The translations under genes and the position numbers were made by a program. From a virus: DNA of 35,696 nt. Numbering within the stretch: position 1 is the stretch's first letter; every line of letters starts with the position of its first letter. The notes beneath the pieces were generated by a model. It was not told the origin of the DNA. It did no database searches and saw only the letters and a list, made by a program, of their open reading frames with translations. Shown here in pieces: positions 1 through 35,696 of this stretch. Where the stretch lies: positions 1 to 35,696 of IMG/VR virus record IMGVR_UViG_3300038463_000128; one strand, written 5' to 3'.

Positions 1-127
1 CTATTTTCCGATGCATTGAAATCAACTTCCATTAATGCATTATCGGAACAGCCTGCCCATGAATCAATGCAATGGACTTCTATGTCCCATTGTCTTGCAA
101 ATTTGTTTATAAACCATGTCGTACTTC
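1..127. repeat. Direct terminal repeat, left copy
   Basis: These 127 bases are identical to 35570-35696. A length of exactly 127 matches a common maximum assembler k-mer, so I read it as the overlap of a circular contig and not as a biological terminal repeat. P22-type headful packaging gives circularly permuted DNA, which assembles this way. Joining the ends restores a split gene. Confidence 0.95.
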
Positions 128-245
128 GACCTTCAAAAGATCCAATCTCTAAGAATCTTTTCGGTGCATCCATTGGAACAATCATGTTCCACACACTTTG
201 AACTAGTGGAGAAAACCATGCATTTGTGAATTGATATTCACTCAT
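1..245 (-). CDS. SAM-dependent methyltransferase, N-terminal part (gene crosses the contig ends)
   Basis: This is the first part of a gene that continues at 35569 and ends at 35137, giving 225 codons on the circle. The start is an ATG at 243-245, overlapping the TGA of the GroES gene (ATGA), so the two are translationally coupled. Residues 31-42 (FLEIGSFEGRST) are the glycine-rich SAM-binding loop of class I methyltransferases. The acidic residue after strand 2 is in HCIDSWAG (residues 58-65). The arrangement fits the Methyltransf_24/CmcI-like group. These act on small molecules, sugars or other substrates, and the substrate here cannot be told. The second part carries the YVDANH and IFDDY motifs. 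Confidence 0.88.
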   Translation of the reverse strand, partial: MSEYQFTNAWFSPLVQSVWNMIVPMDAPKRFLEIGSFEGRSTTWFINKFARQWDIEVHCIDSWAGCSDNALMEVDFNASEN

Positions 246-544
246 GTTAGCACCGCAAAAATATAATTCTCTCTAATCATTTCGTATTTCTTCCCTCTTA
301 AAGTTAAGTCTGTGCCCTTCATATTTGTGCCGATTAAAATCTTATCCCCAGGCTTTACTCCTAGAGGAATAACTTTAGTGTTTTTCTCATTATGCCAACC
401 TTCTCCTACTGCAATCACAGTAGCTTTTCTTGGTTTCTCTTGAGCAGTTTCGGGAATAATAATTCCACCGAAAGTTTTCTCTTCTGGGTCTGCTAGTTCA
501 ACTAAAATTTGTTCTCGTAGTGGTTTAATTAAATGTCTAATCAC
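242..544 (-). CDS. groES: Phage-encoded GroES-like co-chaperonin
   Basis: A 100-residue protein, the normal size of a Cpn10. The N-terminal strand (IKPLREQILVEL), the mobile-loop signature (EEKTFGGIIIPETA, residues 22-35), the VIAVGEG strand and the C-terminal EMIRENYIFAVL all align with bacterial GroES. Co-chaperonins cap GroEL and set its cavity; T4 Gp31 is the known phage case, needed to fold the major capsid protein. Start is GTG at 542-544, overlapping the TGA of the upstream gene (GTGA). No GroEL gene is present, so it would have to work with host GroEL. It sits in the early leftward operon, so it would be made before the coat protein. Confidence 0.93.
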   Translation of the reverse strand: MIRHLIKPLREQILVELADPEEKTFGGIIIPETAQEKPRKATVIAVGEGWHNEKNTKVIPLGVKPGDKILIGTNMKGTDLTLRGKKYEMIRENYIFAVLT

Positions 545-975
545 GGTATTAACCCCGCTCGTTTAATCAAAGGCATTTTACCATTCATGTGAGCTGGAAT
601 CTCGGGTAACTTTTTCATAGCTTCTCTGTAAATAATAGAAACCTTCAGAGGCTCTTTAAATCTCAAATTAATATCGTTTAGCTGAGTGAGTGGCTTTTTG
701 TTTTCAATATCGGATATTCGCTTTCCATGATCAGCGAATAAACCATCAGATACAGTTTTGATTGCTTTTAATTCTTGAACAAGTTCTGAATTAGATTCGT
801 TTACTTTGTCTAAAGTATCCTGAACAATTTTAAGAGATGCTTTCAAATCTGATGTCGTCTCTTTTAATTCTTTTGATGCCCCATCGTTTCTACTTACAAA
901 AAGATAAGCGGCTAGTATTAAAAATACGACCGCTATAAGTAAAACTATACCGTCCATAAAAACCTTCCCTTTCAT
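541..975 (-). CDS. Membrane-anchored coiled-coil protein, function unknown
   Basis: 144 residues. Residues 8-27 (DGIVLLIAVVFLILAAYLFV) form one strong transmembrane segment, followed by about 65 residues of charged, heptad-like helix (SKELKETTSDLKASLKIVQD onward) and a basic, proline-containing tail. This is the general shape of an inner-membrane i-spanin or a membrane scaffold, but the gene lies in the early operon, far from the holin-like cluster, so I do not call it a spanin. It overlaps both neighbours by 4 bp and lies directly after a 27-residue membrane peptide, suggesting the two are made together. Confidence 0.75.
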   Translation of the reverse strand: MKGKVFMDGIVLLIAVVFLILAAYLFVSRNDGASKELKETTSDLKASLKIVQDTLDKVNESNSELVQELKAIKTVSDGLFADHGKRISDIENKKPLTQLNDINLRFKEPLKVSIIYREAMKKLPEIPAHMNGKMPLIKRAGLIP

Positions 976-1055
976 TTACCTTTTCCTCTCAAAAAACAAA
1001 TCAACAGAATAACTGCTAAAAACCAAGTAGCCAAAACTACTAGTTTATAATTCAT
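972..1055 (-). CDS. 27-residue single-pass membrane micropeptide
   Basis: A complete frame beginning MNYKLVVLATWFLAV and ending CFLRGKGK. The start ATG (1053-1055) overlaps the TGA of the helicase-loader-like gene, and its own TGA (972-974) overlaps the ATG of the coiled-coil membrane gene, so it fills the gap exactly with an ATGA at each end. It has one hydrophobic helix of about 18 residues, with positive residues at the C-terminal end. Perfect fit between coupled neighbours is the main evidence that it is translated. Its function is unknown; regulation of its membrane neighbour is only a guess. Confidence 0.7.
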   Translation of the reverse strand: MNYKLVVLATWFLAVILLICFLRGKGK

Positions 1056-1447
1056 CTTTCTAATACAAATTGACCATTGTCTACCCATTTTGGAAATGAA
1101 GGTATAACTTTGGACCCAATTGAACATGTGCATTTAAAAACATATTGAGAAGAGTGCTTTTCATTTATTGGATATCCAAACAATAACCCGTCACTACAGA
1201 CTCCACATGAACCTGCAATTGATTTTTCTTCATTAAAACTAAATGGAATAAGATTTTTTAATTCTGCGATAGAAGGAAATGGCGAGTTAGATTTTCTAGT
1301 TATTAAAAGTCTGTCCAGGGCCTTAGCGACTCTGCCATATCCCCTATTAGATATTTCTTTGTCATATAGTTCTATTTGATATTCGTCCAAATTATGATGG
1401 CAAATTTGAGCGAGTATCGCTAGACGCTTCAAGAATTCTGCTTTCAT
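1052..1447 (-). CDS. Putative helicase-loader-type replication protein with zinc site
   Basis: 131 residues. The N-terminal half is a small helical domain (ICHHNLDEYQIELYDKEI ... VAKALDRLL ... FPSIAELKNLIP) of the type seen in phage helicase loaders (G39P and lambda P-like): two helices, a variable loop, then 'PFPSIAEL'. The C-terminal half carries CGVC and a later CTC (residues about 80-110), consistent with one zinc site. It lies directly downstream of the initiator-like gene, overlapping it by 56 bp, the usual place for a loader. Start is ATG at 1445-1447 with GGGAAG upstream. There is no phage helicase or polymerase gene here, so it would recruit host DnaB. The family call is by pattern, not by search. 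Confidence 0.6.
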   Translation of the reverse strand: MKAEFLKRLAILAQICHHNLDEYQIELYDKEISNRGYGRVAKALDRLLITRKSNSPFPSIAELKNLIPFSFNEEKSIAGSCGVCSDGLLFGYPINEKHSSQYVFKCTCSIGSKVIPSFPKWVDNGQFVLER

Positions 1448-2207
1448 TAACTTCCCTTTCTATTTCTCTTTGTTCTGATTTTTTTAAATAATTAGAAACC
1501 ACAGATGCATTGTGATCCATTGATTCGGTAGCCGCTGCTGTTACTGAAGTAACTTTCTTACCGCTAGACCATTCCATAAAAAGCTTTTCACAGTCCTTAA
1601 GACAAATACCTATAGAGTGGCCCTGTCTTACATACCAACGGTCATTGTGACTGACATAAAACTTAACTACTTCGATAGCGTGCTCTTCTCCAAGCCTTTT
1701 TATTAGATTAGTAATCTGAGAGTTAACCGTAGCGTTTCTTTTGGGCTCAACTTTGTATCGAGCCTTAAAGCTAGAAGAGTAAGAAGACCACACGGTCACA
1801 GATGCCTCATTTTTGAGGCTCTGTGGAAAGGTAGTTGTATTGTTTTGTATTGTATTGTTTTGTATTGTAGGTGTAGTGGACTCAGTTTTAAATGTAGTGG
1901 ACTCAGTTTTAAATTCAATGGTGTGGTTTTCTTTAAGGATTTCAAGCATTTCTAAAATTGACTTTTCATCAACGTTAGCTATGCATGCAAGTCGGTTGGG
2001 GCGAAACTTAATTGTCTTTGAATCTTGTGAACAACACAAGCCCAGAAGGCAAACCCAAGCCCATTTTTGGGCCGGGCTCAAACCAACAAGGCCAGATGAG
2101 TTAGTCATGTCTTTGTTGATTCTAAACCAATATGGATTTCGTTCTCTTATACTTTTAGGTTGAAAATAATCCCATTTAGGCACAGTGACAGTAATCTCCC
2201 CAGACAT
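1392..2207 (-). CDS. Replication initiator / replisome organizer-like protein
   Basis: 271 residues. Residues about 32-95 look like the winged-helix N-terminal domain of phage replisome organizers (PYWFRINKDM, then WAWVCLLGLCC ... RLACIANVDEKSILEMLEIL). A low-complexity linker (FKTESTTFKTESTT, TIQNNTIQNNTTT) separates this from a helical C-terminal half (about residues 130-215). The linker is encoded by direct DNA repeats that look like an origin, as in lambda gene O. The next gene is a helicase-loader-like protein, again as in lambda O-P. Start ATG is at 2205-2207. Residues 176-193 (EVVKFYVSHNDRWYVRQG) are typical of the C-terminal domain in such initiators. Confidence 0.72.
   Translation of the reverse strand: MSGEITVTVPKWDYFQPKSIRERNPYWFRINKDMTNSSGLVGLSPAQKWAWVCLLGLCCSQDSKTIKFRPNRLACIANVDEKSILEMLEILKENHTIEFKTESTTFKTESTTPTIQNNTIQNNTTTFPQSLKNEASVTVWSSYSSSFKARYKVEPKRNATVNSQITNLIKRLGEEHAIEVVKFYVSHNDRWYVRQGHSIGICLKDCEKLFMEWSSGKKVTSVTAAATESMDHNASVVSNYLKKSEQREIEREVNESRILEASSDTRSNLPS
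1835..1914. repeat. Iteron-like direct repeats inside the initiator gene: candidate replication origin
   Basis: Two sets of exact tandem repeats lie side by side. On the plus strand a 15-bp unit (TTGTATTGTTTTGTA) occurs twice at 1835-1849 and 1850-1864 with a partial third to 1869, and a 21-bp unit occurs twice at 1872-1892 and 1893-1913. The first set is an asymmetric AT-rich tract that could melt easily; the second could be protein-binding iterons. Position within the coding linker of the initiator gene mirrors lambda ori in gene O. The repeats stay in frame (5 and 7 codons), so the protein tolerates them. Confidence 0.6.
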
Positions 2208-2339
2208 ATTCCCTCGATGCTTTTTTGTTCTCGCGAATTGACAGAGAAATAAAATTGAAGTATTTATTTGAATGTCACCGCAAATGACAAGTTACGACCG
2301 GGGTCTAGTAAATGTCAAATTGAAAAGCCCTGGTTTATT
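2208..2339 (-). promoter_or_regulatory. 132-bp gap before the initiator gene with repeated TGACA/TGTCA sites
   Basis: No gene fits here. The pentamer TGACA or its complement occurs four times in alternating orientation, at 2239-2243, 2273-2277, 2285-2289 and 2313-2317; the middle two form TGTCACCGCAAATGACA. Minus-strand TTGACA at 2318-2313 and TTGTCA (2290-2285) are possible -35 boxes, and an AT-rich stretch follows the second. I infer an internal promoter for the replication genes with operator-like sites; no single -10 box is convincing. Confidence 0.4.
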
Positions 2340-3083
2340 TTATTTTTCGTAGTCCTCAAACGACTTATCGTATGGATATCCACCGGATTCTTCAGACTCA
2401 ATAACGGGATTTTTAACTTTTGAAACTAGAATAGGCTGATGTTTCCGACCGTCTTGCCAGTTTCGACACCAGTAGCGCACGCCGTCTTTTGAAATTACCA
2501 TCTCTTCATTACAGGTCTTGCAATGTGGGAAACCATCATCTGGCCTTGAAGGTTGGGCAGTAGCCTCGGAAGCTTCTTTTAAAATCTCTTGTGGCTTCGC
2601 AATAGCCTCTTTGGGAAGAGTTTCCACTTCAGTCTCATCCAACATACCCAAACCACAAATTGAGAGTGTCACGCGCCTTTTAGCCTTAGTTTCACATTTC
2701 ATTATGGTATTGGCCTTTGATTCGCCAACAAGACCTTTGATTACTACGGCACCAACCGACTCGTCGTGTCTACCATCAGGCATTGATGCTTTAGCAGTTA
2801 CTATGAATACGTCCTCTTGAATTTCTCTAGAGGTTATGTCGATTGAAATCTTATGAATGGACCTCAATTGTTCGGCGGTATTCTTGCCAGCGTATAAGAC
2901 TTGTTTGCCATTCATATTTATGTATTGAAAAGGTACAGTGATGGGATTTAGACCGACTGAAAAACAAACCCTATTATAGTGCTCTAGCTTATCTTGTTCG
3001 GTAAGTTTTGAGAGGTCTCCGTACATTAGAGCCTTGTTTATGGCATCCAGATTAATTTCTTTTTGAGTTACTGCTTTTGACAT
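2340..3083 (-). CDS. Putative single-strand annealing / recombination protein with C-terminal zinc ribbon
   Basis: 247 residues. The core (about 10-160) has a conserved phage pattern: VGLNPITVPFQYI, then KNTAEQLRSIH, a VTAKASMPDGR strand, GAVVIKG and KCETKAKRRVTLSICGLGM followed by DETEVE. I recall this block from phage proteins in recombination/replication clusters and suspect a Redbeta/RecT-like annealing role, but the family name is not certain. Residues about 187-212 (HCKTCN ... RYWCRN) form a zinc-ribbon-like site. It sits between the Gp157-like gene and the replication initiator, as annealing proteins often do. Start ATG at 3081-3083 follows AAGGAAG. Confidence 0.55.
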   Translation of the reverse strand: MSKAVTQKEINLDAINKALMYGDLSKLTEQDKLEHYNRVCFSVGLNPITVPFQYINMNGKQVLYAGKNTAEQLRSIHKISIDITSREIQEDVFIVTAKASMPDGRHDESVGAVVIKGLVGESKANTIMKCETKAKRRVTLSICGLGMLDETEVETLPKEAIAKPQEILKEASEATAQPSRPDDGFPHCKTCNEEMVISKDGVRYWCRNWQDGRKHQPILVSKVKNPVIESEESGGYPYDKSFEDYEK

Positions 3084-3641
3084 TTATTTACTTCCTTTGT
3101 TTAAAAAGCTACGAACATGAGAGCCACTTTCAATGTGAGCTCCTGCAATTGTCTCTCCAGATTTGAGGGCTTCTTTTAAAAGATCAGAGCGAATAATTGT
3201 CTTTTGCACAACTTCTTTGAATTTAGAGGGCACTTGAGCTTCGTCGTCCACAACAAGCGACGGAGCATTATTCACAAGCTTCCATTTGTAATCTCGCCCA
3301 ACAATCTCATCAACGCCCAATTCAATACAAGCCATCTTAAGAGAGTATTTCATACTGTCGGTATAGCTTAGAAATGCCTTAGCAACGCGAGAGAAGTTAG
3401 CGGCGCGCTCATTCCATAAATCAGCTTGTGATTTGAGATCATCTATAACGTGTTTGTAGGCATCACATTTCTCTGGAATCTTTTCGTGTAGCTTCGATAA
3501 AGATTTCTCAATATCTAAAGTAATCTCTCCAGCGTTCTCAATGAGAATTTCTTGTATTTTGTGTGAGAGTTGAACTAGTTCGAAAAGGGATTCATCTCGT
3601 TTAATTGGTATATTATTAGATTTCGTAGTTTTCTCGTTCAC
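3084..3641 (-). CDS. Gp157-like phage protein (Sipho_Gp157 family)
   Basis: 185 residues from a GTG at 3639-3641 placed 6 bases after a GGAGG ribosome site; an upstream in-frame ATG at 3680 would lie deep in the previous gene and lacks such a site. The long helical region (about 20-120) is followed by the family's signature order: WKLVNNAPSLVVDDE, then QVPSKFKE, SDLLKEALKSGE and IAGAHIESGSHVR. Gp157-like proteins accompany phage recombination genes and have been linked to phage resistance, but their biochemical role is not settled. It overlaps the preceding zinc gene by 26 bp and ends just before the putative annealing protein. Confidence 0.85.
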   Translation of the reverse strand: MNEKTTKSNNIPIKRDESLFELVQLSHKIQEILIENAGEITLDIEKSLSKLHEKIPEKCDAYKHVIDDLKSQADLWNERAANFSRVAKAFLSYTDSMKYSLKMACIELGVDEIVGRDYKWKLVNNAPSLVVDDEAQVPSKFKEVVQKTIIRSDLLKEALKSGETIAGAHIESGSHVRSFLNKGSK

Positions 3642-3798
3642 GGCTAGCCTCCAATAATTGTTCTTCATATTCCAAATCATCCATGTAAATCAGAGAATCT
3701 TCTGACTTACATCTGGCGCAGAGTTCATAAGTTTCAAAATCTTCGACCTTAGTTATAACCTCGGGATTTATATGGCCACATTCATTGCATAGAATCAT
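3616..3798 (-). CDS. Small zinc-ribbon protein
   Basis: 60 residues with two CxxC knuckles, CNEC at residues 4-7 and CARC at 27-30, which together would bind one zinc ion. The C-terminal half is acidic (MDDLEYEEQLLEASRERE). It overlaps the next gene upstream by 17 bp and the Gp157-like gene downstream by 26 bp. The partner (DNA, RNA or protein) is not visible in the sequence. Confidence 0.75.
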   Translation of the reverse strand: MILCNECGHINPEVITKVEDFETYELCARCKSEDSLIYMDDLEYEEQLLEASRERENYEI

Positions 3799-3979
3799 AA
3801 ACTTTTGGCCTCACTTTTTTAGCGAACATCACTTTACATTTTCTGCAAGACCTATGTCCCTTAGGGCTTCTAATTGTGTTTTCTTCATCGTATGGATGCT
3901 TGCGAGGGCAATGAGTTTTAGCTCTTTGTCTCAATCCAGATGCTTTACCCATAAGCAATACTTTTTCATAAGGTGTCAT
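3782..3979 (-). CDS. Small zinc-finger protein, HNH-associated type
   Basis: 65 residues. The motif HCPRKHPYDEENT followed by GHRSCRKCK (residues 23-49) is the C-x(2)-(G/K)H-x(n)-C-x(2)-C zinc knuckle that often precedes HNH nuclease domains in phage proteins. No HNH catalytic residues are present, so it is at most the zinc-binding half. Its ATG overlaps the TGA of the upstream gene (ATGA at 3976-3979). Basic ends suggest nucleic-acid binding. Confidence 0.7.
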   Translation of the reverse strand: MTPYEKVLLMGKASGLRQRAKTHCPRKHPYDEENTIRSPKGHRSCRKCKVMFAKKVRPKVYDSMQ

Positions 3980-4236
3980 TTTTTACTCCAGTTCTTAATC
4001 CACTTCATGCTAGCTTCAGAAGTTGTTTCTTCGGTATTTCTAAATGGACTTATTTCGCTGAAAATTGAATTGAAAAAATCAATCATCGTATCTTCGCAAT
4101 TATTCTTCGCTCCATATATTTGGCATTTGTGAGCAAAGAAATCTCTTAGCTGGCCAAGGATTCTACTCCTTACATCAGATAAGGGTCCTATCATCAGAGC
4201 GGAATCAACGGTTTCAGTAACTGTTTTGTGAGCCAT
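3976..4236 (-). CDS. Conserved-looking early protein, unknown function
   Basis: 86 residues, mostly helical by composition, with two cysteines (KCQIYGAKNNCED) and a tryptophan-rich end (MKWIKNWSKK). I do not recognise a family. The ATG at 4234-4236 is preceded by GGGAGG, a strong ribosome site, in the 17-bp gap after the ribbon-helix-helix gene, so it is the second gene of the leftward unit and would be expressed strongly and early. Confidence 0.65.
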   Translation of the reverse strand: MAHKTVTETVDSALMIGPLSDVRSRILGQLRDFFAHKCQIYGAKNNCEDTMIDFFNSIFSEISPFRNTEETTSEASMKWIKNWSKK

Positions 4237-4253
4237 AACTAGCCTCCCAAAGG

Positions 4254-4409
4254 TTATTTTTTAATCTTTTTTAAAAACTCTTTAATTCCATTTATTAAAA
4301 GATCCCGACATATCTCGCCTGGGTTAAACTTGTTCTTTTTTAAAAGCTCTAGTTCAGCTTTGGTAACCTCTGGGATTCTTATGGTTATCACTGCGGTGTT
4401 TTTTCTCAT
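4254..4409 (-). CDS. Ribbon-helix-helix (Arc/CopG-type) DNA-binding regulator
   Basis: 51 residues. The N-terminal strand AVITIRIPE (residues 6-14) is followed by two helices (VTKAELELLKKN and NPGEICRDLLINGIKEFLKK), the classical ribbon-helix-helix fold that dimerises through the strand and reads the major groove with it. Size matches Arc (53 residues) of phage P22. It is the first gene of the leftward unit and lies beside a divergent promoter with a perfect palindrome, its obvious operator. I infer it controls the lysis/lysogeny or early/late choice. No CI-like repressor is visible in the window. Confidence 0.82.
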   Translation of the reverse strand: MRKNTAVITIRIPEVTKAELELLKKNKFNPGEICRDLLINGIKEFLKKIKK

Positions 4410-4430
4410 ATCAAATACAGTAGCAACTAA

Positions 4431-4447
4431 TGTTTACCTTGTAAACA
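4431..4447. promoter_or_regulatory. Perfect palindromic operator
   Basis: TGTTTACCTTGTAAACA has 7-bp arms with a 3-bp centre. It lies in the 78-bp divergent gap between the leftward ribbon-helix-helix gene and the rightward secreted-protein gene and overlaps the -35 box of the rightward promoter. A leftward -35-like TTTACA (4445-4440) is inside it too. A dimeric repressor bound here could block both directions. Confidence 0.75.
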
Positions 4448-4467
4448 ACCATTTTTTGAGCTATACT
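4439..4467 (+). promoter_or_regulatory. Rightward sigma-70-type promoter
   Basis: TTGTAA (4439-4444), a 17-bp spacer and TATACT (4462-4467) make a near-consensus promoter. Transcription would start near 4474, leaving a very short leader before the GAGGTGA ribosome site and the ATG at 4488. The palindromic operator overlaps the -35 box. Confidence 0.75.
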
Positions 4468-4487
4468 GATTTTGAAGTGAGGTGACT

Positions 4488-4748
4488 ATGAAATATTTAC
4501 TCGTTCTACTAATTCTAATCCCAATTTCGGCTAACGCTCAATGGGTTCAAATGCCAAGAGCTACGTTTGTTCCTATGCAGGTTCCTACTTACCAACCGGT
4601 ACCGGTATACAATCCTCCCGCCTACATCCCAATTCAATCGGCTCCAATATATGTGCCGCCCAGACCGATGCCTGTATACAACAATAGCGCTACCCATATC
4701 GGTTGTATGCGCAATGGATCTGGTGGATATAGTTGTTTAAGTAATTGA
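4488..4748 (+). CDS. Small secreted proline-rich protein
   Basis: 86 residues from ATG 4488 (GAGGTGA at 4476-4482); an in-frame GTG at 4482 overlaps the ribosome site and is unlikely. MKYLLVLLILIPISANA is a clean signal peptide with an ANA-Q cleavage site. The mature part is rich in proline, tyrosine and valine (YQPVPVYNPPAYIPIQ), with two cysteines near the end (GCMRNGSGGYSC) able to form a disulfide. It is the first gene under the operator-controlled rightward promoter, just before integrase, so it may be a lysogenic-conversion protein acting in the periplasm or envelope. This is inference from position and signal. Confidence 0.72.
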   Translation: MKYLLVLLILIPISANAQWVQMPRATFVPMQVPTYQPVPVYNPPAYIPIQSAPIYVPPRPMPVYNNSATHIGCMRNGSGGYSCLSN

Positions 4749-4749
4749 G

Positions 4750-4770
4750 ACAGGTGATCTACCTGTGTAA
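4750..4770. repeat. Junction inverted repeat, copy before integrase
   Basis: ACAGGT-GATCT-ACCTGT with GTGTAA after it: 6-bp perfect arms, 1 base past the stop of the secreted-protein gene. No T-run follows on the plus strand, so it is not an ordinary rightward terminator. Same family as the repeats at 31.3-35.2 kb and in the same plus-strand alignment. Confidence 0.8.
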
Positions 4771-4823
4771 AAATTACAATAACTGGTCTAGATTGTCCTT
4801 AAATGACAGCGTAGCCTTAATTT

Positions 4824-5690
4824 GTGACTATCGATGAGCTCTTTGCCAAATGCTTCGCAGATCACTGGGATAGTCCAAGATTCAACCTATCAGGGCACGC
4901 GCTAGAAGTTCGAGCCAAATACAAAAATCATATAAAACCAGTTTTCGGAGCAATTGATTACCTATCGGTAACTCGCGTTCAAATTAGAGACTTCCATAAA
5001 TCATTTGCAAAAACCCCAGTCACAGGCAATAGGTTACTCGAAATCATATCCAAACTCTATAAATTCAGTATCGAGCGAGAATGGAATGCCGGCGGCTTTA
5101 ATCCGGTCATTGGCATTAAGCACTTTACTGAGAGAAAAAGGCGACGTTATGCCTCAGAAACGGAAATCAAAAAAGTCGGGGAAATCCTCGATAAGTTGTA
5201 TAAAACACAACCTCTTGAAATCACTTTTCTCTACACACTCCTCTTCACGGGAGCTCGCCCTCGCTCTATTGAACGTTCTAGATGGTCGGAGTTTACAGAG
5301 TCTTCGGGCTTCGGAGTACTCGTCTTTGATGGCAAAAGCACAGAAGCTACGGGAGACCCTGAATCGGTCATACTCCCACCAAAGATAATGGAATTGATCC
5401 ATAAGTTGCCGAAACGATCGGATGGCCTTATTTTTGGTATTCCTTCACCTGGTTACCTGTTTAGGAAAATAAGGAAAGAAGCTGGATGCGAGGACCTTTG
5501 GCTGAGAGATTTTCGCAGAACTTTTGCAACTGTTGGCATGAGCAATAAAGTTGATATGAAAGTAATCGGAAAGCTCCTGAACCATCATTCAACGCAAACG
5601 ACCGACCGCTACGCCTTGCTCGATGATTCTGCCAGGCTCGAAGCCGTGACCGCGATATCCGCTAAGCTTGATTCAATTCTTAAGAAGTGA
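4824..5690 (+). CDS. int: Tyrosine recombinase / phage integrase
   Basis: 288 residues from a GTG at 4824; a TAA two codons upstream in frame excludes an earlier start. Residues 1-100 form a SAM-like core-binding domain, and 105-285 the catalytic domain. Catalytic residues visible are R145 (TGARPRS), K171 (FDGKST), R231 (DFRRTF), H254 (LLNHHS) and nucleophile Y263 (DRYALL). The usual histidine of the H-x-x-R motif is Arg228 (LRDFRR). There is no extra arm-binding domain, so it is shorter than lambda-type integrases. It recombines phage attP with a host attB. It is bracketed by two copies of the junction inverted repeat. Confidence 0.93.
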   Translation: MTIDELFAKCFADHWDSPRFNLSGHALEVRAKYKNHIKPVFGAIDYLSVTRVQIRDFHKSFAKTPVTGNRLLEIISKLYKFSIEREWNAGGFNPVIGIKHFTERKRRRYASETEIKKVGEILDKLYKTQPLEITFLYTLLFTGARPRSIERSRWSEFTESSGFGVLVFDGKSTEATGDPESVILPPKIMELIHKLPKRSDGLIFGIPSPGYLFRKIRKEAGCEDLWLRDFRRTFATVGMSNKVDMKVIGKLLNHHSTQTTDRYALLDDSARLEAVTAISAKLDSILKK

Positions 5691-5692
5691 GG

Positions 5693-5713
5693 CAGGTCAC
5701 CGACCTGTGTGAA
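5693..5713. repeat. Junction inverted repeat, copy after integrase
   Basis: CAGGT-CACCG-ACCTG followed by TGTGAA: 5-bp arms, starting 3 bases after the integrase stop. Together with the copy at 4750 it brackets the integrase gene. Arms match, spacers differ, so the arms are what is conserved. Confidence 0.78.
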
Positions 5714-5845
5714 TTTGGGGAGGAGCTCTTCCATAAGCTCGAATGTGCCAGACCCCGGCCGCCACATCTTTTGAAACTCTAACACAAACTATTTGACTAA
5801 TAGGTTTAAATTGAGTCAAAGTTAGATTCAAATAGGGGGCCCACT
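5714..5845 (+). promoter_or_regulatory. Gap between integrase and the virion genes; inverted repeat TTTGACT/AGTCAAA
   Basis: No gene fits. A GC-rich patch (5743-5766) stands out against the AT-rich surroundings, and a perfect inverted repeat, TTTGACT (5792-5798) and AGTCAAA (5814-5820), flanks an AT-rich 15-bp centre. It could be an operator, a promoter region for the late genes or part of attP; I cannot choose. AGGGGG at 5834-5839 serves the next gene. Confidence 0.4.
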
Positions 5846-6472
5846 TTGGCAGCATATGTAAATCCAATAACATTAAACTACGACACAAAATGGAATGGCA
5901 GTTTTTTCGAGCAATGCGCTCTTGGTAACCTATTTTGTTTCGGCGGCGTAAGCACAGCCCTTGTCGCCGCAAATGCCACAGCAACGGGACTCTCCGCAAC
6001 CGCGCAGCCAATAATTGGGATCTATAACCCAAGTAATTCAGGCCGAATAATGGTCATTCAAAGGGCGACGGTTTTAATCACCACAGCGGCTGCTTCAAGT
6101 GTAAGCCCAGGCTCTTTTGTTTGGGTTTACGCAACCTCAAATACTATTACCTCTGGGTCAACACCCATAAGCCGCGTTATAACGGCCACAATCCCGACAA
6201 GCGTTGCCAAGGCTTTTGCTTTTGGAACGGCGCTAACTGGGCTTGCCGGAAACCTTACAAACTCTTTAGTCCCATTTAACAGCACTCAAATCGTTACTCC
6301 TCAACCATCTACGGCCACCTCTTTAATGGGCGGTCAGTCAGAAGAGCTTGTTGATGGTTCCTGGATAGTCGAGCCTGGCAACTTCTTAGGAGTTATGGGC
6401 ACTGTTTCAACTACCACAGTCTCTTGCGCTTCAAACCTGGTATGGCTAGAACTGCCAACAACTGGCGGATAA
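5846..6472 (+). CDS. Probable virion/decoration protein
   Basis: 208 residues from a TTG at 5846, 6 bases after AGGGGG; there is no ATG or GTG near the start. It is rich in small and beta-forming residues (TSNTITSGSTPISR, SVAKAFAFGTALTGLAG) with a start (AAYVNPITLNY ... GNLFCFGG) and an end (VEPGNFLGVMGTV ... LVWLELP) typical of beta-sandwich phage surface proteins. It lies at the front of the virion module before terminase. I do not recognise a named family; a structural role is inferred from composition and place. Confidence 0.6.
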   Translation: MAAYVNPITLNYDTKWNGSFFEQCALGNLFCFGGVSTALVAANATATGLSATAQPIIGIYNPSNSGRIMVIQRATVLITTAAASSVSPGSFVWVYATSNTITSGSTPISRVITATIPTSVAKAFAFGTALTGLAGNLTNSLVPFNSTQIVTPQPSTATSLMGGQSEELVDGSWIVEPGNFLGVMGTVSTTTVSCASNLVWLELPTTGG

Positions 6473-6474
6473 AG

Positions 6475-6570
6475 ATGGCCCATACCCTTAATCCAGATGG
6501 CATCATTTGGGTGATAGGGGCGGCAGGAATGATTCTCGTTCTTTTCTCAGTTTATCTCACGGTCAACTAA
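6475..6570 (+). CDS. 31-residue single-pass membrane peptide
   Basis: Starts 2 bases after the previous stop and begins MAHTLNPDGIIWVIGAAG, with a hydrophobic helix of about 20 residues ending LFSVYLTVN. It is predicted from its composition and tight spacing only. Its end overlaps the end of the convergent DUF5675 gene by 8 bp. It could be a small holin-like peptide given that the neighbour may be a cell-wall enzyme, but this is speculation. Confidence 0.5.
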   Translation: MAHTLNPDGIIWVIGAAGMILVLFSVYLTVN

Positions 6571-6979
6571 TTATTAACTGAAATGGCTGCCCAGCCATAG
6601 TTGTCATAAACAATTTAAACGCGTCTTGAGATCTCTGAATCATAAACCCAACTCTACTAAGACCTAAGAGGATGCATCCCTCACTATCGGTCTGTGGGTA
6701 ATTTCCGACGTGAAGCAATATCCCAGTGCAACCAGGGACATCTTGCAAACAATAGGCATCAAACGGCACTCCACGGGATAGCTGATGCTGGCCTAAAATA
6801 CAGGTATATTGACCGCTCGGTACCTTTGGCGAATATGTAGTAGAAAGAGATGTCGCATCTGCTGGCTGGACCGGGTATGCATGTTCGGCAGTTGCGAGAA
6901 ATAGTGTTGAGTCTTCGTTTGATAATGTCCCGAAGATTCCTACAGACAAATAATCAGTCCGTTGTAAGGTCAAGATCAT
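6563..6979 (-). CDS. DUF5675-family protein, candidate cell-wall enzyme
   Basis: 138 residues with the family signature in order: VPSGQYTCIL (about 53-62), DAYCLQDVPGCTGILLHVGN (74-93) and DSEGCILLG (97-105). The H-x-GN ... S-x-GCI pattern recalls the catalytic H ... S-x-GC motif of YkuD L,D-transpeptidases, so a cysteine-dependent peptidoglycan activity is possible; the family's function is not established. No other endolysin is recognisable in the genome, which makes this the best candidate. It is a leftward gene inside the rightward virion block and must have its own promoter in the gap 6980-7082. Confidence 0.78.
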   Translation of the reverse strand: MILTLQRTDYLSVGIFGTLSNEDSTLFLATAEHAYPVQPADATSLSTTYSPKVPSGQYTCILGQHQLSRGVPFDAYCLQDVPGCTGILLHVGNYPQTDSEGCILLGLSRVGFMIQRSQDAFKLFMTTMAGQPFQLIIS

Positions 6980-7082
6980 TATTAATCTTTACATAAATAG
7001 TCTAGTTAGCCGATATAATAATTATAGGGGGGGAGTACACCCTTTGGAGCTTTTTGAGTTTGGAGGTGTACGACACGTTTAA
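6980..7082. promoter_or_regulatory. Divergent gap between DUF5675 and GIY-YIG genes
   Basis: Holds a rightward -10 match TATAAT (7014-7019) without a good -35, a leftward TATAAT (7026-7021), a run of seven G (7027-7033) and an inverted repeat GTACACC (7035-7041) / GGTGTAC (7065-7071). It most likely carries back-to-back promoters with an operator or leader hairpin on the right side. Confidence 0.45.
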
Positions 7083-7547
7083 ATGGATCTGAAGGAAAAA
7101 TCTAAAGAATATTATGTCTATCAGTTGATAGACCCTCGAAATGGGGAAGTGTTTTATGTAGGCAAGGGCAAAGGGAAAAGAATGAAACAACACGTTCCCG
7201 CTGCCAAAAGAGGGAATTCTGATAACCCGAGAAAGACCCTAAGGATAAGAGAAATTATTAATGACGGCTTCGAGGTGAAATACTTCGTTTATGCCAAGGA
7301 TCTTTTAGAATCAGACGCATTTGATATAGAACGCGAGCTTATTAAAGAAATTGGTAGAGAAAAGCTTACTAATTATCATTCCGGCGTAAATACAGTCAAA
7401 GAACAAGCAAAACTTCTATTGAAAAGATTGAAACCTATTCGTAAATGGGCAGCCGATAAATATGCCAATGGCGGTTATACGATAGAAGATTTAAAACGAT
7501 ACAAATCTCTCGCTAGTTTTTATAGAAGAATGGCCAGACATGGCTAA
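7083..7547 (+). CDS. GIY-YIG nuclease-domain protein
   Basis: 154 residues. Residues 10-38 carry the GIY-YIG signature in its LEM-3/ANKLE1-like form: YYVYQLIDP then EVFYVGKGKGKRMKQH, with the conserved lysine/arginine and histidine after YVGKG. Downstream ERELIKEIG (about 88-96) supplies the conserved glutamate region. The C-terminal third is basic and helical (LKRLKPIRKWAADK). It would cleave DNA, either as a free-standing homing-type nuclease or in packaging, where phages often keep a nuclease gene beside terminase. It overlaps the small terminase gene by 8 bp. Confidence 0.82.
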   Translation: MDLKEKSKEYYVYQLIDPRNGEVFYVGKGKGKRMKQHVPAAKRGNSDNPRKTLRIREIINDGFEVKYFVYAKDLLESDAFDIERELIKEIGREKLTNYHSGVNTVKEQAKLLLKRLKPIRKWAADKYANGGYTIEDLKRYKSLASFYRRMARHG

Positions 7548-7908
7548 GAAGAAAATGGGAGCTCCAGAGATTAAAATTAATTGGGAGTTAGTCGAAGATT
7601 TGCTCGGCATTCAATGCACAAAAGTTGAAGTTTGCGACATATTAAAAATATCAGACGATACCATTTCAAGGCGCTGTAAATCTGAATTTGGGCTGACTTA
7701 TGCGGAGTATTCCGACCAAAAGGGCTCAAAGGGGCGCGTAAGTTTAAGACGCAAACAATATGAACTTGCGATGTCGGGTGATAGGGTTATGCTTATTTGG
7801 CTTGGGAAGCAGTATTTAAAGCAGTCTGATAAACAAGAACTAACACATGATTTTAAGAATGGCCTCGCAGATCGTTTAGCGAGCGCTAGAAAGCGAAGGG
7901 CAAAATAA
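7540..7908 (+). CDS. terS: Terminase small subunit
   Basis: 122 residues. It begins MAKKKMGAPEIKINWE and has an N-terminal helix-turn-helix: CTKVEVCDILKISDDTISRR (residues 25-44). It then shows the pattern SLRRKQYELAMSGDRVMLIW followed by LGKQYLKQSDKQE, typical of terminase small subunits. The small subunit binds the pac site in the phage DNA and directs the large subunit to start packaging. The pac site is usually in or near this gene. The basic C-terminus (LASARKRRAK) may touch DNA or the large subunit. Gene order terS, (insert), terL, portal, scaffold, coat matches P22. Confidence 0.88.
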   Translation: MAKKKMGAPEIKINWELVEDLLGIQCTKVEVCDILKISDDTISRRCKSEFGLTYAEYSDQKGSKGRVSLRRKQYELAMSGDRVMLIWLGKQYLKQSDKQELTHDFKNGLADRLASARKRRAK

Positions 7909-8864
7909 AATTATTAATTGCGACTCCTATTTTCGACGGTAACGTTCCAATTCAATATCTGCATTCGTATATCAAATCTATTCCATACTTTCACGAAGCT
8001 GGAATTGAAGTGACGCTCTTTAATGAGCCAAGGAACCTTGTGTCGTGGGCTAGAAATCGTTGTGCTGAGTTTGCGATGAAAAGTAAATACGATAAGCTTT
8101 TGTTTATAGACGCTGATATTCAATGGGAGCCAAAGCAGATATTTCATCTCTTAAGATCTAAGAAAAGAATTGTTGGAGGAACTTATCCTCTCAAAGTGTT
8201 TCCGATTCGTCTTAATTATGGGCCAATAATTAATGAGCATACTCCTGTAGGGGAATACTCTGCTTTTGAATATTTCGATAAAGTCTCTGATGAATCTGGT
8301 GAGTTTGAGGTATTAAATATTCCAACAGGCTTTCTAAAGATCGACGTTGATGTGTTTGAAGAGATGGCTCCGCATATGAAGAAATATCATCACAGAGATC
8401 CAATGAAACAAGAACTTGAATATGAGCGAATGTTCTTCCCCGTTGAGATCGATGAGACTGGAAATCTAAACACTGAAGATTGGGGCTTTTGCCATGAGGC
8501 TCGTAAGCTAGGTCTTAAGCTTTATATGAATAAACATTGTGTTGTTGATCATGTTGGACGTCATACGTATAGCGCTACTAAGTCGTTAGATCAGTCTTAT
8601 CATAAGCTAAACGTTAACGAAGATCACTCAGACTTATCTAAGAAAGAACTTGAACCACACCCGTTTGCCAAATGGCCCGGCAATCTCCCATGCTTCTGTG
8701 GATCTGGTAAGAAGTTTAAGCGCTGCCATCAAGATACGTTGCCAAAGATGTGCCCCAAAGAACTATTTGAAACGCTTGATGCAAGCTACAAAGATCAACT
8801 TGCACATATTCAAGGAATGCGTGACCGAGGGAATATATTTAAACTAGAGAAGCCTTTGTTTTAA
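7905..8864 (+). CDS. GT-A glycosyltransferase-like protein with C-terminal SEC-C zinc motif; non-AUG start
   Basis: Homology to the second glycosyltransferase-like gene (15057) starts well before the first GTG (8010): the in-frame residues KLLIATPIFDGNVPIQYLHS match the first strand of that protein. The frame upstream has no ATG, GTG or TTG; the best start is ATA at 7905-7907, overlapping the terS TAA as ATAA and following GAAGGG, with ATT at 7917 as alternative. From 7905 it has 319 residues. FIDADIQWE is the DxD-type metal/nucleotide site. Near residues 261-271 CFCGSGKKFKRCH is a SEC-C zinc motif. It may modify virion proteins, DNA or host sugars; its substrate is unknown. Confidence 0.78.
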   Translation: MKLLIATPIFDGNVPIQYLHSYIKSIPYFHEAGIEVTLFNEPRNLVSWARNRCAEFAMKSKYDKLLFIDADIQWEPKQIFHLLRSKKRIVGGTYPLKVFPIRLNYGPIINEHTPVGEYSAFEYFDKVSDESGEFEVLNIPTGFLKIDVDVFEEMAPHMKKYHHRDPMKQELEYERMFFPVEIDETGNLNTEDWGFCHEARKLGLKLYMNKHCVVDHVGRHTYSATKSLDQSYHKLNVNEDHSDLSKKELEPHPFAKWPGNLPCFCGSGKKFKRCHQDTLPKMCPKELFETLDASYKDQLAHIQGMRDRGNIFKLEKPLF

Positions 8865-10324
8865 TGTCTGACCTCGAAGACGAGTTAGTCGAAGAAATTA
8901 GTTACTACGAAACAGATCCAGTTGGCTTTGCTGAGATGGCTTATCCCTGGGGCGAAAAGGATCTACAAGATTCTAAAGGCCAAAGGGAATGGCAGCGTGA
9001 AGTCGGCCTTGATATTCAAAAGCACCTATCAGATCCAAAGACTAGGTTTAGCCCGTTACTTATCTCAGTAGCTTCTGGACACGGGATTGGGAAGTCAGCA
9101 GACATTGCTCAGATCATCCATTGGGCTATGAGTACGTGTGAAGATACAAAGATAGTTGTAACGGCCAATACAGAGACGCAGCTAAGAACTAAAACCTGGC
9201 CAGAGATATCAAAATGGTTTAGGTTAGCCATCAATTCACACTGGTTTAACGTCACCGCGACTGCTGTTGCTAGCGTTGATAAGAGTCACGAAAGATCCTG
9301 GAGGACTGATGCCGTCACGTGGTCGATCAACAATACTGAGGCTTTTGCCGGATTACACAACAAAGGAAAGCGAATCGTCGTTATCTTTGACGAAGCATCT
9401 TCCATTGCCGATAAAGTCTGGGAAGTTACTGAGGGCGCGCTCACTGACGAGAATACTGAAATCATCTGGATTGCCTATGGAAACCCTACGAGAAATAATG
9501 GAAGGTTCAGAGATTGTTTCGCCCGTTTTAAGCATCGTTGGAAATGTCGTCAAATTGACTCTCGTGATGTCGAAGGAACCAACAAAGCCCAAATAGAAAA
9601 GTGGATCGAAGACTACGGTTTAGACTCTGACTTCGTTAAAGTAAGAGTTCGAGGAATATTCCCAACAACCTCGTTTAAACAGTATATTTCTACCGAAGAT
9701 GTTGATAAAGCCTACGGTAAAGAGTTAAGCGAATCTTCCTATAATTGGGCACCCAAGATCCTTACTCTAGACCCTGCCTGGGAAGGGGATGACGAACTCG
9801 TCATAGGGCTCAGGCAAGGTCTCTCTTTTAGAATCTTAAAAACTCTGGCAAAGAATGATAATGACGTATTCATCGCTAATATTTTAGCTACATTTGAGGA
9901 CGAAGAAGAAGCTGATGCTGTTTTTATTGATGGCGGTTACGGGACTGGCGTTGTTAGTGTTGGCCGAACTCTTAAGCGGAACTGGCAACTAGTCTGGTTT
10001 TCAGAGCGTTCTGCGGATGAAGGATGCCTTAATAAGCGCGCAGAAATGTGGAAGTCCTTAAGAGATTGGCTCAAAGAAGGTGGATCTATTCCCAAAGATC
10101 CAGTACTTCACGATGAGATCATAGCTCCAGAAACAGTGCCGAGATTAGACGGTAAGCTACAATTAGAATCAAAGAAAGATATGAAGTCTCGTGGAGTTCC
10201 ATCACCTAATAGAGCCGATGCTTTAGCTTTATCATTTGCCTACGAAGTTTCATCTAAGAACCTAAAGAGAAATCATAAGAGCTATCATCAAACTGGCAGC
10301 AAAAGTTCCTCGTGGATGGGCTAG
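8864..10324 (+). CDS. terL: Terminase large subunit
   Basis: 486 residues. The ATPase domain has a Walker A variant ASGHGIGKSA (70-79) and Walker B IVVIFDEAS (171-179) with the catalytic Glu177. The nuclease domain follows with acidic residues at D303 (LTLDPAWEGDD), D356 (VFIDGGYG) and the NRADALALS aspartate near 460. This is the motor that packs DNA into the prohead and cuts it; with the P22-type portal a headful mechanism is expected, which also explains the circular map. ATG overlaps the previous stop as TAATG. Confidence 0.96.
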   Translation: MSDLEDELVEEISYYETDPVGFAEMAYPWGEKDLQDSKGQREWQREVGLDIQKHLSDPKTRFSPLLISVASGHGIGKSADIAQIIHWAMSTCEDTKIVVTANTETQLRTKTWPEISKWFRLAINSHWFNVTATAVASVDKSHERSWRTDAVTWSINNTEAFAGLHNKGKRIVVIFDEASSIADKVWEVTEGALTDENTEIIWIAYGNPTRNNGRFRDCFARFKHRWKCRQIDSRDVEGTNKAQIEKWIEDYGLDSDFVKVRVRGIFPTTSFKQYISTEDVDKAYGKELSESSYNWAPKILTLDPAWEGDDELVIGLRQGLSFRILKTLAKNDNDVFIANILATFEDEEEADAVFIDGGYGTGVVSVGRTLKRNWQLVWFSERSADEGCLNKRAEMWKSLRDWLKEGGSIPKDPVLHDEIIAPETVPRLDGKLQLESKKDMKSRGVPSPNRADALALSFAYEVSSKNLKRNHKSYHQTGSKSSSWMG

Positions 10325-10372
10325 CCCCAAGTCTCGTATATTTCTATTGAAATGTTCCCGATACTAGAAATA

Positions 10373-10403
10373 GTGTAAGAGTTACACAGATCGTGTAATT
10401 TTT
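10373..10403 (+). promoter_or_regulatory. Alternative hairpins before the portal gene
   Basis: Three 6-bp segments alternate: GTGTAA (10373-10378), TTACAC (10382-10387) and GTGTAA (10393-10398), followed by five T. The middle one can pair with either neighbour; only the second pairing is followed by a T-run. This is an attenuator-like layout or a pair of overlapping operators. Arms are short and AT-rich, so stability is modest. Confidence 0.45.
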
Positions 10404-10412
10404 AGGGGAACA

Positions 10413-12524
10413 ATGGACTTAAATGAAAAACGTGATTTAGATCCCTCCAGTGATGAGGAGTTAATAAAGCTTGCTAAGCAACGCTTTCAAGTCGCCGTCG
10501 AAGCCGAAACAGAAAATAGACGTCAAGAATTAGAAGATCAGCAGTTCCTGACCGGCGAACAATGGCCAATGGAAATCAGAAATCAACGGATGCTAGATAT
10601 GCGTCCTTGTTTAACAGTCAATCGTTTGCCCCAATTCATAAGACAAGTCACAAATGATCAACGTCAAAATAGACCTTCTATCAAAGTTAACCCATGCGAT
10701 TCTAAAGCCACAGTTGATACCGCAAAAATACTACAGGGAATGATAAGACACATTGAATACAATTCTCATGCTGATATCGCATACGACACAGCTTTTGAAT
10801 ACGCAGCGTCTTCTGGCATCGGTTATTTTAGGATCGTTACTGATTACTCCGATCCTATGTCGTTCCAACAAGAAATATTAATCAAACGTATTAAAGATAG
10901 ATTTTCAGTTTACCTGGATCCTTTTTACCAAGAGCCTGATGGTTCAGATTGCCAGTGGGGATTCATCTTTGACGATATGTCTCGTGATGAGTTCCAGGTT
11001 CAATTCCCTGATGCAAAGCTATCTGGGATGAGTGATTGGTCATCGTTAGGCGATAACCAAGGCATGTTCATCAATGCCGAAGCAGTGCGTGTTGCAGAGT
11101 ATTACTATAAGGTTTGGGAAGAAGTAGAACTATGCTTACTATCTGACAAAAGGTGTGTAGAGAAAAAAGATCTGCCAGATAAATTACCTGATGGTTTAAG
11201 AGTAATTTCAGAGCGTAAATCTTTAGTTCCTAAGATTAAATGGGCAAAGATTAACGGTATTGAAGTTCTAGATAAGACAGAGATTCATGGCCAATGGATT
11301 CCAATCATCCCGGTAATAGGCGAGGAATTCATAGTCGAAGGTCGAAGGATATTATCCGGCATAGTCCGTAACGCTAAAGACCCACAGCGTATGTACAACT
11401 ACTATGCTTCTGCTGCGACCGAAATGATAGCCCTTGCACCTAAAGCTCCGTTCATTGGAGCTGAAGGACAGTTTGAAGGCTATGAAGATATTTGGAAGTC
11501 AGCCAACTTTAAAAACCACTCATTCCTTCAATATAAGCCAAAGACTATCGGAGGCATCGCAGTTCCACCTCCGGCTAGAACTCAGTTCGAACCTCAGGTT
11601 CAGTCCATTACAGTTGAGAGGCAACAAGCTTCTGACGAGTTGAAAGCTGTTACTGGAATTTATGACGCATCTTTGGGCAACAGATCCAATGAACAATCAG
11701 GCATTGCAATTCAAAGACGTAACAGTCAATCACAGATTTCTAACTTTCATTTTATAGATAATCTCTCACGCTCCCTAAGACATGCAGGTCGAATATTAAT
11801 CAATTGGATTCCTGAAATTTATAGCTCAGCTCAAGCGGTGAGGATAATAGGTGAAGATGGCGAAGTTAAAATGCAAGAGATCAATCAACTTATCCCGGGC
11901 CCTGGCGGCGATAAGAAAACTCATTTCTTAGACGCTGGAACATACGATTGCACCGTAGATACTGGACCAAGTTTTCAGACTAAGCGTCAAGAGGCTGTTG
12001 GATCGATGCTTGATCTTACAAAGGCTGCGCCACAGTTAATGCAAATGGCTGGAGATATATTAGTAAGGAACATGGATTGGCCTGGGTCTTCTGAAATTGC
12101 AGATAGAATCAAGCGTTCACTTCCTCCTCAAATTACATCAGATGACGAAGGCGATCCAATCCCACCCCAAGCTAAGCAACAAATGACCCAGATGAGTACG
12201 ATGATCCAAAAACTATCTCAAGAGTTGGATGCCAGCACTAAGGTCATTGAGAATAAGAGTTTAGAGCTAATGTCTAAAGAGCGCATCGCTGCAATGGAAC
12301 AGAAAACTCAACTAGCAATTGAGCTCATGAAACATGACCAAAAAGATGCGGCCACAATATTCCAAGCTGAGCAAGACCACATAGATCGTCAACTTGATAT
12401 CGATCGGCAACAACAAGAGAGCTTATTAAATAATAGCGGAGCTGGCGGAAACGCTGCGCCTCCAACTAATCAACAACCTGTTGGAGCTGGCCCACAAGCT
12501 GCGCCCCAAGGAGCAATGCAATGA
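10413..12524 (+). CDS. P22-like portal protein
   Basis: 703 residues, close to the 725 of P22 gp1. It opens with a helical region (EEFLTGEQWP-like: EDQQFLTGEQWPMEIRNQR), then MLDMRPCLTVNRLPQFIRQV and NDQRQNRPSIKVNP, the standard start of the P22-like portal family. The C-terminal 120 residues are long, glutamine-rich helices (KVIENKSLELMSKERIAAME), matching the P22 portal barrel. Twelve copies form the DNA gate at one vertex and the platform for gp4-like tail proteins. ATG at 10413 follows AGGGGAAC. Its end overlaps the scaffold start as ATGA. Confidence 0.93.
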   Translation: MDLNEKRDLDPSSDEELIKLAKQRFQVAVEAETENRRQELEDQQFLTGEQWPMEIRNQRMLDMRPCLTVNRLPQFIRQVTNDQRQNRPSIKVNPCDSKATVDTAKILQGMIRHIEYNSHADIAYDTAFEYAASSGIGYFRIVTDYSDPMSFQQEILIKRIKDRFSVYLDPFYQEPDGSDCQWGFIFDDMSRDEFQVQFPDAKLSGMSDWSSLGDNQGMFINAEAVRVAEYYYKVWEEVELCLLSDKRCVEKKDLPDKLPDGLRVISERKSLVPKIKWAKINGIEVLDKTEIHGQWIPIIPVIGEEFIVEGRRILSGIVRNAKDPQRMYNYYASAATEMIALAPKAPFIGAEGQFEGYEDIWKSANFKNHSFLQYKPKTIGGIAVPPPARTQFEPQVQSITVERQQASDELKAVTGIYDASLGNRSNEQSGIAIQRRNSQSQISNFHFIDNLSRSLRHAGRILINWIPEIYSSAQAVRIIGEDGEVKMQEINQLIPGPGGDKKTHFLDAGTYDCTVDTGPSFQTKRQEAVGSMLDLTKAAPQLMQMAGDILVRNMDWPGSSEIADRIKRSLPPQITSDDEGDPIPPQAKQQMTQMSTMIQKLSQELDASTKVIENKSLELMSKERIAAMEQKTQLAIELMKHDQKDAATIFQAEQDHIDRQLDIDRQQQESLLNNSGAGGNAAPPTNQQPVGAGPQAAPQGAMQ

Positions 12525-13456
12525 CCGTAACAATCAAGTCGTCCACTGATAATGAAGCTACTGTGACCGCTGCGTTAGGCGATCTGGCTGTAACAAAACC
12601 AGTTGATGATAAAAAGCCTGAAGTAAAAGAGCCGGTAACGGACCCGGTTACTGATGCATCGGTAGATGAACCTACCGACGAACCGGAACCTTCAGAGCCA
12701 GAAGAAACTGATGAAGAAACCGATGAGGAATTAGAATCAAAACCAGACGAAGAAAAGCCAAAGCCTCCTAAGAAAAAAGGTGGGTTTCAAAAAAAGATTG
12801 TCAAGCTTGAACAAGAGAAAGAATACTGGCGCCAAGAGGCTCTGCGTGTTCAAACTCAAAGCCCTGCTCCAAAGACAGAACCCATAAAAGATACATATCT
12901 TAGACCAAAGGCTACTGATTTCGCTACACACGATGAATACCTTGAAGCGCTTGTTGACTGGAAAGCTGAAGCAAAGATGCAGGCTGCCAGACAAAAAGAA
13001 GTTCAAGAAAAAGCGAAGTCAGAGGTTCAAACCAAGTTTAATACTCATAACGCTAGAGTTTCAGCGTTTAAAGAATCTCATGACGATTTCGACGATGCTC
13101 TTGATAATGTGTCGACCATTCCCATGTCGATTGCAGTTCAAGAGTCTATCTTAGATTCAGATCATGGGCCTGAAATGATGTATGAACTTGCCAATAACCC
13201 AAAGGAATTTAAACGCATTTGCAGTTTACCTCCTTTGCAAGCTGCAAGAGAGATGGGTAAGCTTGAAGCTAAATTCGTCAAAGTTGAATCTAAAACCTCT
13301 GAGAGTCCAAAAACTGTTCGAACCCCGAAGCCTGTTACGCCCGTTAGAACTCGTGGCGCTTCTAGCTCAAAGGATCTTAACGATCCTAACTTGAGTTACG
13401 AAGATTATAAGAGGATTAGGAACGAGCAAATTAAACAAAACTCTATGAGGAGATAA
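12521..13456 (+). CDS. Scaffolding protein
   Basis: 311 residues between portal and coat, the position of P22 gp8 and nearly the same length. Residues 25-85 are very acidic and proline-rich (TDEPEPSEPEETDEETDEEL), followed by a basic patch (KPPKKKGGFQKK), a coiled-coil stretch (KIVKLEQEKEYWRQEALRVQ) and a helical C-terminal part with a positively charged end (RIRNEQIKQNSMRR). Scaffolds line the prohead, guide coat assembly and leave before DNA enters; the basic helical end is what binds coat in P22. Confidence 0.85.
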   Translation: MTVTIKSSTDNEATVTAALGDLAVTKPVDDKKPEVKEPVTDPVTDASVDEPTDEPEPSEPEETDEETDEELESKPDEEKPKPPKKKGGFQKKIVKLEQEKEYWRQEALRVQTQSPAPKTEPIKDTYLRPKATDFATHDEYLEALVDWKAEAKMQAARQKEVQEKAKSEVQTKFNTHNARVSAFKESHDDFDDALDNVSTIPMSIAVQESILDSDHGPEMMYELANNPKEFKRICSLPPLQAAREMGKLEAKFVKVESKTSESPKTVRTPKPVTPVRTRGASSSKDLNDPNLSYEDYKRIRNEQIKQNSMRR

Positions 13457-13459
13457 TGT

Positions 13460-14683
13460 ATGTCTAATAGTTTATTAAGTATTAGTATGATTACGAAGGA
13501 AGCCCTTCGCATACTAGAGAACGAATTAGGTTTCGCAAAAGGTGTTAATCGTGAATATGATGACACTTTTGCAAATGCTGGAGCCAAAATTGGTTCTGTA
13601 ATCAACATTCGTAAACCAGTTCGTTATACGACTGTTTCGGGCCCTGCTCTTCAATTGCAAGATATCACCGACCAGTCAGTCGCTTTGACTCTCGGAACTC
13701 AGCAACACGTTGACTTTCAATTCACATCGAAAGATATGTTATTGAACGTTGATGATTTCAGTGATCGTTATGTGCTACCCGCAATCAACGCTCTAGCCAA
13801 TAAAATTGATTACGATGGTTTAACACAAGTTCCTACCGGTGTTTCAAACTTTGTAGGAGCTCCTGGAACAACTCCGGCAACTGCATTGCTTTTCTTGCAA
13901 GCTAAACAAAAGCTGGCAGAAAATGCTTGCCCCATGGATGACAAGATTAGCTGTATTATTAACCCAGCTGCTGAAGCAAGTATTGTTGATGCATTAAAAG
14001 GATTGTTTCAAGATGGTCCTAAACTCGCTGAACAATACGACAAGGGCTTAATGGGACGCGCTCTTGGCATGAATTTCCGCATGGACCAGAACGTTCAAGC
14101 ACACACAATTGGAGCTCTTGGTGGAGTTGGTATTTCTAACTGCGCTACTGCTCAAACCGGATCAAACATTATTACTAACAACTGGACTACAAGTGTAACT
14201 AACTTACTCTTGCCCGGTGACGTAGTAACTTTTGCTAACGTTTATGCAGTCAACCCTGTTTCATTCCAATCAACTGGAGCATTGAAACAATTCGTTGTTA
14301 CCAGCGCTGTAAGTTCGAGCGGTGGAGCTGCAACGATTCCGATCAGCCCTGCAATTGTAACCTCTGGTCCTTATCAGAACGTTACTGCCGGAGTTGCTCA
14401 GAGTTCTGCTGTTCTAACGTTCGCATCGGCATCTAGCTATGCAAACGTTGTTAGTCCTGTAAACGTGGCTTACCATAGAGATGCATTCTGTCTCGGTATG
14501 GCAGATCTTGAATTGCCGGGCGGAGTTGAAATGGCTGCACGTGCAAGTGATCCAAGAGCTGGAATGAGCTTACGGGTTGTTCGGGCATATGACATCGTCA
14601 ATGACCAACATCCTTGCAGAATTGATGTGCTCTATGGATGGCAAACCATCTATCAAGAACTCGCTTGCAGAATTCAAGGGTAA
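13460..14683 (+). CDS. P22-like major coat protein
   Basis: 407 residues, near the 430 of P22 gp5, with the family's opening: ITKEALRILENELGFAKGVN, then DDTFANAGAKIGSVINIRKP, VRYTTVSGPALQLQDITDQ and HVDFQFTSKDMLL. A variable inserted beta-rich region lies around residues 240-330. The ATG at 13460 follows GAGGAG at 13447-13452; an overlapping ATG at 13456 stops after three codons. Forms the HK97-fold T=7-type shell. A strong terminator follows the gene, which should raise coat levels relative to the genes downstream. Confidence 0.93.
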   Translation: MSNSLLSISMITKEALRILENELGFAKGVNREYDDTFANAGAKIGSVINIRKPVRYTTVSGPALQLQDITDQSVALTLGTQQHVDFQFTSKDMLLNVDDFSDRYVLPAINALANKIDYDGLTQVPTGVSNFVGAPGTTPATALLFLQAKQKLAENACPMDDKISCIINPAAEASIVDALKGLFQDGPKLAEQYDKGLMGRALGMNFRMDQNVQAHTIGALGGVGISNCATAQTGSNIITNNWTTSVTNLLLPGDVVTFANVYAVNPVSFQSTGALKQFVVTSAVSSSGGAATIPISPAIVTSGPYQNVTAGVAQSSAVLTFASASSYANVVSPVNVAYHRDAFCLGMADLELPGGVEMAARASDPRAGMSLRVVRAYDIVNDQHPCRIDVLYGWQTIYQELACRIQG

Positions 14684-14703
14684 TTTAAAGTTATTAACTT
14701 CTG

Positions 14704-14723
14704 GGGCCCTTCGGGGCCCTTTT
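14704..14723 (+). terminator. Intrinsic terminator with UUCG loop after the coat gene
   Basis: GGGCCC-TTCG-GGGCCC followed by TTTT: a 6-bp all-GC stem closed by the very stable UUCG tetraloop, 20 bases after the coat stop. It stands out in this AT-leaning sequence. Because GGGCCC is itself palindromic, other pairings are possible, but the tetraloop form is best. Confidence 0.9.
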
Positions 14724-14739
14724 AAAGAAAGGTTAGGGT

Positions 14740-15057
14740 ATGGCTTTGCAGAACGATATTACGAGTAATAAAGACGTTACACCCGGATACGGTTCGGGAA
14801 TAAGCACTGATGGTTTTAGCGTTGGTCAATCTTCTGGAGATTATGTCGGTTTTTATGGCAAAACCCCTGTTGTTCAAGGAACAGGTCTTGCTCAATTAAC
14901 TGACTCCTCTGGAGGAACTGCTTCAGCTACAACTGGAATCCAAGCGTTAACGAGTACGTATAATAGCACGTTAATCGGTAATGGTATTTCAACTTTAGCT
15001 GCAGGTCTTAACCAAGTTTATACTCTTTTGCATAATCTTGGAGTTCAATCTAACTAA
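14740..15057 (+). CDS. Small virion protein (head fibre/decoration-like)
   Basis: 105 residues, beginning MALQNDITSNKDVTPGYGSG. The middle (DYVGFYGKTPVVQGTG) matches the 'VGFYG-x-TPV' pattern seen in short phage head-fibre and trimeric attachment proteins, and the end (TYNSTLIGNGISTLAAGL ... LLHNLGV) could form a trimerising helix. It lies just after the coat terminator with GGTTAGG as ribosome site. The stop overlaps the next ATG (TAATG). A surface role is inferred. Confidence 0.6.
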   Translation: MALQNDITSNKDVTPGYGSGISTDGFSVGQSSGDYVGFYGKTPVVQGTGLAQLTDSSGGTASATTGIQALTSTYNSTLIGNGISTLAAGLNQVYTLLHNLGVQSN

Positions 15058-15863
15058 TGAAGATATGTGTAGCCATCCCCGTTTACGACGGTAAAATTCC
15101 TGTTCGAACAATGAACTGTTTGTTCAACGAACTAACCGTTGCAATCGGGGCTGGCGATCACCTCATGATCAATTGCCTATCTTCTGGAGCAGGTATTGCT
15201 CAAGCGAGAAACCAATTAGCCACAGAGTTTATGGATAGTGGATTTGATAGGCTTGTATTTGTCGATTCAGATATCACATGGAACTTAGGTGATCTTTTAA
15301 AGCTTGCACATCGTGACGTTGACTTTGTTGGCGGAGCATATCGCTATAAACGTAACGGTGAACAATACCCTATTGCATGGCTTCCAGATCCAGAATTATT
15401 GGGCGTTCCAATGACTAAAGATGGCTTGCTTGGCGTCCAAGGAATTCCTACTGGGTTTTTAGCACTGTCACGTAAAGTATTTCAAACGATGCTAGATAAA
15501 TATCCGGAACGAGATTTAACAATTCAAAATGGTCATAAATGTCATGCGTTCTTTAAAATGCCTTTTGTCGACGGGCATCTATACGGAGAAGATTTATACT
15601 TCTGTAGGGAATGGGTGGAAAGCGGTGGAAAGATATTTCTAGACCCAGAAGCTTCGCTTACACATTGGGATTTTAATCCGACACCTTATTCTGGAAACAT
15701 TGGTAGTTGGTTAAAAGGTGGAGGAGAACCAGTAAAAGTAGATGCCATATTTAGTATGGAAGATGCGTTAAACCAAATCAAAGACACAACCGAAAAATTT
15801 AAAGTACTTACAAAGGAGAAGCATAATGAGTTATCCGAGATCAGTTTACCACAAGGATTATAA
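15057..15863 (+). CDS. GT-A glycosyltransferase-like protein, second copy
   Basis: 268 residues. It opens with MKICVAIPVYDGKIPVRTMN, the nucleotide-binding first strand, followed by GIAQARNQLATEFM and VFVDSDITW (a DxD-type site at about residues 72-76). VDFVGGAYRYK, GIPTGFLALSR and LYGEDLYFCREW (an acceptor-side acidic motif) follow in the order seen in the 7905 gene, so the two are paralogues; this one lacks the SEC-C tail. Located between virion genes, it may glycosylate a capsid or tail protein, or a cell-surface sugar. Substrate unknown. Confidence 0.82.
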   Translation: MKICVAIPVYDGKIPVRTMNCLFNELTVAIGAGDHLMINCLSSGAGIAQARNQLATEFMDSGFDRLVFVDSDITWNLGDLLKLAHRDVDFVGGAYRYKRNGEQYPIAWLPDPELLGVPMTKDGLLGVQGIPTGFLALSRKVFQTMLDKYPERDLTIQNGHKCHAFFKMPFVDGHLYGEDLYFCREWVESGGKIFLDPEASLTHWDFNPTPYSGNIGSWLKGGGEPVKVDAIFSMEDALNQIKDTTEKFKVLTKEKHNELSEISLPQGL

Positions 15864-16032
15864 TCCTCACGCAGTAGAAGGTGAGAAAGAACTTAAAAAG
15901 TTTTGCAAGATTGTTCATAACGAACAAGACCATAAGAATTTAGGAAAAGATTGGGGTTATGAGGGAGAAAAGAAAGATGATTCAGAGGAAGTTGTTGTTG
16001 AGAAGGTTTCTAGAAAAAAGAAAGCTGAGTAA
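15826..16032 (+). CDS. Small charged protein of the head-tail region, unknown
   Basis: 68 residues starting inside the end of the glycosyltransferase gene (38-bp overlap) with AAGGAG at 15814-15819 as ribosome site. It has an aromatic N-terminus (YPRSVYHKDYNPHAV), a middle with C and H residues, and an acidic-then-basic tail ending KVSRKKKAE. No family recognised. Its stop overlaps the start of the gp4-like gene. Confidence 0.6.
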   Translation: MSYPRSVYHKDYNPHAVEGEKELKKFCKIVHNEQDHKNLGKDWGYEGEKKDDSEEVVVEKVSRKKKAE

Positions 16033-16742
16033 TGACTACTCTTGATCTTATAACACAATCTCTTAGGCTGATAGGCGTCCTCGCTGGAAACGAGGTCCCT
16101 TCGGCTAACGAGTCAACAACTGCTCTGCAATATCTAAACGATATGGTGGATAGTTGGTCGACTCAGAATATGCTTATTTACGCTAAGGTAAATGAGACAT
16201 TTCCACTTGTAGCTGGCCAACAGTCTTATCAAATGGGCACTGGAGCTCCTGATTTTAATACGGCTAGGCCTCAAAAGATAGAGAATGCCATTTGGCAACA
16301 GGTTCAAGGTTCAAGTGTTTTTAATCTTGAGATTGAAATCATAAATCAAGATCAATGGGCAGCTTTGCCGGTTCCTAATACTCAGAGCAATATTCCAACT
16401 AAGCTATTTGTTAATTACACGTTTCCATATGCAACGCTTTATTTTTGGCCAATTCCATTGCAGGCAAATAACTTTCAAATGTGGTCTTGGAAGCAGTTAT
16501 CAGACTTTTCATTACTTACATCACTTGTCTCTTTGCCTCCGGGATATAACAAAGCATTAAGATATAATCTAGCAATAGAGCTAGCTCCAGAATTCGGGAA
16601 AGAACCTGGCCCACTTATCGTTGCTCAAGCAACTGATTCAAAAGCAGATATTAAGAGAATGAATAACAAGCCAACATTATTACAATGTGACGTGGCTACA
16701 ATACCCAGAAAACCAGGATTTAATTGGCTAACAGGAGAATAA
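16032..16742 (+). CDS. P22 gp4-like tail accessory factor
   Basis: 236 residues. The start (TTLDLITQSLRLIGVLAGNE then ALQYLNDMVDSWSTQNMLIY) is characteristic of the P22 gp4 family, which is longer here than P22's 166 residues but typical of the wider group. gp4 binds under the portal ring, closes the head after packaging and forms the site for gp10. The middle region has beta-rich segments (LFVNYTFPYATLYFWPIP) and a helical end. Order gp4, small gene, gp10 fits P22. Confidence 0.88.
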   Translation: MTTLDLITQSLRLIGVLAGNEVPSANESTTALQYLNDMVDSWSTQNMLIYAKVNETFPLVAGQQSYQMGTGAPDFNTARPQKIENAIWQQVQGSSVFNLEIEIINQDQWAALPVPNTQSNIPTKLFVNYTFPYATLYFWPIPLQANNFQMWSWKQLSDFSLLTSLVSLPPGYNKALRYNLAIELAPEFGKEPGPLIVAQATDSKADIKRMNNKPTLLQCDVATIPRKPGFNWLTGE

Positions 16743-16916
16743 TTGGAAAAGGGTCCTACTCCGAAAGAAATGGCAGATACTTACTGGAGAAGAATAAGAA
16801 CAGGTTCTATCTCTGAAGTTACTTCCATGATTGAAAAAGTCAAAAGTCTTGATGCTAAATCTTACTGGACTGAAGTTCTTGCTCATTTAAACCTTAAAAC
16901 TAAGGGTAAAAAATGA
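16743..16916 (+). CDS. 57-residue helical protein between gp4-like and gp10-like genes
   Basis: Starts at a TTG placed directly after the gp4-like TAA and ends with a TGA overlapping the ATG of the gp10-like gene (ATGA), so it fills the gap without waste. It begins MEKGPTPKEMADTYWRRIRT and is predicted to be helical with tryptophans (AKSYWTEVLAHLN) and a lysine-rich end. No family recognised. A neck or tail-assembly helper is a guess from position. Confidence 0.65.
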   Translation: MEKGPTPKEMADTYWRRIRTGSISEVTSMIEKVKSLDAKSYWTEVLAHLNLKTKGKK

Positions 16917-18349
16917 GATTCCCAGGATTTATTGGTCCCACATATCAATTAAGTTCTATTAATTACGAATGCCAGAGATGCATAAATATGTATCCAGAAA
17001 TGGATGAGATCCATACAGGCAAAGAGGGTGAAGTTGCATCTCTTATCGGGACTCCTGGATTAACACTTCTTCAAACTATAGGTTCGGGCCCAATCCGTGG
17101 AGTCTGGTACACTACCACGGGAGTATTATACGTTGTGAGTGGAAACACTCTCTATAGCGTGACTTCCGCTTGGGTCGCTACATCAATTGGGACACTTTTG
17201 ACTTTTAGTGGCCAAGTTGGAATGGCAGATAATGGATTTTATCTAGTCGTTGTAGACGGTGTAAATGGGTATTATGTCGATTTCACAATACCTGGAACTC
17301 TAACTCAAATTACAGATCTCAATTGGCTAGGGTCTAATGTTGTAGCTTACATGGATGGTTATTTTATATTCTGCGCTCCAAACTCAGCAGAGTTTTACCT
17401 ATCTGATTTAAATGCCGTGACCTTTAATGCTCCGGCAAACACTGCAAAGAATGGATTTCCAGATAATATCTCGGCCATTGTCTCTAATAATAGAAACCTA
17501 TGGCTATTTGGGGAAGTTACAACAGAAGTTTGGTTTGACTCTGGAGATAACCTAAATCCATTTCAATATATTTCAGGCTCGATGCTTTCTTATGGATGTG
17601 CGGCTACTTACTCTCCAGCGGTGTTATTTAATACTGTATTTTGGCTTGGCCAAGATACTTCTGGATATGGAATGGTCTTTATGGCTAACGGTTATTCACC
17701 TAAAAGAATCAGTACTCATGCAGTTGAATTAGCGTTTCAAAGCTATTCAACAATAAGTGACGCCATTGGTTTTACGTATCAAGAAAATGGCCATCAGTTC
17801 TATATACTCACATTTCCTACGGCCAATGCGACCTGGGGCTTTGATTGCGAAACTCAGATGTGGCATGAGAGAGCTTATTTAAATCAGGGTCAACTCCAAA
17901 GGCATCGCGCTAATTGTTATACATATGCATTTAATAGCGTTCATTTGGTTGGTGATTATGCCAATGGGAATATCTATCAAATGTCATCTTCAGTTTATAG
18001 CGATAACGGTGCTGCAATCTTAAGACAACGAGTAACTCCACATATGTCAAAAGACATGGTTAGAATATTCCATTCAAGCCTTCAGTTGGATCTCGAAACA
18101 GCGGTAGGACTTGATGGTATTCAACAAGGCACAAATCCTCAAGCCATGCTCGATTGGAGTAATGACGGGGGCCACACATGGTCTAATCAAATGTGGTCTA
18201 CAATGTGTAAGATCGGGAATACCACAGATCGAGTTATTTGGCGACGTCTTGGTCAATCAAGAAACAGGGTTTATAGAGTTTCAATTTCTGATCCAGTCAA
18301 AGTAGTTATGATCGGTGCTGAGATTGAAGTAGAACAGGGGGCAAGTTGA
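16913..18349 (+). CDS. P22 gp10-like packaged-DNA stabilisation protein
   Basis: 478 residues against 472 in P22 gp10. It opens with MRFPGFIGPTYQLSSINYEC then QRCINMYPEMDE, and contains repeated beta-propeller-like strands (GVWYTTTGVLYVVSGNTLY, FILWFGEVTTEVWFDSG-like: NLWLFGEVTTEVWFDSGDN), both standard for the family. gp10 attaches below gp4 and carries the tail needle and spikes. Its end overlaps the next gene as TTGA. Confidence 0.92.
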   Translation: MRFPGFIGPTYQLSSINYECQRCINMYPEMDEIHTGKEGEVASLIGTPGLTLLQTIGSGPIRGVWYTTTGVLYVVSGNTLYSVTSAWVATSIGTLLTFSGQVGMADNGFYLVVVDGVNGYYVDFTIPGTLTQITDLNWLGSNVVAYMDGYFIFCAPNSAEFYLSDLNAVTFNAPANTAKNGFPDNISAIVSNNRNLWLFGEVTTEVWFDSGDNLNPFQYISGSMLSYGCAATYSPAVLFNTVFWLGQDTSGYGMVFMANGYSPKRISTHAVELAFQSYSTISDAIGFTYQENGHQFYILTFPTANATWGFDCETQMWHERAYLNQGQLQRHRANCYTYAFNSVHLVGDYANGNIYQMSSSVYSDNGAAILRQRVTPHMSKDMVRIFHSSLQLDLETAVGLDGIQQGTNPQAMLDWSNDGGHTWSNQMWSTMCKIGNTTDRVIWRRLGQSRNRVYRVSISDPVKVVMIGAEIEVEQGAS

Positions 18350-18606
18350 GTAATTCGATAGTTGTTCCACCTCCTCAATATCAGGCTCCATTTACTACTC
18401 AAGGTGGAATTATTACTCCTGTTTGGAGTAAATGGATTGAGCAGCTTTATTTAAGAATAGGTGGAGCGAGCTCTCCTTCAAATGCAGGCTTTGCATCTGA
18501 TATTTCAACACTTCAAACTGATGTTGCAGCAATTAATACCGAGATCACAACCATTCAAGTTGATATTACTCTGCTTCAAGGATTAACTAACGGGAGACAA
18601 TTGTGA
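18346..18606 (+). CDS. Short coiled-coil tail protein, in the place of the P22 tail needle
   Basis: 86 residues from a TTG overlapping the gp10-like stop, with GGGG at 18337-18340 as ribosome site. The N-terminus is proline-rich (VVPPPQYQAPF) and followed by PVWSKWIEQLYLRIGG, a pattern common in podoviral tail genes. Residues 50-80 show a hydrophobic heptad-like repeat (ISTLQTDVAAINTEITTIQV DITLLQ), fit for a trimeric coiled coil. In P22 the gene after gp10 is gp26, the trimeric needle; this protein is far shorter than gp26, so I call only the position and shape. Confidence 0.6.
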   Translation: MSNSIVVPPPQYQAPFTTQGGIITPVWSKWIEQLYLRIGGASSPSNAGFASDISTLQTDVAAINTEITTIQVDITLLQGLTNGRQL

Positions 18607-18938
18607 TTACAGCCCTATGTTTATTTGAAAATCAATATGCCCCAAGTTCGACTGGTACGATATATTCATCTCCAACAAATACAGTAACCATAGTTGATAA
18701 GTTCACTGCTACCAATGTAACTAGCGGTTCAGTTAATTTGACTGTTTACAAGGTTCCTTCCGGAGGAACGGCTGGAGCCTCAAATGAAATTATTTCTGTA
18801 GTTGCAATTGCGGGTAATACATATGTTGACCTGAACCTAGCAAACCACATTCTAAATCCCGGTGATTTCTTTGCAGTCTTGGCAAGTGCAGGCTCAAGTA
18901 TCAGCGTTACAGCTTCCGGGAGGCAGATCACATCATGA
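18603..18938 (+). CDS. Small beta-rich virion protein
   Basis: 111 residues from a GTG overlapping the previous stop (GTGA). Alternating beta strands such as TNTVTIVDKFTATNVTSGSV and NLTVYKVPSGGTAG, then VDLNLANHILNPGDFFAVLA suggest a jelly-roll or immunoglobulin-like fold used for capsid or tail decoration. Family not recognised. Its TGA overlaps the ATG of the hydroxylase-like gene. Confidence 0.6.
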   Translation: MITALCLFENQYAPSSTGTIYSSPTNTVTIVDKFTATNVTSGSVNLTVYKVPSGGTAGASNEIISVVAIAGNTYVDLNLANHILNPGDFFAVLASAGSSISVTASGRQITS

Positions 18939-19546
18939 ACGGACAACTGATCAAGCTTCTCAAAACTGGAATAAACGTTAAGCCAATAATTGATAGGCTT
19001 GAAGCTGAACCTGGGCTCTGGAAAGAGAATACCTGGCGCCAAGACTATGTCGTGAAGCTTGACAGGCCAATATCTCCTCAACAAGACACAGAAGCCGTGA
19101 TGTTTCGTTGGGCTCCAGAGAATACGATTGAATCGGTTCGGGATAGCCTAGAGATACAAGATCATTTCAACTTAGTTAAAATTAATGAGATTCAAAGTCT
19201 AATTGCAGAATGTCTAAATGCCTGCGAAGCAACAGAGTGTGGCAGGGTTTTCATAGCTAAACTAAAGTCTAAAGGACATGTGATTCCACACTGCGATTAT
19301 GGAATGTATTCAGATCACTTTGAGAGATTTCATCTTGTGCTAACATCAGATCAAGGAAACAGGTTCTTTGTTCAAGATACTGAAGGTTGGGGAGAATCAT
19401 ATTCGATGAAGCCTGGACAGTTCTTTTGGTTTAACCATAAAGAAGTTCACTGGGCTAGAAATGATTCACTTACACCAAGAATGCATATGATTATTGACTG
19501 TGTAGCCCCGAAATATAGGAGAGAGCGTGCCAAAGTTCCAAGTTGA
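18935..19546 (+). CDS. Aspartyl/asparaginyl beta-hydroxylase-like 2OG-Fe(II) oxygenase
   Basis: 203 residues. The double-stranded beta-helix iron site is visible: H119-x-D121 (VIPHCDYGM), distal H172 (EVHWARND) and the 2-oxoglutarate-binding R182 (PRMHMIID). The strands between (FHLVLTSDQGNRFFV, MKPGQFFWFNH) match the Asp/Asn hydroxylase group, which uses 2-oxoglutarate, oxygen and Fe(II) to hydroxylate a protein side chain. It sits between virion genes and next to a GNAT gene, so a virion or tail protein is a plausible substrate; this is inference. Confidence 0.85.
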   Translation: MNGQLIKLLKTGINVKPIIDRLEAEPGLWKENTWRQDYVVKLDRPISPQQDTEAVMFRWAPENTIESVRDSLEIQDHFNLVKINEIQSLIAECLNACEATECGRVFIAKLKSKGHVIPHCDYGMYSDHFERFHLVLTSDQGNRFFVQDTEGWGESYSMKPGQFFWFNHKEVHWARNDSLTPRMHMIIDCVAPKYRRERAKVPS

Positions 19547-19991
19547 AACGTTAAGTGATTGCAGAGCAGAGATAGAGCCTGTGCTTCGTCATGAGCATTG
19601 GGAAGAGGTCGGTCACTATAAAGATATTCCTATCGATATGGAGTGGTCAAAATATGAAGCTTTAGAGAAAATGGGCAAGCTTCGATGTTTCACTATCAGA
19701 CAACCCTTGAATGAAGAGTTTAAGGAAACCGTTCTTATGGGCTACGCCTTTTTCATAGTTGATAAACATCTTCATTATAAAAACACAGTCGTTGCATCTC
19801 AAGATATTTTATACGTTCGAAAGCCTTATCGAGGCATCGGTAAGGAGTTTTTAAAATGGTGTGATGAAGAACTTAAGAAAGATAATGTTGTAACAATAAC
19901 CCATCATGCAAAGCCTTGGTTTGAATACGGCAATTTATTCCAAGATATGGGTTACGAAAAGGCCGAAACAATCTGGTCAAGGAGATTATAA
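19527..19991 (+). CDS. GNAT-family acetyltransferase
   Basis: 154 residues from a GTG inside the end of the hydroxylase gene (20-bp overlap). ILYVRKPYRGIGKEFLKWCD (about residues 94-113) is motif A of GNAT proteins, with the RGIGKEF loop that binds the acetyl-CoA pyrophosphate. The N-terminal part (EEVGHYKDIPIDMEW) and end (GNLFQDMGYEKAETIWSRRL) match a podoviral form of the family. It would acetylate an amine; the target may be a virion, host or small-molecule amine. Confidence 0.82.
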   Translation: MPKFQVETLSDCRAEIEPVLRHEHWEEVGHYKDIPIDMEWSKYEALEKMGKLRCFTIRQPLNEEFKETVLMGYAFFIVDKHLHYKNTVVASQDILYVRKPYRGIGKEFLKWCDEELKKDNVVTITHHAKPWFEYGNLFQDMGYEKAETIWSRRL

Positions 19992-20789
19992 ATGGGCTTT
20001 GCAATTGGTGGAGCAATTTTAGCAGGAGCTGCAATATCTGGCGCAGCTTCAAGTGGAGCTGCTGGAACTGAAGCAGGAGCTGCAAATACTGCAAACGCAT
20101 ATCAATATAATGAATTCGAACAAGAGCAGGCAAACGAACAACCTTGGTTACAATCTGGAGAAGCAAATCTAGCAACTCTAAATGCAGATATGCCATCTCT
20201 CACGGCAAACTTTACTGATGCTGATTTTCAACAAAGTCCTGGATATCAATTCCAATTGCAACAAGGCGAGCAGGCGATGCAAAGATCTGCTGCAGCTAAA
20301 GGATTACTTAATTCGGTAGGCACTCAACAAAATCTAAATAACTATGCCCAAGGTACCGCAAACCAAGATTATCAACAGGCTTTGCAAAATTATATGAGTC
20401 AAAATCAAAATCGCTATAACATGCTGTCTGGCATGGCTGGAATGGGTCAAACCGCAGTTGCAGGCATTAACCAAGCTGGACAAACAGCTACTAATGCCAT
20501 GAGTGCAAATACTATTGGAGCAGCAAATGCATCGGCGGCAGGTCAAGTTGGGGTGGCTAACTCAATTACTAGTGGTATTGGCCAAGGCATAAACGCATAT
20601 CAAAGCAATAATTTACTAGCGCAATTGCAGCAGAATCAAAATGGATTTCAACAAAATGGTTATGGGGCCCCAACTTATTCTCAACCAGTAATGGGCTCCA
20701 GTTTTCAGTCAGCTCCAATTGGAGATAATTTTTCTGGAGTTAGTGCTGGCGCGGATCCTCTTGGATTCTATAGTTCTTTAGATGAATAA
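19992..20789 (+). CDS. P22 gp7-like ejection (DNA transfer) protein
   Basis: 265 residues beginning at 19992 with a glycine/alanine-rich hydrophobic segment (GFAIGGAILAGAAISGAASS) followed by a glutamine- and asparagine-rich helical body (QQSPGYQFQLQQGEQAMQRS, GTANQDYQQALQNYMSQNQN). This pattern is typical of podoviral internal head proteins that leave the virion with the DNA and help it across the envelope. It is the first of three such genes, in the place of P22 genes 7, 20 and 16. Confidence 0.82.
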   Translation: MGFAIGGAILAGAAISGAASSGAAGTEAGAANTANAYQYNEFEQEQANEQPWLQSGEANLATLNADMPSLTANFTDADFQQSPGYQFQLQQGEQAMQRSAAAKGLLNSVGTQQNLNNYAQGTANQDYQQALQNYMSQNQNRYNMLSGMAGMGQTAVAGINQAGQTATNAMSANTIGAANASAAGQVGVANSITSGIGQGINAYQSNNLLAQLQQNQNGFQQNGYGAPTYSQPVMGSSFQSAPIGDNFSGVSAGADPLGFYSSLDE

Positions 20790-20798
20790 GGAGAATTT

Positions 20799-22055
20799 AT
20801 GGCTGATTTAGATCCAAGTATTATAATGGGCGCAAAACCGGTTCAGATAAATGATCCACTGGACCAGGCTGTTAAGGCCATGTCTCTCAAAGATTTGTCT
20901 ATGAGAAGTCAAAACCTTCAACTTCAAAATCAACAAGCTCAACAAGAGTTTTCAGATAACCAGGCAATGAGAAATGCCACAGCCAATAACACTAAAGTTG
21001 ACGCTAATGGAAATCCTTCTATAGATAGGGCAGGTATGTTGAGTGAATTAGGGAAAACATCTCCTTCACTTGTTCCTAAAGCAGCTATGGGCTTTGCTCA
21101 ACAAGATCAAGCCGTGCAGCAACAGCATTTGGCAACTATGAAAACAAAAATGGAAACCACGGCTCAATTATTATCTCAAGCGCACGACCAAACATCTTAT
21201 GACTCTGCTCTTCAGGGTATAAAAGCAATGAACGGTGATACATCTCAACTTCCAAGTCAATATGATCCAAACGCGGTTGCTCACGCATCAGCATGGGCTC
21301 AGAATGCTTCTCTATCTGCTAAAGATCAACTTGAGCAGGCCAATAAACAACAAGAGATGGCTATCAAACAACAAGGTCAAAATATCGAGGTTCAGAAACT
21401 TCGTTCTGATCTTAAGCAAAAAGCAGCGACTCAAAACCAAGAAACTCTTGGCGCATTGCAGGCCCTTAGAGGAAATCCTGCTTTACAAAGAGCTGAGACA
21501 AACGTTTTGTCATCTAAGAATATGAACGACCTCGCTGAACAACTTAGAGATCCAAAGACCGGTCAAATTAATTTAAACAATGCGAATCCACAGCAGATAT
21601 CTCTATTTAGTCATGAGCTCCTTCGGATGGCATCAGGAGGATCTGGATCAGAGTCAGATCTTGAAAACTTAAAGCCTGGAACACCTCAATACAAGATGGC
21701 AGAGCTTCGTCAAAAATTAACAGGAAAAGTGTCTGGAGCTGATGCCGCTCAGTATTTACAACAAGGCTTAGATTATGCGAACACATTAGGTAAGAGCTCT
21801 AATCAGTTCCTGTACCAGAATGCGAAACACGTTGTAGATGCTAAGAGAAATTATCTAGCGCCACAAGATGCGCAACAATACGATTCGTGGCTTAATGGAT
21901 TAAAGAATGGATCTTCATTCTTTGGAGATGTTGTTCCTGGTGGGCAACCCTCCGCTCCTACAGTTCAAGGAAATCCAAGCCATCCAGCCTTACAGGGCAA
22001 GAGCGTAGCTGAACTTCAACAAATGAAAGCAGCGTTATTAAATGGCAGCAGGTAA
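20799..22055 (+). CDS. P22 gp20-like ejection protein
   Basis: 418 residues, extremely rich in glutamine and alanine with long helices (SLKDLSMRSQNLQLQNQQAQ, QLEQANKQQEMAIKQQGQN). The C-terminal region has a more globular stretch (AAQYLQQGLDYANTLGKSS). Position between the gp7-like and gp16-like genes and composition fit an internal ejection protein. AGGAG at 20788-20792 serves the ATG at 20799. It overlaps the next gene by 14 bp. Confidence 0.78.
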   Translation: MADLDPSIIMGAKPVQINDPLDQAVKAMSLKDLSMRSQNLQLQNQQAQQEFSDNQAMRNATANNTKVDANGNPSIDRAGMLSELGKTSPSLVPKAAMGFAQQDQAVQQQHLATMKTKMETTAQLLSQAHDQTSYDSALQGIKAMNGDTSQLPSQYDPNAVAHASAWAQNASLSAKDQLEQANKQQEMAIKQQGQNIEVQKLRSDLKQKAATQNQETLGALQALRGNPALQRAETNVLSSKNMNDLAEQLRDPKTGQINLNNANPQQISLFSHELLRMASGGSGSESDLENLKPGTPQYKMAELRQKLTGKVSGADAAQYLQQGLDYANTLGKSSNQFLYQNAKHVVDAKRNYLAPQDAQQYDSWLNGLKNGSSFFGDVVPGGQPSAPTVQGNPSHPALQGKSVAELQQMKAALLNGSR

Positions 22056-23535
22056 CGATCCTACTATTGCAGATATAGATGCAGCGATAGCGGCTCAGAG
22101 TAAACCGTCAATTGCGGACATTGATGCAGCTATTCAAGTCCAAGGCGGAGCTAAACCTGCTTCATGGCTTGATCGTCAAATTTTAGGTCACACACCTAGA
22201 AATGTAATTCAAAGTGGGCTTAATGCACTACCTACTGTTGGGATGGTAGGTGGATCTCTTGTGGGTGGAGCTGCCGCAACTCCTGAAACACTAGGCGCTG
22301 GTACAATTCCAGGGGCTGTAGCTGGAGCTGCTGGAGGAAGTGCATTGGGAGAAGCAGCAAAGAATCTAGGCGAGCAATACATTCTTGGGCAGGATAAGAC
22401 GAGATCAGACATTTATGGAAACCCAGTAAAAGGAGCTATTGAGGGAGCAACAAATGAAATGGGTGGAAGGCTTATCGGTTTAGGTGCAGGGGCTGCAGCA
22501 AATAGTAAACCAGGCCAATATTTAATAGATAAGGTGGCTCAAGCAGGGTCAAAAATTGGTAGTACATTTACTGGTATTCCACAAAAAGTTCTTGAAACAT
22601 ATGCATCCGATCCACAAGGCATAAATCAAATTGCGGCAGATGCTAATTATAGCCCTCAAAAAATGGCTGATGGTTTAAGAGAAGAAATCAATGCTCACGT
22701 ACAAAATACTCGTAAACAATTAGGTCAACAATTATCAGATTCATTTTCAAATAGAGCGGGTCAAACTGTTGATTCTAAACCAATTATTGATGCTTTAAAT
22801 TCTTCTAAACTACAGATAAATGCAAAACTTCGTCCCGAAGAAATAGATCAAGTTGATGATATGATATCAAAAGTAAAATCATTATCTGACGGCTCTGGCC
22901 AATTACAACTTAAAGATGCAAGTGATCTAAAATCTTGGCTTCAAGAACAAGCTCAAGGCTCTTATTCAAAAAATGGACAGATATTTCAAAATGGTAGCAT
23001 GGCTCAAAAAGCTGCAAAGGTTGGAGGAGCTATGGCTAGAAGGGTTGTTAATACAGCGGCTCCAGAAGTAGCACAAGCAAACGACACGCTTTCTCAATTG
23101 CATGATCTTGAAGATACGATGAATAGAAATATGCTTGCTGAGGGCAAGACTGGATCATCTCTTTATTCGGCTGGCAGTGGAGAGAATGAAGCTAATGAGA
23201 TGCATCTAAAAGAACTTGGAGATATCACCGGACATGATTTCTTAGGAGCCGCCAGGAAAATTGCAGCAGCAAAACAATTCGGTAAAGCGGCAGTATTACC
23301 CGTTGATTCTACAGGTAAATCTCTAACTAGAATAGGTGCTGCTGGAGCATTAGGGTATGCAGTTGGTCATGCTCCCGGAGCAGTTATCGCTGAAGGAATA
23401 GCATCTCCTCTTGGAACAAAGGGACTTATAAATGCTGGTTCGATGGCATCACAAGCTGTTCAAGGCACTTCAAAGTATGCTCCTTCGCTAATAGGTAAGG
23501 GGTTATCAAATCTTAATCCGGAGAATAACCAATGA
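22042..23535 (+). CDS. P22 gp16-like ejection protein
   Basis: 497 residues. Near the start the segment SIADIDAAI occurs twice (TIADIDAAIAAQ and SIADIDAAIQVQ, residues 8-34), a short internal repeat. A glycine/alanine-rich, membrane-active looking stretch follows (VGGSLVGGAAATPETLGAGT, GAAGGSALGEAAK), then a long helical region and another hydrophobic glycine-rich segment near the end. This matches internal proteins that insert in the cytoplasmic membrane during DNA entry. Third of the ejection-protein set. Confidence 0.75.
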   Translation: MAAGNDPTIADIDAAIAAQSKPSIADIDAAIQVQGGAKPASWLDRQILGHTPRNVIQSGLNALPTVGMVGGSLVGGAAATPETLGAGTIPGAVAGAAGGSALGEAAKNLGEQYILGQDKTRSDIYGNPVKGAIEGATNEMGGRLIGLGAGAAANSKPGQYLIDKVAQAGSKIGSTFTGIPQKVLETYASDPQGINQIAADANYSPQKMADGLREEINAHVQNTRKQLGQQLSDSFSNRAGQTVDSKPIIDALNSSKLQINAKLRPEEIDQVDDMISKVKSLSDGSGQLQLKDASDLKSWLQEQAQGSYSKNGQIFQNGSMAQKAAKVGGAMARRVVNTAAPEVAQANDTLSQLHDLEDTMNRNMLAEGKTGSSLYSAGSGENEANEMHLKELGDITGHDFLGAARKIAAAKQFGKAAVLPVDSTGKSLTRIGAAGALGYAVGHAPGAVIAEGIASPLGTKGLINAGSMASQAVQGTSKYAPSLIGKGLSNLNPENNQ

Positions 23536-23795
23536 TTACTCAACCTATGCCAATAGCTCCAAACCAAATTGCAAAGCCTGCTATGGGCGAAGAAAAGTGG
23601 ATGAATGATGGCCTCCAAAAGCTAAAGGGCCATGTTGGTGACGAAGATCGTGCTTTATTAGAAGAACATGGCGGAAAGCTAATGCTCGATCCAAAGATGA
23701 AGCAACTTCTAATAACCGCTTCAAACTATGAACCTGGATCAAAACCACTAGATGATATCATTGGACATATCAAGAAAAGTTTGGCAGCGAAATGA
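23532..23795 (+). CDS. Small protein between ejection and fibre genes
   Basis: 87 residues, coupled on both sides by ATGA overlaps. Mostly helical: EEKWMNDGLQKLKGHVGDED then EEHGGKLMLDPKMKQLLITA, and DDIIGHIKKSLAAK. No family recognised. Its place between the ejection proteins and tail fibres suggests a tail-assembly helper or minor virion protein. Confidence 0.6.
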   Translation: MITQPMPIAPNQIAKPAMGEEKWMNDGLQKLKGHVGDEDRALLEEHGGKLMLDPKMKQLLITASNYEPGSKPLDDIIGHIKKSLAAK

Positions 23796-25582
23796 CGGCT
23801 CAATTACTTCCAAACGTATATCAGCAATTCTTTGGAATAACTGGAACGTTTACAGGCCTTCCTTTAGTAGGGGGCCTTCTTTATTCTTATCAAGCGGGAA
23901 CTTCGACGCCACAAGCGACGTATACTGATGAGACTGCTCTAACAGCAAACACAAATCCCATAGTTTTAAATTCTGTAGGTGCCGCGAATATTTGGATGAG
24001 TGAGAATTCCTATAAGTTCGTGCTCACAGATTCTCTAGGTGTGGTTCAATGGACCGTCGATAATGTTAAATATATCAATCTAGGCACAATTGATAAAACC
24101 ATGCTCGCAGATGATATAGCTGGACTTGGGCTATATCAAGACGGGACGGGGGCTTTGAATGCCGATGTCGATAACGTCACAATTGGAATAAATGGAAGTA
24201 ATGAGCTAGCTATTGTCGCACAATCATTAACTCCAAATAATTTCAATCCCAATAATGTAATGGAAGTTCTTTACAAATATGTGAGGGATTTTTCGGATCC
24301 TGGATCTATAAGACAAATTCCTCAATATGAATGGACGACGCCTACGCTTTTTGGCGGCTTCGGTAATGCTCCAACAAGTGCTGGAATTGCGAAATGGTGT
24401 CCAAGCGGAGAATTTTTAGCCGTTGGAAATGGAAGTTCCGCTTATTTAAACATTTATCAATTAGATGAAACTCAAGGAACATTAATAAATATTGGTCAAC
24501 CGGTATCACTTCCAACAAGCGGAGTTGTTAGCATTACCTGGTCGCCGTGTGGAGACTTCTTAGCTGTTGCAACAGTTAGCACTCCTTGGATTTATATTTA
24601 TCAAAAAGTTGGAGGAACTTTTAATCTGCTTCCAACTCCTTCATCTCTGCCAACTGGAGTTTCAAACATATTTGGAACATTTGTTGAGTTTTCTCCTAAC
24701 AGCGATTATTTGGGTCTTTCTTGGCAATACAAAAATATTGCTGGACAGACTGAGTTTGGATTTATTCTCTATAAGAGAGGGGGGTTTTTATCTGTAACCA
24801 ATACGGTTCCGGTCTCAACTCCAGTAGGCGTTGATTTTTCTGGAACTGGAACTGATTATTATGTAACAGGGGCAGCTAGCGGAGGATCTGATCCTACAAT
24901 AACCTACGCTGGCACTATTACTCCAAGTAATATTGATATACAAAATAACGGTGTTTTATTCACAGATATAACAAGTGCTGCCGGTTTGAGTGGTTTAACC
25001 GGTAACAGTGCTGGATTTCAATTCAAATGGTCTCATGATTCATCTTATTTGGCGATGTATGACCACAGTTCTCAAGTTATTGACATGTATTTCAGATCCG
25101 GAGATCAATTTACTGGTTTCACAGCTCCAGTTCTTAGCTCATATGTAGGAGATATATTTGATTTCGCATGGTCACCTGATGGGAATTTCTTTTCAGTTTT
25201 ATTAGCAGTCACTCCCTTTATATTGAATTTTCAAGTTGTAGAAGGAACGTTTACTCAACTATCAAATCCTCCAGTGTTAACGGCAGATTCAGGATCAGGA
25301 CTTTCTTGGTCACCTAATAGCGAATATTTAGCCTATGGGACAGGAAGCTCACCATATCTAGCAGTTTATAAAGTAACAAATCCAACGAGTACACCGGTTT
25401 TCACAATACAAGCCAATTTGAATACTCTTCCAGTGGGTTTACTTACAAATATTAGCTGGCATCCTACCAAGAAATACATAGCCCTTGGAAATACCGTAAC
25501 TCCATATGTTCAGGTCTATCAGACAGCTTCGGTCCTTCCTTCAAATGCATTTATATGGACGAGAGGAGTTCCAAATGTCTGA
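23792..25582 (+). CDS. Tail fibre with N-terminal anchor and seven-repeat beta-propeller
   Basis: 596 residues. Residues 4-92 (LLPNVYQQFFG ... YKFVLTDSLGVVQWTVDNV) are a virion-anchor domain shared with the next gene. From 198 to 577 a motif recurs seven times, each with a strand ending W/F-S-P-x-G/S-x-(Y/F)-L/I, then A-V, then a strand ending IYQ/VYK: 198-223, 246-270, 296-327, 409-434, 456-481, 503-527 and 552-577. This spacing is that of WD40/YVTN-type propeller blades, so a seven-bladed propeller is predicted. Blade 3-4 has a large insertion (about 330-405). The propeller probably binds the receptor. It replaces the usual P22 tailspike. Confidence 0.82.
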   Translation: MTAQLLPNVYQQFFGITGTFTGLPLVGGLLYSYQAGTSTPQATYTDETALTANTNPIVLNSVGAANIWMSENSYKFVLTDSLGVVQWTVDNVKYINLGTIDKTMLADDIAGLGLYQDGTGALNADVDNVTIGINGSNELAIVAQSLTPNNFNPNNVMEVLYKYVRDFSDPGSIRQIPQYEWTTPTLFGGFGNAPTSAGIAKWCPSGEFLAVGNGSSAYLNIYQLDETQGTLINIGQPVSLPTSGVVSITWSPCGDFLAVATVSTPWIYIYQKVGGTFNLLPTPSSLPTGVSNIFGTFVEFSPNSDYLGLSWQYKNIAGQTEFGFILYKRGGFLSVTNTVPVSTPVGVDFSGTGTDYYVTGAASGGSDPTITYAGTITPSNIDIQNNGVLFTDITSAAGLSGLTGNSAGFQFKWSHDSSYLAMYDHSSQVIDMYFRSGDQFTGFTAPVLSSYVGDIFDFAWSPDGNFFSVLLAVTPFILNFQVVEGTFTQLSNPPVLTADSGSGLSWSPNSEYLAYGTGSSPYLAVYKVTNPTSTPVFTIQANLNTLPVGLLTNISWHPTKKYIALGNTVTPYVQVYQTASVLPSNAFIWTRGVPNV

Positions 25583-26252
25583 GTTAGCTCCGGCATTTAG
25601 ACAGCAGTATTTTGATGCGAATGGATTGCCTTTAGCTGGAGGTTTTTTATATACTTATGCTGCAGGTACATCGACGCCGCTTGCGACCTATACCGATGAG
25701 ACTGGGCTTACTCCAAATACAAATCCAGTTGTTTTAGATTCTTCTGGACAGGCTTCAATATGGATTGGTCCAAGTTCATATAAATTTGTCCTAGAGGATT
25801 CTCTAAATAATGTTATTGAAACTGTAGATAACATTCAAAGTATTGCATCTCAAATTTTAGCATTATCATCAAGCTTTGATAGTGTGTCTGTTGCTTACAC
25901 TCAACTTCAAACTTCTGGAACTTCAAAAAACGTAGCCCTATTCACATTGCCAGCAGGATATATCTTAAAGAATATCGTCATAAAACACTCAACTAATTTC
26001 ATTGGAACTAGCATAACTGATGTTTATGCTCAAGTAGGGCCTACTGGTAATTTTACAGAGTTTATTAATCAATTTGATCTTTATCAATCAGTAGCGGATC
26101 AGTCATTTGATAACTCGACAACTGACTATATTGGATCGTGGGCAAACCCAACGATTATTTATTTGAATGCTGTGTCAACTGGAGCAAATCTTAGCGCTCT
26201 ATCTCAAGGATCAGTAACTGTTTATTATGAAATTGAAAACATGGTAGGGTAA
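25575..26252 (+). CDS. Second tail fibre/adaptor protein with the same anchor domain
   Basis: 225 residues from ATG 25575 (GAGGAG at 25562-25567), overlapping the propeller gene by 8 bp. Residues 4-88 repeat the anchor of the previous protein (AGTSTPLATYTDETGLTPNT, SYKFVLEDSLNNVIETVDN), and the DNA is similar as well, so a duplication. The remaining 135 residues are beta-rich (NVALFTLPAGYILKNIVIKH, ITDVYAQVGPTGNFTEF) and look like a jelly-roll. It could compete with or sit beside the propeller fibre on the same tail site. Confidence 0.78.
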   Translation: MSELAPAFRQQYFDANGLPLAGGFLYTYAAGTSTPLATYTDETGLTPNTNPVVLDSSGQASIWIGPSSYKFVLEDSLNNVIETVDNIQSIASQILALSSSFDSVSVAYTQLQTSGTSKNVALFTLPAGYILKNIVIKHSTNFIGTSITDVYAQVGPTGNFTEFINQFDLYQSVADQSFDNSTTDYIGSWANPTIIYLNAVSTGANLSALSQGSVTVYYEIENMVG

Positions 26253-28463
26253 ATGAAATATCTATTATTTATAGTATGTAATCTAGTATGGACTATAGCT
26301 CTGGCCCAACAAGGTGGAGTTTTCAATTACCTAACCCTAAATCCAAATTCACTACCCTCGAAATGTGGAAGTGGAACGCTTAGATTCTCATCTGGAAGCT
26401 CAACACTTAATCTTTGTTATCCTGCAAATACATGGACGGCAGTTGGGTCTGGCGGAGGTGGAGGAGTGAGTTCTGTGGCTCTTGCCGATGGCTCATCTAC
26501 TGCTATTTACTCAATTACTGGAAGTCCGGTTACTGGAAGCGGAACTTTAACTTTCAGTGCAAAAAATCAATCTGCTAATACTGTTTTTGCAGGTCCCAGT
26601 TCTGGCGGAGCTACTGACCCTACATTTAGATCACTTGTAGCCGCTGATATACCAACAACACTTAACACAACAACCGAATCTTCGCTCACAACAGTCGGAA
26701 CAATTGGAACTGGCATTTGGCAAGGAACCAAGATTTCTTCAACTTATGGTGGAACTGGGATAAATTCAGGATCATCAACTGGAGTTCCTTTTATTTCTTC
26801 TGGAGCTTGGGGTGTTGATACAACTTTACCGAACACTCTTGGTGGAACTGGGCAAGGATCAAACTTTAATCAATACGGGGCTTGTTATGCTCCAACCACG
26901 ACAACCTTAGGAACAACATCGGCTGGAACAGCAAATTACCCTTTAGTGGCTAACTCTTCGGCTGCACCTACATTCCAACTTTTACCAATAGCTGGAGGTG
27001 GAACTGGAGCTGCAATATCTGCTACTCAATGGGGTGTTCCATACTTCTCTGCTACGACAACTATGGCTTCTACTGCTGCGGGGACTCTTGGAAATCCATT
27101 AATAAGTGGAGCAACAGGGGCGCCTTCGTTTAGCGCAACGCCTACAATTGCCAATATCATCGATACCTCAAACGTTTTAAATATCGAAGACAGTACAACA
27201 AATAGTAAGGTCTTGGCGTTCAATGCTAGCAATAACTCTGCATCTACAACGCTTACTCTAGAGCCAACTCAAACAACTTCTCAGATTTTGAAATTCCCAA
27301 ATATAACAGCAGGTGATTCGGTTGCAACACTTGGACTTGCTCAAACATTTGCAAATGCTCAGACATTTACAAGCGCTCCTGTCTTCTCATCAGTCACGGC
27401 GAGTCAGGCTCTAACAGTAAATGGAAGTAAGGCACTCACATCAAACGCTTTTAGCTCTTCCCCAGCAGCATCTACTATTGCCGAATGGGATGCTAATAAA
27501 AATATGTCTTTTGACTCTTATATCCCTGCAGGCACTTCAACTGCTACCGCTGCCGGGACTACAGCCTTATTGGTTGGGAGTAACTATTATCAATTTTTCA
27601 CTGGGTCAACAACTCAGACAGTAACATTGCCAGTTGTAACAGGACTTGCTCAAGGGCAAGGGTTTGAAATATTCAATCTTTCAACTGGCGTTGTAACTGT
27701 AGAAAGCTCTGGAGCAAACGTAATACAGGCGATGGCGGCGAATACTGTTCTTAAACTTGTATGTATAAATACGAGCGGCGGCACAGGGACAGCATCATGG
27801 TCTTGGATGTATGAATCAGCTCAAGGATCATTGCCAGCAGGGTTTTCTGGACTTAATACAAACGGAATTATTTACGCAACAAGTGGAACGGCGGTTAGTT
27901 CTACGGCGGTAGGGTCAAGTGGAAGTGTTTTAACTTCTAATGGTGCCGGAGTTGCTCCTACATTTCAAGCTGCAGCAACATCAGTAACTGGGTCTTATTT
28001 TTCTGGCAGTACTGTGAATAGTCCTACAGTTGGCTGGGTATATTCTACAACGGCACTAGCTGACCCATCAACTACCTCGACAAACACCTTAACGACTAGA
28101 AAATCATCTGGTATTACGGTAACAGCTGCGGCTGGTAGTTTACCTGGGATTGTTTTTACTCCAGGCAGTAGCTCACAAGTTTTTCAAATAACCGCTAGTT
28201 TCACTTACGGTGGCGTGGCGAGTTCGGGAGACGATCCCTCATTTAGCCTCACAGACGGCACAACAATAATAAGCACGAGAGATTCACAGCCGGGGGCAGT
28301 TTCAAGCTTCCCGTCAATGACCCTAACTGGGATATATGCGCCTGCAAATACTTCGGCAAATACAATTAAAATTCAAGGCGCTGTTAATGCCGGAACTATA
28401 GCGATTATAAGCGCAGGGTCTATTGTTCCCTCTATTGAATGGACAGTTATAAGAATTTTCTAA
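26253..28463 (+). CDS. Large fibre-like protein with an N-terminal signal peptide
   Basis: 736 residues. MKYLLFIVCNLVWTIALA followed by QQGG is a standard secretion signal, unusual for a virion fibre, which assembles in the cytoplasm. The body is rich in T, S, G and A with repeated fibre motifs (GGTG at several places, GTLGNPLISGATGAPSFS, VLTSNGAGVAPTFQA) and a two-cysteine module near the start (SKCGSGTLRF ... NLCYPANTW). The C-terminal 120 residues are a beta-rich globular part. Either it is a fibre whose hydrophobic N-terminus is used for virion attachment, or a secreted surface protein of the infected cell. Its last 141 bp overlap the convergent O-antigen gene. Confidence 0.7.
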   Translation: MKYLLFIVCNLVWTIALAQQGGVFNYLTLNPNSLPSKCGSGTLRFSSGSSTLNLCYPANTWTAVGSGGGGGVSSVALADGSSTAIYSITGSPVTGSGTLTFSAKNQSANTVFAGPSSGGATDPTFRSLVAADIPTTLNTTTESSLTTVGTIGTGIWQGTKISSTYGGTGINSGSSTGVPFISSGAWGVDTTLPNTLGGTGQGSNFNQYGACYAPTTTTLGTTSAGTANYPLVANSSAAPTFQLLPIAGGGTGAAISATQWGVPYFSATTTMASTAAGTLGNPLISGATGAPSFSATPTIANIIDTSNVLNIEDSTTNSKVLAFNASNNSASTTLTLEPTQTTSQILKFPNITAGDSVATLGLAQTFANAQTFTSAPVFSSVTASQALTVNGSKALTSNAFSSSPAASTIAEWDANKNMSFDSYIPAGTSTATAAGTTALLVGSNYYQFFTGSTTQTVTLPVVTGLAQGQGFEIFNLSTGVVTVESSGANVIQAMAANTVLKLVCINTSGGTGTASWSWMYESAQGSLPAGFSGLNTNGIIYATSGTAVSSTAVGSSGSVLTSNGAGVAPTFQAAATSVTGSYFSGSTVNSPTVGWVYSTTALADPSTTSTNTLTTRKSSGITVTAAAGSLPGIVFTPGSSSQVFQITASFTYGGVASSGDDPSFSLTDGTTIISTRDSQPGAVSSFPSMTLTGIYAPANTSANTIKIQGAVNAGTIAIISAGSIVPSIEWTVIRIF

Positions 28464-29564
28464 TTTAAAACTAATAATTATCAAACAAGCTCCCAAAACT
28501 TGAAACGGAAAAGCTCTTAGTGGCATTTGTGTAAGCCCTATAAATCCGTAAGTACATAGCATCGGAAATAGAGCATTTTTCTTCTTCCATGAACTCAGAA
28601 GTAAACATGAATATAGAATTATAAGGCCAGCTAATCCAATAATTCCCATTTCAAAAAGAACTTGAAGCCAATCGTTATGCATCCAAATAAATAAAGCCTG
28701 CTGACCATTACTCCCCAGAGAATTGTTATTATGCATCTGAATCTCTGGTCCCCACATAAAAAATGTTCCAATTCCAGATCCAATTAATATGTGTGTTTCT
28801 TTTAAGAAGAAATCAAGTGAGCCTTTCCATATTCCATAACGACCATTAGGATTTAGTAACTCATCTTTGAGGTAAATGTAAGCTCCTCCACATATTGCCA
28901 AAGCCAACGGAGCTATTATTTTAAGTGATTTAAGCCCGTATTCCATAAATAAATAAGAGGCGATGGCGATTCCAATCCCTGCAATACCAGTCGAACTCTT
29001 TGAAACTATAATTGCCAAAACCATAGGGATTAGTAAAAATATCCCTTCTAACCACATTATTTCTCTTTTTTTAAAAAACGACAATGCTATAGGAATAAAA
29101 CACGCAATAAAAGACGCATCAATTGCAGAGTTTGACATCATTGCGTAGCACTGATCTGGGCCATAAATTACAGATCTAACTAACATCCAAATTGAGTCAA
29201 TTACAGCTATAGCAAAAAGGATGGTGAATATATTTTTAAACGCATCTTTGTTCAGCAACAAAGGTAACATTCCAAATAGCAATAATGTGATGTACGTGGA
29301 AACAGTTATTGCAGCGATTTTAAGGTGATAGCCTTCTGGAAGAGTATGTTGGTAAATGTCTTGATTGTTCATGAGTAGTAAAACGGAACTCGCCGAGATT
29401 AAGAACATGAGGCCCACTGACCAATGGATCTTTTTTAATCTCCAGGCTAGCAATAACGTTATAAGTCCTAGGCCAATGTCAGATTCGTAGAAAACTCGGT
29501 TTGTACAATTCGGAAATAAAATGAAGGTCAAAAACATTAAACTCGTTATGATCAATATAGGCAT
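28323..29564 (-). CDS. O-antigen polymerase/ligase-like membrane protein (Wzy/WaaL type)
   Basis: 413 residues with about ten hydrophobic helices. The large periplasmic loop has the Wzy_C pattern: NGRYGIWKGSLDFFL, then ILIGSGIGTFFMWG, a histidine-bearing HNNNS segment and WMHNDWLQVLFEMGIIGLAG. Enzymes of this type join O-antigen units or ligate them to lipid A core. In a temperate phage it would change the host's O-antigen and so block superinfection, as known for D3 and P22-type conversion. The last 47 residues, downstream of the final helix, are read antisense to the fibre gene and may be non-functional. GGGG at 29570-29573 is the ribosome site. Confidence 0.85.
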   Translation of the reverse strand: MPILIITSLMFLTFILFPNCTNRVFYESDIGLGLITLLLAWRLKKIHWSVGLMFLISASSVLLLMNNQDIYQHTLPEGYHLKIAAITVSTYITLLLFGMLPLLLNKDAFKNIFTILFAIAVIDSIWMLVRSVIYGPDQCYAMMSNSAIDASFIACFIPIALSFFKKREIMWLEGIFLLIPMVLAIIVSKSSTGIAGIGIAIASYLFMEYGLKSLKIIAPLALAICGGAYIYLKDELLNPNGRYGIWKGSLDFFLKETHILIGSGIGTFFMWGPEIQMHNNNSLGSNGQQALFIWMHNDWLQVLFEMGIIGLAGLIILYSCLLLSSWKKKNALFPMLCTYGFIGLTQMPLRAFPFQVLGACLIIISFKLENSYNCPFNRGNNRPCAYNRYSSGINSALNFNCICRSICRRIYPS

Positions 29565-29622
29565 GGATTCCCCTCATATTTAGTTAGCTTTTTGCTCTTA
29601 ATTTGGCAATGCTTAAAAGCAT

Positions 29623-30054
29623 ATGGATTTCTTAAGCCTACCTTCTTTTTGGACTGCTATGGCATCTGTTATGGCCTTTATCTTCTGGATGATTAAGATC
29701 ATATTTCTTAAAATCGAACGGTCAAATAATCAAAGAGCCGAACTTCAACTTTCAGTTGAGAATCTAAAAAATGACAATATTATGAAATCCATTAATTATC
29801 TAAACGAGGTTATGGACACAATAAAACCAATGGTCTTGCAGCACGAAGTTCTTATGAAACAGGTAATGGAATCTGTAAAAATGGTTGGAACCATTGAAAA
29901 GGGCTTAAATGCCATGTCTTTAGACCTGGTTAAAAAATATGATGAATTCCAACAAAAGTTGGTTAACATCACGGTAAGTTTTCAGAAAACAATGGATCGA
30001 GTTGATAATATGGACAAAAAAATGGCCAATCTTGGCCGTGTAATTAAACTATAA
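29623..30054 (+). CDS. Membrane-anchored coiled-coil protein of the lysis region
   Basis: 143 residues: one transmembrane helix at about 11-31 (TAMASVMAFIFWMIKIIFL) and a long periplasmic or cytoplasmic helical part (AELQLSVENLKNDNIMKSIN to the end). The layout resembles i-spanins or holin accessory proteins. Just before the ATG lies a perfect inverted repeat ATGCTTAAAAGCAT (29609-29622). Start lacks a clear ribosome site, which is odd. It is the first rightward gene after the divergent O-antigen gene. Confidence 0.65.
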   Translation: MDFLSLPSFWTAMASVMAFIFWMIKIIFLKIERSNNQRAELQLSVENLKNDNIMKSINYLNEVMDTIKPMVLQHEVLMKQVMESVKMVGTIEKGLNAMSLDLVKKYDEFQQKLVNITVSFQKTMDRVDNMDKKMANLGRVIKL

Positions 30055-30063
30055 GGGGAAAAT

Positions 30064-30336
30064 ATGAAATTAGTAATTGGTTTGGTTCTTTTGTTTCCGA
30101 TAGCTATTTTAGCTCAAACAGTTGCTCCGGCCGCTGGCACAACAGTCAATGCATCGGCATTAGGATCTGTATTCGGATGGTTTGAAACCAATTGGGGCCT
30201 CGTTGCGACAATACTCCTAGGAGTTTCAGAGTCCTTATCTCTTCTTTTCCCATCAACAACGGGTTTCGGCGGGATTTTGGCATCTCTTATCGGATTCTTG
30301 AAAACAATAGGCACGAAACCTCCAGCGGTATCATGA
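30064..30336 (+). CDS. Holin-like small membrane protein
   Basis: 90 residues: a signal-like first segment (MKLVIGLVLLFPIAILAQ), then FETNWGLVATILLGVSESLSLLFP and a shorter GFGGILASLIGFLKTIG, giving two or three membrane segments. NWGLVATILLGVSE is a pattern I associate with short phage holins. Holins form the membrane lesion that times lysis. AGGGG at 30053-30057 precedes the ATG. Its TGA overlaps the next ATG. Confidence 0.65.
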   Translation: MKLVIGLVLLFPIAILAQTVAPAAGTTVNASALGSVFGWFETNWGLVATILLGVSESLSLLFPSTTGFGGILASLIGFLKTIGTKPPAVS

Positions 30337-30542
30337 CCAGTTGGCAGGACATAACAATGGCAGTCGGAGGGGCCCTAGCACTCGGTTGGGGATGTTATGT
30401 TGAGTGGAGGCTACGAATGGCCCAAGATGCAACAACTCAACTAAGAAGGGCTTTTAACGATGCTAAAATCGCTGATGCTGTTAAGTCTGAGCCTGATTCT
30501 GATCTCAAGTCGGAGTTACTCGCAGACATTAAATCAAAATGA
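30333..30542 (+). CDS. Small single-pass membrane protein, i-spanin-like
   Basis: 69 residues from ATG 30333 (ATGA overlap with the holin-like gene); longer upstream frames are out of register with that gene. One membrane helix (ITMAVGGALALGWGCYVEW) is followed by a charged helix (RLRMAQDATTQLRRAFNDAK) of about 45 residues. Shape and place suit a short inner-membrane spanin (Rz-like). The next gene begins inside it in another frame, as Rz1 does in Rz. Confidence 0.65.
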   Translation: MTSWQDITMAVGGALALGWGCYVEWRLRMAQDATTQLRRAFNDAKIADAVKSEPDSDLKSELLADIKSK

Positions 30543-30807
30543 AACCGTCCCAGTAGCAATACCGGATAACCTTAAGCCTGTTCCAGAGGTTGTTAAGGAC
30601 GTTCCTGTTGCTTCAGTAGGATCGACAGACAATTTCTTCTGTACCGATAGAAAAGGAGCAGAATCTATTGCCGTTTCATTTCGTGAAAATGTAGATTGTC
30701 ATCGCCAACTTAGTGCTGTGTCTTCCAATACGGATTGGTCAATGGTTGTGCTTGTGGGGGCCGTGGCATTGCTCAGCGGATTTGTTATTGGAGAGGCTTC
30801 CCATTAG
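30460..30807 (+). CDS. Signal-peptide protein with C-terminal membrane helix, spanin-like, embedded start
   Basis: 115 residues starting in the +1 frame inside the previous gene (83-bp overlap). MLKSLMLLSLSLILISSRSY is a signal peptide, followed by a proline-rich segment (PVAIPDNLKPVPEVVKDVPV), three cysteine-bearing segments and a C-terminal membrane helix (WSMVVLVGAVALLSGFVIG). The overlap is like Rz/Rz1, and the N-signal plus C-helix is like unimolecular spanins, but there is no lipobox cysteine. It may span the periplasm between both membranes; unproven. Confidence 0.68.
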   Translation: MLKSLMLLSLSLILISSRSYSQTLNQNETVPVAIPDNLKPVPEVVKDVPVASVGSTDNFFCTDRKGAESIAVSFRENVDCHRQLSAVSSNTDWSMVVLVGAVALLSGFVIGEASH

Positions 30808-30845
30808 GCTTAGCGCCACCTTTGCGAAGTATCGTCTTTGGCTTA

Positions 30846-31103
30846 TCAGTTGATTGATTCGAGTCTGTATTTGTCTTCAAAGTGATTCCTAACACCATTC
30901 ATAAATACCCTATCAAAATCACTTGAGTCAACCTCTCCTGTTTGAACCGATAGTGATTTAATCCTAGCAACTTCCACGTAAAGTGCTATCACCACGGAGG
31001 CTATCATTTCCTTATACTGGTATGCGTCAAAATTCTCCATATGACGGCCAATGCATTCTCTGATATTACCCGCTAAAATATCAGCGGATTGTTCTGTGCT
31101 CAT
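30846..31103 (-). CDS. Early protein at the end of the leftward unit, unknown
   Basis: 85 residues from ATG 31103 (ATGA overlap with the membrane peptide upstream); a GTG at 31172 would run through that peptide. Helical and acidic: MSTEQSADILAGNIRECIGR then ASVVIALYVEVARIKSL and DFDRVFMNGVRNHFEDKY. No family recognised. It is the last gene of the leftward unit and ends about 40 bp from the convergent spanin-like gene. Confidence 0.6.
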   Translation of the reverse strand: MSTEQSADILAGNIRECIGRHMENFDAYQYKEMIASVVIALYVEVARIKSLSVQTGEVDSSDFDRVFMNGVRNHFEDKYRLESIN

Positions 31104-31204
31104 CTTTTTATGAGATATCGGATACCATAATAAATCCACATAAATGGTAGAAATGGGATGGCTATTAAACACGCTAATTCTGGATGCTCTTCTGGATATT
31201 CCAT
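31100..31204 (-). CDS. 34-residue membrane micropeptide
   Basis: Starts at ATG 31202-31204 after AGGTG and ends with TGA overlapping the next ATG (ATGA). MEYPEEHPELACLIAIPFLP leads into a hydrophobic helix that ends in positive residues (YGIRYLIKR), one membrane pass with the N-terminus likely outside. Coupling to the next gene is the evidence for translation. Role unknown. Confidence 0.62.
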   Translation of the reverse strand: MEYPEEHPELACLIAIPFLPFMWIYYGIRYLIKR

Positions 31205-31311
31205 TTTCACCTAAATATGATAAAATTTATTGAATCACCATGGCGGTGAATTCTCCACCCGTCTAGGAGTAGACGTTAAACTCACAAACTATTCCTAGGC
31301 GGGCCTACTCA
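31205..31311 (-). promoter_or_regulatory. Hairpin-rich leader before the last two leftward genes
   Basis: No gene fits. Three nested structures are visible: CCCGTCTAGGA (31258-31268) pairs with TCCTAGGCGGG (31293-31303) with one mismatch; GTCTA-GGAG-TAGAC (31261-31274) is a competing hairpin using part of the same arm; and TCACC-ATGGC-GGTGA (31235-31249) competes with GGTG (31245-31248)/CACC (31256-31259). Mutually exclusive stems look like a structured, possibly regulatory leader RNA or a termination region. AT-rich sequence without a clear -35 follows. Confidence 0.5.
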
Positions 31312-31335
31312 ACAGGCGCTAAGCCTGTGTTAAAA
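31312..31335. repeat. Junction inverted repeat
   Basis: ACAGGC-GCTAA-GCCTGT with GTGTTAA after it (plus strand); 6-bp perfect arms. Includes the stop codon (31330-31332) of the 59-residue leftward gene. Confidence 0.82.
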
Positions 31336-31509
31336 AACATCAGCATAAAACTGAGTTATCAGGGCTTCAAATGCATCTCTTGCGACTTGTGTTCCTTCGC
31401 CACTCTCATGCTCAATCCAATAAGAGCCATCTGATAATTCTCTGATTTCGTATTGGCCTACTGTAATTAAGTTTCCGTTGCCCTTCACAAAGTCGCTTAT
31501 TCTCTCCAC
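31330..31509 (-). CDS. 59-residue early protein
   Basis: GTG start at 31507-31509, inside a junction repeat; the frame begins MERISDFVKGNGNLITVGQY and continues EIRELSDGSYWIEHESGEGT to a helical end. 'EIRELSDGSYWIE' is the kind of two-stranded motif found in small phage proteins I have seen but cannot name. Codon use is even and the frame fills the gap between neighbours, so it is very probably real. Confidence 0.7.
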   Translation of the reverse strand: MERISDFVKGNGNLITVGQYEIRELSDGSYWIEHESGEGTQVARDAFEALITQFYADVF

Positions 31510-31525
31510 AGGCTATAAACCAGGC
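31508..31525. repeat. Junction inverted repeat, degenerate
   Basis: ACAGGCTATAAACCAGGC: GGC/ACC arms only. It supplies the stop (31513-31515) of the 61-residue gene and the GTG start of the next. Confidence 0.6.
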
Positions 31526-31698
31526 TCGTTAGGCTTTTTAACGGAGAAGAGTTTTTCTTGAATGAGTTTAATTTTGTCTTCTCCCCAAAACATTTGTCTG
31601 GCACTTTTTGCCAGCGGTCTATTTCTATCATCGACCCAAGGCGATTGACCAAGTTCAAAATATCCTTTTAACCAGGCAACGAATTCGTCCGCAGTCAT
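31513..31698 (-). CDS. 61-residue early phage protein
   Basis: Begins MTADEFVAWLKGYFELGQSP and ends with DKIKLIQEKLFSV then KKPNEPGL. The 'FVAWLKGYFEL ... IQEKL' pattern is common among tiny phage proteins of unknown role with an N-terminal helix and a C-terminal helix. ATG overlaps the preceding stop (31695-31698). The NEPGL tail comes from a junction repeat. Confidence 0.75.
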   Translation of the reverse strand: MTADEFVAWLKGYFELGQSPWVDDRNRPLAKSARQMFWGEDKIKLIQEKLFSVKKPNEPGL

Positions 31699-31919
31699 TC
31701 TTTCTCCCCAGGTCTCTCACCAGTATCGTCAAACTCGAATGTCTTATAGTTCTTGTCCCCAAGATAATAAATATGCCTATCGGCTTTCTCCAAAGCCTCA
31801 GTGAGGACCTTGACCCGATTGATGAGCCAGTCCACTTGATCATCTTCAATGCGTCGATCACATTCTGGGCAACCGCCTCGTCTATGTGCATAGGCCTCAA
31901 TTTCTTCTAGTTTAGTCAT
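31695..31919 (-). CDS. 74-residue early protein with a CxxC motif
   Basis: MTKLEEIEAYAHRRGGCPEC (one CPEC knuckle, residues 17-20) is followed by a helix VDWLINRVKVLTEALEKADR and a tail DDTGERPGEKE. One knuckle alone cannot hold zinc unless the protein dimerises or the nearby histidine takes part. The tail TGERPGEKE is read from a junction repeat and resembles the tails of several neighbours. Confidence 0.7.
   Translation of the reverse strand: MTKLEEIEAYAHRRGGCPECDRRIEDDQVDWLINRVKVLTEALEKADRHIYYLGDKNYKTFEFDDTGERPGEKE
31709..31727. repeat. Junction inverted repeat
   Basis: CAGGTCTCTCACCAGTATC: GGT/ACC arms. On the minus strand it encodes the TGERPGE part of the 74-residue protein and the GGGGAGAAAG ribosome site for the next gene. 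Confidence 0.7.
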
Positions 31920-31940
31920 ACTGGTTTCAATCCTGGTTAA
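31919..31940. repeat. Junction inverted repeat, degenerate
   Basis: ACTGGTTTCAATCCTGGTTA region; GG/CC arms around an A/T centre. Includes the stop (31937-31939) of the 27-residue membrane peptide and the start of the 74-residue gene. Confidence 0.6.
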
Positions 31941-32020
31941 AAGAAGTCAGCGGCTTTGATGACCAAACCGATTACAATCAAAGTCGAGATTATTCCGGCA
32001 CCGAATCCTATTAAGAACAT
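31937..32020 (-). CDS. 27-residue membrane micropeptide
   Basis: ATG at 32018-32020 lies inside the end of the preceding gene after GAGGAGGG. The frame begins MFLIGFGAGIISTLIVIGLV and ends IKAADFF, a single hydrophobic helix. Size and shape are like the micropeptide at 972-1055, with a different sequence. Strong ribosome site and position support translation. Role unknown. Confidence 0.68.
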   Translation of the reverse strand: MFLIGFGAGIISTLIVIGLVIKAADFF

Positions 32021-32226
32021 TTACCCTCCTCGATAGGCTCCGAACCAGTGTCACTGATGACTTTAATGGGCCTTTCACAAATCGGACACCTTCCTTTTTT
32101 AGTGGCTTCTTCATAGCTTTTGTTAAGAAACCTTTTCCTAAGTAAGAACTTTTGGTCTAGCCAAGTTCCGAGCCAAAAACAATTCATCGTTATGATTAGA
32201 ATTGAAACCAGATCTTCTTTACTCAT
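32011..32226 (-). CDS. 71-residue membrane-associated protein with a zinc-knuckle end
   Basis: Start ATG 32224-32226 (ATGA overlap with the zinc peptide upstream, AAGGAGAAGG just before); an in-frame GTG at 32253 would run inside that peptide. A hydrophobic helix (LVSILIITMNCFWLGTWL) at the N-terminus is followed by a basic segment (QKFLLRKRFLNKSYEEATKK) and CPIC, then DTGSEPIEEGKCS. The tail is the clearest example of the junction-repeat-encoded C-terminus. Confidence 0.7.
   Translation of the reverse strand: MSKEDLVSILIITMNCFWLGTWLDQKFLLRKRFLNKSYEEATKKGRCPICERPIKVISDTGSEPIEEGKCS
32033..32052. repeat. Junction inverted repeat
   Basis: ATAGGCTCCGAACCAGTGTC: GGCTC/GAACC arms. On the minus strand it encodes DTGSEPI at the end of the 71-residue protein and leads into GAGGAGGG, the ribosome site of the next frame. 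Confidence 0.72.
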
Positions 32227-32333
32227 TCCTTCTCCTTCGCGGCAGGCTGACACTGTTCATCAATACACCAGTCGCAAATATTGGTAATTTGCGGGTCCGT
32301 AGCAATAGGAGTTCCACATAACACGCAGTTCAT
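32223..32333 (-). CDS. 36-residue zinc-ribbon micropeptide
   Basis: Begins MNCVLCGTPIATDPQITNIC and continues DWCIDEQC to the tail QPAAKEKE. CVLC and CDWC are two CxxC knuckles about 15 residues apart, a complete four-cysteine zinc site in a 36-residue protein. ATG overlaps a stop upstream and TGA overlaps the next ATG. The tail again comes from a diverged junction repeat. Confidence 0.72.
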   Translation of the reverse strand: MNCVLCGTPIATDPQITNICDWCIDEQCQPAAKEKE

Positions 32334-32374
32334 TCTTTCTCTTTCACAGGCTGAGAACCAGTGTTAAAACCCAT
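32330..32374 (-). other. 14-codon frame made by a junction repeat
   Basis: ATG (32372-32374) to TGA (32330-32332) encodes MGFNTGSQPVKEKE. It overlaps the end of the 101-codon gene in another frame and its TGA overlaps the ATG of the zinc micropeptide. There is no clear ribosome site upstream, so coupled re-initiation would be needed. I list it because its tail matches those of neighbouring proteins; translation is unproven. Confidence 0.35.
32346..32368. repeat. Junction inverted repeat
   Basis: ACAGGCTGAGAACCAGTGTT then AAA, nearly the same as the copy at 33314; GGCT/AACC arms with one G-T pair. Contains the stop (32364-32366) of the 101-codon gene. Confidence 0.78.
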
Positions 32375-32669
32375 CTTTTTTCATATCAAAATTAAGTCTT
32401 AAAATCTTATGGATCTGGGCGGCAGCATTACAGCTCGCATTCACTGTCTCAGCCGTCACCCCATGCTCATTTACTTTTCTTATCAATCCCATCAACTCTG
32501 TGGCCAAGTTCTTCGATAAACTTTCCGAAGTCGAGGGTTTTTCGGAACTCAGAGATTTCTCTCCTGAGACCAAAGCATGGGTCTTTGCGACGGGCTTTGG
32601 CTCCGATGGCTGATTTTTTCCGTTTAAGTTCTTCTCTGTGGTTTGCGTAGAAGCGGCGGTGGAGTCCAT
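32364..32669 (-). CDS. Early phage protein with conserved-looking helical C-terminus
   Basis: 101 codons from ATG 32669, 2 bases after the sigma-like stop with GAGGAG upstream. The C-terminal half (LATELMGLIRKVNEHGVTAE, then TVNASCNAAAQIHKILRLNF and DMKK) has the look of a real, small helical phage protein. The first 50 residues are S/T/P/K-rich and overlap another good frame (32467-32814), so the true start may be further in, e.g. TTG at 32507 or ATG at 32492. Function unknown. Confidence 0.55.
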   Translation of the reverse strand: MDSTAASTQTTEKNLNGKNQPSEPKPVAKTHALVSGEKSLSSEKPSTSESLSKNLATELMGLIRKVNEHGVTAETVNASCNAAAQIHKILRLNFDMKKDGF

Positions 32670-32814
32670 TTTCAGAAGCTCTCCTCATTAAGTTTTTCCA
32701 TTTGCCAGGATTGGCCAATCTCCATTCTTTCAAACGTTCCTTGTTCCAATCCGGATTCGCTTTCTGCTTCCGGTAATAATATGCCTTCCATTTTGCCCTC
32801 TCTTTTTCTTTCAT
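32467..32814 (-). CDS. Basic protein resembling HNH-associated phage proteins, overlapping two other frames
   Basis: 115 codons from ATG 32814 (MKEKERAKWKAYYYRKQKAN). Pattern W/Y-rich basic repeats (PDWNKERLKEWRLANPGKWK) is like the N-terminal part of phage HNH-type nucleases, and KARRKDPCFGLRREISEFRK follows. It overlaps the last 48 codons of the sigma-like gene and about 60 codons of the next gene, so either this frame or those ends are noise. I judge it more protein-like than the overlapped ends. No catalytic HNH residues are clear. Confidence 0.4.
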   Translation of the reverse strand: MKEKERAKWKAYYYRKQKANPDWNKERLKEWRLANPGKWKNLMRRASENGLHRRFYANHREELKRKKSAIGAKARRKDPCFGLRREISEFRKTLDFGKFIEELGHRVDGIDKKSK

Positions 32815-33295
32815 TCCAGGCTTCCGCCTTAATTCGCGCTGATAAGCGGCCCTGAAGGCTTTGGAGCCTCTGAGATACCCTTGATTCACTAACTCCAAAG
32901 AGATTGCCGATCTCAACTTCATTAAATCCCCAGTAATGATTCAAGAGGAACATCGCCCTTTCGACACCCCTAAAATATCCGAGTATATCAAAAGCATACG
33001 ATCTATTTGGTGATTCAGTTCCAAACTGTCCTGGATGTTCAATAAAGTATTCTTCGAAGCTGAGTCGTTTAAGAGTGAATGCCTGCCTAAGATCATAGCT
33101 AGGTTCCCCCTTTCGACCATAATTAGACCGTAAATAATCGATAACAGCTTGTTCACAGGTTGCATGTTTATGCCTGCCTTCGAGCATTCGCGTGAGAACT
33201 GCCTGACTAATTTCCTCTGCTTCAGATCCAAACCCAAGTATGGAAGCACTTGCTTTAAGTCTTTTAAGGAGGTGCGCGGCTGTTTTGTCATCCAA
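32672..33295 (-). CDS. Sigma-70-family-like factor
   Basis: 207 codons from a TTG at 33293-33295, 7 bases after AAGGA; an ATG 4 bases on is in another frame. Residues 24-60 (SEAEEISQAVLTRMLEGRHK, then CEQAVIDYLR) resemble sigma region 2, and 112-150 (RAMFLLNHYWGFNEVEIGNL, FGVSESRVSQRLQSLQGRL) is a clear region-4 helix-turn-helix. Region 3 is absent as in small sigma factors. In a phage it could redirect host RNA polymerase to late promoters. It is made from the early unit. The last 48 residues are doubtful (overlap). Confidence 0.68.
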   Translation of the reverse strand: MDDKTAAHLLKRLKASASILGFGSEAEEISQAVLTRMLEGRHKHATCEQAVIDYLRSNYGRKGEPSYDLRQAFTLKRLSFEEYFIEHPGQFGTESPNRSYAFDILGYFRGVERAMFLLNHYWGFNEVEIGNLFGVSESRVSQRLQSLQGRLSARIKAEAWNERKREGKMEGILLPEAESESGLEQGTFERMEIGQSWQMEKLNEESF

Positions 33296-33313
33296 GGTCA
33301 GTCCTTTTTCGCA

Positions 33314-33336
33314 ACAGGTGGATAACCAGTGTTAAA
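33314..33336. repeat. Junction inverted repeat
   Basis: AACAGGTGGATAACCAGTGT then TAA: GGT/ACC arms. Includes the stop (33332-33334) of the DNA methyltransferase gene. Close match to the copy at 32346. Confidence 0.78.
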
Positions 33337-34060
33337 CACTCATCATATCCAATTGAACGCTAGGTCTCGAACCTGCAATGCGAGCCTTCGCTATATCGAA
33401 ATAGGTTTGATCTTTTTCAATGCCTATAAATTTACGGTTTAAATTTTTACAAGCAACCCCAGTCGAGCCGCTGCCCATCGTGAAATCTAGGACAGTTTCG
33501 CCTTCGAGGGTATAGGTCTTGATTAGGTATTCGAGGAGTGGGACTGGTTTTTGGGTAGGATGAACCGTTTTAAAATCCTGTTTAAACCCTTCAATTAACA
33601 TTTTAGGAAAATTGGTTTTAGTTTGAATCCCACCATGGTTTTTTATCGATTTAACGAAAGCGCATAATTTTGATTTTCTTCGTTGATCTATAAGGCAATC
33701 GACAAGGCCTTGAGGATAATAGGCAGACTGCTTAAAAGAAAAAACAGAGATTAGTTCAATGTTTTTAAGCGGTCTCTTGTTGGCCATTGGAAACCCACCA
33801 GCTCTTTGTTTTTTCCAAACCCAGTCATATCTATACCAATCCCTACAACTTATTCTTAGCGAGCTAGAAAACGGTTCACTTCCGAATAAAAGAACAGGAC
33901 CTTTGGTTATTCTTTTAAGCTCACGCCACATAGGTTCAAAAGGGATAACAGTATCCCACTTACAAGCCGTAGTACCGTAAGGAGGGTCCGTTAGAACCAT
34001 ATCAATGCTCTTATCGTCTAAGCTTTTCATAACCTCCAAACAATCCCCTAAATAGAGCAA
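33332..34060 (-). CDS. DNA adenine/cytosine-N4 methyltransferase
   Basis: 242 codons from a TTG at 34058-34060 (no ATG in frame; a stop lies 5 codons upstream; AAAGG just before). Motif IV DPPYGT at 25-30, HPTQKP at 167-172 and the SAM-binding FTMGSGST at 193-200 occur in the order of beta-class amino-methyltransferases (N6-adenine or N4-cytosine). No partner nuclease gene is near, so it is an orphan enzyme, probably protecting phage DNA from host restriction. Neighbour genes are tiny early genes. Confidence 0.9.
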   Translation of the reverse strand: MLYLGDCLEVMKSLDDKSIDMVLTDPPYGTTACKWDTVIPFEPMWRELKRITKGPVLLFGSEPFSSSLRISCRDWYRYDWVWKKQRAGGFPMANKRPLKNIELISVFSFKQSAYYPQGLVDCLIDQRRKSKLCAFVKSIKNHGGIQTKTNFPKMLIEGFKQDFKTVHPTQKPVPLLEYLIKTYTLEGETVLDFTMGSGSTGVACKNLNRKFIGIEKDQTYFDIAKARIAGSRPSVQLDMMSV

Positions 34061-34072
34061 TCGCCTTTCATA

Positions 34073-34102
34073 CTACTTTTCAACAGGTTGGAAACCTTTC
34101 AT
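34073..34102 (-). other. 9-codon frame made by a junction repeat
   Basis: ATG (34100-34102) to TAG (34073-34075) encodes MKGFQPVEK. It lies between the glycine-repeat gene and the methyltransferase gene. The tail GFQPVEK is a short version of the repeated TG-x-x-P-x-EKE ending. No strong ribosome site; translation unproven. Confidence 0.3.
34083..34099. repeat. Junction inverted repeat
   Basis: ACAGGTTGGAAACCTTT: AGGTT (34085-34089) and AACCT (34093-34097), perfect 5-bp arms with a 3-bp loop. Confidence 0.75.
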
Positions 34103-34105
34103 AAA

Positions 34106-34372
34106 TCAGCCGTCGCCGTAGCCGTAGCCGGAGCCGGAGCCGTAGCCGTAGCCGGAGCCGTAGCCGGAGCCGTCGCCGTAGCCGTAGCCGGAGCCGGAGC
34201 CGTAGCCGTAGCCGGAGCCGTAGCCGTCGCCGTAGCCGGAGCCGTAGCCGGAGCCGGAGCCGTAGCCGTAGCCGGAGCCGGAGCCGTAGCCGGAGCCGGA
34301 GCCGTAGCCGGAGCCGTAGCCGTCGCCGTAGCCGTAGCCGGAGCCGGAGCCGTCATTTTTTAACTCTTCCAT
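34106..34372 (-). CDS. Gly-Tyr/Ser/Asp dipeptide-repeat protein
   Basis: 88 codons: MEELKND then 40 consecutive Gly-X pairs with X = Tyr, Ser or Asp, ending GYGYGDG. It starts inside the end of the DUF6948-like gene (13-bp overlap). Such G-[YSD] repeats occur as parts of phage proteins that usually carry a further globular domain; here the repeat is almost the whole protein. Likely disordered. Function unknown; repeat number may vary between isolates. Confidence 0.7.
   Translation of the reverse strand: MEELKNDGSGSGYGYGDGYGSGYGSGSGYGSGSGYGYGSGSGYGSGYGDGYGSGYGYGSGSGYGYGDGSGYGSGYGYGSGSGYGYGDG
34109..34354. repeat. Hexanucleotide tandem repeat, about 40 units
   Basis: Units GTAGCC, GGAGCC and GTCGCC (plus strand) follow one another without break. 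Only two positions of the hexamer vary, and three variants exist. All reading frames stay open through it, which makes false genes on both strands. Much more GC-rich than its surroundings. Confidence 0.95.
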
Positions 34373-34647
34373 ACCGCCACCGATGCAATAGATTTTTGAG
34401 CCTTTTTAGTAACGTCTAAAATCTCTATCGCTTGTAATAATTCAACATTAGAAACTTCAGCGGGAAATTTACATTCTTGAGGGGAAGAAACTCCATCGAC
34501 CGCGAGTTGACTCAATGAAGCAGCACCTTTCCAATACCAAAGGCGCCTAGCATTAGTTAAAGTAACTTCTTGCCCTTTTCTTGCTTTAAGATATCCGGCA
34601 AATACTCCAGCCGAATAAGTTCTTACTATCACGTACTTCTTTGCCAT
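34360..34647 (-). CDS. DUF6948-family-like phage protein
   Basis: 95 residues. The start KYVIVRTYSAGVFAGYLKAR, the middle TNARRLWYWKGAASLSQLAV and PQECKFPAEVSNVELLQAIE match a compact phage family I recall as DUF6948, usually about 90-100 residues and single-domain. The WYWKGAASLSQLA block is nearly invariant. Function is not known; it occurs in varied phages as a free-standing early gene. ATG overlaps the stop of the upstream gene (TAATG), with GGAGAAA before it. Confidence 0.85.
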   Translation of the reverse strand: MAKKYVIVRTYSAGVFAGYLKARKGQEVTLTNARRLWYWKGAASLSQLAVDGVSSPQECKFPAEVSNVELLQAIEILDVTKKAQKSIASVAVWKS

Positions 34648-34976
34648 TATTTTTCTCCTTTTATAGTTTCTTTTTCAACTGGTTCCGGACCTGTATCAAT
34701 TTTTAAAGCTTTACGAGCAACTACACAACTAGGTTGTTTGCAGTTTCTCCAGTCATGTTCATCCGTTGATACTAACGTTGAGCAAAGGACCATAAAAAGG
34801 GCCTGTTCTAATTCAGAACATCTGTCTCTGAGTTTTTCTTCATTACCGTTCATTTCTGCTCCAATAAGTTTTTCATTAGCCCTAATTGCCGCTAAATCAC
34901 AGAAATTTAGGCCAGGATTTTTGGATGCTGAGCCAATTTCCATGTCATAAAAATCGCTAGGCTTAAAGAAGCTCAT
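34647..34976 (-). CDS. Early protein with junction-repeat tail, unknown
   Basis: 109 residues. MSFFKPSDFYDMEIGSASKN leads into a helical region (NFCDLAAIRANEKLIGAEMN, EKLRDRCSELEQALFMVLC) and then CKQPSCVVARKALKI and the tail DTGPEPVEKETIKGEK. Four to five cysteines may bind metal. ATGA overlap with the gene upstream. The tail is the longest version of the repeated ending. Confidence 0.68.
   Translation of the reverse strand: MSFFKPSDFYDMEIGSASKNPGLNFCDLAAIRANEKLIGAEMNGNEEKLRDRCSELEQALFMVLCSTLVSTDEHDWRNCKQPSCVVARKALKIDTGPEPVEKETIKGEK
34678..34697. repeat. Junction inverted repeat
   Basis: ACTGGTTCCGGACCTGTATC: GGTTCCGGACC core at 34681-34691. On the minus strand it encodes DTGPEPV at the end of the 109-residue protein. 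Confidence 0.75.
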
Positions 34977-35140
34977 TTCTCGTCCTTTGGGTCCGGACCT
35001 GGCTCAACAATTACATGGCAGAAATAGTCTTCTGTAAGCTCATCCGGCGGTGTTAATCTAATCACACCTTCTTTTGGGTCCAGAAAACCATTCTTAATCC
35101 AAAACTCTTTTAGTTCGCAGCGGTGATATGTGTTTCTCAT
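34973..35140 (-). CDS. 55-residue early protein
   Basis: ATG 35138-35140 overlaps the methyltransferase TGA and TGA 34973-34975 overlaps the next ATG. The frame begins MRNTYHRCELKEFWIKNGFL and continues DPKEGVIRLTPPDELTEDYF to VEPGPDPKDEK. The tight fit and protein-like composition support it. The tail comes from a junction repeat with a perfect GGTCCGGACC palindrome. Function unknown. Confidence 0.72.
   Translation of the reverse strand: MRNTYHRCELKEFWIKNGFLDPKEGVIRLTPPDELTEDYFCHVIVEPGPDPKDEK
34989..35003. repeat. Junction inverted repeat
   Basis: GGTCCGGACC at 34990-34999 is a perfect 10-bp palindrome with no loop, followed by TGG. On the minus strand it encodes PGPDP. Confidence 0.7.
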
Positions 35141-35696
35141 TTTCCCTCAGGTTTTGAACCTGATTTAGACACTGGAGCCTTATGGGCCCAAACCAAATCA
35201 CCCTCTTTAATTTTCTTCACATATACCTGCTGATTTGGAGCGTTTATCAAATGCGCATCGTTACAGTGAATATTTAAGAAAGCATCAATCGCAGTTTTAG
35301 GAACATCCCACCTTGGTCTATTGGGAACTGCAAAAATGTAATCATCAAAAATCATAAGCCCGTGCATTTTTAAAAGCTTCCATGCGAGAACGGCATCAGA
35401 CAAACACTCCGCAGCTTCGTGATTTGCATCGACGTAAATGACATCAAAATAATTAAGATATCCATTCGCGCAAAGCCTTATTAATTCACTTTCTGAAGTA
35501 CCTTTATGAACATGAAGATCTGTTTTAAATGGATTATTTTTTGTAGCTATTTCCATATTGTGTTTAAATCTATTTTCCGATGCATTGAAATCAACTTCCA
35601 TTAATGCATTATCGGAACAGCCTGCCCATGAATCAATGCAATGGACTTCTATGTCCCATTGTCTTGCAAATTTGTTTATAAACCATGTCGTACTTC
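35137..35696 (-). CDS. SAM-dependent methyltransferase, C-terminal part (gene crosses the contig ends)
   Basis: Runs off the right edge and, on the circle, starts at 245. The part unique to this end holds the second half of the fold: NYFDVIYVDANH (about residues 121-132), a helix AAECLSDAVLAWKLLKMHG and IFDDYIF, the order of strands 4 and 5 of Methyltransf_24-type enzymes. An ATG at 35601 would give a protein without the SAM-binding loop and is not the real start. The end SKSGSKPEGK is encoded by a junction repeat. Confidence 0.88.
   Translation of the reverse strand, partial: STTWFINKFARQWDIEVHCIDSWAGCSDNALMEVDFNASENRFKHNMEIATKNNPFKTDLHVHKGTSESELIRLCANGYLNYFDVIYVDANHEAAECLSDAVLAWKLLKMHGLMIFDDYIFAVPNRPRWDVPKTAIDAFLNIHCNDAHLINAPNQQVYVKKIKEGDLVWAHKAPVSKSGSKPEGK
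35147..35163. repeat. Junction inverted repeat, best hairpin
   Basis: TCAGGTTTTGAACCTGA has perfect 7-bp arms and a 3-base loop. It lies at the end of the SAM methyltransferase gene, encoding SGSKPE, and leads straight into the ribosome site of the next gene. Confidence 0.8.
35570..35696. repeat. Direct terminal repeat, right copy
   Basis: Identical to bases 1-127; see the left copy. The unique genome ends at 35569. Confidence 0.95.

Follow-up and report, generated by a model that had tools for sequence, protein, structure and literature searches.

The window (the whole stretch of DNA analysed, 35,696 nucleotides, positions 1 to 35,696 of the IMG/VR virus record IMGVR_UViG_3300038463_000128) carries on its plus strand a tyrosine integrase gene between two short palindromes, ACAGGT-GATCT-ACCTGT at 4750-4766 and CAGGT-CACCG-ACCTG at 5693-5707. 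Both had been pointed out in an earlier sequence-only reading, are present as described and directly follow stop codons, namely TGA 4746-4748 plus G and TGA 5688-5690 plus GG (a gap of 1-2 nt). The integrase is XerD/phage-like and scores well below the NCBIfam cutoffs. The window also encodes a P22-like portal and, because its ends overlap by 127 bases (a perfect direct terminal repeat, 1-127 = 35570-35696), it probably represents a circularly assembled or circularly permuted, near-complete phage genome of 35,569 bp. The features at the integrase locus, where the 7-nt core of each linker is treated as its address, are as follows:

4482-4748 (+): small gene with a signal-peptide-like start; ends at the upstream linker just as the integrase gene does at its own
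4750-4766 (+): linker after the small gene; core TGATCTA, an address not seen in the other three linker-bearing phages
4824-5690 (+): tyrosine integrase gene; phrog_1 (4e-35), PF00589 above cutoff
5692-5708 (+): linker after the integrase; core TCACCGA, an address not seen in the other three linker-bearing phages

A family of linkers at gene 3' ends

The two palindromes are members of a family of gene 3'-end linkers. Read in gene direction, these have the consensus TRANACWGG-N7-CCWGT, after which come a purine-rich stretch and, in most cases, the next start codon; the stop codon of the integrase is the TRA of its own linker. The sequence CAGGTN5ACCTG occurs in three exact copies in the window (4751, 5693 and 35148) and, when up to two mismatches are allowed, in 28 copies against 9.5 expected, a number that none of 100 shuffles reached. 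The strict motif CWGGY-N5-RCCWG is found seven times in the 9.3-kb leftward unit (0.08 per shuffle), once in 25 kb of late genes and not at all in the core early genes (window 1-4400), hence the copies single out two regions, the accessory portion of the leftward operon far from its promoter (31.3-35.2 kb) and the two plus-strand genes at 4482-5690. The linkers of the leftward array are:

35148-35162 (-): array linker; core TTCAAAA, also in G001 and G007; in-frame fusion, C-terminus SGSKPEGK then stop
34987-35001 (-): degenerate array linker; core TCCGGAC; fused, EPGPDPKDEK then stop
34679-34693 (-): array linker; core TCCGGAA, also in G001; fused, DTGPEPVEKETIKGEK then stop
34084-34098 (-): array linker; core TTTCCAA, also in G001 and G007; mini-ORF MKGFQPVEK then stop
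33361-33375 (-): linker-like copy; core TTCGAGA; at the C-terminus of a DNA methyltransferase, where homologues in other phages end
33315-33329 (-): array linker; core TTATCCA, also in G001 and G007; directly past a stop codon
32347-32361 (-): array linker; core TTCTCAG, in all four phages; directly past a stop codon
32034-32048 (-): array linker; core TTCGGAG, in all four phages; fused, DTGSEPIEEGKCS then stop
31921-31935 (-): degenerate array linker; core ATTGAAA
31709-31723 (-): array linker; core TGAGAGA; fused, DTGERPGEKE then stop
31509-31523 (-): array linker; core TTTATAG; gene stop inside the linker, distal arm still conserved
31313-31327 (-): array linker; core CTTAGCG; directly past a stop codon

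Past the methyltransferase, two linkers stand in tandem (33315-33375, minus strand, cores TTCGAGA and TTATCCA), as if the gene had been brought in with a linker of its own. The gene at 34106-34372 (-) is built of 12-bp repeats coding for GSGYGYGDG-like repeats and ends in an in-frame TGA, after which the linker mini-ORF MKGFQPVEK follows; for the array gene at 32672-33295 (-), weak NCBIfam matches point to a likeness with sigma-70 family factors.

Being palindromic, the CWGG/CCWG core gives no orientation on its own. The sequence-only reading had aligned both integrase-side copies with the leftward copies in plus-strand orientation, against the gene direction, and had taken this as an argument for a DNA-level role. 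This argument falls, because a flank model built from 41 array linkers, oriented by the direction of their genes, places both linkers with their own plus-strand genes (11.2 on the plus strand vs 2.1 on the minus strand, and 4.5 vs -6.7). The integrase and the small gene preceding it appear to be two more units that end in a linker, each with its own address.

There are two main ways in which an upstream gene enters its linker. Genes entering in frame 0 read through it as TGxxP(V)(E/K) and end between +17 and +44, in many cases at a stop that overlaps the next start, while genes entering in frame 2 stop at the built-in TRA (-5 to -3), which is used by the integrase, the 4482-4748 gene and three array genes of the window. 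At some junctions there is nothing but a mini-ORF (MIKTGSQPVKEKE in G006, for example), which gives the look of an emptied cassette. Two cassette genes have homologues in linker-free phages, and these stop at the point from which the linker tail runs on: CPECRAGMKET in Cronobacter phage CR8 stands against CPECKSGFQPESKTIKGE in the G001 gene at 6982-7209, and AKNRIMETITKGCV or AKDRILSNEP, the ends of other homologues, against AKARIAGSRPSVQLDMMSV at the end of the window methyltransferase. These homologues show the tail to be something added to the cassette genes. A programmed +1 frameshift into a TGxxPVEK tag was considered and rejected, since fusion in frame is the commonest case, since the arm stays conserved even at genes that end within the linker, and since the TRA is a built-in stop of another frame.

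Linker cores and gene content in four phages

The linker sample consists of four phages, namely the window, G001, G006 and G007. A search of IMG/VR with the integrase returned a single close relative, the 27.8-kb phage G001 (L003), whose integrase is 83% identical and whose leftward unit holds 15 strict copies (0.05 expected). Pattern scans with individual linker cores led to G007 (L039), a 17.4-kb fragment with 7 strict copies, and to G006 (L038), an otherwise unrelated phage of 47.9 kb with 2 linker copies, in which the only cassette is flanked by TTCTCAG and then TTCGGAG, the usual order. Across the three arrays, the strict motif is enriched ~85 to 300 fold (7, 15 and 7 copies vs 0.05-0.08 per shuffle). 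Single pattern hits in L040-L042 were discarded as chance-like, as was a host genome as the source of the linkers, for which a pattern scan of genome contigs gave only single chance-like matches. Two linker queries against isolated phages (INPHARED) returned chance-level matches only, DUF6948-bearing phages had no linker arrays, the genome-contig search with the integrase gave no relative, and no second integrase relative adjoining linkers was found. The searches for relatives brought up neither a near-identical phage pair differing by one cassette nor a cassette-free relative of G006, which was sought for a clean insertion comparison.

Within a genome, the N7 core is different at every position (12/12, 18/18 and 9/9 distinct), which is not significant alone, as repeats are rare by chance (estimated from per-pair rates). 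Between genomes, the cores recur in order: the window and G001 both have TTCAAAA, TCCGGAA, TTTCCAA, TTATCCA, TTCTCAG and TTCGGAG in this sequence, G007 follows the same order with TTCAAAA, TTTCCAA, TTATCCA, TTCTCAG and TTCGGAG, and further along, TCCTAAA and CTAAACA are common to G007 and G001. The number of shared cores is 6 vs 0.52 expected by chance for the window and G001, 7 vs 0.34 for G001 and G007, and 5 vs 0.26 for the window and G007, these pairwise counts not being mutually independent and G001 and G007 coming from the same metagenome. All shared cores are collinear, with order P values of 0.0014 (window-G001), 0.00045 (G001-G007) and 0.0076 (window-G007).

In 24 pairs of linkers with the same address, the identical block is mainly GG-N7-CC; because the groups were set by exact 7-mer identity, core identity follows by construction, whereas the loss of similarity outside it does not. 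Agreement falls to 0.17-0.46 at positions -12 to -6 and is mostly 0.25-0.6 downstream, where two positions are higher; on both sides it exceeds that of different-address pairs only slightly. The slight conservation of the downstream flank over background is consistent with a ribosome-binding role as well. The W position on each arm flips between A and T. Where the linker is fused to a gene, all 69 of 69 comparisons of third codon positions within the core show identity, while the W edge sites, also third codon positions, agree in 33/48, with the reservation that these comparisons are not independent and that the groups were defined by the core. At several genes whose stop lies ahead of or within the linker, the distal arm is intact though untranslated. 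The fixed third positions, the free W sites and the distal arm kept past stops together point to conservation of the core at the DNA level.

Notable short blastn matches between the arrays lie mostly at linkers, and tblastx of the linker-bearing parts found no gene homology past the linker junctions themselves. Among all array ORFs, phmmer detected one shared protein (window-G007), which is located outside the linker-bearing part. Since the linkers match in order and the genes between them lack homology, gene content has been fully replaced between conserved, ordered junctions. As short conserved junction sequences with non-homologous genes on their flanks in different phages, the linkers agree with phage boundary or linker sequences. 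An identical stretch, AAACTATAAAAGGAGAA, follows linkers of unequal address in the window (34647-34976, TCCGGAA) and in L003 (6982-7209, TTTCCAA), hinting at exchange between linkers of unequal address.

In a comparison of all ORFs of the window and G001, the integrase is the sole shared protein, the other matches being shadow ORFs of the integrase, and DNA homology is limited to the integrase ORF, ending 9 bp before the right linker. The integrase therefore moved as a unit between otherwise unrelated phages. Although the integrase sits between linkers in both phages, its stop codon in G001 is immediately followed by a tRNA-Asn gene rather than by a directly adjoining linker, and the nearest G001 linkers are at least 180 bp away, at the distal end of the array. 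A tRNA-Asn gene is located near the distal array end in both L003 (4359-4432) and L039 (7627-7700), the two being identical at just 36/74 positions.

Possible functions of the linkers

We propose, with a probability of roughly 0.6, that the linkers are ordered, address-coded gene-end junctions for the exchange of cassettes. Each site combines common palindromic arms, ACWGG ... CCWGT, with a position-specific 7-nt core serving as the address. Directly ahead of the arms one reading frame contains a built-in TRA stop, while another is read as a short TGxxPVEK tail to a stop that overlaps or lies near the next start. We infer that the sites act as crossover points at which accessory cassettes are swapped between co-infecting phages, whereby matching cores would keep the order and the built-in stops would leave the upstream gene properly ended. 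A DNA-level role in cassette exchange had been suggested by the sequence-only reading from the integrase-side pair; it is now well supported for the family as a whole, with position-specific cores whose order is kept across unrelated genes, whereas the argument from orientation is lost and exchange of the integrase inside its own two linkers is no more than a possibility.

The most likely agent would be short-homology annealing by phage single-strand-annealing proteins, as G001 encodes an Erf annealing protein and G007 a RecE-like exonuclease. In lambda, Erf and RecT recombine diverged sequences, and Rad52-like recombinases of phages can use homologies that are diverged or short (PMC3945230), but the 11-15 nt of perfect identity offered by the linkers are short for homologous recombination, and pure homology leaves the palindromic arms common to all linkers unexplained. 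Short-homology exchange is nonetheless rated more likely than the main alternative, in which a tyrosine recombinase, plausibly the integrase common to the window and G001, uses the linkers as its core sites. Sites differing in their overlaps would then permit exchange of cassettes between equal addresses only, as a natural form of recombinase-mediated cassette exchange. We regard this alternative as unlikely, and the same holds for its broader form, a natural array of heterospecific sites at which the integrase or another recombinase would swap cassettes between equal addresses only, so that order is kept while content changes completely.

Such core sites have inverted arms around an overlap of 6-8 bp that is identical between partners. 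The linkers resemble them in anatomy, with inverted arms of 4-6 bp around a unique 7-bp core, which on this reading would be the overlap required to match, and with cores that are fixed while W drifts between A and T. A tyrosine recombinase gene is present in two linker phages, the window and G001, where it is the only protein in common, but none was found in G006 or in G007, the latter being a fragment. The tRNA-Asn gene adjoining the G001 integrase has a T-arm, CTGG-TTCGAGT-CCAG, with arms and spacing as in the linkers, and in the mycobacteriophage Ms6, whose attP/attB lies in the T-loop of tRNA-Ala, the identity of a 7-base segment controls recombination (PMC1762012). Ms6 shares with the linkers the inverted arms around this segment, yet it has a single integration site where the linkers form a gene array. 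Another tRNA-Asn stands at the array end in G007, but its T-stem, GTGG/CCAC, is unlike the linker arms, and the likeness of a T-arm to an inverted repeat is weak evidence. No attP was identified, and recombination by an integrase leaves the built-in stops and the reading-frame preference unexplained.

Of the linkers that an upstream ORF enters, most are read in the TGxxP frame, several unfused cases have a mini-ORF with its ATG in this frame, and stops at +23 to +35 coincide with the next start. These features would fit a linker that serves translation above all, or that adds a C-terminal TGxxPVEK tag together with the stop/start overlap, the core order being inherited while genes were replaced by other means. 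This is improbable, as the untranslated distal arm is conserved at several genes that end before or inside the linker, and a tag has no need of a position-specific code. A protein tag as the main function is further disfavoured by the synonymous sites of the core, which never vary among same-address linkers, whereas the W sites at the edges vary freely.

Operators or stoperators at gene ends, bound by a phage DNA-binding dimer, would fit the symmetric consensus with W tolerated in each half, but binding alone does not explain locus-specific spacers in conserved order between phages, and we consider this very improbable. RNA hairpins acting as terminators or as processing or stability elements are rejected: perfect arms let the two copies beside the integrase fold well (-8.3 and -10.9 kcal/mol, z about -2.6), but of 43 linkers 16 pair at the W/W stem position and 27 do not, so that the stem shows no covariation and is evidently not under selection, the three array copies examined were no more stable than most of their shuffled versions, and no terminator-like site was found at 4750 or 5693.

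Related junction elements and further features of the window

Integron cassette arrays carry an attC site at the 3' end of each cassette. The linkers are like them in having one site per gene 3' end, in one direction, and a tyrosine recombinase in two of the phages, but they show no evident attC consensus or long hairpin, their core order is fixed where integron cassettes are random, and their recombination is a proposal.

Nearest in kind are lambdoid mosaic-boundary linkers, PeSLs and ESAS. Lambdoid phages have conserved boundary (linker) sequences between modules, which have been proposed to guide homologous recombination (discussed in PMC3029335). As in these, the sequences described here are short and placed at gene junctions; they differ in that a shared palindromic frame is combined with an own core per junction, one for each gene of the accessory array, and in that they are common to phages with otherwise unrelated genomes. 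The lambdoid boundaries are not known to have a common frame.

PeSLs (promoter early stem-loops) of T4-like phages are intergenic stem-loop elements said to mediate the shuffling of small genes (cited in PMC4503421). Like PeSLs, the linkers lie between genes and would be tied to gene shuffling, but they show no consistent promoter (4 matches vs 2.8 expected, one of them weak and overlapping 4745-4774), they lack an RNA stem-loop kept by pairing, and their cores are position-specific. Like the linkers, the SAS/ESAS of cluster K mycobacteriophages are repeated gene-boundary sequences, with imperfect inverted repeats and a spacer, at many small genes (PMC3203893). ESAS lie upstream of gene starts, have 17-bp arms and follow the gene family, whereas the linkers lie at gene 3' ends, have arms of ~5 bp and a core that follows the position rather than the gene. 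A common palindromic frame with position-specific, ordered cores was described in none of the accounts returned by a limited open-access literature search.

In the linkers, the junctions of most cassettes can be seen directly, are numbered by their cores and keep their order where the phages share almost nothing else. If the address rule holds, a cassette would enter only where both flanking cores match, a prediction that is directly testable. The linkers also flag accessory genes for discovery, and they could provide a set of mutually incompatible joining sites.

Two observations concern the remainder of the window. A 114-bp repeat, 75% identical between its copies, lies inside two adjacent late genes (23861-23974 and 25629-25742), which probably encode tail fibre or spike proteins. 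Pointing against the late genes, a hydrophobic 413-aa ORF (28323-29564, minus strand) gives the impression of an O-antigen ligase or polymerase.

Follow-up and report, generated by a model that had tools for sequence, protein, structure and literature searches.

Genes and features at the locus

The window, which here means the whole 35,696-nucleotide stretch of viral DNA that was analysed (IMG/VR record IMGVR_UViG_3300038463_000128), carries a set of P22-like structural genes. These encode a portal (phrog_156, E 7.7e-141), a coat protein (phrog_283) and the head closure protein Hc3 (phrog_578), and a DNA ejection gene is also present. Among the best matches of the portal are P22-like portals from Manatee Spring phages and Rhodoferax phage P26218. 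By this gene content, the genome is that of a P22-like podovirus. Genes for an integrase and a Mu Gam-like end-protection protein are found at 4824-5690 and 3084-3680, suggesting that the phage may be temperate.

The subject of this analysis is an ORF at 23792-25582 on the plus strand, which encodes a tail protein of 596 amino acids. Its N-terminal domain is shared with many phage tail proteins, and positions 24383-25525, corresponding to residues 198-578, hold a series of WD40-like repeats. The features are as follows, with the number of shuffled sequences that scored as high as each repeat unit.

23792-24082, plus strand: N-terminal virion anchor (residues 1-97), recognised by phrog_26190, by 7eeq and by identity to the next gene and to ctNMl277
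24083-24382, plus strand: linker (residues 98-197)
24383-24526, plus strand: propeller unit 1 (residues 198-245), 0 of 2000 shuffles as high
24527-24676, plus strand: propeller unit 2 (residues 246-295), 0 of 2000 shuffles as high
24677-24826, plus strand: propeller unit 3 (residues 296-345), with long strands, 41 of 2000 shuffles as high
24827-25015, plus strand: disputed stretch (residues 346-408), modelled as a degenerate fourth blade but an insert if the ring has seven blades
25016-25156, plus strand: propeller unit 5 (residues 409-455), 0 of 2000 shuffles as high
25157-25294, plus strand: propeller unit 6 (residues 456-501), 0 of 2000 shuffles as high
25295-25444, plus strand: propeller unit 7 (residues 502-551), 0 of 2000 shuffles as high
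25445-25525, plus strand: propeller unit 8 (residues 552-578), three strands, 0 of 2000 shuffles as high
25526-25582, plus strand: C-terminal tail and stop codon (residues 579-596), pLDDT ~28, overlaps the beginning of the downstream gene
25575-26252, plus strand: second anchor gene, 225 amino acids, with a different distal part and an anchor of 59% identity

The gene directly downstream, at 25575-26252, begins with the same anchor, and the two genes share 75% nucleotide identity over 114 nucleotides. It is followed at 26253-28463 by a gene for a fibre-like protein of 736 amino acids, for which short matches to Achromobacter phage Motura were detected and no Pfam or PHROG family was found. By eye, the first residues of this protein resemble a Sec signal peptide, which would be odd for a phage tail component.

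The anchor and its cargo

Residues 1-97 of the tail protein match phrog_26190 (E 5.6e-13). They are 53% identical to the corresponding part of ctNMl277 and 59% identical to the translation of 25575-25868 in the second anchor gene. Residues 20-66 also weakly match (E 1.7e-4) the solved structure 7eeq, a "Tailspike head-binding domain" of cyanophage Pam1. The protein therefore has the N-terminal head-binding or anchor domain by which P22-type tail fibres and spikes are recognised.

Matches to the tail protein at E <=0.01 were found in 39 phage records, most of them over the anchor alone, and none covers 80% of the protein. In named phages, proteins bearing this anchor are annotated as tail spike, colanidase, pectate lyase superfamily protein, SGNH hydrolase-type esterase or hypothetical protein. 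An alignment of the anchor led to at least 559 confirmed IMG/VR loci, of which we kept 80. Each of the 80 has one anchor ORF; two anchor ORFs in one locus, the arrangement in the window, were seen in none of them, although many of these loci end early. The propeller was likewise absent from all 80 (phmmer, E <=1e-3).

To survey what the anchor carries, we scanned with Pfam 50 ORFs with distinct distal parts together with both window proteins. Among these 52 proteins we detected Collar (9), pectate-lyase-like (9), right-handed beta-helix (8), NosD (8) and E1_FCCH (3) domains, as well as endosialidase chaperone (2), DUF4183 (2), depolymerase C-terminal (1) and endosialidase N-terminal extension (1) domains, where a single protein may match several of these overlapping families. 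Propeller families occur in 1 of the 52, the window protein itself. The census is partial, since most of the 52 proteins have no Pfam match beyond the listed families. Searches of phage records, IMG/VR and GTDB contigs, which reach fairly similar sequences, uncovered no second fusion of this anchor to a propeller.

The linker that follows the anchor (residues 98-197) is likely a shaft or neck. Searched alone, it gave no match among 50,697 phage records, and its residues 145-194 have pLDDT values below 50 in the AF2 model described below.

WD40-like repeats

The earlier note had claimed seven copies of a repeat motif with a trailing IYQ in residues 198-577. A motif search located seven copies of the motif core, starting at residues 202, 250, 300, 413, 460, 506 and 556, but the literal IYQ ending holds for units 1 and 2 only, and VYQ, VYK, LYK, MYF or NFQ is found elsewhere. 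The large gap reported between the third and fourth copies is real: unit 3 and the next detected unit are 113 residues apart, compared with spacings of 46-50 for the others.

Aligned with itself, the region of residues 156-596 gives a best off-diagonal score of 200, whereas shuffled sequences average 41.5 and reach at most 54 (n=60), and we therefore reject a chance repeat. In leave-one-out HMM tests, in which the unit under test was excluded from the profile and compared with 2000 shuffles, six of the seven units outscore every shuffle; for unit 3, 41 shuffles scored at least as high.

Two Pfam propeller families match above their curated cut-offs, namely the WDR19 propeller (E 1.3e-12, 47.8 bits versus 27) and ANAPC4_WD40 (E 7.7e-6, 26.5 bits versus 22.9). 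The generic WD40 model PF00400 falls below its cut-off on this protein (15.9 versus 27 bits), and a scan against NCBIfam found no family. Defined as tandem repeats of 40-60 residues that are recognised by WD40 profiles, WD40 proteins include this one.

Predicted structure

An AF2 model of residues 145-596, made with 49 sequences, has a mean pLDDT of 70.9 and a pTM of 0.74, and 271 of its 452 residues have a pLDDT of at least 70. The alignment behind it used 48 of 89 listed segments from relatives, which have 22-30% identity to the tail protein and were each trimmed to eight repeats. A single-sequence model of the whole protein is poor (pLDDT 35.8, pTM 0.28), so the propeller model depends on these distant relatives. 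As modelled from rows trimmed to eight repeats, the predicted fold is a closed ring of four-stranded blades, that is, a beta-propeller.

In a Foldseek search of the PDB with this model, there were 1189 matches at E <=0.001. WD40 domains and designed propellers make up most of the best ones, with E-values down to 3.1e-13; some of the rows are 6-phosphogluconolactonases. The best 28 rows from VIA-align are WD40-type rings with Z from 35 down to 30, superposed on 329-363 residues with an rmsd of 2.4-3.5, and the top row reaches Z 35.1 and an rmsd of 2.4 over 332 residues. The highest rows, at Z 35 to 32, are Rsa4, ODA16, TBL1XR1, Sif2 and Sqt1, all of them eight-bladed. Tako8, a designed protein whose entry title says eight-bladed, matches the model at Z 29.1 with 311 of 313 residues aligned, and rows from rank 34 down have Z <=24.6. 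Among viral protein models in BFVD, 188 from phages and giant viruses match the model at E <=0.001; they include the protein of POR1, giant-virus proteins and one whose length fits that of the CGphi29 protein.

The earlier note had proposed structure prediction and a fold search, with a confident different fold, such as a beta-helix, as the outcome that would count against a propeller. Both analyses gave a beta-propeller, with WD40 rings as the best matches. A beta-helix is rejected on the model and the structure matches, and no beta-helix family was found in the Pfam scan of the protein itself. The proposal of an anchor joined to a WD40-like propeller is thus borne out by phrog_26190, the Pfam WD40 families and the AF2 model.

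Seven blades or eight

The earlier note described the propeller as seven-bladed, with a large insert between blades 3 and 4 that might be a loop reaching the receptor. Sequence repeats do number seven, and relatives mostly have sevens, but the model closes with eight blades, albeit from an alignment whose rows had been cut to eight repeats. We somewhat favour an eight-bladed ring in which residues 346-408 form a poorly defined, degenerate fourth blade. This reading of the supposed insert follows from the fit of the model ring, which is best to eight-bladed propellers, and it is not independent of the alignment, since the cutting of each row to eight repeats could push the model there. Within residues 346-408 the model has strands near 347-349, 356-359 and 370-373 with low pLDDT, falling to about 39-60; these short, low-confidence strands do not bear out the idea of a loop that reaches the receptor.

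The competing description of the fold, to which we give a smaller though substantial chance, is a seven-bladed propeller with an insert of ~60 residues, either a loop or a small subdomain, between blades 3 and 4. It concerns the fold alone and is compatible with a receptor-binding role. Both the motif search and the HMMs detect seven repeats, and residues 342-408 score like shuffles with each of three HMMs (1619, 1138 and 552 as high, from 2000 shuffles per HMM, a few of which the program left unreported). Moreover, 14 repeats were counted in 64 of 80 IMG/VR relatives and 21 in six of them, while the proteins of POR1 and ZRG1 have seven each.

Against seven blades, the ring in the model resembles eight-bladed proteins more closely than those with seven, and there are signals at both edges of the disputed stretch. 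The d-to-a junction at 331-380, which includes part of unit 3, scores 8.2 bits, and 30 of 3000 shuffles are equal or higher; with a second HMM, built from the protein's own units, 188 of 3000 are as high. The segment at 385-435, which lies before unit 5 and contains part of it, is matched by 0 of 3000 shuffles with both HMMs. These junctions appear as if a whole extra unit lay between them, and the room between units 3 and 5 is about one unit. Unit 8 has three strands and would be closed by a strand from the N-terminal side, whose source may be the end portion of the linker. Given such a strand, either blade count is possible.

Relatives of the propeller

With the tail protein as query, no relatives were found in IMG/VR viral contigs or GTDB contigs, and searches for related loci with the CGphi29 and POR1 proteins also found none. 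In phages, tblastn matches over the repeats were detected in ctYwJ313 (27% identity), XacN1 (25%), CGphi29 (25%) and POR1 (25%), and ZRG1 was reached via POR1. The ctYwJ313 gene lies ~2 kb downstream of one annotated "phage stabilization protein". Its product, used as a query against IMG/VR, gave 381 related stretches, of which we kept 80, and all 80 match the window propeller (phmmer). These loci (L008-L087) form a large family of propeller proteins in viral contigs, mostly with 14 or 21 repeats, and the PHROG related to them has no known function.

An HMM of the units of these relatives counts 14 repeats in 64 of the 80, 21 in 6 and 9 to 13 in the remaining 10. The same HMM finds seven repeats in POR1, seven in ZRG1, six in CGphi29 and seven in the window protein. 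By these counts, the repeats of this propeller family mostly come in multiples of seven. An anchor of the window type was found nowhere in the DNA available for the 80 relatives.

In ZRG1, the gene at L091:4164-5966 encodes a tail terminator domain (phrog_4204, E 1.6e-14, residues 1-145), a proline-rich linker and a seven-repeat WD40-like propeller. Judged from this domain order, the propeller would be fused to the tail terminator as if displayed on the virion. For the CGphi29 protein, we also considered a propeller lying within a tail-collar domain and dropped this reading, as the Collar match scores 12.6 bits against a cut-off of 24.

Possible roles of the tail protein

The anchor and the WD40-like propeller make it very likely that the protein is a tail fibre or spike, as the earlier note had it. 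We consider it probable that the protein serves a P22-type podovirus as a receptor-binding fibre or spike, attached by its anchor and displaying a WD40-like propeller that binds a ligand on the host surface. The other distal parts found on the same anchor include collar, pectate-lyase and beta-helix domains, so a receptor-binding tip is the most likely function of this one. In the proposed mechanism, the N-terminal anchor would fix the protein, probably a trimer as known head-binding domains suggest, on the tail, and the short linker would display one WD40-like beta-propeller per chain. The exposed surface of the propeller would bind a host protein or sugar, presumably without catalysis. WD40 rings are typically binding platforms for other molecules. 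No enzyme family reaches its cut-off for this protein in Pfam and none appears in NCBIfam, and a motif search found no Asp-box, which lowers the chance of enzyme activity as far as sequence signatures can indicate it.

The main alternative, a propeller that cuts surface polysaccharide, as in the K1F endosialidase or other propeller depolymerases, is improbable by our estimate. The anchor does carry pectate-lyase-like and beta-helix domains elsewhere, and it is found on a PBR31 protein annotated as a polysaccharide depolymerase. There is also a Pfam Lactonase match below cut-off (16.3 versus 21.7 bits), and the Foldseek rows include 6-phosphogluconolactonases. However, the missing Asp-box and enzyme families argue against a depolymerase, and both Pfam and the structure searches give as top matches WD40 rings, which are typically of the binding type. 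On a general level, DepoScope identified n-bladed propellers in 119 of 984 phage proteins whose folds degrade polysaccharides, according to extracts of that paper (PMC11326577), which favours a degrading role.

Still less probable is a structural adaptor, whose propeller would bind partners within the virion, such as the second anchor protein or the 736-amino-acid protein, rather than the host. The tandem of two same-anchor proteins would suit such a function, and excerpts of two papers describe seven-bladed propellers as structural parts within the tail nozzle or muzzle of SU10 and a crassvirus (PMC9509320, PMC10172136). On the other hand, the C-terminal propeller forms the distal part of a protein whose anchor bears fibre and spike domains elsewhere, and a separate head-closure gene is already present at 16913-18349. 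Because of that gene, we reject the reading of the protein as a nozzle component.

If the protein is the receptor-binding fibre or spike that we favour, a WD40-like ring joins collar, pectate-lyase and beta-helix domains as cargo of a common podovirus anchor. The new element appears to be the fusion of such a ring to a P22-type anchor, which none of the other records searched was found to have. Ring-shaped binding domains of this sort, most familiar from the cells of animals and yeast, have been described in other phages before, so the protein combines known elements in a new way. Such rings are stable binders with variable surfaces, and finding them in use at the tip of a tail would suggest that phages can recognise hosts by adopting a general binding scaffold. 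With two same-anchor proteins side by side in one genome, the exchange of tips also becomes a testable idea.

A broader and rather speculative reading is that tailed phages use WD40-like propellers, much like their Ig-like domains, as a mobile module for display at various sites on the virion. Here, as an eight-bladed ring, the module would fill the position that spike enzymes often occupy and provide specificity for a protein or sugar instead of digesting. It would be attached to the P22-type anchor in the window and, with a proline-rich linker, to the tail terminator in ZRG1, and in environmental phages it would occur as double or triple rings that stand alone.

Comparison with known phage propellers

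The earlier note had regarded WD40-like propellers as rare in the receptor-binding parts of phage tails. This was overstated, as propellers are known in phage receptor-binding proteins (RBPs) and depolymerases, WD40 fibres are predicted in C. difficile phages, and 188 viral models match ours. In the open-licence literature we found nothing on seven-bladed phage tailspikes or on WD40 repeats in tails of uncultured Caudovirales, and a search for eight-bladed phage tail propellers returned only papers that are unrelated by title and opening lines of the abstract.

The closest relatives by sequence are those of ctYwJ313 (UOF80687, "wD40 repeat protein"), Salicola phage CGphi29 and Pseudomonas phages POR1 and ZRG1. 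Their repeats are homologous to those of the window protein, with 25-28% identity or a connection through POR1, and all match phrog_19311. They differ in that the DNA available for them shows no such anchor, and in that their repeats mostly number 7, 14 or 21. Conversely, the likeness to the 7eeq tailspike head-binding domain is confined to the anchor.

Other systems are likened by description. According to parts of one paper (PMC4901313), the RBP of Staphylococcus aureus phage phi11, Gp45, is a trimer in which each chain carries one propeller, and a cavity for sugar has been proposed. Unlike the window protein, it has five blades, belongs to a siphophage of a Gram-positive host and includes stem and tower domains. 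The same source names PRD1 P2 and PhiKZ gp131C, the latter seven-bladed, as further propellers in putative RBPs, but these belong to other virion types. In C. difficile phages, WD40 folds are predicted in a second potential tail fibre, and also in diffocin RBPs, as summarised in sections of a 2026 review (PMC13324602). The fibres of phiMMP03 and CDKM15 share with our protein the predicted WD40 fold, for which recognition of S-layer protein is proposed, although these phages and diffocin are contractile particles directed at a Gram-positive host. Finally, the K1F endosialidase is, like the proposed spike, a phage tailspike with a propeller domain, and as outlined in extracts of PMC12632334, its propeller holds the active site. 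That propeller is catalytic on polysialic acid and is combined with a beta-helix stalk, whereas no such signature was found in the window protein, whose WD40-like ring would bind its ligand.
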